Assembly: GCF_036864975.1 (NCBI RefSeq) | Contig: NZ_CP104311.1 | Span: 2,483,513 to 2,547,512 of the forward strand | DNA length: 64,000 bases | Reading direction: 5' to 3' | Origin: Methylococcus capsulatus | Lineage (GTDB): Bacteria; Pseudomonadota; Gammaproteobacteria; Methylococcales; Methylococcaceae | Shown: positions 1-64,000 of the stretch, in pieces | Position numbering within the stretch: the first letter of the stretch is position 1 | How the letters are laid out: every line of letters begins with the position of its first letter | Program-made: the position numbers and the translations under genes | The notes under the pieces: model-generated | What the model was told of the DNA's origin: nothing | The model's database searches: none | What the model saw: the letters and a program-made list of their open reading frames with translations, nothing else

Positions 1-144
1 AAGGGGATCCAGGCTGCCGGTATGGCCAGCCTTACGCAGGCCGAGCAGTTTTCGGGCCCGCTGCAAGGCGCTGTTCGATGTCATGCCGCTGTTCTTGTCG
101 AGCAGCAGGACCCCGGACAGCGTAGCTGCCGAAGAGGACCTCAT
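1..144 (-). CDS. truB: tRNA pseudouridine(55) synthase TruB, N-terminal part
   Basis: The gene starts with ATG at 144 and runs off the left edge, so only the first 48 codons are present. The translated start contains [14 protein letters not shown] and [11 protein letters not shown], the conserved opening of TruB, which isomerises U55 in the T-loop of tRNAs. The catalytic Asp region lies beyond the window edge. It begins 4 bp after the rbfA stop and is the last visible gene of the rimP-nusA-infB-rbfA-truB operon, the usual gammaproteobacterial order. Confidence 0.93.
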
Positions 145-148
145 GCCT

Positions 149-505
149 TTAGGCATCGCCCTTGTTCAGAGATCGCAACACTTCGTCCATGTGCATCCCG
201 CGCTCGATGGAGTCGTCATAAGCGAAACGGATTTCCGGGATGATGCGCATCCGCATCCGCCGCCCCAGCACCTGTCGGAGCTGAGGGATGAACTCGCCCA
301 GCCGCTTTACAGCCGCTTTGGTCTCCAGTCGGCCGCCGAGAAAAGTCACGAATACCTTAGCCACGGTGAGGTCGCGGCTGACCTCGACGTCGCTGACGGT
401 AACCATGCCGAGCTCCGGCGCATCGATGCCGGTGCGCAGGAACTCGGCGATTTCCCGCTGCATCTGGGCGGAGACCCGATCGCTGCGGCTGAATTCTCTA
501 GGCAT
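149..505 (-). CDS. rbfA: 30S ribosome-binding factor RbfA
   Basis: The 118-residue protein matches RbfA in length and sequence: it opens with a REFSRSDRV segment and has the KH-like core with [20 protein letters not shown]. RbfA binds the 5' region of 16S rRNA and is needed for late 30S maturation, especially in the cold. It lies 17 bp downstream of infB and directly upstream of truB, the standard operon position. No frame problems are visible. Confidence 0.96.
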
Positions 506-522
506 GTTTCTGGATCATCGTG

Positions 523-3132
523 TCAGTGGGGCGTGATCTGGACCTTTTCGAACACCTCGATCTGGTCGCCTTCGCGGACGTCGTTGTAGTTTCTGACCGC
601 GATACCGCACTCCATGCCGGACTTGACCTCGTTGACGTCGTCCTTGAAGCGGCGCAGGGATTCGAGCTGGCCTTCGAAGATGACCACGTTGTCGCGGAGC
701 ACGCGGATCGGCAGGTTGCGGCGGACGTGGCCCTCCACGACCAGACAGCCGGCGACGGTGCCAAACTTGGATGAACGGAAGACCTCTCTGACCTGGGCGA
801 TGCCGATGATCTGCTCCTTGAACTCGGGTTCCAGCATGCCGCTGATCGACTTCTTGACCTCGTCGATGGCGTTGTAGATCACGCTGTAGTAGTGCAAATC
901 GATGCCCCGTTCCTCGATCAGCTTGCGGGCGCTGGCGTCGGCGCGCACGTTGAAGCCGATCAGGATCGCGTTGGAGGCCAACGCCAGGTTGGCGTCGGTT
1001 TCGGAGATGCCGCCGACGCCGCCGCCGATGACCCTCACCTTCACCTTGTCGGTAGACAACTCGGTCAGGGCGCTGCGCAGTGCTTCGAGGCTGCCTTGGA
1101 CGTCGGCCTTGATGACCAGGTTGAGGTCGATGGTTTCTTCGCTGCCCATGAGCGAAAACACGTCCTCCAGCTTGGCGGCCTGTTGCGCGGCCAGCTTGGT
1201 GGAGCGCAGTTTTTCCTCGCGGTGCAAGGCGATTTCGCGCGCCTTGCGTTCGTCGGCCACCACGATGAATTCATCGCCCGCTTCCGGTGCACCCGAGAGC
1301 CCCAGCACTTCGATGGGCGTCGAGGGCCCGGCTTCCTTCAGTGGTTTGCCGTTTTCGTTGAACATGGCGCGGACGCGGCCGATTTCTTTGCCACAGAGCA
1401 GAAAATCGCCTTTGCGCAAGGTGCCGCGCTGGATCAGGATGTCGGCCACTGGGCCGCGCCCTTTTTCCAGCTTCGATTCCAGAACCACACCGGTGGCCGG
1501 AATGTCCACGGGCGCCTTGAGTTCCAGCACCTCAGCCTGGACCAGGATGGCATCGAGCAACGCATCGATGCCGGCGCCGGTTTTGGCCGATACCGGAACG
1601 AATTGCACGTCGCCGCCCCATTCTTCGGGCACCACGTTGAGTCCTACCAACTCCTGCTTGACCCGGTCGGGATCGGCGTCGGCCTTGTCCATTTTGTTCA
1701 GGGCGACGACCAGAGGTACGCCGGCGGCGCGGGAGTGGTCGATGGCTTCCTTGGTCTGTGGCATCACGCCGTCATCGGCTGCGACCACCAGCACCACGAT
1801 GTCGGTGACTTTGGCGCCGCGGGCCCGCATCGCGGTGAACGCGGCATGGCCGGGCGTGTCGAGGAAGGTGATGGAGCCGTGGTCGGTCTTGACCTGGTAA
1901 GCGCCGATGTGCTGAGTAATGCCACCGGCTTCGCCAGCGGCGACCCGCGATTTGCGGATATAGTCCAGCAGTGAGGTCTTGCCGTGGTCGACATGGCCCA
2001 TGATGGTGACCACCGGCGGACGCGGCAGATGCGGGGCTTCGGCCTCGGCGGCGAGATTGGCCATGATTTCTGCTTCCAGGTCGTCCTCCTTTTGCGCGGT
2101 AGCCTTGTGGCCCATTTCCTCGACCACCAGAATGGCCGTTTCCTGGTCCAGCATCTGGTTGATGGTCGCCATCACGCCCATTTTCATCAGGGCCTTGATG
2201 ACTTCGATGCCCTTGACCGACATACGCTGGGCCAAATCCGAGACCGTGATGGACTCGGGAACCGCGACTTCGTGAACGATAGGGGCGGTCGGTTTCTCGA
2301 AACCGTGCTTCTGCTCCGGCATGACCATCGGCCTGCCGGACTTGGGTTTTTTGCGTTTTCCGCCGCCTTTGCGGAAATCGTCACCCTGGATTTCCCGGTA
2401 TTCGTCTTTTCGGCTCAAACCCGCGCCCCGCTTCTCACCACGCGCTTCCACTTCGCGTTCGGGGACATAGGCGCGAGGGGCTTCGCCCTTGGGTTTGCCT
2501 GCGGGTGGCCGCGGCGCCGCAGGACGGGCTTCCGGCGCCCGCTGAGGGGCCGAAGGAGTGGGGGCCGGTGCGGGCATGGGCGCAGGGGTTTCACGCTCGC
2601 TTGTGGTTCGGCGCTCTTCCTCTTCCTGGCGCTTAAGCTCTTCGGCCGCGCGGGCGGCTTCTTCCTGCCTGCGGCGCTCTTCTTCGGCCGCCTGCTGGCG
2701 GAGCAGTTCTTCCTGCTGCCGGCGTGCTTCCTGCTCGGCCAGTTCGCGCTGCTGCTGTTCCTCCAGTGCCCGTCGGGCCAGTTCGGCTTCGGTAAGCCGT
2801 TCGCTGGTTTCGGGCAGTTCGCTGCGCTTGACGTAAGTGCGCTTCTTGCGCACTTCCACGCTGATCGTTTTCGCCCCCTTGCCCGGTACCGTGCCCTGTT
2901 TCAGCTCGGTGACGGAGCGCCGCTGGAGCGTGACCCTTTTGGGTTCGGTCACACTTTCCTGCACTTTGCCATGACTTTGGCGCAGATGATTGAGCAGCTT
3001 CATTTTTTCGGCATCGCTCAACACATCGTCCGCGTCAGAGATCTGAAGGCCAGCGTCTCCGAGCTGATGGAGCAGCCGATCGAGGGGAATGCCCACGATC
3101 CCGGCCAGTTGTCTCACTGTTACATCACTCAT
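523..3132 (-). CDS. infB: Translation initiation factor IF-2
   Basis: The 869-residue protein has the complete IF-2 layout: an N-terminal IF2_N module (about residues 1-50), a long charged Gln/Glu/Arg-rich linker with Pro/Ala-rich stretches (about 100-270), the GTPase domain with P-loop [13 protein letters not shown] near residue 380, DTPGHAAFT and NKMD, followed by the C-terminal beta-barrel and fMet-tRNA-binding domains. It delivers initiator tRNA to the 30S subunit. It follows nusA by 34 bp and precedes rbfA. Internal initiation, known for E. coli infB, cannot be judged here. Confidence 0.98.
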
Positions 3133-3166
3133 GATTCAGCCCCTATCGGTAATCGTCCTTGCGTCT

Positions 3167-4666
3167 TCAGGAAAACCACGAGGCGCGCGCCTTCATGATG
3201 AGTTCAGCGGCCTTTTCCTCTTCCATGTCTTCGATGTCCAAAAGATCCGGGACGGCCTGGTCGGCCAGGTCTTCCAGCGTGCGAATGCCGTGGCGCGCGA
3301 GGCGGTAGGCCAGTTCGCGGTTCATACCTTCGAGTTCCAGAAGATCCTGGCTGGGCTCGACGTCCTCGAGCTTCTCCTCGGAGGCGATGGCTTTGATGAG
3401 CAGTGCGTCCCTTGCACGATTGCGCAATTCTTCCACGATATCCTCGTCGAATTCCTCGATTTCGAGCAATTCCTTGGTCGGCACGTAGGCCAGTTCTTCC
3501 ACACTGGAGAAGCCTTCCCGGACGAGGATTTCCGCGACGTCTTCGTCCACGCCGAGCTGCTCGACGAAAGTCTGGATCAGGCGACGGGTTTCTTCCTCAG
3601 TCTTGGCGGCGGCCTGGGTGGAGCTCATGACGTTCAAGGTCCAGCCGGTGAGTTCGGACGCCAGGCGTACGTTCTGGCCGCCGCGTCCGATGGCTTGCGA
3701 CAGGTTTTCGTCGGCGACGGCGATGTCCATGCTGTGACGGTCTTCGTCCACGACGATGGATACGATCTCGGCCGGCGACATGGCGTTGACCACGAACTGG
3801 GCGTCATTTTCGTTCCACAGGATGATGTCGATGCGTTCTCCCGCCAGTTCGTTGGACACGGCCTGGACCCGCGAACCGCGCATGCCGACGCAGGCGCCGA
3901 TCGGGTCGAGGCGGGGATCGTTGCTCTTGACGGCCACTTTGGCACGGACGCCGGGGTCGCGCGCTGCCCCCTTGATTTCGATGAGATTTTCGCTGACTTC
4001 CGGGACTTCCAGCCGGAACAAGGCGATCAGGAGTTCCGGCGCCGTGCGGCTGACGAAAAGCTGCGGGCCCCTGGCGTCGGGCCGGACCGCGCTCAGGATG
4101 CCGCGCAGGCGGTCGCCGGCCCGGACGGACTCGCGCGGAATCATTTCGTCGCGCGGGATGAAGGCTTCCACGTTGCCGCCGAGGTCGAGAAAGACATTGC
4201 CCCGTTCGATGCGCTTGATGACACCCGTGACCAGCTCACCGACGCGGCTCTGATAGGCATCCGCGATCTTACGCCGTTCGGCCTCGCGCACTTTCTGCAC
4301 GATCACTTGCTTGGCCGTCTGGGCGGCGATCCGGCCGAACTCGATGGAGTCGAACGGTTCTTCCACGAATTCGCCGACGGCAATGCCGGGGTGGGTTTTG
4401 CGCGCTTCTTCGAGCAATATCTCTTTATCCGGGAATTCGACGCCACCTTCGAATTCCTCGCGGGGCTCCACCACTTTCCAGCGGCGGAAGGTTTCGTAGT
4501 CGCCGGTCTTGCGGTCGATACTCACACGCACATCATACCTGCCGTCGTGCCGCTTGATCGTCGCGGTGCGGAGCGCCTCTTCGATCGCGGAAAAAATGAC
4601 TTCTTTTTCGATGTCCTTTTCGTTCGACACCACGTCCACTACCAGCAGGATTTCTTTATTCGCCAT
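3167..4666 (-). CDS. nusA: Transcription termination/antitermination factor NusA
   Basis: The 499-residue protein has the RNA-polymerase-binding N-terminal domain, then an S1 domain (starting near [19 protein letters not shown]), two KH domains ([14 protein letters not shown] and [17 protein letters not shown]), and two acidic C-terminal repeats as in other gammaproteobacteria. It binds the transcription complex and modulates pausing and termination. It lies between rimP (17 bp) and infB (34 bp). Confidence 0.98.
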
Positions 4667-4683
4667 CAGGTCGTCCTACAATC

Positions 4684-5136
4684 TCAGATATCAAATTCGG
4701 GTATGAGCCGGGCCTTGTCGATCAGGTCGAAAGGGATGGCATGCAGGCCGTTGTCGTCCTCGAGGTCGATCACATCCCCTCGGACGCCCGCGATCTTGCC
4801 CTTGAACCGCCGCTGACCATCCAGGGATCGCATCGTTTGCAGCCGCACCTGACGGCCGATGAAGCGTTCGAAATGCTCGATGGTAAACAGCGGCCGGTCG
4901 AGTCCGGGCGATGATATTTCCAGCTGGTACTGGCCGGGGATGGGATCTTCCACATCCAGCATACCGCTGAGCTGGTAGCTGACCTTCGAGCAGTCGTCCA
5001 GACCTATTCCCTCGGAGTGGTCGATGTAGACGCGCAGAACTCTGGCACGGGCGTCGAATTCAATTCCCGCCAGTTCATAACCCAGGCCGGTAACGACGGG
5101 CTCGATCAGTCGCTGCAGGTGTTCGGGCATCCGCAT
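4684..5136 (-). CDS. rimP: Ribosome maturation factor RimP
   Basis: RimP assists 30S assembly. I chose ATG at 5136, giving 150 residues (MRMPEHLQRLIEPV...), which matches the family length of about 150; an upstream ATG at 5175 would add 13 residues with no family counterpart. Conserved blocks include GYELAGIEFDA, LDVEDPIPGQYQLEISSPGLDRPL and the C-terminal SH3-like domain. It is the first gene of the nusA-infB operon and is preceded by a structured leader (5203-5256). Confidence 0.93.
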   Translation of the reverse strand: MRMPEHLQRLIEPVVTGLGYELAGIEFDARARVLRVYIDHSEGIGLDDCSKVSYQLSGMLDVEDPIPGQYQLEISSPGLDRPLFTIEHFERFIGRQVRLQTMRSLDGQRRFKGKIAGVRGDVIDLEDDNGLHAIPFDLIDKARLIPEFDI

Positions 5137-5202
5137 GGTCAGTGTCCGCTCACAAAAAAAGGGCACAAGGCCCAATGTTGTTATCCCGTTCCTTCAGAAA
5201 CT

Positions 5203-5222
5203 AAAAACGCCCGCAAGGGGCG
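5203..5222 (-). terminator. Terminator-like hairpin in the rimP operon leader
   Basis: On the minus strand CGCCC and GGGCG pair across a short loop and are followed by five T residues, about 65 bp before the rimP start. No gene ends here on the minus strand, so it is more likely an attenuator than a terminator for an upstream gene. The stem is only 5 bp, so strength is uncertain. Confidence 0.45.
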
Positions 5223-5235
5223 CCATTCGGGACCT

Positions 5236-5256
5236 GGTCCTCCAGGCTGGAAGACC
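5236..5256 (-). promoter_or_regulatory. Leader hairpin upstream of rimP
   Basis: The minus strand holds GGTCTTCCAG and CTGGAGGACC almost back to back, giving a long stem with one wobble pair and a small loop. It lies just before the terminator-like hairpin at 5203-5222. The two structures together resemble a regulated leader for the rimP-nusA-infB operon, which is autoregulated in E. coli. Confidence 0.45.
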
Positions 5257-5382
5257 CGTCTCATCAGACTGTGTATGCTACCATAAATAACTCGAGGAGA
5301 TAAACCCCCAGATTCTCAAGCACTTTACCCCGCCGTTCGGTCGAACCGGCGCTTTTATCCTTAGGCTTCCCTGGAGCAGACT

Positions 5383-6108
5383 TTGAGACCGGAGACGCTG
5401 TTCATTGCCGACCTGCACCTGAGCGCGGGAGGGGCTGGCCGGGTCCGGCTGTTCGAGGATTTCCTCGCCGGCCATGCCCGTGGCGCCGAGGCTTTGTACA
5501 TACTCGGCGATCTGTTCGACGCTTATATCGGCGACGACGATACCGCTTTTCCCGCCGGAGTGGTGCGGCGAAGTCTCCGGGCGCTGACGCACTCCGGCAC
5601 CCGGGTGTTTTTCCAGCAGGGCAACCGCGATTTCCTGGTCGGCCCGGCGTTCGCCGCGACCACCGGGGCAACCCTGCTCGACGACTATGCGGTCATCGAC
5701 CTGTACGGGCAGAAGGCCGTGGTCACGCATGGCGATCTGCTGTGCACGGACGATCGCAAATATCAGCAGGCCAGGGCGCGGGTCCGCACCGATGCCTGGA
5801 AGCGCCACGCCCTGGGCAAACCGCTATGGATACGCAGACTTTACGCACGCGGGTACCGCTTGCGTTCCGCGCTGGACAAGCGCGGCAACGCGCCGGACAT
5901 CATGGACGTCAACGCGGCCGAGGTGGCGCGGGTGTTCCGGGATTTCGGCGTGGACGTCATGATCCACGGCCACACCCACCGCCCGGCGGATCACGACCTG
6001 GTCTGCGGTCGTCCGGTCCGTCGGATCGTACTGGCGGAGTGGCACAGCGAAGGTGAATTCCTGCGCTGGACGCCAGAAGGGGGGGAGCGGGTACGGATTT
6101 CCCCGTAA
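5383..6108 (+). CDS. lpxH: UDP-2,3-diacylglucosamine diphosphatase LpxH
   Basis: The 241-residue metallophosphoesterase hydrolyses UDP-2,3-diacylglucosamine to lipid X and UMP in lipid A synthesis at the inner membrane face. Family motifs in order are FIADLHLS, ILGDLFDAYIGDD, QGNRDFLVG, THGDLLCTDD and HGHTHRPA, covering all metal ligands of the LpxH fold. The start is TTG at 5383, with GGAG about 7 bp upstream; the first motif sits at the family position, which supports this start. Confidence 0.95.
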   Translation: MRPETLFIADLHLSAGGAGRVRLFEDFLAGHARGAEALYILGDLFDAYIGDDDTAFPAGVVRRSLRALTHSGTRVFFQQGNRDFLVGPAFAATTGATLLDDYAVIDLYGQKAVVTHGDLLCTDDRKYQQARARVRTDAWKRHALGKPLWIRRLYARGYRLRSALDKRGNAPDIMDVNAAEVARVFRDFGVDVMIHGHTHRPADHDLVCGRPVRRIVLAEWHSEGEFLRWTPEGGERVRISP

Positions 6109-6119
6109 GTTCGACCGGC

Positions 6120-7109
6120 TCAGGCTTTGGCCAAAGGGAAGGCCAGGGTATCGGCGATCGCGTCCAGCCGGTGGAGACCGAGCAGCAGCCGGTCGATGCC
6201 GAGGGCGATACCGGCGCAATCGGGCAGACCGGCTTTCAGAGCATCCAGGAGGCGGTAGTCCTTTTCCGGAGCGGGAAGGCCGGCGTCGATGCGGGCCGCG
6301 ATGTCCCGGTCGAAGCGGCATTCCTGCTCCAGCGGATCGTTGAGTTCGAAAAAGCCATTGCCCAGCTCCATCCCGTCCAGGAATACCTCCACCCGTTCCA
6401 CCAGCCGCTTATCGTCCGGTTTGAACCGGGCCAGGGACGGCAGGATCGCGGGAAAATCGCGTACGAACGTGAAACGTCCCTGCCCCAGATGGGGCTGGAC
6501 GAGGTGGCTGAACAGCAGGTCGAGCCAGATCGAACGGTCCGTTCCGCAGATTGCTTCGGCTTCCTGCAGGCCGTGGCTCGCAGCGCAGCCGACGAAATCG
6601 GCAAACCCGGCGTCGAGTGGATCGATGCCGGCATGTCTCAGAAAGGACTCGCGGTAGCTCAGGTGTTCGGAGGGGGCCAGCGGACGGACGTTTTCGCTCA
6701 GTACCTGCAACAGCGCATCGGTTTCTTCGATCAATTCAGCGAGGCCAAAACCGACCCTGTACCACTCCAGGAGAGTGAACTCGGGGTTGTGGAAGCGGCC
6801 GGATTCATCTTTGCGGAAGGCTTTGCATATCTGATAGATCGAGCCGCTGCCGGCGGCCAGCAGCCGCTTCATCGCGAATTCCGGCGAGGTCTGCAGGAAC
6901 AGCCGTGACGAACCGTCGCCGCTTCCACAGACGGAAAAAACGCTCAGGTGCGGATCGGTCACAGTACCGTGCGAGAGGAGGGGGGTCTCGACTTCCAGCA
7001 CCTCCCGTTCGGCGAAGAACTGTCGGATTTTCCGAAGAAGCTCCGCCCGCCGGTGCAGCATGGCCGGCGGGCAGGACGGACGCCAGTCGGAAGGCGCCCT
7101 ATTTGACAC
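6120..7109 (-). CDS. epmA: Elongation factor P--(R)-beta-lysine ligase EpmA (GenX/PoxA)
   Basis: EpmA attaches (R)-beta-lysine to a conserved lysine of EF-P. The protein is a short class II lysyl-tRNA synthetase paralogue without the anticodon-binding domain; motif 2 ([20 protein letters not shown]) and motif 3 ([10 protein letters not shown]) are visible. I chose GTG at 7109, overlapping the efp stop by 11 bp and giving 329 residues (E. coli 325); an ATG at 7154 would extend well into efp. Together with efp and epmB the whole modification pathway is present. Confidence 0.93.
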
Positions 7110-7665
7110 GAGAGACGTATTCCCCTGTGCGGGTGTCCACTTTGATGACCTCACCGGTCTGGACGAACAACGGTACCCGGACTACGGCGCCGGTTTCCAG
7201 TGTGGCAGGTTTACCGCCACCGCCGGAGGTGTCGCCGCGCACGCCGGGGTCGGTTTCGGTAATGGTGAGTTCCACGAAATTGGGCGGCTGAACCGCCAGC
7301 GGGACATTGTTGAACAGGGTCAGGATGCAGATGTCCTGTTCCTTCAGCCACTTCTTGGCGTCGGCTACGGCATTCTGATCGGCGGCGTACTGCTCGAAGG
7401 ACTCCGGTACCATGAAATGCCAGAGCTCGCCGTCGTTGTAGAGATACTGCATCTCCACGTCGACCACGTCCGCGGTTTCCAGGGTCTCGCCGGACTTGAA
7501 TGTCCGTTCCACCACCCGGCCGGTCTTGAGGTTGCGCAATTTGACCCGGTTGAAGGCCTGGCCCTTGCCCGGCTTGACGAACTCGCTTTCGAGCATCGTG
7601 CAGGGATCACCATCCAGCATCACTTTCAAACCGTTCTTGAACTCACTCGTGCTAACAATAGCCAT
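7099..7665 (-). CDS. efp: Elongation factor P
   Basis: The 188-residue EF-P relieves ribosome stalling at polyproline. The three beta-barrel domains are recognisable, and the modified lysine is K34 in the loop [10 protein letters not shown], the type that receives beta-lysylation. The next gene on the strand is epmA and the divergent neighbour is epmB, so protein and modifying enzymes are clustered. A promoter is visible 40-68 bp upstream. Confidence 0.98.
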
Positions 7666-7704
7666 GCATACCTCGGGTCAATGCATCTGAAAAAAATACG
7701 GAGC

Positions 7705-7733
7705 ATTATAATGGACGCTTTTTTATTGCGAAA
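7705..7733 (-). promoter_or_regulatory. Probable sigma-70 promoter of efp
   Basis: On the minus strand a perfect TATAAT (7710-7705) follows TTTCGC (7733-7728) with 17-bp spacing, 40 bp before the efp start. The -35 is only a partial match. It lies in the efp/epmB divergent region. Confidence 0.6.
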
Positions 7734-7765
7734 CCGTACAGCGCCGGTCAGGGACGGTAGACGAC

Positions 7766-8752
7766 ATGAGTGAGCAGTGGCAGGCCGAACTGGCCGAGGG
7801 TTTTGGCAGTGTCCGGGATCTCCTGGATTTTCTCGGCATCGCCGCGCCGTTTTCGGTGGAGGCTGCGGGAAAGTTTCCGTTCCGTGTGCCGCGCGCCTAT
7901 GCCCGGAAAATAAGACCGGGCGACCCATATGACCCGCTGCTCCGGCAGGTTCTGCCGTTGGGGCAGGAACTGGCCTCTCCAGAAGGTTTCGTTAGCGATC
8001 CGGTCGGCGACCGGCAGGCCCTCAAGGTCCCCGGCCTGCTGCACAAATATCGGGGGCGGGCGCTCCTGATCACTACCGGTGCCTGCGCGATCCACTGCCG
8101 CTATTGTTTCCGGCGCGAATTCCCCTATGCCGAAAGCCAGTTCACGCGCCAGCGGGAGAAGGCCGCTCTGGATTACATCGCCCGCGATCCGGAGCTTGGG
8201 GAGGTCATTCTGAGCGGCGGCGATCCGCTGCTCCTCAGCAACGACCGCCTGGCGCGCCTGACGGACCAGCTCGCGGCGATTCCGCACTTGCGGCGGCTGC
8301 GTATCCACAGCCGGGTGCCTCTGGTGTTGCCGTCCCGCATCGATGACGAGCTGCTGGAAGTTCTCGCCGGCCATCGGCTCAAAACGGTGGTGGTGATTCA
8401 CGCCAATCATCCCCGGGAACTGGGCGGCGAGAGCGACCGCGCCTTTGCCGCCATGCGGCATGCGGGCCTGGCGCTGCTGAACCAGGCGGTGCTGCTGAAG
8501 CAAGTCAACGATTCCGTCAGCACTTTGTGCGAACTCAGCGAATGCTTGTTCGAACGCGGGGTGCTGCCTTACTACCTGCATCTGCTGGACAGAGTGCGCG
8601 GTACTGCCCATTTCGAAGTGCCGGAAGCCGAAGCCCGGATGCTGCACGAAGCCCTGCGCCGCCGGCTGCCTGGATATCTGGTACCGCGCCTGGTCCGGGA
8701 AATCGAGGGACAGCCCTACAAGCTGCCGCGCGGCTCATGTGAGACAACGTGA
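7766..8752 (+). CDS. epmB: EF-P beta-lysylation radical-SAM enzyme EpmB (lysine 2,3-aminomutase type)
   Basis: The 328-residue protein converts (S)-alpha-lysine to (R)-beta-lysine, the substrate for EpmA. The radical SAM cluster motif is CAIHCRYCFRR, and the GGDPLL and HSRVPLVLPSRI segments are typical of the aminomutase family. It is divergent from efp across 100 bp. Length and ends agree with E. coli YjeK. Confidence 0.96.
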   Translation: MSEQWQAELAEGFGSVRDLLDFLGIAAPFSVEAAGKFPFRVPRAYARKIRPGDPYDPLLRQVLPLGQELASPEGFVSDPVGDRQALKVPGLLHKYRGRALLITTGACAIHCRYCFRREFPYAESQFTRQREKAALDYIARDPELGEVILSGGDPLLLSNDRLARLTDQLAAIPHLRRLRIHSRVPLVLPSRIDDELLEVLAGHRLKTVVVIHANHPRELGGESDRAFAAMRHAGLALLNQAVLLKQVNDSVSTLCELSECLFERGVLPYYLHLLDRVRGTAHFEVPEAEARMLHEALRRRLPGYLVPRLVREIEGQPYKLPRGSCETT

Positions 8753-8767
8753 AGTGTTTCTTTGTCC

Positions 8768-8810
8768 GTCTCTCCCGCAATTGGGAGAGGTTCGGGGTGA
8801 AGGGGCGATC
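8768..8810. repeat. REP-like palindrome downstream of epmB
   Basis: The stretch contains CTCTCCC and GGGAGAG separated by a short loop and followed by GTTCGGGGTGAAGGGGC. Three similar elements occur inside cas genes at 35198-35275, 39931-39964 and 40668-40722, so this is a dispersed repeat. It lies between the convergent epmB and 5'-nucleotidase genes. Confidence 0.6.
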
Positions 8811-8827
8811 ATGACGAGCGGTTACCT

Positions 8828-9754
8828 TCATCCATCCCGGGCCGCCGTTTGCCCTTCATCATCGGGCGGGTTGGCCACGCCAAGCGGCACGTGGCCGGTC
8901 GCTACATGGCGGCTGGCGGCTTCGCAATTGCTTCTCTGGTCATCGAAAAAGATATCCGCCCCGAAAGCGGCCAGGAACTGACTCTTGTCCCGTCCACCGA
9001 GGAACAGCGCTTCGTCGATCCGGATATTCCACGCCCTCAGCGTCCGTACCACCCGTTCGTGTGCGGGCGCGGCGCGAGCTGTCACCAGGGCGGTGCGCAG
9101 CGGTGAACTGTCGGCATCGAAGCGGGTCTGAATATGATGGACAGCTGCCAGGAAATTCCGGAACGGGCCGCCGGGCAAAGGTTCGCGCGCGGCGACGCGT
9201 TCGTTCTCGGCGAAGGCTTCCAGTCCGGCCGAGCGGTAGATGCGTTCGGATTCGTCCGAGAACAGCACCGCGTCGCCGTCGAAGGCGATGCGCAGCTGGT
9301 CGGAGTCGCTACCGCGGGCAGGAGCCGTGATGATGGTGGCCGCTGCCTGCCCGTCGTTGAGGGCGTCGGCGACGTCGCCGGCTTCCGCCGACAGGAACAG
9401 ATGGGCACCGAAGGCCGCGACATATTTGAACGGTGAGCGGCCGCCGGTGAAGGCCGCCCGGGTGATGTCCAGTCCGTGATGCTGGATGGAGTTGAAGATC
9501 CGAAGACCGGTGTCCGCGCTGTTGCGCGAGAGCAGGATGACTTCGACCAGCGGGGCGCCGAGGCGGTCGTTCATCGCGAGAAGTTTGCGGACCAGCGGGA
9601 AAGCGACACCCGGCGCCAGAATTTCGTCTTCATGCTCGATCTGGTAGCGGCAATAGGCCTCCCGGCCTTCCTGTTCGAAGATGCGGTGCGATTCGTCGAG
9701 GTCGAAAAGCGCGCGTGAGGAGATAGCGACGACGAGGCTGGAGGGTTGGTTCAT
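8828..9754 (-). CDS. 5'-nucleotidase (cytosolic NT5C1-like family)
   Basis: The protein resembles the 5'-nucleotidase family that includes animal cytosolic 5'-nucleotidase I; bacterial members are about 300 residues. Recognisable parts are the haloacid-dehalogenase-type motif FDLDES near the start and a second acidic segment AFDGDAVLFSDESERIY. I chose ATG at 9754 (308 residues); a longer frame to 9886 would add 44 Arg/Cys-rich residues with no family support. Expected reaction is nucleoside monophosphate to nucleoside plus phosphate. No operon partner is visible. Confidence 0.8.
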   Translation of the reverse strand: MNQPSSLVVAISSRALFDLDESHRIFEQEGREAYCRYQIEHEDEILAPGVAFPLVRKLLAMNDRLGAPLVEVILLSRNSADTGLRIFNSIQHHGLDITRAAFTGGRSPFKYVAAFGAHLFLSAEAGDVADALNDGQAAATIITAPARGSDSDQLRIAFDGDAVLFSDESERIYRSAGLEAFAENERVAAREPLPGGPFRNFLAAVHHIQTRFDADSSPLRTALVTARAAPAHERVVRTLRAWNIRIDEALFLGGRDKSQFLAAFGADIFFDDQRSNCEAASRHVATGHVPLGVANPPDDEGQTAARDG

Positions 9755-9901
9755 GGCTTGAAAATCGCGAAGGTTCCGGCAGCGCCGGTATACATTTCGG
9801 CAGCGGTGCCGCACAATTGATCGTTTTCCGTGGCGTCTCCCCGAGAGGTTCCCGGATTCGTGGCAATCAGAACAAAAGCAGAACAAAACAAGAGGAGCAT
9901 C

Positions 9902-10336
9902 ATGCGCCGCAACATCTCCCTCCTATTACTGGTTTTATTCATCGTCGGTCTTTACGTGCTGCAGAACAAGGGTGTGACGCCTTTCGTGATGAAGGTCCTC
10001 GAATCCGACCTCTTCGATATAAAGGACGAAGAGGAAGAGCAGCTCGGCAAGATCAAGAATGCCCGTACCGACTTCGCTTACCTGCATTGCAAGGCCGCAA
10101 TGCTGGAAGACCACGTGGTGCCAGAGAATTCGGAATTCCTCGATGACAAATACGAAGCCTGGGCCTTGGGCGGCAGGAATTACATTCTGCGGTCCGAGGT
10201 GCTGGTCGATTCCGAGCAGGGCCGGACCGCCCAGAAATTCGTGTGCAAGCTGCGCATGACGGGGGAAGACCAAGCCAATCCGGACGACTGGTCCATCCTC
10301 GGCACCGAGCTGAATCCCGTCGACGGCGGCGAATGA
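9902..10336 (+). CDS. Membrane-anchored protein of unknown function
   Basis: The start at 9902 is preceded by AAGAGGAG at good spacing. The 144-residue product begins MRRN followed by one hydrophobic segment (about residues 5-20, rich in Leu/Val/Ile), then a soluble acidic domain with an EEEEQ stretch. I do not recognise a family. The layout suggests a single N-terminal anchor with a periplasmic domain. It converges on the HIT gene with 28 bp between them. Confidence 0.75.
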   Translation: MRRNISLLLLVLFIVGLYVLQNKGVTPFVMKVLESDLFDIKDEEEEQLGKIKNARTDFAYLHCKAAMLEDHVVPENSEFLDDKYEAWALGGRNYILRSEVLVDSEQGRTAQKFVCKLRMTGEDQANPDDWSILGTELNPVDGGE

Positions 10337-10364
10337 CAGCTTTGCCTCTCCGCCTATGGGCGGA

Positions 10365-10709
10365 TCAGCCCGGCGGCCAGTGCAGGCGGCGGCCGCCGAG
10401 GACGTGCAGATGCAGGTGGTCAACTGCCTGGCCGGCATCGCCCAGGCAGTTGACCACTGTGCGGTAGCCGGATTCGGCGATCCCTTCCAGCGCGGCGACC
10501 CGCTTGACCGTCTCGAACAGCGCTGCGGCCAGACCCGGCGCATCCGCCGGCAGCTCGTTGAGATTGGTGACGTGCGCCTTGGGAATCACCAGCACATGCA
10601 CCGGCGCCTGCGGGTTGATGTCCCTGAACGCCAACGTCAACTCATCCTCATAGACCACGGCCGGTTTGATTTCCCCGGCGACCATTTGGCAGAAGATACA
10701 TTGCGGCAT
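10365..10709 (-). CDS. HIT-family purine nucleotide phosphoramidase (HinT-like)
   Basis: The 114-residue protein carries the histidine triad HLHLHVLGG near the C-terminus and the CIFCQMVAGEIK start typical of bacterial HinT/YcfF proteins. These enzymes cleave nucleoside phosphoramidates such as AMP-lysine. Its own coding sequence contains a perfect 15-bp inverted repeat (10417-10431 and 10442-10456). recR starts upstream on the same strand, 24 bp away. Confidence 0.93.
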   Translation of the reverse strand: MPQCIFCQMVAGEIKPAVVYEDELTLAFRDINPQAPVHVLVIPKAHVTNLNELPADAPGLAAALFETVKRVAALEGIAESGYRTVVNCLGDAGQAVDHLHLHVLGGRRLHWPPG

Positions 10710-10733
10710 ACGCGGCTCCTTGGGTGGACGTTT

Positions 10734-11330
10734 TTAGAAATCCTTGCGACTGTCAAAGGCATGCGAAAGCGTGGCGCCGTCGACGTATTCCAGCTCTCCG
10801 CCGAATGGGATTCCGTGGGCGATGCGGGTGGTACGAACGCCGTGGCGCCGGGCCATGTCGCTGATGTAATGGGCGGTCGCTTCGCCCTCGACGGTGGCGT
10901 TGGTCGCCAGGATCAGTTCCGCGACCCCGTCGTTCTTCAGCCGTTGCTCCAGGATGTCCAGCCCCAGCTCTTCGGGGCCGATGCCATCGAGTGGCGAGAG
11001 CCTTCCGTTGAGTACGAAGAACAGGCCCTTGTAGCCGGTGGAGCGGCTGATGGCGAACACCTCGGCCGGCGATTCCACGATGCAAAGGAGGGACCGGTCC
11101 CGAGCCGGGCTGGCGCAGTACTCGCACAGCGAGCGCTCGGTCAAGGTGCGGCACTGGCTGCATAAACCCACCTTGTTCAGAGCTTGGCGGAGGGCTTCGC
11201 TCAGCCTACCGGCAGCGTCGCGATCGCGCTGCAATAGATGCAGCGTCATACGTTGGGCAGTTTTGGGCCCGACGCCGGGCAGGCAGCGCAGCGCTTCGAT
11301 CAGCTCGGCAATGGCGCCGCCTTGCCGCAT
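10734..11330 (-). CDS. recR: Recombination protein RecR
   Basis: The 198-residue protein has the RecR layout: helix-hairpin-helix ([15 protein letters not shown]), the zinc motif CSQC...CEYC, and a TOPRIM domain with [15 protein letters not shown]. It acts with RecF and RecO in loading RecA on gapped DNA. It follows ebfC by 6 bp in the conserved dnaX-ebfC-recR cluster. Confidence 0.97.
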
Positions 11331-11336
11331 GTGGAA

Positions 11337-11660
11337 CTAGAACGGCATGTTGAAGCCGGGCGGGATGCCCAGGCTTCCCGTCAGTCCGGCCATTTTTTCC
11401 TGCTTGAGCTTGGCGACCCGGCGCACACCGTCGTTGAAGGCCGCGGCGATCAGGTCTTCCAACACTTCGCGTTCCTCCTGGAGCAGACTGGGATCGATCT
11501 CCACCTTGAGCACTTCGCGTTTGCCGTTCATGCGGATTTTTACCAAGCCACCGCCGGCTTCGGCCTGGATTTCGGTCGCCGCGATCTCTTCCTGGGTTTT
11601 CTGGAAGGTTTCCTGGAAGCGCTGTGCCTGCTGCATCAGGTTGGCCAAAGGGTTTTTCAT
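11337..11660 (-). CDS. ebfC: Nucleoid-associated protein EbfC/YbaB
   Basis: The 107-residue protein starts MKNPLANLMQQAQRFQETF and shows the YbaB pattern of a Met/Gln-rich N-terminal helix and the segment VKIRMNGKREVLKVEIDPSLL. It binds DNA as a dimer. ATG at 11660 is 4 bp after the dnaX stop; a longer frame to 11723 would overlap dnaX. The neighbours are dnaX and recR, as in many proteobacteria. Confidence 0.95.
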   Translation of the reverse strand: MKNPLANLMQQAQRFQETFQKTQEEIAATEIQAEAGGGLVKIRMNGKREVLKVEIDPSLLQEEREVLEDLIAAAFNDGVRRVAKLKQEKMAGLTGSLGIPPGFNMPF

Positions 11661-11664
11661 GGGG

Positions 11665-13320
11665 TTACCTCGGATTTTCGTGGCTGTCCAGCGGCCGGGT
11701 CGAGCCGGCCACGATCTGCGCACCGAACATGTCCTTTAGCGCGTGGACGGTGGCATCGTTTTCGATTTCGAGTTCAGCCTCACGCTGTCTCTCGGCCTGG
11801 GCGCGCTGGTCGGCGGCCGCCGGTGTTTCCTCGTCCAGGGATTCGCTGCGGATCGTCAGCTTGATGGGGCGCCCGAGGAACTTTTGCAAGGCGGTCTCGA
11901 GATTGTTCGTCACCGTCGGCGTGTGGATCTGCGCCTGTCTGGGGTCCAGCGCCAACTCGCAGGTCTGTTCCGTCAGCGCCCTCAGCACGCAGTGGCTGGC
12001 GAGCTGGCGGGTCATGCCGGCGAGGTTCATCGCCTCGATCATCTGCGGCCAATCCCGGCCGGTGCCGGCTGCTGCCGGCCGGGCGGCGGGTTCGGCCGTT
12101 TCCGCGACAGGGTGACGGACAGCGGCATGATGGGGGCCTTCCGGGAGGCTGCGCGGCTCCCGGATGCCGCCGCCGTCGGAGGGGGGGCGTTGCGCCGCTG
12201 CGGTCGGCGGGACAGCCCTGAGGGCGGCGGCCTCCGCGGCCTGTGGCCGAAAGGCCAGCATCCGCAGCAGCAGCATCTCGAAGCCATCGCGCGGGTCCGG
12301 CGCCAACTGCAAATCCTTTTGACCTTGCAGCGCAATCTGGTAGTAGAGCTGGGTATCCTCCGGCGCGAGGCGGCGGGCGAGGGCCAGTACGCATTCAGCC
12401 TCCTCGTCGTGGCGGATGGCATCCGGTGCAAACTGGGCGATCGCAATCTGGTGCAAGATTGCCAGCAGTTGCTGCACGACGTCCTGGTAGTCCGGCGAAA
12501 ATTCGGCGAGCGCGGCGGCCTCCGCAAGCAGCGTGTCGGCACGGCCCTCGGCCAGAGCATCGAGCAGGCTGTAGACGGGTTCCCGCGACACGGTGCCGAG
12601 CATGGCGCTGACGCCGGTATCGGTGAGTCGGCCGCCGCAATGTGCGATGGCCTGGTCCAACAGGCTCAGGCCGTCGCGCATACTGCCCCGGGCGGCGCGG
12701 GCCAGGGCTTTGGCGGCACCGGGCTCGAACTCCAGATTCTCTGCCGCGAGGATCTGCACCATCTGTGCGCGGATCTGTTCTGGAGTCAGCCGTTTCAGGT
12801 TGAACTGCAGACAGCGTGACAGCACGGTGACCGGGATCTTCTGCGGATCGGTGGTCGCCAGCAGGAATTTCACATGCGGCGGCGGCTCCTCCAGGGTCTT
12901 CAGCAGGGCATTGAAGCTGTGCCCGGAGAGCATATGGACTTCGTCGATCAGGTAGACCTTGTAGCGTCCCTGGTTAGGAGCGTACTGGACGTTTTCCAGG
13001 AGCTCGCGGGTGTCTTCGACCTTGGTGCGGGAGGCGGCGTCGACCTCGATCAGATCGATGAAGCGGCCATCGTCCACCTCCCGGCAGCTCAGGCAGCGCC
13101 CGCAGGGATTCGGCCCCTGGCGGTCTTCGCAATTGATCGCCTTCGCCAGAATCCGGGCCAGCGTGGTCTTGCCGACGCCGCGGGTGCCGGTGAACAAATA
13201 GGCGTGGTGCATGCGGTTTGCTTCCAGCGCATGCGTCAGCGCCTTGACGACGTGCTCCTGGCCGACCACTTCGGTGAAGTCGTGGGGCCGCCACTTACGC
13301 GCAAGTGCCTGGTAGAGCAT
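11665..13320 (-). CDS. dnaX: DNA polymerase III subunits gamma and tau
   Basis: The start at 13320 gives MLYQALARKWRPHDF, the canonical DnaX opening, and a 551-residue protein. The AAA+ clamp-loader ATPase follows, with P-loop TGTRGVGKTTLARI, the zinc-binding cysteines CEDRQGPNPCGRCLSC and DEVHML, then a Pro/Ala-rich linker and the C-terminal polymerase-binding part. An E. coli-type A7G slippery site was not evident by eye, so whether a short gamma form is made is open. ffs lies immediately upstream. Confidence 0.97.
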   Translation of the reverse strand: MLYQALARKWRPHDFTEVVGQEHVVKALTHALEANRMHHAYLFTGTRGVGKTTLARILAKAINCEDRQGPNPCGRCLSCREVDDGRFIDLIEVDAASRTKVEDTRELLENVQYAPNQGRYKVYLIDEVHMLSGHSFNALLKTLEEPPPHVKFLLATTDPQKIPVTVLSRCLQFNLKRLTPEQIRAQMVQILAAENLEFEPGAAKALARAARGSMRDGLSLLDQAIAHCGGRLTDTGVSAMLGTVSREPVYSLLDALAEGRADTLLAEAAALAEFSPDYQDVVQQLLAILHQIAIAQFAPDAIRHDEEAECVLALARRLAPEDTQLYYQIALQGQKDLQLAPDPRDGFEMLLLRMLAFRPQAAEAAALRAVPPTAAAQRPPSDGGGIREPRSLPEGPHHAAVRHPVAETAEPAARPAAAGTGRDWPQMIEAMNLAGMTRQLASHCVLRALTEQTCELALDPRQAQIHTPTVTNNLETALQKFLGRPIKLTIRSESLDEETPAAADQRAQAERQREAELEIENDATVHALKDMFGAQIVAGSTRPLDSHENPR

Positions 13321-13350
13321 GGGGTTGCGGCGGAAGAAGTAGGGAATTGG

Positions 13351-13451
<101 letters not shown>

Positions 13452-13611
13452 GATGCGGCTTGCCATAGAATCGGTGAGCCGGGTGCTCATCAGAGAAAGC
13501 GCATTATGCCTGTTAATCCAGAGCGGCACAAGGAGCGATGTCCGCCGTCTCCCGCGAAGCGACCCTCTCCGGTGGACGGCCGATCGACGCCGGTGCGCCG
13601 GCCTGCCCGGA

Positions 13612-14148
13612 TCACCAGATCAGATCATCCGGCACTGGGTAGGTGGCATAGGGATCGTCTTTGTTTTCCTCGCCGGCGCCGGGCGGCGGGTTTTTCAGCA
13701 CGATACACGAGGGGTCCCTCACTGCGATGCGCTCGGCGACTTCCGCCGGTACCAGTTCGTATCGGCCGTCCAGTTTAACGATGGCGATCTGGCCGTGGAC
13801 GATGCGTCTGCGCATGGCCTCGTCGACGTAGATACGCTTGACGATGCCGCCGTCGGCGAAGTTGTAGGCGACTTCTCCATCGCCACTCTGGCGGTTGGCT
13901 TCGATGAGCTGGCGTATCTGCGCAACACGTGCCTTGCGCTCCTCGGCTTCCTTCCTTTGCAGATTCAGCTCGCGGTCGCGCGCGGCTTTCTCGGCCTGGG
14001 CTTGCCGGATCGTGGCCTTTTCGGCATCCGCGCCCTTGTTTTCGGCGCTGCGCTGGCGTTCCTTGCGCAGGTCCTTCTGCGCCTTTTTCAGTTGCCTGTC
14101 ATTGACCAGACCTGCCTTGCGCAGTTGTTCTTGGAGAGGATTGCTCAT
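13612..14148 (-). CDS. DUF2058 (YaiL-like) nucleoprotein/polysome-associated protein
   Basis: The 178-residue protein starts MSNPLQEQLRKAGLVNDRQLKKAQK and continues as a strongly charged coiled-coil helix (about residues 15-85, Arg/Lys/Glu/Ala-rich), then a compact C-terminal part with GIVKRIYVDEAMRRRIVHGQIAIVK... features typical of YaiL. The biochemical role of the family is not settled. It stands alone between ffs and ackA. The 160 bp between this gene and ffs hold nothing I recognise. Confidence 0.85.
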   Translation of the reverse strand: MSNPLQEQLRKAGLVNDRQLKKAQKDLRKERQRSAENKGADAEKATIRQAQAEKAARDRELNLQRKEAEERKARVAQIRQLIEANRQSGDGEVAYNFADGGIVKRIYVDEAMRRRIVHGQIAIVKLDGRYELVPAEVAERIAVRDPSCIVLKNPPPGAGEENKDDPYATYPVPDDLIW

Positions 14149-14197
14149 GGTCGGCTACCTGTTCGCTTCGCTATTTTGGGGGGGCGAATGTTAAGAC

Positions 14198-15382
14198 TTA
14201 AAGGGGTCTGGGGGAACCGGGCGGGAGGGCCAGGGTTCGCCGGACATGGCGGGCGATCATGGCCTCCTCGTTGGTGGGGACCACCAGCACATGAATGCGG
14301 CTTTCCGGCGTATGCAGGACCCGGTTGGCCGCCGGATCGATCGCGACCCCGAGCCAGGCCGAAAGCTCGCAGATCCGGGCCCGCACGGACGCTGCGTGTT
14401 CGCCGATGCCGGCGGTGAAGACCAGCGCGTCCAGCCCGCCCAGTGCGGCACTCAACGAACCGATTTCGCGGGCGATGCGGTAGCAGAAATACTCCACGGC
14501 CTCGGCGGCTTCCGGCCGGGCGCTGGCCAGGAGGTCGCGCATGTCGCCGCTTAGGCCGGACAGTCCCAGGAGTCCCGAGCGCTTGTACAACAGGTCCGAG
14601 AGGGTCCGCGTATCCATGCCCGGCTGGTCCATGAGATGCAGCAGCACGCCGGGATCGATGGCACCGCAGCGGGTGCCCATGGGAATGCCGTCCAGGGCGG
14701 TGAAGGACATGGTGGTCGCGACGCTGCGGCCCGCCCGCATAGCGCACAGACTGGCACCGTTGCCGAGATGGCAGACGATGGTACGGCCTGCCGCCGCGAC
14801 GGGGTCGATTTCGGCCAAGCGCGAAGCGATGTATTCGTAGGACAAGCCATGGAAGCCATAGCGGCGGATGCCGGCCGCCTCGTATTCCCTGGGCAGGGCG
14901 AAGCGCTTTTCGATGGCGGATTGAGTGGCGTGGAAGGCGGTGTCGAAGCAGGCCACCTGCGGCAGGTCGGGAAACTTCGTCGCCAAGAGTCGGATGGGGG
15001 CGAGATTATGCGGCTGGTGCAGCGGCGCCAGGGGAATCAGCGCCTCGATCTGGCCGATGACTTCATCGGTAACCCGTACCGGCCGGATCAGGCGGTCACC
15101 GCCGTGCACCACCCGGTGGCCGACCGCGGCGGGCTCGAAGCCCCCGTCGTTGCGCTGCAGCCAGGCGAACAGCCAGTCCAGCGCCTCCTCGTGGGTCTGT
15201 GCCGGGATCGGACCCTGAAACAGCACGGTACCAGCGGCATCGCGCAGGTGGGCGCAGGCGCCGTTGCCGGGCTTGTCGCCCAGCCGGTCGAGCAGGGCAC
15301 TCAGCAGCCGTTGCTCGCCGTTCAGCAGGGAGAACTTGACGGTCGAGGAACCGCCGTTGACGACTGCGACGGGCCCGTCCAT
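14198..15382 (-). CDS. ackA: Acetate kinase
   Basis: The enzyme interconverts acetyl phosphate plus ADP and acetate plus ATP. ATG at 15382 gives 394 residues starting with VVNGGSSTVKFSLL, the family N-terminus; an upstream frame to 15544 would overlap the neighbouring small gene. Other motifs are GHRVVHGG, CHLGNGASLCA and TAGIGEHAASVR. It lies in an xfp-small gene-ackA cluster on one strand, so acetyl phosphate made by phosphoketolase can be turned directly into ATP. Confidence 0.96.
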   Translation of the reverse strand: MDGPVAVVNGGSSTVKFSLLNGEQRLLSALLDRLGDKPGNGACAHLRDAAGTVLFQGPIPAQTHEEALDWLFAWLQRNDGGFEPAAVGHRVVHGGDRLIRPVRVTDEVIGQIEALIPLAPLHQPHNLAPIRLLATKFPDLPQVACFDTAFHATQSAIEKRFALPREYEAAGIRRYGFHGLSYEYIASRLAEIDPVAAAGRTIVCHLGNGASLCAMRAGRSVATTMSFTALDGIPMGTRCGAIDPGVLLHLMDQPGMDTRTLSDLLYKRSGLLGLSGLSGDMRDLLASARPEAAEAVEYFCYRIAREIGSLSAALGGLDALVFTAGIGEHAASVRARICELSAWLGVAIDPAANRVLHTPESRIHVLVVPTNEEAMIARHVRRTLALPPGSPRPL

Positions 15383-15389
15383 GGCGTTC

Positions 15390-15689
15390 TCAGAGGAGGG
15401 AAGCCGGTCCCGGTTGTTCACGTTCGTTTTCCATCGCCTTGTCCATGATCTCTTTATAGAGCTCGACCGCGCGGGCATAAATTTCCTGGTATTCCGGCTG
15501 GCGGTCCACCTGCGGTTTGATGGCTTGCGCGGTTTCGAACACATTGCGGAGAAAGCCGATGTCCAGCTCGTCGAGCGGTTCCTTGCGCTCGACTTTCGCC
15601 TGGATGTCCCGTGCCCGCGGCAGGCGGTGAGTGGTGAATTCCGTCAACAGAGCGACCGCAATGCCCTGATCTTTGGAGACTTCCGTCAT
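15390..15689 (-). CDS. Small protein of unknown function between xfp and ackA
   Basis: The 99-residue protein begins MTEVSKDQGIAVALLTEF and is predicted mostly helical, charged and soluble, with no signal peptide or cysteine motif. I recognise no family. It starts 67 bp after the xfp stop and ends 7 bp before the ackA start, so it is almost certainly co-transcribed with them. A role in the phosphoketolase/acetate kinase branch is inference from position alone. Confidence 0.8.
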   Translation of the reverse strand: MTEVSKDQGIAVALLTEFTTHRLPRARDIQAKVERKEPLDELDIGFLRNVFETAQAIKPQVDRQPEYQEIYARAVELYKEIMDKAMENEREQPGPASLL

Positions 15690-15756
15690 GGGGTTTCCTG
15701 TTTGCTATGGATAAGAAAGGAAGACGGCCGGGCGGTACCGCCGTCCCTGTGGCCGG

Positions 15757-18192
15757 TCAACCCGGCCAGCGCCAGGCCGCGACCTCCGGCATGTCGATGC
15801 CATGTTCGTAGGCGTATTGACGGCAGGCGATCTGCTGTTTGCGGAAGCGGGCCTTGGCGTGGGCGCCGGAGACCGCTATTTCCGGAATCCGGTCGATGAC
15901 GTCGATCGCCAGGCTGAAGCGGTCGATCTGGTTGTTGATCGCCAGCTCCAACGGAGTGTTGATGTTGCCTTTCTCCTTGTAGCCGCGCACGTGCATGTTG
16001 ACATGGTTGGTGCGGCGGTAGGCCAGGCGGTGGATCAGCCAAGGATAGCCGTGGAAGTTGAAGATGATCGGCTTGTCTTTGGTGAACAGGCTGTCGAAAT
16101 CCTTGTCGCTGAGACCGTGCGGATGCTCGGATTCGGGCTGCAGTTTGAACAGGTCCACCACATTGATGAAGCGGATCTTCAGTTCCGGGAACTCCTCGCG
16201 CAGCATAGCGGTGGCGGCCAGGGCCTCCAGGGTTGGGATGTCGCCGGCGCAGGCCATGACCACGTCCGGTTCCTGCCCCTCGTCGTTGCTGGCCCATTCC
16301 CAGATGCCCAAGCCCTCGGTGCAATGGGCGATCGCGGCATCCATGTCCATGAACTGGAGGTGCAACTGTTTGTCCGACACGATCACGTTGATGTAGTTCT
16401 GGCTGCGCAGACAGTGATCGGCGACCGAAAGCAGGCTGTTGACGTCCGGCGGCAGGTAGATGCGGGTGACTTCCGCGCTCTTGTTGACGACGAGGTCCAG
16501 GAAGCCGGGGTCCTGGTGGGTGAAGCCGTTGTGGTCCTGCCGCCACACGGTCGAGGTGATGAGCAGGTTGAGCGAGGCCACGTCCTGGCGCCAGGACAGG
16601 TTGTTGCAGATCGACAGCCACTTGGCGTGCTGGTTGAACATCGAATCGATGACGTGGACGAAGGCTTCGTAGGTGGAGAGGAAACCGTGGCGTCCGGTGA
16701 GGAGGTAGCCTTCCAGCATGCCTTCAAGGGTATGCTCGCTGAGCATTTCCATGACCCGGCCGTCGGGGGCCAGTTCGCTGCCGTCCTGGTCTTCGGGGAA
16801 ATATTCGGCGATCCAGAACTTCTTGGCGGCAGTGTACACGGCGTCCAGCTTGTTGGAGGTGTTCTCGTCCGGGCCGAAGATCCGGAAGTTGTGCATGTTC
16901 TCCTTCATGACGTCGCGCAGGAACACGCCCAGCGGCTGGGTGTTCGGGGCTTCGATCTGGCCCGGTTTGGCGACCTCGATGGCGTAGTTGCGGAAGTTCG
17001 GGATGCGCAGAGCCTTTTTCAGAAGGCCGCCGTTGGCGTGGGGATTGAGACCCATACGGCGGAGGCCGGCCGGCGCCATTTCCCGGATTTCCGGGATGGG
17101 GCGGCCTTCGGCGTCGAACAGTTCTTCCGGCTTGTAGCTGCGCATCCAGTTTTCCAGCAGCTTCAGGTGCTCGGGGTTTTTCGCGACGTCGGCCACTGGC
17201 ACCTGGTGGGCGCGCCAGAAGCCTTCGACGTGGCGGCCGTCGATCTGGCGCGGCGCGGTCCAGCCTTTGGGCGAGCGCAGCACGATCATCGGCCAGCGCG
17301 GCCGTCGGGCGAGGCCGGAGGCGCGGGCTTCGGTCTGGGCGGCGTGGATGTCTTCGACACAGCGGTCCACGGTTGCGGCCATCGCCTGGTGCATGCTCTC
17401 CGGTTCCGAGCCTTCCACGAAATAGGGAGTGTAGCCGTAGCCCTTGAGCAGGTTTTCCAGCTCGTCGTGGCTGATGCGTGCCAGCAGGGTGGGATTGTTG
17501 ATCTTGTAGCCGTTGAGGTTGAGGATCGGCAACACCGCGCCATCGCGGATCGGGTTGAGGAATTTGTTGATGTGCCAGGAAGTGGCCAGCGGGCCGGTTT
17601 CCGCCTCGCCGTCGCCGACCACGGCAGCCACGATCAGATCGGGATTGTCGAAGGCCGCGCCGCAGGCGTGCGACAGCACGTAGCCCAGTTCGCCGCCTTC
17701 GTGGATCGAGCCGGGCGTCTCCGGCGTGCAATGGCTGCCGATCCCGCCAGGGAAGGAGAACTGCTTGAAGAAGTTCAGCAGGCCTTCTTCGCTCAGGTCC
17801 TTGTCGGGGTAGATTTCGGTGTAGCTGCCTTCCAGGTAGAGCGGACCCAGCACTCCGGGGGCGCCGTGGCCGGGGCCGGCCATGAAGATCATGTTCAGGT
17901 CGTGTTTCCGGATGGCCCGGTTCATGTGGGTGTAGACGAATGCAAGGCCGGGGCTGGAGCCCCAATGGCCGAGCAGGCGGTTCTTGATGTGCTCGGGTTT
18001 GAGCGGCTCACGCAGTAACGGATTCCCCCGCAGGTAGATCATGCCCAGCGCCAGGTAGTTGCAAGCCCGCCAGAAGGCATGGATTTTCCGGGCTTCTTCG
18101 GCATCCAGCGGGGTTCCGCCCACGGTGGCGCGGGTCGGGCCGTAGACGGTGAGCCGTTCGAATTCGGAAGAAAAGGGGGGCTGGGTTTCCAT
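15757..18192 (-). CDS. xfp: Xylulose-5-phosphate/fructose-6-phosphate phosphoketolase
   Basis: The 811-residue thiamine-diphosphate enzyme cleaves xylulose 5-phosphate with phosphate to acetyl phosphate and glyceraldehyde 3-phosphate (and possibly fructose 6-phosphate likewise). Visible features are [32 protein letters not shown] and the cofactor motif [10 protein letters not shown], with family-typical length. The gene neighbours ackA. In methylotrophs this route yields a two-carbon unit and ATP from ribulose-monophosphate-cycle sugars. Confidence 0.97.
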
Positions 18193-18342
18193 GGGTCACT
18201 CTCCTGAGGTGAGCTTCGGGGCTTAAGGAGGTTTTGAGCAGGGCCCGGCGGGCCCCGGCTATTTTGCTATCCCATTATGACAGCGCAAGAACCATCGCAG
18301 GCTTTTGAATCGCCGAAACGGTTCCGATGCCGTCCACGCGCC
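18193..18342. other. Intergenic region upstream of xfp
   Basis: It contains a GC-rich palindrome (GGGCCC, 3-nt loop, GGGCCC) near 18241-18256 without a T-tract on either strand. A minus-strand CATAAT near 18275 could be part of a weak xfp promoter. Nothing else is recognisable. Confidence 0.3.
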
Positions 18343-21300
18343 TTAGCGCAGAGCCACGGCCAGCCGGTTCCGGTCTCCCGTCAGATTCATCCGCAGCGCG
18401 TCCAGGGCGACTTCCGCGCCGCCGGTCCGGTACGGATTGGGCGCCCGGCTGAACGGCAGATCGGCGCCGTTCAGGCTGAGCGAGAGAGGGCCAGCCCCGG
18501 AATTCTGTATGGCGTAGACCACTTCGAACGCTGATCCGGCGAGTTCCAATTCGACCCGCAGGCCGTCCAAAGCCTTCGGGATGACCGGGTCGATCACCAG
18601 CTTCGAGCTTTCCAGCCGTAACCCCAGCAAGCCGCGCAAGATGAGGCTCATGCCGATGCCAGCGCCGCTCGAATACACCCGCCAGCCGCCGTCGAAGGCG
18701 ATTTCCCCCTTGCGAACCCGCTCGTACTCGGCTTGAGCCTGATAGCGGTCGGCGAAGGCGGCATCGGAACTCGAATAGTAGCAGTTGGCCTGGCGCAAGG
18801 TCGCGGTGGGTACGAGAGCGCGGATGCCGATCGGATTGGCCTTGCAAAGCGCCTCGAAGAAGCCCTCCGCGTCACCGTAGCGGGCCAGCGCTTCGGCATA
18901 GCGGAGATGGGCGTGGGTGTACATCAGGCCGATTTCGCGGCCGAAGAAGCTGCTGCTCTCGGCCCGTTGGAAATACTTCTGCGGGCCGCCGCGGTAGGCC
19001 ATCGGCCGGTCGAACAGCCTGGCGCCATCGGGGCCGAGCAGATGGTCTTCGATGAGCCGCAGGTGCCGCGCCGCCTGGGCGGGCGTCAACAGCCCATTGG
19101 CGATGGCATGGATCATCGGCAGCAAGCTGTAGGAAAGGCCGGTGGTCCGGTCACGTGGATGCGCGAGATAAGCGATTCGTCCGTCCTCGCCGAAATGGGC
19201 GTAGCCGGCGAGGACGCCGTCGACCAACAGCCGCCGCTGGAAATCTTCGCGCACTTCCGCCGCCGCGGTCTCGAAAGCCGCCGCCTGGTCATAGCGCTTC
19301 AAGCGGCGCAGCGCTTCGGCCAGCGTGGTCAGAGTCTGGTAATGCAGGGTCACCGTCCAGGTGCTGCACAGCCGTTCGCGCATGGCCGGGTCCACCGGTT
19401 GCAGCGAATCGTTCCAGTCGCCGTGGCCGTAGGCCGCCAGCCGGGTGCCGGGAATGCTCCGCGCGGCCACGACTCGCAGCGCGCGCTCCACGTGCCCCCA
19501 GAGCGTCGCCCGCTCGGCCTTGTCGCCGCCTTCTGGATGGAAGAAGGGCAGAACCTCATCCAGCAGCGCACCGTCTCCGGAGGCCAGCAGGTATTGGGCG
19601 AGGGCCAGGACCGGCCAGAACACGATGTCGCCGTGCGAGTCGCCAGGGCGGATGTGGCGTTCCCGCTCGAAGAACATGAACCACTGCGGCCAGTCGCCGT
19701 CCGGATTCTGGTTCCTGAACACCCGGCACAGCAGGTCGCGGACCGGCTCGGGCCGGCCCAGGGCCAGGAGCATTTCCACCGGTCCCTGGCAGACGTCACG
19801 GACGCCCCAGCCGCCGCCGGAATACTGCTCCAGCCCGCGCGGGCTGAGGTAATGGATCAGGGCATTATGGGCGAGCCAGGGCAGGATTTCCCGCAGGCGC
19901 CCGATGTCTCCCCCCAGCGTACTGCCGCCCGGCGGATGGACCCGCAAGGCCGCGGTCATTTCGTGCCAATATGGGCCTGTGTCGGCTGCGGCCGGGGGAG
20001 CCGGCACCAGACAGCCGGTGATGCGGAAGCCGGCCGACGACACCGGCGCGGTGATCAGGCACAGAAAGGGTTCGCCGCGGGATCGGCCGTCGGCGTACAG
20101 CAGCTCGTCCCCGCCAACGGTCTCGAGCGGGGTGCCGGGCAGCGGATCGATGCGGAAGCCGCCATCCGGGAAACGGCGGCCGACATCGGATTCGGGGACC
20201 GGGCGGACCAACACCCCCGTCCCGTCGCGGACGAACTGCGCCGGCACGGCCTCGGCACCGTCGTCGCCGTTGAGGGCGACATGGTTGCTGAGCAGGCAGC
20301 GGATGGGCGGTCCCTCCAGCACATCCAGGGTTAGCGAGAGTTCATGGCTCCCGCTGGCGGCCTCGCTGCGCACCTGCAGCAATCCGCTGGCGTGCTGGTA
20401 GATCCAACGGCAGCCCTCCGGTCGCATCTCGAAGGCGGAAGGCACATCCAGCAGCCGCCAGCGGCCGTCGATCTCGATGAACAGCCGTTGGCCGTGCGCC
20501 CGGAACAGGCTCAGGTAACTGTGGGTGGTGGACAGGAAGCGGTTGATGCTCACGTGGCCCTGGGTCACCATCGAATGAAACACGCCGGCCATCCAGGCGG
20601 TGGAGGTCAGGCCGGCCTCGTCCGGTACCAGACCGCGGCCGGTACGGAGGATGTGGCCATGGGGACGCAGCACCTCGAGTTCCTTGGCCCTGAGCACGAC
20701 ATGAGCGCGTTCCCCCGAAAAGAATGACAGCAGGCGGCCATGCTCCCGCTCCGCCTCCCGCCGTTCGCCGCCGAACAGCCTGGTGATCTCGGCTTCGCCG
20801 AGGTCCAAGGTTTCGAGGAGTGGTGCGGTGCTGAACAGACTGGCCGACGGCGCGAAGCCTTCGCATGGATCCCACCTTACCGCGGGAGGCGCCGCCTCCG
20901 GCAGGCTCAATGCGCGGTCGACGAAGGCCAGATCGGCGACGGAGGTCGCCGCCGGGTGGTCCGGTTCGAACCAGCCGAAGAACCCCGCCGCCGACGCCTC
21001 GCCCGGTGCCAGTGTCAACGGGGTGTCCTGGAGCACCGCCATGGCATGCTCGTGCTGGCGGCGCGTTCCGGGGAGGCCCTCCATCAGCCCCCGCGGCGGG
21101 CGGCCGGCGCGGCCCGCCAGCCCGTAGAACTGCAATGCGTCGGTGGCGAAACTCCGGGCCCGGTTCAGCGAGCCGATGGCGACCCAGGGAAAACGACCGC
21201 CCATCGCCAGGTTCTGGCGGGAGGCCAGGATCGTACCCTGTGAGGGGTGAGGGAGCGGCGTATGGTCCAAATATTGGCTGACGTAGTACTCGTTGAGCCG

Positions 21301-21750
21301 CACCGCGCCATAGTGCGCCAGCCCCAAATCCTGGGCATAGACCAGCTCCACCGTCTCGGCGGTCCCGCCGACGTTCTCCAGGGCCACGTGCCAGAACCAG
21401 GCGGGCGCGGCTTCGGCCAGCACCAGGGACACCCAGAACCGGATGCCCGCCCATTCCCCCTCGATCGATAGCCCGCGTCCGTCGCACCGTATGCGGCCAG
21501 GACTGCGCGGACCGAGCAGCGGCACGGCCTCGGCCGGCCCTTCGGGCACGCTCCGGGCAGGCTCCGAGAGGCGGCGCAGATAGAGGTTGGCCGGTCCGCC
21601 CTCGACCTCCGAGCCGGGGAACAGGTTGAGCAGGACATCCCCGTAATCCATGCGCCGGATCGACCCGCTGGATGTAAGGTGGAAGATCACGCCGGAAGGA
21701 CTTTCCAGGCGGATCGCCGGCCGTGCGGTCATCGGATGCTGTGGGTTCAT
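18343..21750 (-). CDS. GH94-type glycoside phosphorylase (cellobiose phosphorylase / NdvB C-terminal-like)
   Basis: Starting at ATG 21750 the protein has 1135 residues. It shows an N-terminal beta-sandwich region with several LxxGR/aromatic motifs and an (alpha/alpha)6-barrel region containing HGDWNDSLQ near residue 775, whose Asp-Trp-Asn-Asp pattern matches the catalytic site of GH94 phosphorylases; GVRDVCQGPVEMLL is also typical. Such enzymes phosphorolyse beta-glucosidic disaccharides or oligosaccharides. The length exceeds cellobiose phosphorylase (about 800), so the substrate is not assignable. It is upstream of xfp on the same strand. No transmembrane or synthase domain is seen, so it is not a complete cyclic-glucan synthase. 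Confidence 0.82.
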   Translation of the reverse strand: MNPQHPMTARPAIRLESPSGVIFHLTSSGSIRRMDYGDVLLNLFPGSEVEGGPANLYLRRLSEPARSVPEGPAEAVPLLGPRSPGRIRCDGRGLSIEGEWAGIRFWVSLVLAEAAPAWFWHVALENVGGTAETVELVYAQDLGLAHYGAVRLNEYYVSQYLDHTPLPHPSQGTILASRQNLAMGGRFPWVAIGSLNRARSFATDALQFYGLAGRAGRPPRGLMEGLPGTRRQHEHAMAVLQDTPLTLAPGEASAAGFFGWFEPDHPAATSVADLAFVDRALSLPEAAPPAVRWDPCEGFAPSASLFSTAPLLETLDLGEAEITRLFGGERREAEREHGRLLSFFSGERAHVVLRAKELEVLRPHGHILRTGRGLVPDEAGLTSTAWMAGVFHSMVTQGHVSINRFLSTTHSYLSLFRAHGQRLFIEIDGRWRLLDVPSAFEMRPEGCRWIYQHASGLLQVRSEAASGSHELSLTLDVLEGPPIRCLLSNHVALNGDDGAEAVPAQFVRDGTGVLVRPVPESDVGRRFPDGGFRIDPLPGTPLETVGGDELLYADGRSRGEPFLCLITAPVSSAGFRITGCLVPAPPAAADTGPYWHEMTAALRVHPPGGSTLGGDIGRLREILPWLAHNALIHYLSPRGLEQYSGGGWGVRDVCQGPVEMLLALGRPEPVRDLLCRVFRNQNPDGDWPQWFMFFERERHIRPGDSHGDIVFWPVLALAQYLLASGDGALLDEVLPFFHPEGGDKAERATLWGHVERALRVVAARSIPGTRLAAYGHGDWNDSLQPVDPAMRERLCSTWTVTLHYQTLTTLAEALRRLKRYDQAAAFETAAAEVREDFQRRLLVDGVLAGYAHFGEDGRIAYLAHPRDRTTGLSYSLLPMIHAIANGLLTPAQAARHLRLIEDHLLGPDGARLFDRPMAYRGGPQKYFQRAESSSFFGREIGLMYTHAHLRYAEALARYGDAEGFFEALCKANPIGIRALVPTATLRQANCYYSSSDAAFADRYQAQAEYERVRKGEIAFDGGWRVYSSGAGIGMSLILRGLLGLRLESSKLVIDPVIPKALDGLRVELELAGSAFEVVYAIQNSGAGPLSLSLNGADLPFSRAPNPYRTGGAEVALDALRMNLTGDRNRLAVALR

Positions 21751-22005
21751 GGTCAACACCGGCCGTTGCAAATGATCCGGCCCCGGAAGCCGGAATGAAA
21801 AGGCTGAGTAATCTGAAGGCGCATGCGGGGGATATTTCCGAATTCGGCCGCTGGGCACGGCGGCGTAACCGCTTCCAGTGGAGGATAGTGGATTACAAAG
21901 GGCAAACCAAGCCGCGTTCGCTCCGCGGCAGTGTGTTTGCTACCTTAGCCAGGGTGTCCCGGTGCTGCCGCCGCAGTGTCTTGCCTTGCTTCCGGAGAAT
22001 TCTGA

Positions 22006-24655
22006 ATGCGTCCTTTCATCGTGCTGTTCCTTCTCGCCCTCGTTGCCGGCTGCGCCGCCTATGGCCAGATTCGGCTGGATCAGCGCTACGGCGCGCCCGA
22101 CCCCCGTCGTTTCGACCGGCCCCGGAGCACTGCGGTACTGCCCGTCGAGTACCGGCGCGACGTCAAACCCGTCCTCGACAGCCGCTGCGTGGTTTGTCAT
22201 GCCTGCTACGATGCGCCCTGTCAGTTGCAACTGGGAAGCTACGAAGGGGTGACGCGCGGCGCCAGTGGCGAGCGGGTCTACGATGCCGCCCGCCTGTTGG
22301 CGGCCGAGCCCACCCGTTTGTTCCTGGATGCCCGCAGCACTGCTGAATGGCGAAGCAAAGGATTCCATCCCGTGCTCAACGAGCGCAGCGCCGGCCCCGA
22401 AGCCAATCGCGACGCCGGCGTGATGGCGCGCCTGCTAACACTCAAACGCCGGCTCGATTTTCCCCAATACGGCTTACTGTCCCCGAATCGCTACGATTTT
22501 TCCCTGGACCGCAGCCAGCAATGCCCGGCCATCGAAGAAATCGGCGATTTCGAAGCCGAGCATCCGGAATGGGGCATGCCTTATGGTCTGCCGCCGCTCT
22601 CCGAGGAGGAAAACCGCACCCTCATGGCGTGGCTGGAGGCTGGCGCTCCCGCCGCTCCGGAGCCTTCCCTCACCGAGGCGCAGCGCGACCAGATCGCCCG
22701 CTGGGAAGCATTCCTCAACGGGGCCGATCCCAAGACCCAGTTGATGAGCCGCTATCTGTACGAACACTGGTTCCTGGCTCATCTCTATTTCGACGAGCTT
22801 CCGCCGGGCGGCTACTTCGAACTCATCCGCTCCCGCACCGCGCCGGGCCGGCCCATCGAGCCCATCGCGACCCGCCGTCCCTACGACGACCCGGGCGTGG
22901 CGCGGGTCTACTACCGCCTGCGGCCGCATCGGCCGACGCTGGTGTCCAAAACCCACATGCCCTATGCCCTGAACGCGGCACGGATGGCGCGTATCAAGAC
23001 GTGGTTCCTCGATGAGCCCTACACCGTCAAGGCGCTGCCGTCCTACGACCCGAAGGTCTCGGCGAATCCATTCATCGCATTCGAGCAGATTCCGGTGCGT
23101 TCGCGCTATCGCCTGTTGCTGGACGAGGCGCAGTTCACCATCATGAATTTCATCAAAGGGCCCGTATGCCGGGGGCAGGTCGCACTCAACGTGATCACCG
23201 ACCACTTCTGGATCGGGTTCATACACCCGGACCTGCCGGTGTTCAACGAAACCTCGGCGTTTCTGGCCGACGTCCTGAAGGAAGTCAGCCTGCCGACGGA
23301 ACAGCAGAGCAATGCGCTCCTCACCCGCTGGCTCTCGTATTCACGCGGTCAGACCGAATACCTGCGACGCAAATCGGAACTGGCGAATCGACGGTTTACC
23401 GGCAACAACAGCCCCAGCCTGTCCATGCTGTGGGACGGCGACGGCAACAACACCAATGCTGCGCTCACCGTGTTTCGCCATTTCGACAGCGCCAGCGTGG
23501 TCAAGGGGCTGCTGGGCGAGCGGCCGCAGACCGCCCTCATCATGGGCTACACCTTACTGGAGCGTATCCACTACCTTTTAGTGGCGGGTTTCGACGTCTA
23601 CGGCAACACCGCACACCAATTGGAGGCCCGGCTCTACATGGATTTTCTCCGGATGGAGGGCGAGATGAACTTCCTGGCCCTGCTGCCCGGCGGCGATCGC
23701 AACGCAGTGCGCGATCTCTGGTATCGCGGGGCAGGGGAGGAAGTGAAATCCTATCTCACTGGAGCGTCGCCATTTTTCGCGAAACCCGACGGGACTTCCA
23801 AGTCACCCTCGGAAGCGAAAAATTGGCGACGTCTTTGCCTTCGGCGGCCCGCGCCGTCCTGCGTCCGCCTCGGCTCCGTCCGTCTCTCCGCGACGCACTC
23901 CGCCAAGGCTCCCACAATGACTCGACGCCGTGTCGGTTCCCTTATGTTTTGTCTCCACCTGCGATGAAGCCGCAGACTCCGACAAAACATCCGGGCCTAC
24001 GGCTTCGCGGGGGTCGTCGCACTCGCTCGCTTCGCTCGACTTCCTTGTGCTCCTTCACGGCAGCAAAGCCTATTTCACCCAGCGCACGGGTGTCGAATAC
24101 CGGACCGGCGACCCCTTACCGGAACTGTTCGGACTCTGGAAAGCGCATCTCGCGCCGGTGCTGGATCACCGCTACGACCTGGCCGCAAGCACGCGGGAGG
24201 ATCCCAATGCCGGGCTCCTGAAAAAACTTGCCAATCTGCAGGGCAGAATGCTTTCCTTCCTGCCCGAATCCAGTTTCCTGACCGTCCAGGGCATCGACGG
24301 CATCGACCGTCACTACACCCTGATCCGCAACAGCGCCCACAGCAACATTTCCGAGCTGTTCTTCGAGGAAGACCGGCGCCTGCCGGATGAAGACACCCTG
24401 CTGGTGGCGCAAGGATTCATCGGCGCCTATCCCAATGCCTTCTACCGGCTCCGGAGCAACCGGCTGGCGGCCTTCGTCGACCAGGTCGGCCGTCTCCGGT
24501 CAGAGCAGGATTATGCGGTACTCGCCGCCCGCTTTGCCGTCCGCCGCACCGATCCCCGTTTCTGGGCGCACAGCGATGCCCTGCACGAAGCCTTCCGCCA
24601 GGCCGACCCGGTGGAAGCAGCGCTGTTCGATTTCAATCGGCTCGAAAACCGTTAG
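22006..24655 (+). pseudogene. cti: Fatty acid cis/trans isomerase, disrupted
   Basis: The first frame (22006 to about 23800) is a typical periplasmic Cti: signal/lipobox-like start ending VAGCAA, haem motif CVVCH near residue 60, and the long family-specific body. From about 24045 to 24655 the C-terminal part resumes in a different frame, with HNSISELFFEEDRRLP-like and RRTDPRFWAHSDALHEAF blocks. Between them lies a foreign 250-265 bp insert that ends the first frame at 23967. The enzyme isomerises cis- to trans-unsaturated fatty acids under stress; here it is probably non-functional unless the truncated 653-residue product retains activity. Confidence 0.8.
23793..24065. mobile_element. Short non-coding insert in cti
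   Basis: The segment interrupts the cti reading frame. It holds a nested inverted repeat: ATGTTTTGTC at 23944-23953 pairs with GACAAAACAT at 23981-23990, and inside it CTGCG (23959) pairs with CGCAG (23971). GACTTCC occurs near both ends (23793 and 24038), but removing exactly that interval does not restore the frame, whereas a 265-bp removal does. Boundaries are therefore approximate. No transposase is encoded; a small non-autonomous element is the likeliest reading. Confidence 0.55.
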
Positions 24656-24656
24656 C

Positions 24657-24992
24657 TCAGCGTTGGAACAGCAGATCGAAGGTCGCCTGCTGGCGAGCGT
24701 CCAGGCCCGCCGTCATGATCTGCAAATCGAGGATATTGCCGTTGAGGAAAGCCACGCGGCAGGGAATTTTCAGCAAAGCATTGGGCAACCCAGGGCCGCG
24801 GATGATGAGGGTGAGCACGCCCCGGTCTCCCGGCTTGGGGCGGCGCGGCCCCGGTGTCAGCAAGGCGGCGCTTTGCAGAGAGACGGCCACCGGTGAGAGC
24901 ACGCGGGTATTGCCGCTGATCGTCGAACTGCCGGCAAATTCCACCCTGCAGGCCAGGCGGAGCTTGCGACGACCGGTATCGGACTGGAACAT
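24657..24992 (-). CDS. Small protein, possibly PilZ-like
   Basis: The 111-residue product opens MFQSDTGRRKLRLACRVEF and later has PCRVAFLNGNILDLQI. The basic R-x(n)-R start followed by beta-strand-rich sequence recalls PilZ domains, but the expected D/NxSxxG motif is not clear. It converges with the cti remnant with no gap. The assignment is tentative. Confidence 0.5.
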   Translation of the reverse strand: MFQSDTGRRKLRLACRVEFAGSSTISGNTRVLSPVAVSLQSAALLTPGPRRPKPGDRGVLTLIIRGPGLPNALLKIPCRVAFLNGNILDLQIMTAGLDARQQATFDLLFQR

Positions 24993-25049
24993 TGCTACCT
25001 CCGCCGGTCGGAACGGCTTTTTTTCTCCTTAATACATAGCGGCATCACG

Positions 25050-26010
25050 CGGCTTCAAATTTGAAGAGCAACGCCTGATTGAAAGAATACCTGAGCAGGT
25101 GTCGGGTATCCCAGACTCTTCCTGGGGCAGTTGTTGAGTCTCTCCATAGCCCTATCGATCTCCTGTTGGGTGAGGGTGGTGAAGTCCCGGTGCTTCGGGG
25201 AGTATTGCCGGATGAGCGCATGGGTATTCTCGTTCGTGCCGCGCTCCCATGAAGGGCAGGGATGAGCGAAGTAGACGTCGGCCTTCAATGGCTTGCTGAT
25301 CGACTCATGTCCGGCGAATTCCCTGCCGTTGTCGGAGGTGAGGGTAAGCACGCGTCTGCGGTATGGCCTGAGCAGTTTGATCATCGCATCGCTCACGGCC
25401 TGCGCGGTCTTGCGCCCGACCTTCTCGATCAGGGTCAAGCCTGACTTGCGTTCGACCAGGCTGACGATGGCTTGTTTGTGTCCACCGCCGATGACGGTGT
25501 CCGCTTCCCAAGCGCCGATCCGGCTGCGCGTTGCGACAACGGCAGGGCGCTGTTCGATGGACTGCCGGTTGGGGAGGACGCCGCGGCGGTCATGCTTGCC
25601 ATAGCGTTTCCTGCGCAGCTTCGGGCAGCGCAGGTTGCGCCATAACGCACCGCCCGCTTTCTTGTCGGCAGGGACGCGCTGATACACCGTCGCATGGCTG
25701 ATGGCCGCATGCTGGCTGATTGGGTCTGGACTCCACTGCTCCCCTAGCCGATCCCGGGCGAACTGCCAGGTGGCATCGTCGATCGGCCGGGCGTTCAAGG
25801 CGCGACGGGCATCGGCCAGACTCTGGGCTTGCCTGGGTCGGTAGCCGCGCAGGCCGCGGTTGCGGCGCAACTCCCGGCGGAGGGTCGATGGATGACGTCC
25901 CAGCACGTTGGCAATCCTGCTTGGCGTCTGTCCTGCCTTCTTCAAGGCGTAAATCCGGTATCGTTCTTCTCGGCTGAGGTGTGTGTAGTTCATTTCTGCA
26001 ATTTCGACTG
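25050..26010 (-). mobile_element. IS30-family insertion sequence
   Basis: The element surrounds an intact IS30-type transposase. Imperfect terminal inverted repeats are visible: TTCAAATTTGAAGAG at 25054 against GTCGAAATTGCAGAA (minus strand, 26007-25993), 10 of 15 positions alike. The left repeat overlaps the transposase stop. Outer ends are estimates. It sits 76 bp from the trailer end of the CRISPR array. Confidence 0.75.
25055..25993 (-). CDS. IS30-family transposase
   Basis: The 312-residue protein has an N-terminal helix-turn-helix region (YTHLSREERYRIYALKKAG, SRIANVLGRHPSTLRREL) and a DDE catalytic core with WEADTVIGG, LTSDNGREFA and WERGTNENTHALIRQY. The D, D and E positions characteristic of IS30 are present and the frame is intact, so it may be active. 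Confidence 0.96.
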   Translation of the reverse strand: MNYTHLSREERYRIYALKKAGQTPSRIANVLGRHPSTLRRELRRNRGLRGYRPRQAQSLADARRALNARPIDDATWQFARDRLGEQWSPDPISQHAAISHATVYQRVPADKKAGGALWRNLRCPKLRRKRYGKHDRRGVLPNRQSIEQRPAVVATRSRIGAWEADTVIGGGHKQAIVSLVERKSGLTLIEKVGRKTAQAVSDAMIKLLRPYRRRVLTLTSDNGREFAGHESISKPLKADVYFAHPCPSWERGTNENTHALIRQYSPKHRDFTTLTQQEIDRAMERLNNCPRKSLGYPTPAQVFFQSGVALQI

Positions 26011-26085
26011 GGCGGTCAAAAAGGCATGGATGCTACCGCATCCCGCCCTCCTGACCTGCGTTACTCATAATTGCACTTCATCCTT

Positions 26086-29000
26086 GAATCCGCCCCTTCT
26101 TCATCAGGTCTCGATTACAACAACGGGATTGCCCGTATTCAGAGCGTGGAGTTCAGTGTCTTAATCCCTTCTTCATCAGGTCTCGATTACAACGTCTTAA
26201 TTTCTATGACTATTTTTTGGAGTGAAAAGTCTTAATCCCTTCTTCATCAGGTCTCGATTACAACCTTGCCGCGCTTACCAAAGATCCCAACGCAATGATG
26301 TCTTAATCCCTTCTTCATCAGGTCTCGATTACAACCTCATAGGTACGGGCAAGGCTGGGTAGTCGATACTGTCTTAATCCCTTCTTCATCAGGTCTCGAT
26401 TACAACGTTCTACATCTACGAAGTATGGGGCAATGCCAAGTCTTAATCCCTTCTTCATCAGGTCTCGATTACAACACGCTGCCGTGTCTAAGGCCTTGGC
26501 CTATGCCAAGTCTTAATCCCTTCTTCATCAGGTCTCGATTACAACAGCTGCTAACCTTCAACCACATTCCCACGCCGGAAGTCTTAATCCCTTCTTCATC
26601 AGGTCTCGATTACAACGTTCTACATCTACGAAGTATGGGGCAATGCCAAGTCTTAATCCCTTCTTCATCAGGTCTCGATTACAACACGCTGCCGTGTCTA
26701 AGGCCTTGGCCTATGCCAAGTCTTAATCCCTTCTTCATCAGGTCTCGATTACAACCGCGCTGCCTAGGCAGCTTCACCCAGTGGTCATCGTCTTAATCCC
26801 TTCTTCATCAGGTCTCGATTACAACATAACACCGGAAGAAACGCTTAACAGCATGGACAGTCTTAATCCCTTCTTCATCAGGTCTCGATTACAACGCCTC
26901 ATGGACGAGGCACACGGACGCCCTTATCGGGTCTTAATCCCTTCTTCATCAGGTCTCGATTACAACGCCTCATGGACGAGGCACACGGACGCCCTTATCG
27001 GGTCTTAATCCCTTCTTCATCAGGTCTCGATTACAACACGCTAAGGCAGTAGAAGAGCTTCGCTCGGCTCTGTCTTAATCCCTTCTTCATCAGGTCTCGA
27101 TTACAACAATGACCACAATAACCGCTGATAGACTTGTAAGCGTCTTAATCCCTTCTTCATCAGGTCTCGATTACAACCCCGAATCCATTCGGATTCGGGC
27201 ACAAGAAATTGGTCTTAATCCCTTCTTCATCAGGTCTCGATTACAACATTCATCCCGGCGTGATCTTCAGTGCCCTATCATCCGTCTTAATCCCTTCTTC
27301 ATCAGGTCTCGATTACAACACTCAGCATAGGTCGACACCGGAACAGCAAGACGCGTCTTAATCCCTTCTTCATCAGGTCTCGATTACAACCGATTTCTTG
27401 GAGAGAAAAATGATAAACCTTACACAGTCTTAATCCCTTCTTCATCAGGTCTCGATTACAACCGACCTTGTCGACAACTTGCGGCAAGAGGTCTGCGGTC
27501 TTAATCCCTTCTTCATCAGGTCTCGATTACAACCGGGCCACCTTGGCTAATGCCGGTCTTGTCCGCCGTCTTAATCCCTTCTTCATCAGGTCTCGATTAC
27601 AACTTCATTCCGGCATGATCTTCCGTGCCCTATCATCCGTCTTAATCCCTTCTTCATCAGGTCTCGATTACAACTTATTGGCACAGTCGAATATGACTCG
27701 GCCGTGTCGTCTTAATCCCTTCTTCATCAGGTCTCGATTACAACGCGGAAGCCATCCTAGACAGGATGGTAGACCGTGGTCTTAATCCCTTCTTCATCAG
27801 GTCTCGATTACAACAACAAATGATCAATTTAACCCAACATCGGGCAACGGTCTTAATCCCTTCTTCATCAGGTCTCGATTACAACGACATAGGGATTTTT
27901 GCTTTGTAAACTACATATAGTCTTAATCCCTTCTTCATCAGGTCTCGATTACAACCTTCCGTGCCCTATCATCCCGTTGGATGATAGGGTCTTAATCCCT
28001 TCTTCATCAGGTCTCGATTACAACAAAGACTTCCGGGATATAACCCGGTTTACTTAGAGTCTTAATCCCTTCTTCATCAGGTCTCGATTACAACTCAATT
28101 TAACCGCGCATTGGGATTGCGCGGCGTGTCTTAATCCCTTCTTCATCAGGTCTCGATTACAACTTGATTTTTTGGAGGAAAAGAAAATGCTCATCGGTCT
28201 TAATCCCTTCTTCATCAGGTCTCGATTACAACGAGACTTGGTAGATACCTTGCGTCAAGAGGTCTCGTCTTAATCCCTTCTTCATCAGGTCTCGATTACA
28301 ACGCTGCGTCCTGCGTGATTTCTACCTGTATGGTGATGTCTTAATCCCTTCTTCATCAGGTCTCGATTACAACGGCCGGAGCGTAGGGCATCCCTGTGGC
28401 GTTTTCGTCTTAATCCCTTCTTCATCAGGTCTCGATTACAACCCCATCGCCAAGCGCATCGACGACTGTACATAGTCTTAATCCCTTCTTCATCAGGTCT
28501 CGATTACAACCAAGCTCATCGCGCGTATCCGCGACTACTACTCGGTCTTAATCCCTTCTTCATCAGGTCTCGATTACAACATGCCAGCTTGCCCAATTCT
28601 GCAAGCGCCTGACGGTCTTAATCCCTTCTTCATCAGGTCTCGATTACAACATCAGATGCTCGATGCCATAGAGGCGCTACGGGGTCTTAATCCCTTCTTC
28701 ATCAGGTCTCGATTACAACGGATGCATGAAGAAGAAAGGCCGGCAGCGATGCAGTCTTAATCCCTTCTTCATCAGGTCTCGATTACAACAAGGAATGCCG
28801 TATAAGTACATTTCCTATGCTCCGTCTTAATCCCTTCTTCATCAGGTCTCGATTACAACTTTGACACAGCATAGAGCGACTCCCGAACAGCTTGAGTCTT
28901 AATCCCTTCTTCATCAGGTCTCGATTACAACACACAGAAATCGCCAAAAACACTGCGTTATTGTGCCGTCTTAATCCCTTCTTCATCAGGTCTCGATTAC

Positions 29001-30197
29001 AACGCTGGGAGAATTCAATAATTAGGCAATTTCTTGTAGTCTTAATCCCTTCTTCATCAGGTCTCGATTACAACGAATTAAAACAAAAAATAACAGGCCT
29101 AAAAGCCATGTCTTAATCCCTTCTTCATCAGGTCTCGATTACAACTCCTGCCGTTATCGATACCCGCGCGCAAGAGATTGTCTTAATCCCTTCTTCATCA
29201 GGTCTCGATTACAACTGAAGTCTGGGGCAATGCCCTAGGCGAATGGACGTCTTAATCCCTTCTTCATCAGGTCTCGATTACAACCTTGCCGAAGAGCTAA
29301 AGAAACGTGGCATCACGCCGTCTTAATCCCTTCTTCATCAGGTCTCGATTACAACGAATGGAAGATAAACTCGGTTGAACCAGACCGAGAGTCTTAATCC
29401 CTTCTTCATCAGGTCTCGATTACAACAAAACGCAAACGCAAACTTATACATATTATTTAGTCTTAATCCCTTCTTCATCAGGTCTCGATTACAACATACG
29501 GTGAGAACCAATGCGACCTTGGAGAAATCGTCTTAATCCCTTCTTCATCAGGTCTCGATTACAACCGTCTGCATCGTCTGCATCGTCGCGATTTGCTGCG
29601 TCTTAATCCCTTCTTCATCAGGTCTCGATTACAACGCCAGTATTCTTGATGTTCCGTTGTCAGACATACGTCTTAATCCCTTCTTCATCAGGTCTCGATT
29701 ACAACCGCCGGTTAGCTGAAAAAAGCGGATTAGGCTGTCGGTCTTAATCCCTTCTTCATCAGGTCTCGATTACAACCCGGCGGAGGAATCGAAGCCGGCG
29801 GACTGATAGAGTCTTAATCCCTTCTTCATCAGGTCTCGATTACAACAAGCGGAGGCATCGAAGCCGGCGGATGTATCAATGGTCTTAATCCCTTCTTCAT
29901 CAGGTCTCGATTACAACGGAGTCGGATGCTTTTAAATGGTTGGCGGATAATGTCTTAATCCCTTCTTCATCAGGTCTCGATTACAACATAGTAATTTAAT
30001 TAATTATAAAAATTCTAATGGGTCTTAATCCCTTCTTCATCAGGTCTCGATTACAACCAACGAATTTAAGGAATGGGACGTATATGATGAAGTCTTAATC
30101 CCTTCTTCATCAGGTCTCGATTACAACACTGAAGCGAAACACAAACGCTTCAGAAACTAACGTCTTAATCCCTTCTTCATCAGGTCTCGATTACAAC
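26086..30197 (-). CRISPR. CRISPR array, 59 repeats and 58 spacers, transcribed on the minus strand
   Basis: I count 59 copies of a 36-bp repeat separated by spacers of about 32-36 bp. Read on the minus strand the repeat begins GTTGTAATCGAGACCTGATG and ends GAAGGGATTAAGAC, so Cas6 cleavage should leave an 8-nt ATTAAGAC-type 5' handle. The copy at the left end (26086-26121) is degenerate over the handle-side 11 bases, while the right-end copies are perfect. The leader is therefore on the right, next to cas2, and new spacers enter there. Spacers 5 and 8, 6 and 9, and 12 and 13 (counted from the left) are identical. Several others are related in sequence and several contain strong hairpins. Confidence 0.99.
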
Positions 30198-30363
30198 TGC
30201 TTCGTCTTTTTCCTCCTTGCCATTCAATGGCTTGCAAAGGGGGTTGAAGAAAATTCGCCCGTTCAAAAAGCTGACTCCCCGGAGGGTGGCGTTTCTGCTT
30301 ATGCCATGACGTCCGTTCGGTCTGTAGTAAATCATCGGTGCGAAATCCGGGCAAGACGGGCGG
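30198..30363 (-). promoter_or_regulatory. CRISPR leader
   Basis: The region lies between the last repeat and the stop of the distal cas2. It contains the inverted repeat GCCATTCAATGGC (30219-30231), 22 bp from the repeat edge, and the block TCAAAAAGCTGA (30263-30274). Both features recur at the same side of an orphan repeat at 53620-53717, which supports a conserved leader function. No clear -10/-35 was identified. Confidence 0.75.
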
Positions 30364-30681
30364 TCAGGATTTGCTCAAGGAAAGCAGGTCGCAGCCGCCG
30401 TCGATGAGGAAAATGCCCTCGGGAAAGCTCTGGCGGCCAAGCCGGATGCGCTCGCCATGCTGGGGAAAGGGATAAATCCGGACGTCGTCGCGGCGGGGAT
30501 CGATGATGTCGGCGATGGTTTCGAGCATGCGCGCCCGTTTGCGGGGCGAGAGTTTGGCAACGAACACGGAATACTGCAAGGGTATGCCGAGACCACTGAG
30601 ATAGCGGTGCAGACGGGTCAGACGACGAGGATCGGCAATGTCGTAGCTGATGATATGGAGCCGGGGGGTGTTTTGAGCCAT
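30364..30681 (-). CDS. cas2: CRISPR-associated Cas2, second copy
   Basis: The start at 30681 gives a 105-residue ferredoxin-fold protein with HIISYDIADPRRLTRLHRYL, where Asp follows SY as in the conserved Cas2 position, and GIPLQYSVFVAKL. Cas2 dimers bridge two Cas1 dimers in the spacer integrase. It starts 2 bp after the stop of the divergent Cas1-like gene and is the gene nearest the leader. It is only distantly similar to the other Cas2 at 32436-32720. Confidence 0.9.
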   Translation of the reverse strand: MAQNTPRLHIISYDIADPRRLTRLHRYLSGLGIPLQYSVFVAKLSPRKRARMLETIADIIDPRRDDVRIYPFPQHGERIRLGRQSFPEGIFLIDGGCDLLSLSKS

Positions 30682-30683
30682 GT

Positions 30684-31457
30684 TCACTCCGTTTCTATGA
30701 GCCAGCGGTGCATGCGGGAGGTGATGCTGCGGGTCAGCCAGTCGAGCCTTTCTCTCCGTCGTTCGTACCAGGCTACGATTTCGGCCGGCGACGGACATTC
30801 AGCGATTCGGCCTTGCTGCAGCCGGTGTTCCAGCCACGCTGCACAGGGCAGCTCGAATTCCCACCGCAACAGGCGGACCCACCCGGTGACGGGGTCGAAG
30901 CCGACCGCGGTACACTGGCCCAGGTCTACGCCGAGATCGTGCAGGGTCTGGGTGACGTGGGAATTCAACAGGCAGCGGAGGTGAGCGCCAATGGCCCGGT
31001 AGGCGTCGTACCCGCCCATGTCTTTGGCGGAGGCAAGGAACAGCCGGCGCAGTTCCGGAGCGGTGAGGTCGGGTGTGAAGATGAGTCCGGCGCGGCGGAT
31101 CAGGCTGCGGATGGCGTTGCGCTCGACGCCTTCGAGCCAGACGGCGTAGAGTACGTCCCGATCGGGATGCTGGAGGAATTCGTCGAGGCGCTGGGCGAAG
31201 CGGTCGTGCGGTGAGGGACGCGGTCCGATGCAGCGCATGACGAGCCTGCCGTCACCATCGAGGAAGGTCACGGTGATACCGGACTCGGCGCACCGCAGCA
31301 GCGCCGCAGTGGTCCATTCGACGTTGCACGCGGATACCACGCGGGACAACCGGCCCAGGGGGTACCAGCGCGGCGCCTGTTCGGGCTGGCTGATTTTCAG
31401 CGCGGCGCCGTCGTTGGCGACTTGCAACTGGCTGCCGTAGAGATAGAGCGGTTTCAT
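30684..31457 (-). CDS. Divergent Cas1-like protein lacking the catalytic triad
   Basis: The 257-residue protein aligns by eye with Cas1 along its length: MKPLYLYGSQLQV at the N-terminus, ALLRCAESGITVTFLDGDG in the beta domain, and a C-terminal GFDPVTGWVRLLRWEFELP where active Cas1 has GFYHEP...SLAADLIEP. At the three metal positions it has Tyr/Asp near 150 instead of Glu, Asp188 instead of His, and Glu200 instead of Asp. It overlaps the active cas1 stop by 4 bp and is followed directly by a second cas2. I infer a structural paralogue in the integrase rather than a nuclease. The relationship rests on inspection only. Confidence 0.8.
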   Translation of the reverse strand: MKPLYLYGSQLQVANDGAALKISQPEQAPRWYPLGRLSRVVSACNVEWTTAALLRCAESGITVTFLDGDGRLVMRCIGPRPSPHDRFAQRLDEFLQHPDRDVLYAVWLEGVERNAIRSLIRRAGLIFTPDLTAPELRRLFLASAKDMGGYDAYRAIGAHLRCLLNSHVTQTLHDLGVDLGQCTAVGFDPVTGWVRLLRWEFELPCAAWLEHRLQQGRIAECPSPAEIVAWYERRRERLDWLTRSITSRMHRWLIETE

Positions 31458-32428
31458 GCGGCGGCACTCCCGTTGGCGTCGTGGTCGTCCTTGAGGCGGG
31501 TGGCGATGCCGTATACCTGGCGCCGCAGCAGCCGGCGTAAGGGCCGACAGCGGATTTCGAAAGCGCTGTAGAAGCGTTCGCGACCGGTTTTTCCGAGCAG
31601 GCAGGTGTCGCCGCTGCGGGTGAAATGGTCTTCGCGCAGGGCGCGGTCGGCGAACAATCGCCAGACCCAGTCGTCGATGTGGGCGCGTAAGGGCTCGATC
31701 AGGTCGGCGGCGAGCGACTCGCGGTTATAGGCGGGTTCGTGATAGAAGCCGATGTAGGGGTCGAGCCCGCCGGCATGGCAGGCGGCGATGGCTTCGAAAT
31801 GCAGCAGGGTGTAGGCCAGCGACAGTACGGCATTGACCGGGTCCCGCGGCGGCCGGCGGTTGCGGCCGGTGAAACCGAGCGCCGGCGGAAACAGGCTTTG
31901 CAGAGCGCCGAAATGGGCGGCGGCTCCGGCGCCTTCCAATCCACGCAGGGTGGGCAGCGCGGCAGCTTCGGCCGGCAGGGCTTGGACTTTGCCGATCAGT
32001 TGCAGCAGTTTGTCCTGGGCGTCGGTCAGAGGCCTGCGGCAATCGGGCCGTTCCTGCAGGGCACGGGTGAGCATGCGGTGCTGCGCGCGCAATTTGAGCA
32101 GCACCAGGAGGCGGGCCCAGCGGCTGCGGTAGCCGGCATCGTGATACCAGCGGTATTGGCCGATCCGCCGCCAGGCGTCCCCTTGCGGACGGCCCAGTAC
32201 GGTGGCCATGTGTTTGCCGTGGCGACCGCTGAGCAATACCAGGACGATGCCTTCTTCGGTCAGGGCGCCGATGGTTCCGGAGGTGAGTGTCACGGCGCCA
32301 CGGATGACGACGCGGTCGATCAGACCGATCGGGACGGTGCCGCTTTTCGTGCCGTTTTCGTAGAGACAAAGGTGCTTGCCTTCGTGGCGGAGTTCGAGGT
32401 TTTTGCGGTCGAGATACAGTGTGCCCAT
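31454..32428 (-). CDS. cas1: CRISPR-associated endonuclease/integrase Cas1
   Basis: The 324-residue protein is a standard Cas1: N-terminal beta domain (LYLDRKNLELRHEGK), then the helical catalytic domain with Glu165 in RGLEGAGAAAHF, His230 in GFYHEPAYNRESLAADLIEP and Asp242 in the same block. These are the expected metal ligands. It follows cas2 by 7 bp and overlaps the divergent cas1-like gene by 4 bp, so a cas2-cas1-cas1-like-cas2 operon is translated as a unit. Confidence 0.97.
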   Translation of the reverse strand: MGTLYLDRKNLELRHEGKHLCLYENGTKSGTVPIGLIDRVVIRGAVTLTSGTIGALTEEGIVLVLLSGRHGKHMATVLGRPQGDAWRRIGQYRWYHDAGYRSRWARLLVLLKLRAQHRMLTRALQERPDCRRPLTDAQDKLLQLIGKVQALPAEAAALPTLRGLEGAGAAAHFGALQSLFPPALGFTGRNRRPPRDPVNAVLSLAYTLLHFEAIAACHAGGLDPYIGFYHEPAYNRESLAADLIEPLRAHIDDWVWRLFADRALREDHFTRSGDTCLLGKTGRERFYSAFEIRCRPLRRLLRRQVYGIATRLKDDHDANGSAAA

Positions 32429-32435
32429 GGGAGAG

Positions 32436-32720
32436 TCAGCCGACGTAGTAGTAGGCGGGATCGGCCGGCGCTATGGCGGTGCCGAGTACCGCGACTTTGG
32501 ATGCCGGGTCGAGCCGGATCAGGAAGAAGCGGTCTTCGGTGAGGTCAATGACGCCGGCGATGTCTTCCAGTAATTGGCGTTTTTCCAAGGCGCTCAGAAA
32601 ACATTCGAATACCGACTTCTGGCCGCCGGTGCTGTAATTGCGCAGCACTTTCAGTGCGGCCCGGAGGCGGGTGTCGTCGGAGACGTCGTAAGCGCCGAGG
32701 TAAAGGGTGCGTTTCGCCAT
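32436..32720 (-). CDS. cas2: CRISPR-associated Cas2
   Basis: The 94-residue protein has the Cas2 pattern LYLGAYDVSDDTRLRAALKVL, GGQKSVFECFL and a C-terminal strand region. It opens the adaptation operon. A -10-like TAATCT (32732-32727) lies so close to the ATG that transcription should begin at or within one or two bases of it, suggesting a leaderless message. The island palindrome lies 26 bp further upstream. Confidence 0.95.
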   Translation of the reverse strand: MAKRTLYLGAYDVSDDTRLRAALKVLRNYSTGGQKSVFECFLSALEKRQLLEDIAGVIDLTEDRFFLIRLDPASKVAVLGTAIAPADPAYYYVG

Positions 32721-32726
32721 GGCGCA

Positions 32727-32772
32727 AGATTACCGCGCGAACGGCGGGAAGGGTGGGTCGGCAAGCTTGCGG
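32727..32772 (-). promoter_or_regulatory. Operator palindrome and -10 upstream of the cas2-cas1 operon
   Basis: The palindrome CGGCAAGCTTGCGG occupies 32759-32772. Exactly 26 bp separate it from TAATCT (32732-32727 on the minus strand). No good -35 is present at the usual distance. The arrangement recurs at five other island promoters. Confidence 0.7.
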
Positions 32773-32850
32773 GGGCCGCCGGCTTCGAGTGCGCTCAGCC
32801 GGCGACTTTTGCTTGCCGTCCCCCGAGCGGTGCCGAGGGGAGGTTCGGCT

Positions 32851-34035
<1,185 letters not shown>

Positions 34036-34455
34036 TCACGGATCGGTTTGTTCGGAACTTACTCCAGTATTTCCCGTTACGGAATCGGTCGTCCGCTGGC
34101 AATGCCGAGCTTCGGTTTCGTCTCCAGCATCACGACCGACGGGACCGTATGGCCGTCCAGCCGACGGGGTGGCCCGCACCTCGAATTGTTCCAGGCGCGC
34201 CCCGAAGCGGCGGAGATCGTCGGCGGAAAGTTCCCGCCCCCGCCATTCCGCCGGCAAGACCAGACTGAGGTGCAGATACCGGCCGCCGCGGGCGCAAACT
34301 TCGGCGGCGAGGTTGACCGGCAGGGTGCCTAGCACCGTATCGCCCGGCTCGATTTCCGCCGGATCGAGATGGTCGACCAGCCGGTCGACGCGGATGCCTT
34401 CCTGTTCCGCCCAGAGGTGGGCGCCGGCGTGGCGGGTGATGAAGAAGGTAGTCAT
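34036..34455 (-). CDS. csx16: Csx16 (VVA1548 family), probable ring nuclease
   Basis: The start at 34455 gives MTTFFITRHAGAHLWAEQEG, the Csx16 N-terminus, followed by DTVLGTLPVNLAAEVCARGG and YLHLSLVLP. The family length is about 100, so the Ser/Thr/Asp-rich tail after about residue 105 is extra. Csx16 proteins are type III accessories proposed to degrade cyclic oligoadenylates and switch effectors off. It overlaps the cmr6 stop by 4 bp and precedes the CARF-HEPN gene. Confidence 0.9.
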   Translation of the reverse strand: MTTFFITRHAGAHLWAEQEGIRVDRLVDHLDPAEIEPGDTVLGTLPVNLAAEVCARGGRYLHLSLVLPAEWRGRELSADDLRRFGARLEQFEVRATPSAGRPYGPVGRDAGDETEARHCQRTTDSVTGNTGVSSEQTDP

Positions 34456-35846
34456 GCCGTCTCCAGCCGTATCAGGGTTTTTTCGCACACGTAGGCTGTG
34501 ACTTTGATGAACTGATTGGCGAGTACCTTCTTTTGAATTTCCGATGGCAAGGTTTCCAGCAATTCTTTTCCTTGCGGCGCGAGGGCGGAGGCGATCTTGC
34601 CGTCCTTCTCGACCGAGAGCGTTCCATTGTTCCGGTTAAATTTGATGCGTGCACCGGGCCATGGAACAGCCTGCTCGGCTTGCCGCTTTTCCTCCTGTTT
34701 TTTGGCGATTTCCTTCAGTTGTGCTGCACGTTCCGCGGCTGCGGTTTCCAGCGCTTGGCGCTGTTTGTCCGAGCGCATCGCCCCATATCCCACCGCCGTC
34801 TTGGCGCCGAAGCCGAGCCATTGGAACGCGTGCTCGAACGCGGCTTCGATCAGCTTTTTCCACTGGCTATCGGCAGTAAGTTCCGGTGCGAGGCGATCGA
34901 GATGTGCCAGATCGCACTGCACATGAAACGTGAATCCGGACCCTGGCGGTACGGTGAGAAAGAAGATGGGCGTGGGCTGGCCGGAGTCGTGGGGTGTGAT
35001 GCTGTCGCCGGTCTTGCGGTCGCGTTTTTCCTGGTAGTAGTGCGACTGGTGCGGGGTCATGATCTCGACCAGAAGGCTGTCGCCCTCGATCTGGGGGATG
35101 ACGTCCCAAAAGCTGAGCGCGCCGCGCAGGTGTTCGGTGTCACCATCTTTTGATTCGAAGCCAAAGAGAATGTCGATGACCGACTGGCCCTTATCCCCGT
35201 CCCCCCTCCCGCTTGCGGGTGAGGGGAGCGGAAAGTCCCTCTCCCGGGGGGAGAGGGATTTAGGGTGAGGGTGCACATCCCACTCGTGAGTTTCGCCCCA
35301 TTCGCCGCTGGCCAGCTCCCGTGCCGCTTGACGCAGCACGCCCTTGACCCCGCTGCCCGGCAAGTAGGGCAAACCATAGGGCCAGAGGAAGGAAAAGCCG
35401 TTTTCGAGCGGGTGTTCGTTGCCGAGGCCGGTGGTGAAGGGGGAGGTGGCGATGGCGTCGAGACGGAGCAGGGCGTCGTCAGGAATTCCACAGGTCAAAT
35501 CCGTTTGACGGTCAACGAGCGCCTTCATGCGTTTGCGATCGTTCGGAGTGAGCACCTTGATGCTGTCCCAGGCATTACGTGCGGCGAAATCGTTTTTCTC
35601 CCATAGCCCAGGCAAGGGGTTGCATTGGCGTCGGCACAGCTCCGCGATGGTGGCATCCATACCGTAGCGTCGAAGCATTTCGGCGATTTCTCGGCCTTCG
35701 GAACTTTTCCGCTCAGCTTGTTTCTTGACCTGATTTTCCTGATCCTGACGGTCAGTCCATATCGGGAGCAGCAGTCCAAACCGCATTCCCGGGGAGGCGT
35801 CCTTGAAATCTTGCCCCAGATATTGGGGCACGGCGGCAATCGGCAT
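34452..35846 (-). CDS. cmr6: Type III-B Cmr6 with in-frame repeat insertion and C-terminal extension
   Basis: Cmr6 caps the 3' end of crRNA in the Cmr complex. The core is clear from TSPFTTGLGNEHPLENGF, PYGLPYLPGSGVKGVLRQA and FEHAFQWLGFGAKTAVGYG. The protein is 464 residues, longer than the usual roughly 300. Residues about 191-220 are encoded by a REP-like palindrome pair in frame, and residues about 365-464 add a charged helix plus a small beta-like domain. It begins 1 bp after cmr5 ends. Confidence 0.93.
   Translation of the reverse strand: MPIAAVPQYLGQDFKDASPGMRFGLLLPIWTDRQDQENQVKKQAERKSSEGREIAEMLRRYGMDATIAELCRRQCNPLPGLWEKNDFAARNAWDSIKVLTPNDRKRMKALVDRQTDLTCGIPDDALLRLDAIATSPFTTGLGNEHPLENGFSFLWPYGLPYLPGSGVKGVLRQAARELASGEWGETHEWDVHPHPKSLSPRERDFPLPSPASGRGDGDKGQSVIDILFGFESKDGDTEHLRGALSFWDVIPQIEGDSLLVEIMTPHQSHYYQEKRDRKTGDSITPHDSGQPTPIFFLTVPPGSGFTFHVQCDLAHLDRLAPELTADSQWKKLIEAAFEHAFQWLGFGAKTAVGYGAMRSDKQRQALETAAAERAAQLKEIAKKQEEKRQAEQAVPWPGARIKFNRNNGTLSVEKDGKIASALAPQGKELLETLPSEIQKKVLANQFIKVTAYVCEKTLIRLETA
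35198..35275. repeat. Two REP-like palindromes inside cmr6
   Basis: One unit pairs CCCTCCCGC with GCGGGTGAGGG; the second pairs CCCTCTCCC with GGGAGAGGG and is followed by TTTAGGGTGAGGG. The insertion keeps the frame and encodes a Pro/Arg/Ser/Gly-rich stretch (LSPRERDFPLPSPASGRG). Related units lie at 8768, 39931 and 40668. Confidence 0.75.
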
Positions 35847-35847
35847 G

Positions 35848-36281
35848 TCACTCTCCTCCCATACGTGCGCTGGCCATTTGCCGCAGCCATTTGAGCCAGG
35901 CGAAGGCTTCGGCGGTGATGGCTTGAAAGCGGAGTGACTCGGCTTCCATGAGTTTCTTCATGGCCCCTTCGAAATCCGCAGGAAGATCATCGAAACGCGT
36001 GTGCAAGGCGTCCCTAAGATGCTGACCAATGTGCGTATGCGGGTCGTCAGGTTTAGGTCTACCGGTTTTCTTGTCCAGACTTTTCTCGTGGAGGTACGCC
36101 AATACCTGCATCAGCCCCGAATTCATGATCAACGCGGGTACGCTCTTGGCTAGATCGACGTATTTGTCATATTCGGCCCCCAGTTGCTGCTTGGCCTTGA
36201 CAGCACAGTCCCATGCATCCTGGGCACGTTGTTGTTCCAGCGTTTGCCGGGGTTTGTCTTTGCTGAGGGAGAGGGTTTTCA

Positions 36282-36282
<1 letters not shown>
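35848..36282 (-). CDS. cmr5: Type III-B Cmr5
   Basis: The 144-residue all-helical protein has the Cmr5 pattern QTLEQQRAQDAWDCAV, KSVPALIMNSGLMQVLAYL and a C-terminal ITAEAFAWLKWLRQMA. Cmr5 forms the minor-groove filament of the complex. It overlaps the cmr4 end by a base and leads into cmr6. Confidence 0.93.
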
Positions 36283-37502
<1,220 letters not shown>

Positions 37503-37507
37503 CCGCG

Positions 37508-37774
37508 GTGAGATTGCTGCTCGATACCCATGTATTCCTGTGGTTGATCTGGGATGGGCCAGAACTTCCGCCTGCGATGCGCGAGATCCTTTCCGACCCC
37601 GATCACACCCTTTTCCTGAGCGCGGTTTCGGTGGGGGAAGCAACGCAAAAACCCGCCCAGGGCAAGCTCACGGTGCATGCGCCGGAAGGCGCGTGGGCGC
37701 ATTTCGTACGACATCAGAACCTTGTAGGAATGAGCGCATCGTTCATTTCCAGACAGCCAGCGCCACCCGGTTGA
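37508..37774 (+). pseudogene. PIN-domain toxin (VapC-like), C-terminally truncated
   Basis: The GTG start 6 bp after the antitoxin remnant gives MRLLLDTHVFLWLIWDGPEL and SVGEATQKPAQGKLTV, the first half of a VapC/PIN toxin with two of the four acidic residues. The rest of the domain, including the HRDPFDR-type block, is missing: after about residue 70 the sequence is unrelated and overlaps the 3' end of cmr3. Length is 88 versus about 125-130. It is very unlikely to be active. Confidence 0.75.
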
Positions 37775-38921
37775 AACCCTCGGCGCGGCGCATTTCTTCA
37801 TCGTACTGCTCATCGGTCCAAAGCCCACGCTCGACAAGCTTGCGAAGCGCTTCCGCCGTGATGCCTTCGTCGAGTTCCAACCACCAGACGCTGCCGGCGG
37901 GGGCGGCGCGCAGCGCAGGCTTGGGCTGCCACTTCGCGAGATCCCAGCCGGAGACGAATTCGAAGCGCGGCACAGCGGCCGAGACGATCCAGCCCTTGAC
38001 GCCGTGGAGATCGAAGCACACGGCGCCATCGTCTCGCTTATCGTTCTCCCGCGCCCCGGTGGGCAGCCAGCCCTTGGCAAAGATGCCGGGGGTGGTGAGC
38101 ACGAGCCGGCAGCGGCGCGCCTTGGCGATGCTTTCGTAGTCCGATTGCGGCGGCGAGAAATCCACGGATTGGACGGCCGCCGCGCGTCCGTCACCGCCTA
38201 GGCGAACAGTCCCGTTGCTGGGGAGATCCGCTCCCACAACGACAGCAAGGAAGCCTACGCCGGCCTTCATCGCCACCGCTTGCACGGTAAAGAGCCTGCC
38301 GTCGGCGGCGCGACGGGTGGCGGCATCGAGACCCACGCCCACCCGGTGGTCGAACTGCCAAAGCTCGTGGCTGGAGACGAGTTCGCCTACAGCAGGCACC
38401 TCACCGCGCAGGTAGCGCGCCCAGCCGGCTTGGGTGAGCCAGTAGCCGCTGGCGGGCTTGCCCCGCTCGCGTTCGGCCAGCACGGGCAATCGCGGCAGGA
38501 TAAAGGAGCTGGCCAACCCCGCTGCGGACGATGGCTTGCCACCAGGCCAGGAGAGGGGGACGATCGCCCGCACTGCGGATGGCTTGCGATCATCCTCCGA
38601 GATGACCAGGTCGGCTGGCGGCGTGATGAGCAGTTCCACCTGGCCTGAAGCCCACCGCCGCGCCACGTGAAAGCCCGTCACGGCAAACGGGCCGGGTTCC
38701 ATGGGCGTTCCCAGCGCCGGATGGTCGATCTCTCCCCGCGCGAAGGCGGCCAGGTCCACGCCATCGTCGGCCAGTATCCGCGAGCGCAGCGCGCCCGCCG
38801 CCACCGAAGGCCAGGGCGGGATCAGCGAATCGCCGAAACTGCCCGGATCGCCGAACAGCTTGTTGCCGCGCAGGAAAAGCACGTCCAGGGGTTCCAGAAA
38901 ACGGTATGCGACGGCGCTCAT
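37743..38921 (-). CDS. cmr3: Type III-B Cmr3
   Basis: ATG at 38921 gives 392 residues starting MSAVAYRFLEPLDVLFLRGN, the standard Cmr3 opening; it overlaps the cmr2 stop by 4 bp. GSFGDSLIPPWPSVAAGAL and TTPGIFAKGWLP are further family blocks. Cmr3 binds the crRNA 5' handle next to Cmr2. Its 3' end overlaps the truncated toxin remnant on the other strand. Confidence 0.93.
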   Translation of the reverse strand: MSAVAYRFLEPLDVLFLRGNKLFGDPGSFGDSLIPPWPSVAAGALRSRILADDGVDLAAFARGEIDHPALGTPMEPGPFAVTGFHVARRWASGQVELLITPPADLVISEDDRKPSAVRAIVPLSWPGGKPSSAAGLASSFILPRLPVLAERERGKPASGYWLTQAGWARYLRGEVPAVGELVSSHELWQFDHRVGVGLDAATRRAADGRLFTVQAVAMKAGVGFLAVVVGADLPSNGTVRLGGDGRAAAVQSVDFSPPQSDYESIAKARRCRLVLTTPGIFAKGWLPTGARENDKRDDGAVCFDLHGVKGWIVSAAVPRFEFVSGWDLAKWQPKPALRAAPAGSVWWLELDEGITAEALRKLVERGLWTDEQYDEEMRRAEGFNRVALAVWK

Positions 38922-41900
38922 GCGTCTTCTCCTTGGCTTCGGGTTTCGCGGGCGAGGAATTCGGCGACGGACAGGAAGTTTTCCAGCCACGCCCGGCGCT
39001 TTCCAGGCTGTTGCAGTGCCAGTTCGGTCAGGCGCTCGGCCAGCCCCTTTGCCTTGCGCTCGGCGTCTCCCTGCGCTTGCCGCACGAGCTGGTAGGTGAG
39101 CAGATCGGCGAGCATCCGGCCGTCGCCATGCGGTTCTGGCAAGTCGCGCAGCCAGGCGTGGGTGTGAAAGATGGCCCGGCGCGAGACGTCGTCCTGGGCA
39201 AGAAAGTCGCGCAGATCAAGCAGCAGCTTGATTGGCTCACCCCACTTGGCGGTCAGGTACAGCGCCCCGCCCGAGCGTTTGATGACGGTGACGCTGAACG
39301 CGTCGCGCCCACCTTGCGTTTTGGCGCGTTGTTCCGCCGCGCGCAGTTCGCGCAGCACCGCGCCCAAGGGCGCTTGGTGGTGTGCGATGACGGCGCCACA
39401 ACTTGCGGTAGCGTTATGCCCCATCATGCGCATAACTTGCAGCCGTTGCTTCTTGCCATGCCCGGTTCTGAGGGCGGCAAAGCCTCCTTGCAGGGTCAGC
39501 CCCTGCCACACGCCACCTTCATGTTCGGGATCGACACCGGAGTAGGCATAACGCAACCGCTGCATGGTGGGCAGCAGATCGGCCACCGGCAGCATGGCCA
39601 GCACGTCGTCGCCGCCGACATAGATCACCCGTCCCAGGTGTTCTTCCTCGACCACATGGCGCACCACGGTCTGGGAAAAGTCGTTGAGCGCGCCGGAAAT
39701 GGCCAGATGCCGGTTGGGCGAAATGGGGCGCTTCTGGGCGCCGTACTTGCGGATCAAGTCCTGCCGCGCCGCGTGCGCGTCGAAGCCTGTCCGCACCTGC
39801 GGGTGGAAGCTGTCCCGGTAGGAAATGGCGGTGCCGGTTTTGTCGTCGCCCGAGAGAATGGCGCCCATGCGGTCGCCGTCCATCATCAGCAGGGCGTAAT
39901 AGGTTTCCAGCCGGATTTCCTCGCGTTTCTCCCCTCTTCCTTTGGGAGAGGGGCTGGGGGTGAGGGCCAGGGTTTGGCGCACCAGACTTTTTACCTTCTC
40001 GTAAGCGTCGTCATCCTCGTCATCGCGTGCCGATTCGAGCAGGCCGGGGATGCACTTGGCATCCGCCAATGCCGGGTTGTCCTGGTGGCGGCGCATGAGG
40101 CGACGTGGCAGCGCTACCGTGTCGCTGCGATACTTCTTGAGGGCGGAGGCCAGTCCTTCGGCCGTATGCCCGCCTTTTTCCAGCCATTGATCGAGCTGGT
40201 GCGCCAGCGCCATGGTGTGCGTGGAGACGACGAAGCGGCCGATGGCCTTCGCCGTGCCGTCGTCTTTCGGGTTGAGCGCTTTGCCGACTTCTTCGGCAAA
40301 GATCGTCGGCCACAGGCGCTTGATGGCGGGCAGGGCGCCGAGGTGCTCGCCCTTCTTGGCCCAGGCGGGCTTTTCGTCGGCGACTCTCGTCCACAAAGTG
40401 TCTTTGCGTTGACCGGGCGGCCATGCAAGTTGCGCGCGGTCGGTGGTCAGCCATTCGGTCTCGCCCGTCAGCGAACAGCGCCACCCCGTCTGTGAGGTCT
40501 GGTCGAAGGTTCGCGTGGCCTTGGCCGCCGCCATGACCCGCTCGGCCAGGTCGTACACCGCCGGGTAGAGCACGCCGGGGTTGGGGGCGAAAAAGGTGGT
40601 GCCGTCGCCCCAGTCGATTTCCTGCTGCAGAACCTGCCAGGCGGGGGTAGCGAGGAAGCCATATTGGCCCTCTCCTCCGGCCCTTCCCCCCGCCCCCTCT
40701 CCCACGGGGAGAGGGGAGAAAAAAGGCGCCATGGCGGACGAGAGGGCGCTCACGTCGAGGTCGGTCTGTCTCGCTTCATTGCGCGGGCGGATCAGGGAGA
40801 ACGGCACGGCGGCCCAGTGGACTTCCGGGAAGCCTTCGAGCTGTTCTTTCATTTGCTCATACGGTGTGTGCGTGGCCTCCTTGTCGAAGCCCGCTTCGTG
40901 CAGCAGACGCATCACCACATCCTCGCCGAGCCTTTGCAGCCAGCCGCGCACGGCCTGCGTGACCTCATCGGCGATGGCTCGTGCCTGGCTGGCCGGCACC
41001 ACGGCCACGAAACGGTTGGGCAGCGCCGCCGAGAACAGCGGGTTCGCATCCGTCGCGCCGCGCGTCCAGTCGCTGTTCTGGAATAACTCGCCGGGCAGTT
41101 CCATTTGGTCGCGCAGCCACAGATCCACCTGGGGAATGCCGCGCAGCCGGGGGAACAGGATGGCGTCCGGGCCCAGGCGCTCGCATACCGGGCGCATCGC
41201 CTCCCAGCTCAAGCGCGCGAGCAGGTGCGATCCGGCCCACAGGTCGGAGGTGGTGCGGGCGGTGGCGATGAAGCTTTGCACCGGGCCGATCGACAGCGCC
41301 AGCAGCGCCGATTCGCCGTTCGGATCGGCGGCAAAGGCGCCTGCGAAGGCCGAGGTCAGGTCCAGATGATCCCAGATGGAATGATCGGGAATGCGGGTAT
41401 CGGCGGGCAGTAACCCCCACAGCGCGCCCAGCTTGCCGAAGTCTTCGGTGTCTGCCCCATTCACGGACAAATCCGGGCCGAAGCGCCAGTAGGCGAGTAA
41501 GGTCTTGCGCAGATCGCGCGTTTCACCCTCCTCGGCGCCGAGCTTCACCAGCAGGCGGGAGAAGTGCTCGAAGCTGCGCTGCTTGATGTCGTGGAAATCG
41601 GTTTCGGACAGGCCGCCGGGCAAGGCGTACTGCTTGCCGGTGAGCGGATGGATCAACACCGGTTGGTTCGTCCAGCGCACTTGTGCCCAGTCGGCCACTT
41701 TCAGCGTCTTGCGTTTGCCCGCTTGGGTGGTCACCGTGATTTCCTGCATCGGCCACTGCGGACGGTCGGCCGCGGCGGCCCACCAGTCGGCGCGCTGGAC
41801 GTGGCGGTAGATTTCCCGCGGCAGGCCTTTCTTGAAGATCACCGTGGAAAGGACGTCGGCGTTGTCCGGATCCAGGGTTTCGGCGCCGGTCTCCGAGAGA

Positions 41901-42040
41901 CCGAGCAGCCGGGTGAGGGCGCGCGACGTGCCGTTCTCGTGCCCCGCCGGGTCGCGCAGCAGCACCAGGGCTTTTTCCGCCGGGTCGTGGAGGCGGGCGG
42001 CGAGTTTGGTTTGCCAGAGGGTGTAGTTGGTGTTTTCCAT
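38918..42040 (-). CDS. cmr2: Type III-B Cas10 (Cmr2), cyclase and large subunit
   Basis: The 1040-residue protein begins with LWQTKLAARLHDPAEKALVL, the Cmr2 N-terminal region, then SIGPVQSFIATARTTSDLWAG and MDGDRMGAILSGDD. The cyclase motif VIYVGGDDVLAMLP is near residue 808. An intact GGDD predicts cyclic oligoadenylate synthesis on target RNA binding. Two REP-like palindromes are inserted in frame (39931-39964 and 40668-40722), both in non-motif regions. It follows cmr1 by 12 bp. Confidence 0.96.
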   Translation of the reverse strand: MENTNYTLWQTKLAARLHDPAEKALVLLRDPAGHENGTSRALTRLLGLSETGAETLDPDNADVLSTVIFKKGLPREIYRHVQRADWWAAAADRPQWPMQEITVTTQAGKRKTLKVADWAQVRWTNQPVLIHPLTGKQYALPGGLSETDFHDIKQRSFEHFSRLLVKLGAEEGETRDLRKTLLAYWRFGPDLSVNGADTEDFGKLGALWGLLPADTRIPDHSIWDHLDLTSAFAGAFAADPNGESALLALSIGPVQSFIATARTTSDLWAGSHLLARLSWEAMRPVCERLGPDAILFPRLRGIPQVDLWLRDQMELPGELFQNSDWTRGATDANPLFSAALPNRFVAVVPASQARAIADEVTQAVRGWLQRLGEDVVMRLLHEAGFDKEATHTPYEQMKEQLEGFPEVHWAAVPFSLIRPRNEARQTDLDVSALSSAMAPFFSPLPVGEGAGGRAGGEGQYGFLATPAWQVLQQEIDWGDGTTFFAPNPGVLYPAVYDLAERVMAAAKATRTFDQTSQTGWRCSLTGETEWLTTDRAQLAWPPGQRKDTLWTRVADEKPAWAKKGEHLGALPAIKRLWPTIFAEEVGKALNPKDDGTAKAIGRFVVSTHTMALAHQLDQWLEKGGHTAEGLASALKKYRSDTVALPRRLMRRHQDNPALADAKCIPGLLESARDDEDDDAYEKVKSLVRQTLALTPSPSPKGRGEKREEIRLETYYALLMMDGDRMGAILSGDDKTGTAISYRDSFHPQVRTGFDAHAARQDLIRKYGAQKRPISPNRHLAISGALNDFSQTVVRHVVEEEHLGRVIYVGGDDVLAMLPVADLLPTMQRLRYAYSGVDPEHEGGVWQGLTLQGGFAALRTGHGKKQRLQVMRMMGHNATASCGAVIAHHQAPLGAVLRELRAAEQRAKTQGGRDAFSVTVIKRSGGALYLTAKWGEPIKLLLDLRDFLAQDDVSRRAIFHTHAWLRDLPEPHGDGRMLADLLTYQLVRQAQGDAERKAKGLAERLTELALQQPGKRRAWLENFLSVAEFLARETRSQGEDA
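39931..39964. repeat. REP-like palindrome inside cmr2 (first)
   Basis: CTCCCCTCTTCC and GGGAGAGGGGCTGGGGGTGA form the palindrome core. It encodes LTPSPSPKGRGE in frame and lies shortly after the palm-domain MDGDRMGA segment in translation order. Confidence 0.75.
40668..40722. repeat. REP-like palindrome inside cmr2 (second)
   Basis: CCCTCTCC elements and CCCTCTCCCAC/GGGGAGAGGGG pairing are seen. It encodes FFSPLPVGEGAGGRAGGEG in frame. It shares the CTCTCC/GGAGAG core with the copies at 8768, 35198 and 39931. Confidence 0.75.
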
Positions 42041-42052
42041 GATCTTGTCCTA

Positions 42053-43078
42053 TCAACCCAAGCGGGTGACATGCTGGGATTGATCAAGGGTGTTGCATAC
42101 GACCCGCCACGCTCGCCGTAACAGATCGGCCTGTATGGATTTTCCATTTTCTGCGGGCAGTTTGTGTGGCAGGGCAAATACGCGAATCCCCAGCTTCCCG
42201 TTGTCACTCGGAATAATTTTCCACCGCAATGGGCTTGGCATGCGGCTCGGCGTGACAAACCCCAGCGCAGGACGTAGGTCTCTTCCATTGATTCCTTTCA
42301 GTTTGCTGCGAACCAGCCTGCGCTCGATAGCAACGACCCGCATTGCTTTGTGCCACGCATCGAATGAAGAATTGCTCTGCCAGACACACAATCCGTCATC
42401 GTTTCTTGCCAGCGACATTGCCCAATCTTGTTCAAGGCATTTGTCGAGCGGCCTTGTATAACGGCTCATCGCCTCGCGACGCATCCGGTCGATACCTTCG
42501 ACATGAAGTGCTCCCCAACCGCCGCGACTGCGGCTTCCGAGCAGGCCGAATGCATCGATCAATTGCATGATTTCAAGAATTTTTGGCGCGAATCCGTCAG
42601 GGACGGCGATATGCAGCAGGCGCGTCGTTTCGTTTGCCGTGGCGTTGTTGCCGTCCGCTGCCTTGATCGCGGTGCGGTCAGGTTGGCCCCTACCACGCTT
42701 GATGAGGCCAAACCAGGCGTAGCTGGTCTCCAATCCATCGGAGAGCGGTGCCACTCCTCTTTGGGTTCCAACGAGCCACGCTTTGTCATGGTCACCACTT
42801 GGGTGTTCCAGCCGCATCCGCACCAAGCTCTTGCGTGCCGCGACTTTTTGCCCGCGTTGATCGTAGTCATCATCGAGCCAGGCATGGCCGAACAGTTTCC
42901 CTTCTTCATGCCGCATGGCTGCCATGTTGATCTCGAATTTGTGATCGGCCGCATACGCCACCCGCCACCACTCGCGCAGCAGGTGCTTGAACGGCGGCGT
43001 GCGCCATTGGCCGCTTTGCTCGGCGTTGCCGAGAAAGGCGGGGGTGAGGAATGTCACTTGATAGGACAGCGTTTTCAT
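42053..43078 (-). CDS. cmr1: Type III-B Cmr1
   Basis: ATG at 43078 gives 341 residues starting MKTLSYQVTFLTPAFLGNAE, followed by WRTPPFKHLLREWWRVAYA and GLLGSRSRGGWGALHV, all typical of Cmr1, the subunit capping the crRNA 3' end with Cmr6. An upstream ATG at 43114 adds 12 residues without family support. It is the first gene of the cmr operon; the island palindrome and a -10-like CAGACT lie upstream. Confidence 0.93.
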   Translation of the reverse strand: MKTLSYQVTFLTPAFLGNAEQSGQWRTPPFKHLLREWWRVAYAADHKFEINMAAMRHEEGKLFGHAWLDDDYDQRGQKVAARKSLVRMRLEHPSGDHDKAWLVGTQRGVAPLSDGLETSYAWFGLIKRGRGQPDRTAIKAADGNNATANETTRLLHIAVPDGFAPKILEIMQLIDAFGLLGSRSRGGWGALHVEGIDRMRREAMSRYTRPLDKCLEQDWAMSLARNDDGLCVWQSNSSFDAWHKAMRVVAIERRLVRSKLKGINGRDLRPALGFVTPSRMPSPLRWKIIPSDNGKLGIRVFALPHKLPAENGKSIQADLLRRAWRVVCNTLDQSQHVTRLG

Positions 43079-43134
43079 CGGTTTCAAGAGGGGCTCTCCT
43101 TGATCAATAGCCAAACAGCGGAAGATCGGTACCT

Positions 43135-43181
43135 AGTCTGATCGTTCCGGCAGCCGCTCGCCCGGTTCGGCAAGTTTGCCG
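43135..43181 (-). promoter_or_regulatory. Operator palindrome and -10 upstream of the cmr operon
   Basis: CGGCAAGTTTGCCG is at 43168-43181, a perfect palindrome apart from the centre. It lies 27 bp from CAGACT (43140-43135, minus strand), about 57 bp before the cmr1 start. No -35 consensus is seen. Confidence 0.65.
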
Positions 43182-43203
43182 ACGACGAAATCCCGGACAG
43201 AAA

Positions 43204-45330
43204 TCACGCAGGGGCATCGGTGAAGCGGTCGAGCACCCGCCGATAGATCTGGGCGTCGGCCTCCCTGAGCAATTCCGCCTTGTCCAGCGCCGGCAAAAAG
43301 CCGTGGGTGAATCCCTGCCGGATCATGGCCAACGCATCCCACAGGCAGAGCTTGCCGCCGCTCATGCGCGCCGCCGTCAGGTATTCATCGCTCAAGCGGG
43401 TGCGGCTGATGCCGGGGTTGTCGGTGCATAGGGTGAGCGGCAATCCTTTTTGCCAAAGCTCCAAAACCGGGTAGGCCGGGCAGCCCTGGCTCGTTTCCAC
43501 TGCCGGATCGAGGTAGCCGACGACTTCCCGGTTCGAGGTGGGGCAAAGCTCCAGGCAAATGCCGCGGTCGCGGAAGCGCTCGGCTAATTGGGGATGTTCG
43601 GCAATGGTGAGCCCGTGGCCGATCCGGTCCGCGTGGAGGTGATACGCGGCCTGCCAGATCGACTCCGCTGATTCGCCTTCGCCGGCATGAATGGTGATCG
43701 GCAGGCAGATTTCGAATGCTTTTTTGAACAGGCCGGCGATCTGTTCCGGCCGGGTGGTGCCCTCGTCCCCGGCCAGGTCCAACCCCACCACGAAATCCGG
43801 CATCTCATTCTTGGCTTCCACGGCGAGCTCGATCACTTGGGCGATACGGTCGCGCTGGCGGCGGTCGGCGATGACGGTGAAGGAAAAGCGTGGAACCGGG
43901 CCATCGGCGGGACCGGGCAGAGCATCGTGCAGCGCCTGGCGCAATTGCCGCAGAAAGGCGAGGCCGTCGCCGTATTTCTGGGGGCTGCCGCGCAATTCGA
44001 CATACAGGAGTCCTTCCGCACGGGCCTGGCCGACGACGGCGCGGGCATACGGCTCGATGGCCGCCGGATGCGTCAACAGCGCGGAACCGGATAACTCGCC
44101 CGGTCGTTCGTAGGCGGCAAATCCCAAACGATGTTTGGATTTGAGGGCGACGCGCGGTTCGGTGACGCCGTACAGATTGCGGTGGAGCCGGTCATCGTCG
44201 GCCTCGACCAGCAGGGCGGCGGCGCAATGCGAGCGCGGCGCCTTGGCCGCGAGCATTTCCGGCCATTGGTCGGGCCATGCAGCCGTTTGCAGCAAGGGGT
44301 TCACCGCTTTCAGGGCGTTGTCTCGCTCACCCGGGCTCAAGCTCTGCCAGATGGCCTGTCCCACCGTGCGCTGCGCGGGAATATCGAGACAACCGCCCAA
44401 ATGCCGGTGCAGGTCGGCTTTGGGCACGCGTTCCAGCCAGTTCCGGTATTCCGGGCCGATGGCGGTATCACGCAGAAATTCGATGGTGCGCGGCGGCAGC
44501 CGGTAAAGGCTGCGCCAATTCTCGTGTCGTTCGCTGTGGCTGAGCTGTTGCAAGTAATTGCCGAGAAGCCGGCTTCCCGCGGTTTCGCGTTCGTTCAGTT
44601 CTCGGGTCAGCAGGTCGTCCGTGGCTGCGGGCCAGGCCAGAACGGTTCCTGAGGCCGGCAAGGGCAGCGGAAAACGGGGAGCGGAGACCGGCGGGCGTTC
44701 ATCCAAGGCGACATCCAGCAACTCGCTGCGGGGCGAGGCCCCCGTGGCGATCAAGGGTAGGATGGCGCCGGCGCAGCTCCTGCCTTCGGGGTCCGTGGCG
44801 GGCAGCGGGCGGGTCAGGAATTCCGCCGTGGGGTTTTTCAGCAGCGGCGGCATCTCATTTTCGATCACGTGCAGCAAGGCCTGGCAGCCGAATACCGATG
44901 CGGCCCGTTGCAGATCGGCGCTCATGGTTTTGCGCCCGCCGGCCAGCGACAGCAGCACTTGGCCGCCCCTGGCGTGCTCATGCGCCAGTAGCGCCGCCCG
45001 GAGGATTAGCTCCCGCATGTGGTCGCATTCGGCCTGGCTGGCGAGCTGGTCGGTGGCTTCGGCCTGCCAGATGCGTAATGTGACGGGGCTATCCAGAAGG
45101 CCGTGCCAGTCGAGCAGATGCTCGATGCCGGTGCGGGTTTTTTCACCTTGTGTCGTGCATACCCAGATTTCCTCGGGCGCGGCTAACTGGTAGCGGGCGC
45201 GGAGCGCATCGAGCGCCTCGCGTTCGGGATGATTCGCAAACAGCGGCAGGCGGTCGGGGGCGAGAAATCCGTAGGCTTCCGGGATCACCGCCCAGGACGC
45301 ACCCAAGGTGCAAAGCAGGATGGGCGTCAT
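43204..45330 (-). CDS. cad1: CARF-adenosine deaminase fusion effector (Cad1/CAAD type)
   Basis: ATG at 45330 gives 708 residues. The N-terminal CARF domain has LLCTLGASWAVIPEAYGFL and the motif LSLAGGRKTM at 128-136. A linker of about 150 residues leads to a complete adenosine-deaminase domain: His308/His310 in ADLHRHLGG, His548 and Glu551 in IHAGEGESA, His572 in RIGHG and Asp637 in CTDNPG, i.e. all zinc and catalytic residues. Reported Cad1/CAAD proteins deaminate ATP to ITP when the CARF binds cyclic oligoadenylate. It overlaps the Nudix gene by 4 bp and ends the csm operon. Confidence 0.92.
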   Translation of the reverse strand: MTPILLCTLGASWAVIPEAYGFLAPDRLPLFANHPEREALDALRARYQLAAPEEIWVCTTQGEKTRTGIEHLLDWHGLLDSPVTLRIWQAEATDQLASQAECDHMRELILRAALLAHEHARGGQVLLSLAGGRKTMSADLQRAASVFGCQALLHVIENEMPPLLKNPTAEFLTRPLPATDPEGRSCAGAILPLIATGASPRSELLDVALDERPPVSAPRFPLPLPASGTVLAWPAATDDLLTRELNERETAGSRLLGNYLQQLSHSERHENWRSLYRLPPRTIEFLRDTAIGPEYRNWLERVPKADLHRHLGGCLDIPAQRTVGQAIWQSLSPGERDNALKAVNPLLQTAAWPDQWPEMLAAKAPRSHCAAALLVEADDDRLHRNLYGVTEPRVALKSKHRLGFAAYERPGELSGSALLTHPAAIEPYARAVVGQARAEGLLYVELRGSPQKYGDGLAFLRQLRQALHDALPGPADGPVPRFSFTVIADRRQRDRIAQVIELAVEAKNEMPDFVVGLDLAGDEGTTRPEQIAGLFKKAFEICLPITIHAGEGESAESIWQAAYHLHADRIGHGLTIAEHPQLAERFRDRGICLELCPTSNREVVGYLDPAVETSQGCPAYPVLELWQKGLPLTLCTDNPGISRTRLSDEYLTAARMSGGKLCLWDALAMIRQGFTHGFLPALDKAELLREADAQIYRRVLDRFTDAPA

Positions 45331-45959
45331 CGGCTTTCTCCGCTGACATAGCGGGCCGCGAGGCGGCTCCACAATTCGAAGCGGGGTTCGGCCAGGATGT
45401 CCGCCGCCGACCGGAAGCCGATGTCGGCCAGGGCAGGGTCCACCGCGCGGGGTGGTTCTTCGTCGTGCCAGTCCAGCAGATAGAGCAGCCCCAAATGCAC
45501 CCGTCCTATCGGAGAAAGTCCCTCGTAAATCCAAGCCACGGGTTCGATCGGCTCGGGCGGCGGTTGCCAGTTCAGTTCTTCACCGAGTTCACGGAGCAAG
45601 GTGTTCCATACCGTCGCTCTGAGGGTGACATCCTCGTCCTCACGGTCCACGTGTCCGCCCACACCGCAACTGAAGCACTCCCGCAGACGCTGGTCGCCGC
45701 CATGGCGGCGATAACACCAGAGATCGCCCGACCCATTACGGAGCAAGGCGTAAGGAATGAGCTGCAAATAGCGCTCATTCCCCTCGGCGTCGGCGCGCGG
45801 CAGCCATAGCGTTTCGTCCGGCCAGTCGCCGCAGTCGCGGGGCCACGCCAGCGCAGCGGCCGGGTCGTTGCCAGTGGGCAATACGAAAAGCGAGCCACCC
45901 GGCAGGGCGTCCTGAGCCCGGCCGCGCGGCTGCGGAATGACGAGAACTTCGGTTTGCAT
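45327..45959 (-). CDS. Nudix hydrolase encoded with the CARF-deaminase
   Basis: The 210-residue protein carries a Nudix box in GGHVDRE...LLRELGEELNW: the first Gly and Glu and the REL-x-EE core are present, but the segment between them is about 15 residues instead of 7. CYRRHGGDQRLRECFSCGVGGHV precedes it. Nudix enzymes cleave nucleoside diphosphates linked to another moiety, including ITP-like nucleotides in some families. Its stop overlaps the start of the deaminase gene (ATGA), so the two are translationally coupled. It starts 29 bp after csm5. The substrate is unproven. Confidence 0.88.
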   Translation of the reverse strand: MQTEVLVIPQPRGRAQDALPGGSLFVLPTGNDPAAALAWPRDCGDWPDETLWLPRADAEGNERYLQLIPYALLRNGSGDLWCYRRHGGDQRLRECFSCGVGGHVDREDEDVTLRATVWNTLLRELGEELNWQPPPEPIEPVAWIYEGLSPIGRVHLGLLYLLDWHDEEPPRAVDPALADIGFRSAADILAEPRFELWSRLAARYVSGESR

Positions 45960-45988
45960 ACTTCGCTGTCTTCCTTATCGGCTGTGGC

Positions 45989-47680
45989 CTAACTTTCCAG
46001 CGCTTCCAGGCCGGAGCGGAATTCCGCCTTGCGTTCCTTTTTCGAGGGCCAGTCGGTCCAGTCCTTGATGGTTTCGCGCAGCAGGGCAGCGGCGGCCCGG
46101 CGCGCTTCGGAGATGCTCCAGCCAAGGGCGGTTTGCAGAAGGGCGCGGCGCTTCTCGTCGAACTGGCTACCCGGCTGATAGCGCCCCTTCTGTTTCTGTG
46201 CGAGGTAATACGTGCGGAATTCCTCGACGGCGCGCAGCTCCGGTCCCATGGCCTGCAGACGCGCCGCCCGTTCCGCCCGCTCACGTTCGGCCTGGGCCAG
46301 CCGCTCGGCTTCCTGGCGGGCTTTTTCCTGTTCGTCCCGGCGTCGCGCCTCGGCCTCGGCCCTATCCCGCGCGGCCTGGGCATCGCGCTCCCGCAACCTC
46401 TGCGCCAAACGGCGTGCCTCAACCAGCCGCGTCTCACACAGGGCCTTCAGCTCCGGCCAATCGGTTTCGAGAGCAACCAGCGGTTCGACCTCCACCAACA
46501 GCCAGCCGAAAGGCAGCAATCCGGTGTTCTGATCCTTGCTTTCGGCGGCAAGCCAGAGGGTTTTGGCGGCGTTCGCCTCATCGGGTTGCTGACCCTTGCC
46601 TTTCAATATCTTGATCTTTCGGGTACCGGAAACCGTGATCGATTCCGCGCCGCTGTGGCGTCCCACCCGCAGCACGAAAGCCCGACCGGCTTTGAGCCTG
46701 TCTTGAGACTGTTTCAGCGTGTTCTGAATGGTTTCGCACCAGTACTGATCGGCGAAGCCGCGTTCCTTCAGCAGCTTGGTTTCCCCGGTCAGCATTGGGA
46801 GATAAAAGCGGTTGCAGGCCGTGGCCAATGCTTCCATCGAATACCGAAACTCAGGCGAAGGCAGGAGCTCTTGCCGGGGTAAAGCATCGAGCCGGTAGAG
46901 GTTGAGCTGTCCGGAAAACGCCCGGTAGCGCCAGGGCGATACACATTCCAGGATCTGGTACAGATTTTCGCCCATGGCCTTGCGCAACTGGCCTTTTTCG
47001 TCCTTGACCGGCGTTTTCTTGCGGTTCACGGCCAGATGCACCGCGGTGGCCGTGAGTCCGGAAGATTCCCGCCAAGCCGAATCCGACAGATGCACCAGCC
47101 GCAGCGGATCGAGTTCCAGGCGCTGCTTTCCGGTTTGCAGATCGCGGTAACGTAGCAAGCGGCCCTGGAACTCGTGCAAGCCCTTGCGCTCCGGCGCTCG
47201 GGCGCCGCCATTGATTTTGTCCAGCAGCGCCGTCCGTATCGCGCCTTTCAGCGAGGAGCCGAACAGCACCGGTGCCCGGCTGATCGGATCGAAGGCGGTG
47301 CGGTCGATTTCCAGGCGGTTCAATACCTGCCCGCCGTCGCCTTCCCGGTTGGCGGCTTGTCCCACCCGGCTTGCGTACATTTGAGCCACCTGGGGTAGAA
47401 CCGGCACGCAGTAGCGCGCCCAAGGTATCAGCTTGCTTCGGCGAGCATGGAAAAAGCGCTGCACCTTTTTGATCATCTCGGTGTCCGGTCTGCCGCTGAC
47501 GACGGTCAGCAGCTCCTTCCGGTCCTGGTCGGATAAGGCGTCCATCACCGCTCCGCTGTCGAACTCATGCAGGAGATCGTCCTCAATCACGTAATGGGTC
47601 GGCTCGTAGGATTCGCCGGTGCCGATGTGGATCGGTGACAGTGGTGTGATGTGCAACCGGTAGCTGGTGAATGCTCTCAT
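45989..47680 (-). CDS. csm5: Type III-A Csm5 with long coiled-coil C-terminal extension
   Basis: ATG at 47680 gives 563 residues. The first two-thirds is Csm5: YRLHITPLSPIHIGTGESYE, PVLFGSSLKGAIRTALL and YSMEALATACNRFYLPML. From about residue 425 a strongly charged Arg/Glu/Ala helix begins (RAEAEARRRDEQEKARQEAE), followed by a small helical end domain. Csm5 is usually about 350-380 residues, so the tail is an addition. It overlaps csm4 by 4 bp. Confidence 0.93.
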   Translation of the reverse strand: MRAFTSYRLHITPLSPIHIGTGESYEPTHYVIEDDLLHEFDSGAVMDALSDQDRKELLTVVSGRPDTEMIKKVQRFFHARRSKLIPWARYCVPVLPQVAQMYASRVGQAANREGDGGQVLNRLEIDRTAFDPISRAPVLFGSSLKGAIRTALLDKINGGARAPERKGLHEFQGRLLRYRDLQTGKQRLELDPLRLVHLSDSAWRESSGLTATAVHLAVNRKKTPVKDEKGQLRKAMGENLYQILECVSPWRYRAFSGQLNLYRLDALPRQELLPSPEFRYSMEALATACNRFYLPMLTGETKLLKERGFADQYWCETIQNTLKQSQDRLKAGRAFVLRVGRHSGAESITVSGTRKIKILKGKGQQPDEANAAKTLWLAAESKDQNTGLLPFGWLLVEVEPLVALETDWPELKALCETRLVEARRLAQRLRERDAQAARDRAEAEARRRDEQEKARQEAERLAQAERERAERAARLQAMGPELRAVEEFRTYYLAQKQKGRYQPGSQFDEKRRALLQTALGWSISEARRAAAALLRETIKDWTDWPSKKERKAEFRSGLEALES

Positions 47681-48645
47681 GCGGCCTCCCTTCGCGGCAG
47701 TTGAATTCCGAACACCGGTGCATAACCTTGGTGGACGGTGCCGGGTACGGCCCGGGACAAGGCATTGGCGCCGCCCAGGCCCTGACCGATGAACCATGCC
47801 CGGCTATCGCCGGAGCTTGGGCCACCGGTCCGCGGGGTCAGAACCGCCCCGCGCTGGGCCAGCAGCACCGGGGTCTTGAACGGATGCCTCTGATGCACAC
47901 CGACATCGCCATGCCGTCCGAACCGCGTGAACAGTCGGTAGAAGCTGCGCTCGGCGTCCCAGTCCAGGCCTTGCGGCGCGCACGGCGCCAGCGTCAGCCA
48001 GGCATCGGCGGCGGCCGGCTCGGGCCAGGCGAACGGCGCCAGATCTTCCACCTGGAACTTGCCCAGGCCGATGCTGGCGTCACGGCCGAAACCGAAGGTG
48101 CCGATGTCGTCGAACAGCGTGGCCAGCTCCGCGCGGGTCAGGCGGGTTTCGTCCAGCACCGCGTAAATATCGAGCGCGGCGCCTGCGCCGTACCAGAGCT
48201 GGCTCTGGGTGTACGGCGCGAACTGGCCTTCCCCGGTTGTACCGGTCAGGCGCTGGATGCTATTGTGCGGCTGGGGATGCTCCGAAGCGATCACACCGGC
48301 GATATCGCCAGGCTTCTTGCAATGCCGACCCCATTCCGATGCGGGCACCGTCGCCTGGTCCAGCGGCATCCAGACCAACTTTTTGGCGGTTTTGCGGTCG
48401 CTTTCCGGGGCATGTTCAAACCAATGTCCGGGCAGGGTGGGGCGGGGCAGATGGCCCGCCGGCAGGGCGTCGGAAAGCACCGCGAACGGCCGGTTTTCGG
48501 TATAACCCGTCAGCAGCGTGTCAAGCCGCTCCTCGCCAAAGCGGTTGCGCGCCGCCCAGCACAAGTGGCCGAACAGCATGTCCCCCAGCGGTTCCGAACC
48601 GAAGGCGGAGAGGGGGCGGATGATGAAGCGGTAGAGCTGATACAT
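47677..48645 (-). CDS. csm4: Type III-A Csm4
   Basis: The protein begins MYQLYRFIIRPLSAFGSEPL (ATG 48645; another ATG lies two codons earlier) and has GDMLFGHLCWAARNRFG and a Gly-rich IGTFGFGRDASIGLGKF block, typical of the Csm4 RAMP that contacts the crRNA 5' handle and Cas10. It is 322 residues. It lies 56 bp after csm3 and overlaps csm5. Confidence 0.93.
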   Translation of the reverse strand: MYQLYRFIIRPLSAFGSEPLGDMLFGHLCWAARNRFGEERLDTLLTGYTENRPFAVLSDALPAGHLPRPTLPGHWFEHAPESDRKTAKKLVWMPLDQATVPASEWGRHCKKPGDIAGVIASEHPQPHNSIQRLTGTTGEGQFAPYTQSQLWYGAGAALDIYAVLDETRLTRAELATLFDDIGTFGFGRDASIGLGKFQVEDLAPFAWPEPAAADAWLTLAPCAPQGLDWDAERSFYRLFTRFGRHGDVGVHQRHPFKTPVLLAQRGAVLTPRTGGPSSGDSRAWFIGQGLGGANALSRAVPGTVHQGYAPVFGIQLPRREAA

Positions 48646-48701
48646 GCACAATAGTCCGAAAATTCAGGAATCATCGAAATTGAAAATGCTCTCGGCTTTG
48701 C

Positions 48702-49427
48702 TCACGCCGCGGCGCTGAAGCGGACTTTTCCCAATTCCGGCAGCTTGTCCTCGCCTTCCAGCTCCAGCCGGGTGAATTTCAGCTTGCCGTAACCGCGCGA
48801 GCCGGAACCGCCAAGGCCGGTCAGTTCCAGCAGCCTGAGTCCCTTCCAGACGATTTCCAGCAAGTTTTCATCGCCGTCATGCACGCGGAGGGTCAGGTTG
48901 AATTCGAAGCGTGCGCCGGCCGGCACCCGTTCGGTGTTGCGCGGATGTTCGGCCACGCCGCGGATACGGTCGATCATGTTTTCCGACTTGTTTTCGGTCA
49001 GCAGCAGATTGCGGCTGTTCATTTCCTCGATCCAGCCCGGTTCCAGCGCGCAATCCCAGAAAGCCAGCCGGGTCGGGCCGATCTCTTTCACCAGATCACT
49101 GTCATGGTTGCCGCCTTCCGGTGCTCCGCCGAACAGGCGCAGCAGGTTCTTGGCCGGCTCCAGCTGGGCCGGGTCGATCCTGTCGATGTGTTTGAAACCC
49201 AGCGGGGTGCCATCGGTGATGCCGACCACCCCCAGTTCCCATTCCAGCAGGCTGCGGATTTTGCCTTTGAGGCTGGAGCCGGGAATATAAGGGTGCTGGG
49301 TCAGCGGATGCTTGATCACCGGGTTGTCCGTGCCGCCGATGTGCATTTCTGTGTTGCCGGAACCGATGTGCAGGCCCGAGACCAGTTCGAGGGTGCCGGT
49401 GAGTTTTTGGAGTGCGATCAGTTTCAT
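48702..49427 (-). CDS. csm3: Type III-A Csm3 backbone RNase subunit
   Basis: The 241-residue RAMP starts MKLIALQKLTGTLELVSGLH and has HIGGTDNPVIKHP, where Asp34 is the position of the target-cleaving Asp of Csm3, then YIPGSSLKGKIRSLLEW and TGLGGSGSRGYGKLKF. It forms the periodic backbone. It is separated from csm2 by 168 bp that contain a palindromic repeat. Confidence 0.96.
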   Translation of the reverse strand: MKLIALQKLTGTLELVSGLHIGSGNTEMHIGGTDNPVIKHPLTQHPYIPGSSLKGKIRSLLEWELGVVGITDGTPLGFKHIDRIDPAQLEPAKNLLRLFGGAPEGGNHDSDLVKEIGPTRLAFWDCALEPGWIEEMNSRNLLLTENKSENMIDRIRGVAEHPRNTERVPAGARFEFNLTLRVHDGDENLLEIVWKGLRLLELTGLGGSGSRGYGKLKFTRLELEGEDKLPELGKVRFSAAA

Positions 49428-49549
49428 GGGTTATGTCTCCTTGTTCAGGGGTTGGGTGGTGGCTCGAACCGATCGAAGATGCTTCGCCAAGCCGCAGGGA
49501 ATACGGCTTTATAAGATTCATCAACGCGTTCAACCTACCCCCATTGGTT

Positions 49550-49599
49550 GTAGGATGCGGTGAGGAACGAACCGCATCGTTGAACGAACCGCATCCTAC
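49550..49599. repeat. Palindromic repeat between csm2 and csm3
   Basis: GTAGGATGCGGT (49550-49561) is the perfect inverse of ACCGCATCCTAC (49588-49599), with an internal AACGAACCGCATC copy. The right arm contains the csm2 stop codon. It is a different repeat type from the REP-like units in cmr2/cmr6. Confidence 0.75.
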
Positions 49600-50075
49600 G
49601 GGGTGTTTGAGTCCTGCCTTTCCTGTTTGTAAAAGCCCATGAAGGCTTCCCAGAACAGCTTGCAGGTGCCGAGCGTCGCGGGGTCGGTCACTTGGGCCAA
49701 AGTATCGTGCATCAGCTTCACGAAGCTGGAGTCGACAAGCTTGCGGCCCTCGGCGTAAGCCGCCTTGGCGTTGATCATGCGGATGAACGGCAGGCATTCG
49801 GCGAACTTGGCGGCCCGCTGTTCGGTGGACGCCTGGTTCACCCGGGTTTCCCACAGTACCAGCTCATCGTAAAAACGGCGCAACTGGGTCGATTTGTTGC
49901 GGTTCCGATCCGCCCGGGCCACCGCCTGAGCCATCATCTTCGCGGTGCCGTTGAACAGTTCGGCATCCACCGGCGCCAAATGGACGGCGCTGGTATCCAA
50001 GGCCGGTTCTGGGAACCGTTCCTCGTGGCCTCTCCGCGGCCCTTGATTTCGCTGTTGCCCGTGATATTCAGCCAT
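49596..50075 (-). CDS. csm2: Type III-A Csm2
   Basis: The 159-residue protein has a disordered basic N-terminus (about 20 residues) and a helical Csm2 core with TQLRRFYDELVLWE, FAECLPFIRMINAKAAYAEG and a C-terminal LFWEAFMGFYKQERQ. Csm2 is the minor filament subunit. The stop codon TAG lies inside a palindromic repeat, so the last residues (about DSNTP) are partly repeat-encoded. It follows csm1 by 9 bp. Confidence 0.93.
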   Translation of the reverse strand: MAEYHGQQRNQGPRRGHEERFPEPALDTSAVHLAPVDAELFNGTAKMMAQAVARADRNRNKSTQLRRFYDELVLWETRVNQASTEQRAAKFAECLPFIRMINAKAAYAEGRKLVDSSFVKLMHDTLAQVTDPATLGTCKLFWEAFMGFYKQERQDSNTP

Positions 50076-50084
50076 CTGTGCTCC

Positions 50085-52832
50085 TCAATCCCGTTGCTGA
50101 TACAAATAGGTAAACAGGGCGATTTTGTAGGCCGCCCCGAACTGCCCGATGCCCTTATGGGCGATCTCTGCGGCCAATTCGCCTTGCAGCGCCCGCCGCT
50201 TGCACTCGGTGGCCTCGCGGTCCTCGCCCCCTTTGACGCGCGATTCCAGCATCCGCCGGGTGCGGTAGGCGAAGTAGGCATGCCACAGTGCATTCTCCGG
50301 GCGCTGGCTCACGGCCGCCGCCATGTCGGTCAGATGCAGCAAGCCATAAACATAGCCGGTCGACAGCCCGAATTCGCCGGCCAGCCGTTCCAGTTCGGCC
50401 TCCTGGGCCAGAATGGCGTCGAAATCGGACCAACTTGCCGTTTGACCGAAACAGGTCACGGCGTTCTTGACCGGCGCGGTGTTCGGCCCCCCGGGCGCAT
50501 ACGCCTTGGCCGCCTCCAGGCCCTCTTCGGCCAGCGCTGCCAACTGGCGGATGGGCAAACCCGGCTTGGTCATCGACAGGCCAGCGGAAAAATGAATATC
50601 GGGATTGCCCGCGACATAGCGATTGAAGGCCTTGCGCATGCGCTCGGCCAGGCGCAGCGTGGAGTGCCAGGGCCCGATCAGGAAGAAGTCGTCGCCGCCG
50701 GCGAACACGGTGTAGGTGTTGCGGTAGCGGGACACGCCATTGTCCTCGCCGTGCGCGCACAGCCAAGGCAGGTAGATGGCGAAAAAGGCGTTCATCTGCC
50801 GCGACAGCGCCGCCATGCGGGCGAAGGTCGGCCGTTCCAGCCCGCTTTCGAAGATCCGACCCAGATTGTCCACGTCCCCCTTCAGCGTCATCAGCGCTTC
50901 CTGGCCGTACCAGTGGCCTTCTTCGTCCAGCCTCCGGTCATCCCGCGCGATGTGGTTCAGGGTCTTGATCTCATCCACGCTAGGCGAATCCAAGCCGGAG
51001 TAACGGCTTCGCTCGAACTCATTCAGCGCGCCGAAGCGCGGCACGTAGGCGTTGATGTGGCGGCGCGCATAGCCGTTCCACAACGGCGCATCGGCGGATT
51101 CGGGCAGCGAAAAATCCCAGCAGCGGCGCAAATGGCCGGTTTTCGCTTCGTGCCCGAACCGGCCGGTGTCCGCCTCCCCGTGGGAGAAATTCACGTAATA
51201 GCCGAAGATCGGCAGCTTCAGCGTGTGATGGTTCAAGCACTCGGTGCTGATCAACACCCGCTGCTGGGTGGCCAGGTAGTGCCCGGTCTGGATTTGGTCC
51301 GCTGCCAGCGCGCTGACCGCGATGCCGCCTTCCTCCGTCGTGGCAGGCGAGCGTCCATCGATGCCGCAAACCCCTTTTGCGGTGAAGGCATCGAGGAAAT
51401 CCCTGAACAACGGCCCGGCCGGAGCTTCACCGCAGAGCGCGAAGCGCTTCAGTTTGGCCTCTTCCAGCTGCTCGAACAGCCGCTGGGTCAGCCGGCGGAA
51501 TGGGCTGTCCTCGCCCGCCTTACCAGCCTGGAAATTCCGCGCCCGTGCCGGCAGCATGGCCAGCCCGATGCCGGACTGGCCGTAGCTGTGGCTCAGGAAC
51601 CAGCCATCGAATTCCGCTTGCACCGCCCGGACCGTGGCGCGCGCCTCCGCCGTGTTCGGCGCCACGATCAGGAACTTGCCCGCCGCGTTCACCACCTGGC
51701 TGGTCGGCGGCAGCCCCAAGGCCTCGAGTAGCCGCAGCGCCGCCAGCTCGGCCAGCAGCGACACGTAGAACGAGCGCCCGCGCAGCAGCTTGGCGGCGCG
51801 TTTTTGGGTTTCGCCGCCGCTGGCGAAGATGAAATCCTGGATACCGAAGAAATCGCCCTGGATCAGCAGGAACTTTTCCTCTTCCCAAGCCTGCCGGCTG
51901 TCGTCGTCGCCGGCCCGCAAACGGTCCCATTGCGCCCGCAACTGCTCGCGGATCGCTTCCGGCGCGTCGCCGCGATCGTCATGGAAGCGCCACAGCGCCA
52001 CTGCCAGCGCAGCCGTGGTCTTGGAATGGTCGTACAAAGACACGTCCGGCCGCACCGAACCGCCCAAACCGGCGGTGGCCGACGGAATGGCATGGGTAAA
52101 AGTGAGCCAGAGGCTATCGAAGTGATCCAGCCACAGCGCCAGGTTGCGCCGGTGCTCGGCCGGAATCCGCGCCAGCCCCGCCCGGAATCCATTCCACAAT
52201 GCCGCGTATTCCGCCTGCGCCGCGTTGGTGTCCGCCGATTCGTAGCGATCCGCCAAGACCGGGAAAATCGACGCCGGTGACAGCGGCTTCAGCGGATAAC
52301 GCCAGCGTCCGGACGCCGGCCGCTCCTGCAGATGAATGCGCTCGAACAGCGTCCATTGGCGGGTCGTGTAATGGTTCAGCTTCTGTGCCGGCGCCTCGTC
52401 GCTGGCCTTGTTATAGGCCGCGAAGCTGTCGCGCTCAAAGCCGGAGGCCAGCCGGTCCGCCGTGGCGATGATCCATTGCAGGAAGGTATCCGGGCGATGG
52501 TGGCGCGCTGCGGCGTTGATGAGGGAATCGTCGGCATCGCAATCCCGCCAGGGCGCGAACGGCGTCACCCGCTCACCCGCCAGATCCGGCAGATCTCGCT
52601 CCAGCAGATCGAAGCCGATGGCCGTGTACGCCGCATGGATATGGGTCGCACGACCATTGAAATGGGGGCAGTGGAGTTGTTTCTCGATTTCGATGCGCGT
52701 CGTGCCATCGGCGCGCTTTTCGTTGGCTTCACCGATACGGGCGCGTTCCGCGAATTTGCCGAGATCGTGAAGAAATGCCGCCAGCGCCAGCAGGCTGGAA
52801 GCATCGAGCCGTTCCTGAAGGTCCAAAGCCAT
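50085..52832 (-). CDS. csm1: Type III-A Cas10 (Csm1), HD nuclease and cyclase
   Basis: The 915-residue protein starts with an HD domain (ALAAFLHDLGKFAERA, His22-Asp23) and has a zinc-type linker region and palm domains. The cyclase motif TVFAGGDDFFLIGP is near residue 710, with ALMTLKGDVDNLG before it. Both active sites look intact, so single-stranded DNA cleavage and cyclic oligoadenylate synthesis are predicted. A ribosome site AAGGAGC precedes the ATG. It opens the csm operon, with the island palindrome 107 bp upstream. Confidence 0.97.
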   Translation of the reverse strand: MALDLQERLDASSLLALAAFLHDLGKFAERARIGEANEKRADGTTRIEIEKQLHCPHFNGRATHIHAAYTAIGFDLLERDLPDLAGERVTPFAPWRDCDADDSLINAAARHHRPDTFLQWIIATADRLASGFERDSFAAYNKASDEAPAQKLNHYTTRQWTLFERIHLQERPASGRWRYPLKPLSPASIFPVLADRYESADTNAAQAEYAALWNGFRAGLARIPAEHRRNLALWLDHFDSLWLTFTHAIPSATAGLGGSVRPDVSLYDHSKTTAALAVALWRFHDDRGDAPEAIREQLRAQWDRLRAGDDDSRQAWEEEKFLLIQGDFFGIQDFIFASGGETQKRAAKLLRGRSFYVSLLAELAALRLLEALGLPPTSQVVNAAGKFLIVAPNTAEARATVRAVQAEFDGWFLSHSYGQSGIGLAMLPARARNFQAGKAGEDSPFRRLTQRLFEQLEEAKLKRFALCGEAPAGPLFRDFLDAFTAKGVCGIDGRSPATTEEGGIAVSALAADQIQTGHYLATQQRVLISTECLNHHTLKLPIFGYYVNFSHGEADTGRFGHEAKTGHLRRCWDFSLPESADAPLWNGYARRHINAYVPRFGALNEFERSRYSGLDSPSVDEIKTLNHIARDDRRLDEEGHWYGQEALMTLKGDVDNLGRIFESGLERPTFARMAALSRQMNAFFAIYLPWLCAHGEDNGVSRYRNTYTVFAGGDDFFLIGPWHSTLRLAERMRKAFNRYVAGNPDIHFSAGLSMTKPGLPIRQLAALAEEGLEAAKAYAPGGPNTAPVKNAVTCFGQTASWSDFDAILAQEAELERLAGEFGLSTGYVYGLLHLTDMAAAVSQRPENALWHAYFAYRTRRMLESRVKGGEDREATECKRRALQGELAAEIAHKGIGQFGAAYKIALFTYLYQQRD

Positions 52833-53186
52833 GCTCCTTGTATCGGGGTCGGTCTATGGCCGAAGGCCGCCTTACCAAGGACTGGCGTGTCTTCGGCGGG
52901 TGAGGAGTGTAATTTAAGCTTAAAAGCGTTGTCATGCACGGCAAGTTTGCCGGATCTACGCGGCCGTTCAGTGAGGAGCCCGGCGCAAAGGTGCGTGTGG
53001 GGTTATGCGAGGGAATGCCTGACCCGGACTACGGCGGATCATCGTGTCCGGAGGTTTCGCCGCGATCGAATGCTATGGTCCTAATCCCGCTGGCACACCG
53101 AAAACGAGGTTGATTTGGTATGAACGGGTATTGTGGAGTTGACCCGTAGGGAGATCGTCTAGGTGTTGTGGGTTTTGATCCGCGAT
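52833..53186. other. 354-bp intergenic region upstream of csm1
   Basis: It contains the csm promoter region with the palindrome at 52939-52952 and the -10-like TACACT. The rest, up to the end of the small secreted-protein gene, holds no gene I can support. Confidence 0.6.
52906..52952 (-). promoter_or_regulatory. Operator palindrome and -10 upstream of the csm operon
   Basis: CGGCAAGTTTGCCG occupies 52939-52952, and 27 bp separate it from TACACT (52911-52906, minus strand). A long 5' leader of about 70 nt would precede csm1. Confidence 0.7.
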
Positions 53187-53211
53187 TCATTGGCACCGCG
53201 ATTCATTGGCA
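53180..53211. repeat. 16-bp perfect tandem duplication
   Basis: CCGCGATTCATTGGCA occurs twice head to tail (53180-53195 and 53196-53211), overlapping the stop of the secreted-protein gene. It may have changed the C-terminus. Confidence 0.85.
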
Positions 53212-53576
53212 GTTATTTTTCCCTTGGATCTGCCCGAAATGCCATAGACTTTACATTCCATACCCGTTTGACGACAGCCTTCTTCGACGACAAAAATCAA
53301 GTCCTCATAGTTCGGACGAAAGCTAAACTTGAACCCGTTTTGTTTGAAATGGCCCGTCATCACGAAATCCCTAAGAACGGGCGTGGTCGAAGTATATGAA
53401 CCGTCTTCATTCAAAATCAATTCGGCGACGGATTTATCGTAAGAGACATGTTGCCGGCCATGGACCGTAGTGACGGTTTGCGTTTTGATCTTGCAAAGCC
53501 ATTGGCCCTCGATACTGGCATGGGCTGGCATGCCGAGAACGAGTAGCAGGGCGACAACTGGAGTGTGTTTATCCAT
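53187..53576 (-). CDS. Secreted protein of unknown function
   Basis: ATG at 53576 gives 129 residues with a signal peptide: Lys near the start, a hydrophobic core VVALLLVLGMPAHA and a cleavage site after AHA. The mature part has paired cysteines (CKIK..., EEGC...MEC, ESRC). I recognise no family. It lies immediately downstream, on the same strand, of the orphan CRISPR leader-repeat. Its last codons overlap a 16-bp tandem duplication (53180-53211). Confidence 0.7.
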   Translation of the reverse strand: MDKHTPVVALLLVLGMPAHASIEGQWLCKIKTQTVTTVHGRQHVSYDKSVAELILNEDGSYTSTTPVLRDFVMTGHFKQNGFKFSFRPNYEDLIFVVEEGCRQTGMECKVYGISGRSKGKITANESRCQ

Positions 53577-53619
53577 GAGTATCCTTTTTAGGTGGAAAAT
53601 GATGGCTTGTTTCATATTA

Positions 53620-53655
53620 ATTTGAATCCCTTCTTAATCAGATCTCGATTACACC
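53620..53655 (-). CRISPR. Orphan degenerate CRISPR repeat
   Basis: A single 36-bp copy matches the array repeat at 30 of 36 positions, with mismatches concentrated toward the handle side. No further repeat follows. It is 23 kb from the array in the same orientation and is preceded by leader-like sequence, so it is a remnant or unextended second locus. Confidence 0.85.
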
Positions 53656-53717
53656 ATTCGTTTTTTTATCCTTTCCAATCCATTGGTTACCATGGAATCG
53701 CGGTCTCAAAAAGCTGA
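53656..53717 (-). promoter_or_regulatory. Leader-like sequence next to the orphan repeat
   Basis: Directly after the orphan repeat come TTCGT, a T-run, the inverted repeat CCAATCCATTGG (53675-53686) and TCAAAAAGCTGA (53706-53717). The same order occurs in the array leader, with a differently sequenced but equally perfect inverted repeat at the same distance from the repeat (20 versus 22 bp). Confidence 0.75.
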
Positions 53718-53738
53718 TTTTAGCTTTGCACGGGTTGA

Positions 53739-53766
53739 CCGGTACCGGTGAGAGTACCGGTACCGG
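53739..53766. repeat. Perfect 11-bp inverted repeat
   Basis: CCGGTACCGGT, a 6-nt loop GAGAGT, then ACCGGTACCGG. It lies between the lipoprotein operon end and the orphan leader. There is no T-tract, so it is not a typical intrinsic terminator. Confidence 0.8.
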
Positions 53767-53831
53767 CTAGTTAAGCATCGAGGCAGGTGCCAGGCAAGTC
53801 TCGCGGTCCACTTGCGACGGTACCGGGAGCC

Positions 53832-54254
53832 TTAGTCGACGTCATGGGCGGTTAGGAACATGGCTTTTTGCAGGGCGGCGAAGAATTGCTGATAAGGCTC
53901 GGGATCGGTGACGGGGGTTATGTTGTACTGGGCATTGGCTCGCACCACCATTTGTTTGTCCCCGCGCGGGTGCACGGTGACGGTCATCTTGAGCTGGTAA
54001 CCCGATAGTTTGGTGCCGCTGACCACGCCGACGGTCAGGTCGGCTTTGTCGATTACGAACTGCAGGTCTTGTAAGGTGGCAATGACGCTGCGCAGGGTCT
54101 TTTCCTTGTCGGCGGTGTCGAAGGCTTTGGTCTGGATCTGGCGCAGGGCGATTTGGCTCTGGTCGCTGTCGAGCAGGTGTTCGCGGGTGCTTTTGCAGGC
54201 GGTGAGGGTGAGCACGGCGAGGCTGGTGGCAAGGGCGAGTCGGAGTGCGTTCAT
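53832..54254 (-). CDS. Lipoprotein, third gene of the island trio
   Basis: The 140-residue product has a lipoprotein signal peptide with lipobox LTAC (Cys20). Its mature part resembles that of the preceding gene product: both have a QxxLRQ/VRQ-like start, a central helix about LQDLQFVI / LQDMGFSI, and a QFFA.LxK..FLTA/FLDA end, so they are paralogues. Function is unknown. It follows the second lipoprotein gene by 9 bp and is the last gene of the unit controlled by the operator at 55313. Confidence 0.85.
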   Translation of the reverse strand: MNALRLALATSLAVLTLTACKSTREHLLDSDQSQIALRQIQTKAFDTADKEKTLRSVIATLQDLQFVIDKADLTVGVVSGTKLSGYQLKMTVTVHPRGDKQMVVRANAQYNITPVTDPEPYQQFFAALQKAMFLTAHDVD

Positions 54255-54263
54255 GTCTGGGCT

Positions 54264-54794
54264 TTAGATTTGCTGGGCGTCGAGAAACACGGATTTGGAA
54301 AGTTTGGCGAAAAATTCTTGATAGATTTCCGGTTCAAGGATCGGTTCGGCGGCGGTGACCCTTTCCTGTGTGTCGTATACGATGCGCTGAAAGGTGATGC
54401 GCACGGCGGTGTCCTTGCCGTTCGACAGGGGGCGGGTAACTAGCGAGGCGCGCATGATCTGGTAGCTGTCGGTGGGCATGGGTACCCGGGTGAGGAGGGC
54501 GAGCAGTACTGCACCGACGATCTGGCCGGCACGGCGGGCGTCGCGGGTTTTCTTGCCGACCAGTACGCCAAGTGGTGCGTTCACTTCTTCGATCGAGAAG
54601 CCCATGTCTTGCAGCAGGGCAGAGGAGGCGTTGAGCAGTTGGCTTTCGTCGCGGGTGGCGAAGCGGCGGGTTTCCAACTGGCGGACCTGTAGGCTTTCCT
54701 GGGACAGGGCGAGCGCTTCTTTGGGGATTTTTCCGGCGCAGCCGGTGAGCAGGGTCAGGCCGAGCAGCAGCAGGAGTGGTGTGCGATGCATCAT
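54264..54794 (-). CDS. Lipoprotein, second gene of the island trio
   Basis: The 176-residue product has lipobox LTGC and, in the mature part, a central hydrophobic stretch AGQIVGAVLLALLTRVPM that could be membrane-associated. It is homologous by eye to the downstream lipoprotein but carries an extra insertion including that stretch. Function is unknown. It starts 8 bp after the first lipoprotein gene. Confidence 0.85.
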   Translation of the reverse strand: MMHRTPLLLLLGLTLLTGCAGKIPKEALALSQESLQVRQLETRRFATRDESQLLNASSALLQDMGFSIEEVNAPLGVLVGKKTRDARRAGQIVGAVLLALLTRVPMPTDSYQIMRASLVTRPLSNGKDTAVRITFQRIVYDTQERVTAAEPILEPEIYQEFFAKLSKSVFLDAQQI

Positions 54795-54802
54795 AGGGAT
54801 TC

Positions 54803-55207
54803 TTAGAAACTGGATTGGTGGTAGGAGAAGTCGCGCACTTTGTGCTGTTCATCGAATTTGATAGCGATGGTGAGGGTGCGCTGGTTGCTGGAGCGGGCGC
54901 CGCTGCCGCCATTGGCGCCGAGCAGCAGCAGCGTGCCGTAGCTGGTACTGGTGGAGTAGGCGACGTCAGTGGCTATCTTGTCGTATACCCAGACTTCCCG
55001 CCGCTGTTCGTCGGTGCTGACGATGTTGGGGGCACCCAGGGCGGCGATGACGTCGGCGGAACTCATGCCGACGCGGATGCTGCGCTGGACGGTACCGGCG
55101 GTGAGTCTGTCGCCGGAGTTCAGGGCATCTTGTACGTTGTGGCCATGCCACGCCGCGCTGCAGGCCGAGAGGATAAGGCCGGTGGCGATGATCAGCGGTT
55201 TTTTCAT
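54803..55207 (-). CDS. SmpA/OmlA-like lipoprotein, first gene of the island trio
   Basis: ATG at 55207 gives 134 residues with lipobox LSAC. The segment SIRVGMSSADVIAALGAP followed by REVWVYD is the pattern of the SmpA/OmlA (BamE-like) domain; a Gly/Ser-rich stretch (LLLGANGGSGARSS) precedes the last strands. Such domains occur in outer-membrane-assembly lipoproteins, but the function here is unknown. Confidence 0.82.
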   Translation of the reverse strand: MKKPLIIATGLILSACSAAWHGHNVQDALNSGDRLTAGTVQRSIRVGMSSADVIAALGAPNIVSTDEQRREVWVYDKIATDVAYSTSTSYGTLLLLGANGGSGARSSNQRTLTIAIKFDEQHKVRDFSYHQSSF

Positions 55208-55280
55208 GAGACTTTGCACTCTCCTTGGTAGGTCGATGACGATGAGCCGCTATTGCGGCGACTGTCGTGGTTCGGCGCGG

Positions 55281-55326
55281 AGTTTAGGGAGAGACGGCGG
55301 CCGTGTCAGAGCCGGCAAGCTTGCTG
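55281..55326 (-). promoter_or_regulatory. Operator palindrome and -10 upstream of the lipoprotein operon
   Basis: CGGCAAGCTTGCTG lies at 55313-55326, exactly 26 bp from TAAACT (55286-55281, minus strand), about 75 bp before the first lipoprotein start. Confidence 0.7.
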
Positions 55327-55348
55327 GCATGAGCGGCCTAGCCGGTCG

Positions 55349-55376
55349 GCAAGTTTCTTGACGGAAAGAAACTTGC
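55349..55376. repeat. 11-bp inverted repeat sharing the operator half-site
   Basis: GCAAGTTTCTT (55349-55359) is the perfect inverse of AAGAAACTTGC (55366-55376) across a 6-nt loop. The outer GCAAGTTT/AAACTTGC arms match the operator half-site, as a spaced-out version. Confidence 0.75.
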
Positions 55377-55541
55377 TGCCGCTGCCTGAAGCCATTTCCA
55401 TGTGGGAACCCGGACTCCGGCGTCGGGCGCCTGCCCCGGAGCCGATCGGGGGCAAGGCTTTTACGTCCTTGCGAGGGGCGTTGTCCATTCCGGCCTGACG
55501 ATCTGCGGTTGATTTCTTTACGCTCGCTATTTACGCGAACA

Positions 55542-56672
55542 TCAGGTGTCGATGGTTCCGAAACGGATGGCTTCCGGCGGAAGGGTGAGACTGAAACGCC
55601 GGGGCCGGCTGCCATCGTGGCCGACGAGATAGGGGCCGGCAGCGTGGCCGAGCACGTCGTCGATGCTGCGATGCAGCTTGGATTTGGTCTGTTCGAAGAA
55701 TCCTTTGTCCATGCCGCGGTTGAGCCGTTCCTGGGTGCGGTCGCCATCGCCCATGGCGCCGATGATCTTCATGTATTCATCGAGGTATTCGCGGGCGTAT
55801 TCGGATTCGAAAACACCGTCAGGAGGACAGACCAGGGCGGGCGCTTGAGCCAGGCGGCGGCGGGCGAACCAGGCCAGAAAGGCCAGTTGGGTGGGCGCGA
55901 GGCAGAGACTCACGCCACCGGCCTGGATTCGCCGATGCGCCAGGTCGATCGTCAGTTCCGGCCGGGCGAGCGCGGATTGGGCGGCATCGACTGCGAGGGA
56001 GAATCGACTGCGGCCTTTGAGCAGGGCTTTGGGGAGGTTTTGCCGCAGCCGCACGAAGGGTATGTCGGCCAGTGTGACCGTGGCGGCTTTGGTGTCCAGT
56101 GGCCGACTGTCGACACCAGCGGTGTAGATGATGCGGCTGGTCGGGGTGGGGTAGAAGAAGTCGGGATGCGATTCGTAGGGGGACATCACCAGGACGTGCG
56201 AGAGCCGGTCTTGTGAGCGGCCATACAGTGAGAGGGCGTAGCCGGCATAAAATCCCATGGTCTTACGGCCGCCGGCCAGCGAGACGTGGAGCTGTGCTGC
56301 GTCGTCGTCGGTGAAGTGGCGGATCCAGTCGGTGATGGCGTCGGCGGCGGCGATGTTGTCGCTTTCGGTGCGGATGTCGGTGAGCGCTCGCCCGGCGGCG
56401 TCTTCGAGGACATGCAGACAGGTTTCGTCGAAGTGCATGGGCGGCAGGGCGTAATCCCGCCGCAGCCAGTGAAACCAGCCGGGCTCATCGCTGAGCAGGG
56501 TGAGCTGGGCGCGTTCGACCCCTTCGGCGGTGGAGAGAAGGTGGACCTCGGTCGGCAGGGCATCCTCTGCTCGGTGACGTAGGGCATAGAGGGTTTCGGT
56601 GACGACTTGCGGCGTGAGGCCGGTGACTGCGAGCAGAATGCGCCGGGTGTAGCAAAGTGGTGGCGTTTCCAT
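55542..56672 (-). CDS. NE0113-family CARF protein with winged-helix-like C-terminus
   Basis: The 376-residue protein starts with ILLAVTGLTPQVVTETLYAL (about 11-30) and has HVSLAGGRKTMGFYAGYALS (about 129-148), the CARF motifs of the Cas_NE0113 family. From about 240 the sequence ELTIDLAHRRIQAGGVSL, then LAPTQLAFLAWFARRRL, resembles an OmpR-like winged helix. A ligand-sensing transcription regulator is inferred. It stands in its own unit with the island operator upstream, and is followed by the lipoprotein operon. Confidence 0.82.
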   Translation of the reverse strand: METPPLCYTRRILLAVTGLTPQVVTETLYALRHRAEDALPTEVHLLSTAEGVERAQLTLLSDEPGWFHWLRRDYALPPMHFDETCLHVLEDAAGRALTDIRTESDNIAAADAITDWIRHFTDDDAAQLHVSLAGGRKTMGFYAGYALSLYGRSQDRLSHVLVMSPYESHPDFFYPTPTSRIIYTAGVDSRPLDTKAATVTLADIPFVRLRQNLPKALLKGRSRFSLAVDAAQSALARPELTIDLAHRRIQAGGVSLCLAPTQLAFLAWFARRRLAQAPALVCPPDGVFESEYAREYLDEYMKIIGAMGDGDRTQERLNRGMDKGFFEQTKSKLHRSIDDVLGHAAGPYLVGHDGSRPRRFSLTLPPEAIRFGTIDT

Positions 56673-56702
56673 ACGATGTGGCTGAGACGAACACGGGGCG
56701 GA

Positions 56703-56748
56703 AGTATGCCGGATCAGGCGTTCGCGGGGGGCTGCGGCAAGTTTGCGG
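56703..56748 (-). promoter_or_regulatory. Operator palindrome and -10 upstream of the CARF-wHTH gene
   Basis: CGGCAAGTTTGCGG is at 56735-56748, 26 bp from CATACT (56708-56703, minus strand), about 31 bp before the start codon. The site overlaps the last codons of cas6. Confidence 0.7.
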
Positions 56749-57709
56749 GGGGTTGCCGGGGTCCGGCGGCATCGGAGTTTGCCGGCAGGGCTTCAATCCG
56801 GTAGCGCCCCAGTCCCATGCTGGTGGCTTTGCCGGTGTGTGTCCATTGCCCCAGCCAGAGGTAGGGCCAGAAGGGGGCGAGACGGCTGCCGTCGAGGATG
56901 AAGCTGCCGAGGAGTCCCCCCATCTGCATGGCGGTGTTCTGCCTGGAGGAATAACGGGTCCAGTCGTACCAGCGCAGTTCGGTATCTTTCAGGGGGACTT
57001 GGCGTGCCTGGGTCATGAGATCGGCAAAGTCGGTTTCCAGCGGAGTGTCGGTGTGGAAGTAGCTGAGCATGGAGAGGCGGCGCAGCAGATTGCCGAAGAA
57101 GATGGCGAAACCGAATTCGCCAGGGCCGACGTGGTGTTCTTCCCGCCGTAGCCGTAACGGGGTCTGCAACAGGATGCGGCAGCGTTCCGGCAACGGCGGG
57201 GTGGCCGGAATGGCGGCGGGCAGCGGCGTGAGCGGCTGTTCGGCGCTCCAGATGGGCAGCGTGTTGCCATTGCCGTCGTGCTGGCGGATGGTCTGGAGTT
57301 CGAGCCGGTTGTCGCGTTTGCCGATGCCTTGTCGCCCAGCCTGCTGCAGGGCGTGCACGAGGTAGGGCAGATTACGCTCGGCCCGGCCGATCAGGGTTAC
57401 ACCGATCTGGATGGCTTGTGGCGCGTGGGAGGGCTCAACTTCGAGCACGAAAGGGTGTGGGGCGGCGTCGTATTTCCGCATCTTGCGGGTCCCGGGGGGT
57501 GGGGGCGTCTCGAATACGTAAGAATAGACGCAGGCGCGATACAACAGGCACTCTTTGCAGGGGGTGCCGCGGACTACGCATACCGCGCGCTTGAGCGCGC
57601 GGCCGAGGGCGCCGCGCCAGGCCGAGCCGGGATAATCGGGCAGCCTGACCGGCTGTTCGGAGGAGAATTCGAAGCGGTAGTGTGCGAGAGGGAGACCAGG
57701 CCAAGTCAT
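56714..57709 (-). CDS. cas6: CRISPR repeat endoribonuclease Cas6
   Basis: ATG at 57709 gives 331 residues of a Cas6-type RAMP: HYRFEFSSEQPVRLPDYPGS near the start, four cysteines (CVVRGTPCKECLLYRAC), RLRREEHHVGPGEFGF, and the C-terminal Gly-rich motif HTGKATSMGLGRYRIE. It should cut the 36-nt repeat to give crRNAs for both type III complexes, as it is the only Cas6 in the island. The last residues (PPANLPQPPANA) are encoded by sequence that also contains the operator of the next gene. Confidence 0.88.
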   Translation of the reverse strand: MTWPGLPLAHYRFEFSSEQPVRLPDYPGSAWRGALGRALKRAVCVVRGTPCKECLLYRACVYSYVFETPPPPGTRKMRKYDAAPHPFVLEVEPSHAPQAIQIGVTLIGRAERNLPYLVHALQQAGRQGIGKRDNRLELQTIRQHDGNGNTLPIWSAEQPLTPLPAAIPATPPLPERCRILLQTPLRLRREEHHVGPGEFGFAIFFGNLLRRLSMLSYFHTDTPLETDFADLMTQARQVPLKDTELRWYDWTRYSSRQNTAMQMGGLLGSFILDGSRLAPFWPYLWLGQWTHTGKATSMGLGRYRIEALPANSDAAGPRQPPANLPQPPANA

Positions 57710-57742
57710 GATAAGGATGGCGGTGTTGTTGTCGTCACGCCG

Positions 57743-57789
57743 ATCATAACATTCCGGTTCCCGAGCGCTGACCGCCAGCAAGCTTGCCG
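57743..57789 (-). promoter_or_regulatory. Operator palindrome and -10 upstream of cas6
   Basis: CAGCAAGCTTGCCG is at 57776-57789, 27 bp from TATGAT (57748-57743, minus strand), about 33 bp before the cas6 ATG. It lies in the short gap after nuoN. Confidence 0.7.
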
Positions 57790-57841
57790 GTGCTTCCCTC
57801 CCGGAAAGTGCGATGCGATGAGCAGGTGGCGCGGAAACGTC

Positions 57842-59323
57842 TTATGGGTTTCCGCCCATCGCGGTCAGCCGTTGCGGGTTGTCGGCGGTGGAGGGCGGTT
57901 GGGGGCCGTTGGCGGCGGCATCGATCAAAGGTTGTGGAAACAAGCCGGCCGCGAGCACCAGTAGCGCTGCGGCGCCCAGCGCGGCGCCGGCCGCCGGATG
58001 CAGTGCGATCCGTTGAGCGGCGCCGGCCGGCTGAATCATGGCCAGCACGACCCGAAGGTAGTAGTAGATGCCGATGCCGCTGCCGATGACGACGGCGGCG
58101 ACCAGGGGCCAGGTTCCAGCCTGCACGCCGGCGGCGAAGACGTAGAATTTGCCGACGAAGCCGACCGTGAGGGGGATGCCGGCCAGCGACAGCAGGGCGA
58201 GGCTGAGCACTGCGGCGAGCCAGGGTGAACGCCAGAACAGGCCGGCGTAGTCGCTGAGCCGGTCGGTTTCGCGGTCGTCGTCGGATAGAGCGGAGATGAC
58301 GCCGAACGCGGCCAGGCTGGTGAGCGTGTAGGCGGCGAGGTAGAAGGCGATCGTTTCCGCCTGCAAGTCCCGCCGCAGTAGTCCCGCCGCGACGAATCCC
58401 ACCAGCAGATAGCCCATGTGAGCGATGGACGAATAGGCGAGCAGCCGCTTCAGGCTGACCTGCAGGAGCGCCAGGAGATTGCCTGCCAGGATGGAGGCGG
58501 CGGCCAGCATGCCGAGCACGCAAAGAAAGGTTTCCGAGCGCTCGGCATGGACGGCGGTGAAAAACCGCAGCAGCAGGGCGAACATGGATGCCTTCGATAC
58601 GGTCGCGAGGAAGGCGGTGACGGGGGCGGGTGCGCCCTGGTAGACGTCCGGCGTCCACAGGTGGAACGGCGCCAGAGACAGTTTGAAGCCAACCGCGGCC
58701 AGGATCAGGAACAGGCCGGCGAGAGCGAGCGGTTTTTGCTCCAGTTCCAGGCCGCTCGCGCCGATCTGTTCGAACGAGAGCACGCCCAGGTCGCCATAGA
58801 CCAGCGCCATGCCGAACATGAGGAAAGAGGAGGCGAGTCCCGATAGCATCAGGTATTTGATGCCTGCTTCCAGTGGGCGGGAGGCCCGGACGCTGTAGGC
58901 GATCATCGGGAACAGGGAGATCGTCAGTACTTCCAGGCCGAGGAAGAACATGGCGAGATGGGCGCTGGATACCAGCAGCAGTGCGCCCAGGGTCGAGGTG
59001 AGGAGCAGCACGAGGATTTCTTCGTTCTCGTTCTCGCGCCGGCGGAAATAGGCCAGGCACAGGAGGGCGACGGCGAGCGCGGCGAGCAGGAAAAGCGCAT
59101 GGAAGAACACGCCGTTGGCGTCGATCAGCAGCAGGTCGGTGGCGCGGGCCGGTGCGACCGACAGTGCGCGGGGCAGAGTGGACAGTGTGGCCAGCAGGCC
59201 GCCGACCGTCAGCCAGAAAACGAGGCGGAAGCTCCGCCGGATCGCGATGGCGAGCATCACGGCGACGGTGGCCGCCGACAGTACGATGAAGGGGAGCAGG
59301 GCGGTGAAAGCGTCGGCGGTCAC
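57842..59323 (-). CDS. nuoN: NADH-quinone oxidoreductase subunit N
   Basis: The 493-residue membrane protein has about 14 hydrophobic segments and the antiporter-like core HLAMFFLGLEVLTISLFPM, GIKYLMLSGLASSFLMFG, FHLWTPDVYQGAPAPVTAF and SSIAHMGYLLVGF. It is a proton-pumping subunit of complex I. It follows nuoM by 1 bp and ends the operon; 132 bp later cas6 begins. Confidence 0.96.
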   Translation of the reverse strand: MTADAFTALLPFIVLSAATVAVMLAIAIRRSFRLVFWLTVGGLLATLSTLPRALSVAPARATDLLLIDANGVFFHALFLLAALAVALLCLAYFRRRENENEEILVLLLTSTLGALLLVSSAHLAMFFLGLEVLTISLFPMIAYSVRASRPLEAGIKYLMLSGLASSFLMFGMALVYGDLGVLSFEQIGASGLELEQKPLALAGLFLILAAVGFKLSLAPFHLWTPDVYQGAPAPVTAFLATVSKASMFALLLRFFTAVHAERSETFLCVLGMLAAASILAGNLLALLQVSLKRLLAYSSIAHMGYLLVGFVAAGLLRRDLQAETIAFYLAAYTLTSLAAFGVISALSDDDRETDRLSDYAGLFWRSPWLAAVLSLALLSLAGIPLTVGFVGKFYVFAAGVQAGTWPLVAAVVIGSGIGIYYYLRVVLAMIQPAGAAQRIALHPAAGAALGAAALLVLAAGLFPQPLIDAAANGPQPPSTADNPQRLTAMGGNP

Positions 59324-59324
59324 G

Positions 59325-60794
59325 TCAGGTTCCTCGCTGGGCCAGGGTCCGGGTCAGGCCGGTCACCGTGGCATCGGTGTAGGCCAGCATCGATTGGGGA
59401 TGCAGCCCCATCCAGGCAGTCGCAGAGACCAGGAACAGCATCACGCCCATTTCGCGCAGGCCGAAATCGCGGATTTCATGGCGGGAATCCGGCCCGTGGA
59501 ACGCCCGCTGCATCACGTAAAGCGCATACACCGGCGCTAGGATCAGGCCGAGGGCGGCGAACGCGGTTATTGCGGCATCGACGCGGAAGCTCCCCAGCAG
59601 CACCAGGAATTCGCCGACGAAATTGCCCAGCCCCGGCATGCCCAGCGCGGCGACCGAGAAGAACAGGGTGATAGCGCCGAGGCGGGGCGCCCGGGCCCAC
59701 AAGCCGCCCATCCTGCCCATGTCGCGGGTGTGGAGCCGCTCTTGCAGGGCGCCGGCGACCATGAACAGCGCTGCCGCGCTGACGCCGTGGGCGAGCATGG
59801 TCATCACCGCGCCTTGCAGCGCCGCTTGGTTGCCGGCGAAGGTGCCGAGCAGCACGAAGCCCATGTGGCTGACGCTGGTATAGGCGATGAGGCGCTTGAG
59901 ATCGGTTTGGGCGAAGGCGAGCTTGGCGGCGTAGAGGATGCTGACCGCGCCCAGCGCCATGGCGATGGGGGCGAAATCCTGCGCCGCGCCGGGGAACAGC
60001 GGTACCACGAAGCGCAGCAGGCCGTAGGCGCCGGTCTTCAGCAGCACCCCGGCCAGGATCACGCTGCCGCCGGTCGGTGCCTGGGTATGGGCGTCTGGCA
60101 GCCAGGTGTGGAAGGGAACCGCCGGCAGCTTGACCGTGAAGGCGATGAAGAAGCCGAGCATGATCCAGCGGGCCGCGCCCGGATACAGGTCGGCTTCGAG
60201 CAGCTCGAAATAATCGAAGCTGAGCGTCCGTGTCGTCTGGTAATGCAGGAACACCAGGGCGAGGATCGCGATCAGCATCAACAGGCCGCTGACCTGAGTG
60301 AAGATGAAAAATTTCATGGCCGCATAGACCCGGTTCTCATGCCCCCAGATGGCGATCAGCAGATACATCGGGATGAGCATGACTTCCCAGAAAAAAAAGA
60401 ACAGGAACAGGTCGAGGGCAAGGAACACGCCGATGACGCCGGCCAGCGTCCACAGCAGGTTGAAATGGAAGAAGCCCTGCCGTTCGCGGATCTCGGTCCA
60501 AGAGCACAGCACCGCGGCGAAGCCGAGGAACACCGTGAGGGTGGTGAGGAGAAGACTCAATCCGTCCAGCGCCAGATGGAAACGGATGCCAAAGCGCGGA
60601 ATCCAGGCCCAGTCGGTCTGCACCAGCCAGGTGGAGTCCGGCACGGGCTGGGCGAAGAGAGCCAGCAGCAGTGCCGTGTCCGAGGTCAGGGCGGCCAGTG
60701 CCAGCCAGCGCGGAGCGTGGTCCCGCCAGCGGCCGGCGGGGAGCGCCAGCAGTCCGCCGATCAGGGGAATCAGGATCAGCCAGAGTAGGATCAT
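59325..60794 (-). CDS. nuoM: NADH-quinone oxidoreductase subunit M
   Basis: I chose ATG at 60794, overlapping the nuoL stop by 4 bp and giving 489 residues starting MILLWLILIPLIGGLLALPA; a second ATG two codons upstream (60800) is possible. Family blocks are FHTWLPDAHTQAPTGGSV, KRLIAYTSVSHMGFVLLG and FFWEVMLIPMYLLIAIWG. It is an antiporter-like proton channel of complex I. Confidence 0.96.
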   Translation of the reverse strand: MILLWLILIPLIGGLLALPAGRWRDHAPRWLALAALTSDTALLLALFAQPVPDSTWLVQTDWAWIPRFGIRFHLALDGLSLLLTTLTVFLGFAAVLCSWTEIRERQGFFHFNLLWTLAGVIGVFLALDLFLFFFFWEVMLIPMYLLIAIWGHENRVYAAMKFFIFTQVSGLLMLIAILALVFLHYQTTRTLSFDYFELLEADLYPGAARWIMLGFFIAFTVKLPAVPFHTWLPDAHTQAPTGGSVILAGVLLKTGAYGLLRFVVPLFPGAAQDFAPIAMALGAVSILYAAKLAFAQTDLKRLIAYTSVSHMGFVLLGTFAGNQAALQGAVMTMLAHGVSAAALFMVAGALQERLHTRDMGRMGGLWARAPRLGAITLFFSVAALGMPGLGNFVGEFLVLLGSFRVDAAITAFAALGLILAPVYALYVMQRAFHGPDSRHEIRDFGLREMGVMLFLVSATAWMGLHPQSMLAYTDATVTGLTRTLAQRGT

Positions 60795-62632
60795 GCCCAT
60801 ACCCCCAAGGCCAGGATCAGGGCGGCGCCGAACAGCATACCAGCGGCGTAGCGCCGGAGCTGGCCGGTCTGGGTGGGTACCAGCAGGCGATGACCCAGGC
60901 GGGCGAGGGCGACGATACCTTGATACGGCCGGTCGACCACGTCGGCCTGGTTCAGCCGGGCGAGCGCAACGAAAGGCCGGACGAACAGCCGGTCGTAGAG
61001 CCAGTCCATGCCCCAGCCGTTGAACCACAGGCGCCGCAATGCTTCTGCGCCGGGTAGCCGCACTAGGGCTTCGGCTGAACTGGCGCCGGTACGGTAGATG
61101 AGATAGCCGAGCGCGATGCCGAGGAACGGTGCTGTTGTGGTCAAGATGCCGATCGGGCCACCGGCCTGTTCCGGTCCGGTTTCGGGCAGCGCAGGGAACA
61201 GGGACGGTTTCGCCAGACCTCCGCCGAGGGAAAGAACGGCGAGAGCCACCAGCGGCACGCCGATGCTGGAGCCGTAATGCCGATGGGCCGGTGTTTGTTC
61301 CGGGCCGAAAAACGCGATCAGGAGCAGCCGGGTGCTGTAGAGGCCGGTGAGGATCGCGCCCGCCGTACCTGCGGCCCACAACCAGGGGCCGGCGGTACCG
61401 GCAGCGTAGGCGCTGAGCAGGATTTCGTGCTTGCTGTAGTACCCGGACGTGAACGGCAGAGCGACCAGGGCCGCCAGTCCGATGAGAAAGGTCCAGAATA
61501 CCAGCGGCAGGCTGCGCCGCAAGCCTCCCATCCTGAAGATGTCCTGTTCATGATGCAGCGACAGGATGACGGCGCCCGCGCCGAGGAACAGCAGGGCCTT
61601 GAAGAAGGCATGGGTGGTCAGATGGAAGATCGCCGCCGACCAGGCGCCCGCGCCCAGCGCCAGGAACATGTAGCCGATTTGGCTGACGGTGGAATAGGCC
61701 AGGACGCGTTTGATGTCGGTCTGGGTCAGGGCGCTGAAACCGGACATTAGGAGGGTGGTGGCACCGATGACCGCGACCAGGGTCTGTACCTCGGGCGCCA
61801 GAGTGAACAGCGTGTGGGTGCGGGCGATGAGGTAGACGCCGGCAGTGACCATGGTGGCGGCATGGATCAGGGCGCTGATCGGGGTGGGGCCAGCCATGGC
61901 GTCGGGCAGCCAGACCTGCAGCGGCAACTGGGCCGATTTGCCGACGGCGCCGCCAAGCAGCAGCAGGGCCGCGGCGGTGGCCATGGCCGAGCCCGCCGGC
62001 CATTGGGTATCGGCTCGGGTCAATGCCTCCTGGATGTCGAGCGTGCCGAGCTGGCTGAACAGCAGGAACAACCCCAGCGCCATGGCGGTGTCGCCGACGC
62101 GGGTGACGACGAAAGCCTTGCGGGCCGCATAGCCGTTCTCGGGTTTCTCATACCAGAAGCCGATCAGAAGGTAACTGCACAGCCCCACGCCTTCCCAGCC
62201 GAGATACAGCAGCGGCAGGTTGTCCGCCAATACCAGGATCAGCATGGCGAACACGAACAGGTTCATGTAGGCGAAGAAACGGGCCATGCCGGGGTCATCG
62301 GCCATGTAGCCGGCGGAATAGATGTGGATCAGGAAACCGATTCCGGTGACCACCAAAAGCATGTTGAGCGACAGGGCGTCGAGGTAGAAGGCGAAATCGA
62401 CGCCGAAATCGCCCGCCGCCATCCAGTGCCAGAGCGTCTGTCGGAACACCCGGCCTTCCGGCGCCAGGGTCAGAAGTTCGAAAGCCAGGGCGGCCGTCAG
62501 GGCTGCCGAGACGCCGACCGAACCGGCGCCGATCCAGGGGACGAAACGTCTGGCCAGCCGGCCTTCGCTCCCGGTGAGGATCAGGAAGCCCGTCAGAGGA
62601 AGGAAGGGAACCAGCCACAACAGATTCAGCAT
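60791..62632 (-). CDS. nuoL: NADH-quinone oxidoreductase subunit L
   Basis: The 613-residue protein is NuoL: FLYLGWEGVGLCSYLLIGFW-like segment, GKSAQLPLQVWLPDAMAGPTP, SALIHAATMVTAGVYLI and KRVLAYSTVSQIGYMFLALG. It is the distal proton-pumping subunit with the long lateral helix at the C-terminal side. It sits 8 bp from nuoK. Confidence 0.97.
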   Translation of the reverse strand: MLNLLWLVPFLPLTGFLILTGSEGRLARRFVPWIGAGSVGVSAALTAALAFELLTLAPEGRVFRQTLWHWMAAGDFGVDFAFYLDALSLNMLLVVTGIGFLIHIYSAGYMADDPGMARFFAYMNLFVFAMLILVLADNLPLLYLGWEGVGLCSYLLIGFWYEKPENGYAARKAFVVTRVGDTAMALGLFLLFSQLGTLDIQEALTRADTQWPAGSAMATAAALLLLGGAVGKSAQLPLQVWLPDAMAGPTPISALIHAATMVTAGVYLIARTHTLFTLAPEVQTLVAVIGATTLLMSGFSALTQTDIKRVLAYSTVSQIGYMFLALGAGAWSAAIFHLTTHAFFKALLFLGAGAVILSLHHEQDIFRMGGLRRSLPLVFWTFLIGLAALVALPFTSGYYSKHEILLSAYAAGTAGPWLWAAGTAGAILTGLYSTRLLLIAFFGPEQTPAHRHYGSSIGVPLVALAVLSLGGGLAKPSLFPALPETGPEQAGGPIGILTTTAPFLGIALGYLIYRTGASSAEALVRLPGAEALRRLWFNGWGMDWLYDRLFVRPFVALARLNQADVVDRPYQGIVALARLGHRLLVPTQTGQLRRYAAGMLFGAALILALGVWA

Positions 62633-62640
62633 GACGACTC

Positions 62641-62949
62641 CTAGCCTTGCATTTCGCTCAGGCGATCCACGTCCAGCGTCTTGTGGCGCCGGTAGATCTG
62701 CAGCACCAGCCCCAACCCTACACCGACTTCGGCAGCGGCCAGGGTCAGGATCAACAGGAACATGACTTGGCCGTCGGGCTGGCCCCAGCGGGACCCGGCG
62801 GCGATGAAGGCCAGTCCCGCCGCGTTCAGCATGATCTCCACCGACATCAGCATCACGATCAAATTGCGCCGGATCAGCAGGGCGATCAGGCCTAGCACGA
62901 ACAGGACCAAGGCTAGGAGCAGCGCATGTTCGAAAGGAATCGGCGCCAT
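62641..62949 (-). CDS. nuoK: NADH-quinone oxidoreductase subunit K
   Basis: ATG at 62949 gives 102 residues with three transmembrane segments and the conserved [20 protein letters not shown], including the buried glutamates. A longer frame reading into nuoJ is an artefact. It lies 11 bp after nuoJ. Confidence 0.96.
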
Positions 62950-62960
62950 TACTTCAGCTC

Positions 62961-63455
62961 CTAAGACTTGAGGGGACGGCCGAGGTGATAGGCGCCGACC
63001 AGCCCCGCCAGCAGCAGCATGGAGGCCGTTTCGACCGCCAGCAGGTAGGGGCCGAACAGGGCAATGCCAAGTGTCTTGGATTCGACGATCCGGCTCGCCT
63101 CGTGGACGCCGGAACGCGTCAGGGTGAACAGCAGCTCGGCGAACAGGATGGCGCAGAGTGCGGCGGGGCCATGCCAGATGCCTGGGCACAGCCATTGTCT
63201 TTCCTGCTCGATCGTTTTGCTGCCGAGATTGAGCATCATCACCACGAACACGAACAGCACGATGATCGCCCCGGCGTAGATGATGACCTCCAGCACCGCC
63301 GCGAAAAACGCGCCCAGCAGGTAAAAGATGAAGCCCGAGGCCAGCAGGGAGACGATGAGGTAGAGCAGGGCGTGCACGGTATTGCACTGGATCACCACCA
63401 TGAAGGTGGCGGCGACGGCGACCAGGGCGGAGAGGTAGAAAAGGGTCAGTTCCAT
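62961..63455 (-). CDS. nuoJ: NADH-quinone oxidoreductase subunit J
   Basis: The 164-residue protein has five hydrophobic segments; [20 protein letters not shown] and [20 protein letters not shown] are the standard NuoJ blocks. The cytosolic loop is short. It follows nuoI by 22 bp. Confidence 0.95.
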
Positions 63456-63477
63456 GTCGATGCCTGTGGGGTTGCAG

Positions 63478-63993
63478 TCAGGGCAGAAGGCTGTGCACGT
63501 CGATCGGGGGCGCTTCGTTTTCCGCCTGGCCTTTGTCTTTACCAGCGATCGCCTTGCCCGCCACCCGGTAGAAACTGTAGCCCGGATATTTCCCGGTCCC
63601 CTGGATCAAAAGGTGTTCCTTTTCGTACACCAGGTTGCGGCGGTCGTATTCGCACAGTTCGAAATCGGGGGTGAGCTGGATCGCGTAGGTCGGGCAGGCT
63701 TCTTCGCACAGGCCGCAAAGGATGCAGCGCGAGAAATTGATGCGGAAGAATTCGGGATACCAGCGGCCATCGACATCCTCGGTTTTCTGCAGCGCGATGC
63801 AGTCCACCGGACAAACGACAGCGCAGAGATTGCAGGCGACGCAGCGCTCCTCGCCGTCCGGGTCGCGGGTGAGCACGATGCGGCCGCGGTAGCGCGGATA
63901 GAGCTTGGGTCGCTGTTCGGGGTACTGGACCGTGTCGGCACGGGAGAAGGTGTGCTTGAGCACGATCCACAGGGTGCGCAATTGGCTGATCAT
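63478..63993 (-). CDS. nuoI: NADH-quinone oxidoreductase subunit I (two 4Fe-4S clusters)
   Basis: The 171-residue ferredoxin-like subunit has [16 protein letters not shown] and [16 protein letters not shown], the ligands of clusters N6a and N6b. The start ATG lies 7 bases from the window edge, and nuoH is expected just outside. It leads the visible nuoI-J-K-L-M-N series. Confidence 0.97.
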
Positions 63994-64000
63994 CTCGCTT

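Follow-up and report, generated by a model that had tools for sequence, protein, structure and literature searches.

An active Cas1, an inactivated Cas1 and two Cas2 proteins in a conserved CRISPR adaptation module suggest a spacer integrase built from unequal parts

An adaptation operon of Methylococcus capsulatus encodes an active-type Cas1, a second Cas1 (Cas1L) that has kept the fold and lost the active site, and two Cas2 proteins, Cas2a and Cas2b, of separate lineages. This composition suggests a memory-writing machine built from unequal, not identical, parts. We see about an even chance that the products of the four genes assemble into a single heteromeric spacer integrase, with Cas1L in the Cas1b seat and Cas2a and Cas2b paired as a heterodimer.

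In the window, the whole 64,000-nucleotide stretch that was analyzed, the four genes are closely packed on the minus strand, with a 59-repeat array on one side and the effector genes of a type III-B system on the other (table 1). A sequence-only reading of this DNA had described the order cas2-cas1-cas1-like-cas2 with tight junctions, and both are confirmed, as is the strand: cas2a and cas1 are 7 bp apart, cas1 and cas1L overlap by 4 bp (ATGA), and cas1L and cas2b are 2 bp apart. The duplication of Cas2 that it proposed also holds, as both small genes match PF09827 (cas2a 44.3 bits, cas2b 59.9 bits) and TIGR01573 (24.9 and 43.9 bits, respectively). The 324-residue Cas1 matches PF01867 alone and has no RT fusion. 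The last of the 59 repeats is degenerate and located at the array end opposite the leader; no other genomic copy of the repeat core was found outside the array at ≤2 mismatches.

Table 1. Features of the adaptation operon, array, and neighboring type III-B genes (window positions).
Feature	Position	Strand	Description
CRISPR array	26086..30197	-	59 repeats (GTTGTAATCGAGACCTGATGAAGAAGGGATTAAGAC), 58 spacers
leader	30198..30363	-	between cas2b and first repeat
cas2b	30364..30681	-	105 aa, QYSV motif; by score nearer to Cas2 of ordinary cas1-cas2 pairs
cas1L	30684..31457	-	257 aa, complete Cas1 fold without active site
cas1	31454..32428	-	324 aa, active-type Cas1: E165, H230, D242, E245
cas2a	32436..32720	-	94 aa, derived Cas2, KSV motif; C-terminus usually F/Y-V-G
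CARF effector, TM1812 family	32851..34020	-	TIGR02221, 217 bits
Csx16	34036..34488	-	
Cmr6	34452..35846	-	
Cmr5	35848..36282	-	
Cmr4	36282..37196	-	
Cmr3	37743..38990	-	96.3 bits, slightly below curated cut-off 100.4
Cas10/Cmr2	38918..42040	-	

The four-gene unit is conserved. Of 76 distinct loci with Cas1L, 70 have all four genes in the same order, four are cut by contig ends and two are damaged. This recurrence excludes a chance arrangement, and the unit, with two cas1 and two cas2 genes, differs from an ordinary module with one of each. In a set of 75 loci that includes some duplicates, 1- or 4-bp overlaps are found at the cas1/cas1L junction in 34 and at the cas1L/cas2b junction in 48. Across 151 relatives, 27 have both Cas1L and cas2a, one has Cas1L only, two have cas2a only, and 121 have neither (Fisher p = 2e-26, which is not a clean probability because the genomes are related). 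The lone Cas1L is at a contig end and both lone cas2a genes are in wrecks of the module; in these relatives, cas2a is found only in Cas1L modules or their wrecks. Three of 31 matching genomes (G077, G092, and G101) were left out as Cas1L for short, weak matches of ∼20–25 bits, six of 13 (G184, G238, G341, G404, G416, and G425) were left out as ordinary Cas1 loci, and L089, which is without Cas1L, was left out of a 42-locus set. One further search yielded 25 matching genomes, of which three were already known and nine new ones were inspected as loci. Cas1L was sought in other phyla through one pattern search, and tblastn found no match to it in plasmids and phages.

Cas1L is a Cas1 homologue whose fold is predicted to be complete. 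The window protein matches PF01867 over residues 4–80 only (32.6 bits), and the profile is matched by 39 of 39 Cas1L proteins scanned. Its monomer model (pLDDT 92.6, pTM 0.85) aligns over residues 1–257 to Cas1 structures with Z up to 21.9, the value obtained against the Thermotoga Cas1 TM1797 (252 residues, rmsd 3.0), and all 50 structural neighbors among the matches listed are Cas1 or casposase. The earlier claim that the 257-residue protein retains the Cas1 outline therefore stands, and a non-Cas1 fold, for which structure prediction had been named as the check, is ruled out by the model and its Cas1 matches. Matches to cytidine deaminases (best E 0.0038, residues 38–84) are within the Cas1 beta domain and were set aside once the fold had been predicted. 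As a control, the active Cas1 was taken through the same modeling steps (pLDDT 89.0) and gave a best Z of 27.7 over residues 82–316; full-length matches have an rmsd of ∼7 or more, leaving the domain arrangement of the control model unsure.

The metal site distinguishes the two proteins. Cas1 matches PF01867 over residues 4–291 (236.6 bits), and Glu165, His230, Asp242, and Glu245 are present in 71 of 71 distinct sequences from such loci. Of two profile–profile alignments to Cas1L, one places a gap and the other a Gly opposite the catalytic Glu, and the window protein has Val opposite the catalytic His and Gly opposite the catalytic Asp. The N-terminal half of Cas1L matches the Cas1 profile with a probability of 98.5% and the C-terminal half with 18%, so claims on single positions in the latter are soft. 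Independent of position-by-position alignment, a column statistic across 72 distinct Cas1L sequences (230–300 aa; both sets were filtered by length) finds no column in residues 81–257 that is at least 90% acid or His. The loss of Glu, His, and Asp foreseen by the sequence-only reading is thus upheld with a nuance, as 45 of the 72 sequences have a relict Asp at the catalytic-Asp column.

A gene that has lost its active site, keeps a relict of it in many copies, and encodes the protein that ranks first in dN among the four in 6 of 13 pairs could be a functionless duplicate in decay. However, omega is 0.05–0.27 in 12 of the 13 pairs (one is saturated), indicating purifying selection, which contradicts a decaying pseudogene. 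The 72 distinct full-length sequences against a single frameshifted copy (L084) and the co-occurrence with cas2a likewise make decay highly improbable.

Cas1 dimerises through its N-terminal domain. The N-terminal beta domain is the sole part of Cas1L with clear sequence similarity kept, and Cas1 and Cas1L may dimerise through these domains, with Cas1 taking the catalytic Cas1a seat and Cas1L filling the noncatalytic Cas1b seat that tethers the dimer to Cas2. Cas2a and Cas2b would form the central heterodimer. The proposed assembly, Cas1–Cas1L / Cas2a–Cas2b / Cas1L–Cas1, would have two active sites, as needed for full-site integration. Fold, active-site loss, purifying selection, and co-occurrence with Cas2a all favor the hetero-complex that had been proposed; both structure models are of monomers, and the contacts between subunits are inferred. 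The argument for built-in asymmetry has to be made more precise: Cas1/Cas1L heterodimers at both ends keep two-fold symmetry; only a Cas2a/Cas2b heterodimer would break it. Such a heterodimer would present chemically different ends and, in the least supported step, may contribute to deciding which end of the prespacer is inserted first. Two-fold symmetric Cas1–Cas2 complexes achieve one spacer orientation with outside help from PAM recognition, Cas4, nucleases, and leader-binding proteins. That the catalytic and structural roles divided among identical Cas1 copies elsewhere are split over two genes, and that a Cas2a/Cas2b heterodimer builds a left and a right end into the complex, with protein composition in place of PAM processing or leader factors setting orientation, is a tentative proposal that we regard as rather unlikely.

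Known complexes provide partial likenesses. In E. coli Cas1–Cas2, only one Cas1 per dimer catalyzes and the noncatalytic Cas1b contacts Cas2 (PMC10011333). Unlike the window, with its two cas1 and two cas2 genes, that complex has Cas1 copies of one kind and a symmetric Cas2 dimer. The best match of the Cas1L model is to chain B in 12 of 13 E. coli entries listed and that of the Cas1 control in 8 of 14 listed, chain letters that are not assignable to Cas1a versus Cas1b; no conclusion is drawn from this preference, which the control shares. A noncatalytic Cas1b is also described, in the part available, for the Cas6-RT-Cas1-Cas2 complex of a CRISPR RT system (PMC8102632), whose structure (7kft) is among the Cas1L structural matches (Z 19.6). 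The window Cas1, however, is fused to neither RT nor Cas6, and that part of the paper describes no second, inactive Cas1 gene.

Several observations count against a heteromeric integrase. No natural Cas1–Cas1L fusion was found in 140 loci, and genes of an operon co-occur by linkage alone. The extra subunits are not indispensable, since some relatives in this Cas1 lineage make do with a single Cas1 and a single Cas2. Related genomes also contain loci with cas2-cas2-cas1 in tandem (L147, L148, and L153), which have two adjacent, different Cas2 genes and a Cas1; they differ in having one Cas1 and no Cas1L, and two Cas2 genes thus need no Cas1L. In the Cas1 tree, the single-Cas1 relatives are inside the modules (99/94 and 98/92), but a topology that unites all modules in a single clade could not be rejected (p-AU 0.158).

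The single-Cas1 relatives bear on another division of the four proteins, in which Cas1 and Cas2b are the integrase proper and Cas1L and Cas2a form an accessory sub-complex for prespacer capture, sizing, or handover, like Cas4, Csn2, or DEDDh domains. The Cas2 of the four relatives examined scores nearer cas2b than cas2a, which is why Cas1 with Cas2b resembles a minimal unit, and cas1L and cas2a co-occur. In the Cas2 tree, though, three of the four single Cas2 are on the cas2b side and L120 is without clear placement. Furthermore, the neighbors of cas1L are cas1 and cas2b, not cas2a, its best-kept part is the domain of Cas1 dimerisation, and its C-terminal part, without conserved acid or His, has no nuclease-like set. 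We consider an accessory role rather unlikely. Alternatively, Cas1L may be a dominant-negative regulator whose inactive subunits poison the complex and hold acquisition low. Loss of the active site within a retained Cas1 fold suits such a role, as does the 4-bp overlap with cas1, but a pure brake leaves unexplained why a second Cas2 accompanies Cas1L and why gene order is constant across 70 distinct loci, and we judge it improbable.

Spacers are biased by strand, with translation starts at 23 versus 3 and overlapping spacer pairs at 21 versus 2. The bias is compatible with a heteromeric integrase, but selection in a type III system is also expected to produce it and is the simpler explanation. 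Arrays of single-Cas1 loci, with 68 spacers too few for comparison, have translation starts at 1 versus 0 and no overlapping pairs. The array had no match in the phages searched, nor did three spacer-derived patterns in viral contigs.

Parts of the module are already known: the diverged second Cas1 is catalogued and doubled cas1/cas2 in a relative is in print. The window Cas1L family is PADLOC PDLC01185, "Cas1, diverged variant, second in the loci", presumably from a 2018 gene-neighborhood survey. This entry is the top PADLOC match of the window protein (42.8 bits) and of four of five Cas1L scanned (it ranks fifth for L062). It matches, mostly via the N-terminal part, all 28 genomes with full-length Cas1L among the 151, as well as four extra genomes at 22–34 bits, and at these loci the second Cas1 does follow an active cas1. 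The entry as shown gives a diverged second Cas1 only, leaving active-site loss, pairing with cas2a, and role unstated. A type III locus with csx1, csx16, and two cas1/cas2 copies is reported in Methylobacter sp. KS41, our locus L057 with the full four-gene module, and two copies are noted in Acidithiobacillus ferrivorans YL15 too; the available part of that paper neither mentions the missing active site of one Cas1 nor proposes a mechanism (PMC6119699). An Antarctic metagenome study lists one cas2-cas1-cas1-RT contig, with nothing more on it in the part available (PMC11742911). The literature searched held nothing on the lost active site of Cas1L, its partner Cas2, or a mechanism, and those matches for inactivated, diverged, or divergent Cas1 that were checked concerned Cas10 or Cas12.

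If the heteromeric integrase is true, a family labeled so far only as a diverged second Cas1 would gain a role. A module with separate genes for catalytic and noncatalytic Cas1 and with two Cas2 would also allow each position to be mutated singly, unlike in a homo-oligomer.

The adaptation module in the window comprises cas2a (a derived Cas2), cas1, cas1L (the Cas1-like protein, 257 aa) and cas2b (a Cas2 closer to those of ordinary cas1-cas2 pairs). The sequence-only reading had described a closely packed cas2-cas1-cas1-like-cas2 operon, and this arrangement holds, with gaps of 7, −4, and 2 bp at the cas2a/cas1, cas1/cas1L, and cas1L/cas2b junctions, respectively, on the minus strand. Upstream of the module is a type III-B effector operon (Cas10/Cmr2, Cmr3, Cmr4, Cmr5, Cmr6, Csx16, and a TM1812-family CARF protein). 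A distance of 166 bp separates cas2b from the start of the CRISPR array. The degenerate terminal repeat is found at the opposite end of the array, so the leader lies next to cas2b. The core of the array repeat has no copy with two or fewer mismatches elsewhere in the 3.43-Mb genome, which carries one further ordinary cas1 outside the module, with a cas2 near it. Spacer duplications (blocks at 26371-26790 and 26860-27001, including two spacers that recur at a distance of 210 bp and one that is duplicated immediately) all lie close to the array's old end, and an IS30-family transposase gene (25055-25993) adjoins the leader-distal end.

Positions of the adaptation genes and CRISPR array in the window
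Feature	Position	Strand	Content
cas2a	32436-32720	minus	
cas1	31454-32428	minus	
cas1L	30684-31457	minus	
cas2b	30364-30681	minus	
CRISPR array	26086-30197		59 repeats, 58 spacers

The window also encodes a second type III effector set, consisting of a type III-A Cas10/Csm1 (50085-52832; 686 bits) and an NE0113-family CARF protein (55542-56672). Among the window proteins scanned there is no other cas1 or cas2 product beyond the module, so this set may share the module and array. A large protein encoded at 43204-45534 matches adenosine deaminase in its C-terminal part (TIGR01430, 144 bits) and also has a weak match of CARF type. It looks like a CARF-adenosine deaminase effector (Cad1). A cluster of similar proteins (median 721 aa; one member scanned) is present in 8 of 41 related loci.

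The module is a real, conserved four-gene adaptation unit with a Cas1 pseudo-enzyme, present in many families of the phylum. Across 151 related genomes, 31 match Cas1L and 28 hold a full-length or nearly full-length copy; in all 28 the order is cas2a-cas1-cas1L-cas2b as far as the fetched stretches extend. One conserved pattern, scanned across a species-genome collection, hit 42 loci, and the 41 with Cas1L span Methylococcales, Nitrosomonas, Chromatiaceae, Plasticicumulans, Contendobacter, and others. Sampling of the phylum found modules in 6 of 398 genomes, every one outside the class. Within the class, 25 of 369 genomes match, modules being added in scattered families, and all four genes are present in each of the nine new loci inspected. 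All four genes are recognised within the stretch read in 69 of 76 distinct Cas1L loci, three of these having one damaged gene (L008/L053, short cas1; L063, short cas2b; L084, frameshifted cas1L). One further locus has cas2a 1 kb upstream, four end at contig edges, and two are broken (L054 has a truncated cas1 and no cas2a; L068 lacks cas1). Overlaps of 1 or 4 bp occur at 34 of 75 cas1/cas1L and 48 of 75 cas1L/cas2b junctions, duplicates included. Loci L007 and L052 are the same DNA. Nitrosomonas MAG ACE_PRO54 has two module copies, L063 and L084, and decay or assembly error may be behind the short cas2b of the one and the cas1L split into two frames of the other. At locus L066, a 260-aa protein (3933-4715) between cas1 and cas1L resembles a histidine kinase by eye over its first 70 residues.

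Cas1L is a Cas1 that has lost its active site. The Pfam Cas1 model matches the window protein at residues 4-80 only; PF01867 matches each of the 39 family members scanned, and one further family matches a single member. An AlphaFold2 model built from 39 aligned natural sequences (pLDDT 92.6, pTM 0.85) aligns to Cas1 structures along its whole length, with TM1797 Cas1 at Z 21.9 (252 residues, rmsd 3.0, identity 11%), and all 50 structural matches listed, like all 50 Foldseek rows listed, are Cas1 or casposase. Structure prediction thus gives a Cas1 fold and no sign of another. The neighbouring active Cas1, taken through identical steps as a control, reached pLDDT 89.0 and a best Z of 27.7 over residues 82-316, with full-length matches at larger rmsd. 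In our reading of the modelled secondary structures, Cas1L has one helix fewer where Cas1 bears Glu165, and the small beta hairpin that Cas1 forms at 269-278 is missing. Every one of 71 distinct Cas1 from module loci (290-365 aa) has Glu165, His230, Asp242, and Glu245. The loss of Glu, His, and Asp noticed from the sequence is confirmed, with nuances. Within residues 81-257 of 72 distinct Cas1L (230-300 aa), no column has acid or His in 90% of the sequences; position 99 (82% acid) and position 250 (62% His) come closest. The column opposite Asp242 is Asp in 45 of 72 and not in the window Cas1L. Profile-profile comparison with Cas1 gives a probability of 98.5% for the N-terminal halves and 18% for the C-terminal halves: Cas1L has retained the N-terminal domain and let the catalytic sequence drift away. 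The N-terminal domain is the part through which Cas1 copies dimerise. The cas1L gene is not decaying: of 13 pairs, 12 give omega values of 0.05-0.27 (rough in two, with dS above 1.5; the thirteenth pair is saturated). Among the four module proteins, dN is highest for Cas1L in 6 of 13 pairs.

The two Cas2 are separate lineages. A quick tree of 134 Cas2 sequences sets cas2a and cas2b each on one side of a branch (SH-aLRT 99 and 94, respectively). KSV is present in 56 of 58 cas2a and QYSV in 58 of 61 cas2b, and the motifs are mutually exclusive (no QYSV in cas2a, no QKSV in cas2b). Called at 111 bits or more (next best score, 60), cas2a is present in 29 of 151 genomes: 27 have both Cas1L and cas2a, one has Cas1L alone, two have cas2a alone, and 121 have neither (Fisher p 2e-26, with genomes related and hence not independent). 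The sole Cas1L-only genome, G007, has it at a contig end, and the cas2a-only genomes hold wrecks: in G148 cas2a is accompanied by the first half of cas1, in G036 by a remnant of cas2b. The Cas1 lineage of the modules also occurs in four relatives that have a single Cas2, which scores nearer cas2b each time; the Cas2 tree puts three of these on the cas2b side and leaves L120 without firm placement. The Cas1 tree nests the four relatives among the modules, as if cas1L and cas2a had been lost together, but the alternative is not rejected (p-AU 0.158). Tandem, different cas2 genes also adjoin a single cas1 at L147, L148, and L153. By eye, L150 and L151 look like RT-Cas1 loci with cas2 pairs, and L149, similar in appearance, has Cas1-like and Cas2-like parts in one frame. 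One Cas2 of L147 scores nearer cas2a and the other nearer cas2b; therefore, Cas2 pairs may be a theme wider than the Cas1L module.

The Cas1L family is already catalogued: the window Cas1L finds its best match in PDLC01185 (PADLOC-DB, "Cas1, diverged variant, second in the loci"), which matches all 28 Cas1L genomes, along with four others at 22-34 bits. One genome paper records doubled cas1/cas2 together with csx1 and csx16 in Methylobacter KS41 (our locus L057), in a system that it names III-A, and also in Acidithiobacillus ferrivorans YL15 (PMC6119699). In the open-licence literature we found no account of the missing active site of Cas1L, of the pairing with a Cas2 of its own, or of what the protein does; as far as that literature goes the module, catalogued in part, is unexplained.

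Spacers of module-bearing loci are biased in strand. Among 734 spacers, distinct within each of 14 arrays (the L050 and L072 arrays have one repeat in common and perhaps some spacers too), our own translation-start pattern, a ribosome-binding site and ATG, has 23 hits on the crRNA-complementary strand versus three on the crRNA strand (two-sided binomial, 9e-5); therefore, crRNAs tend to be antisense to translation starts. Spacer pairs sharing at least 12 nt are in the same orientation in 21 cases, some maybe copies of one spacer, and opposite in two. Open frames are nearly equal on both strands (1395 and 1408). The bias fits orientation-controlled acquisition and, equally well, selection in an RNA-recognising system; control arrays are too small. 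In the window array, spacers 19, 34, 40, and 41, spacers 28 and 39, and spacers 14 and 51 appear by eye to match corresponding genes in related phages, with complementary-strand readings of INLTQHxATPEQ, DLVDxLRQEV, or EVWGNA and one orientation per group. Searches with the array against phages, and with three spacer-derived patterns against viral contigs, found no protospacer.

In known complexes, four Cas1 sit as two dimers on one Cas2 dimer, one Cas1 per dimer catalyses, and Cas1b touches Cas2 and builds the complex (PMC10011333); Cas1b is described as non-catalytic (PMC8102632). Cas1L may take the Cas1b seat beside active Cas1, which it would fit because its fold is kept, its active site is lost, and its gene adjoins active cas1. 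A Cas1-Cas1L heterodimer would stand at each end of the complex, since two strand transfers need two active sites, one per half. Such heterodimers alone would leave two-fold symmetry, and a Cas2a/Cas2b heterodimer would be the element that could set left and right apart. The subunit contacts, the seat of each subunit, and the effect on orientation are what we infer here. We regard a heteromeric integrase as the most likely mechanism, with our confidence about evenly balanced. Built-in asymmetry of integration is a more doubtful possibility, and one that is directly testable.
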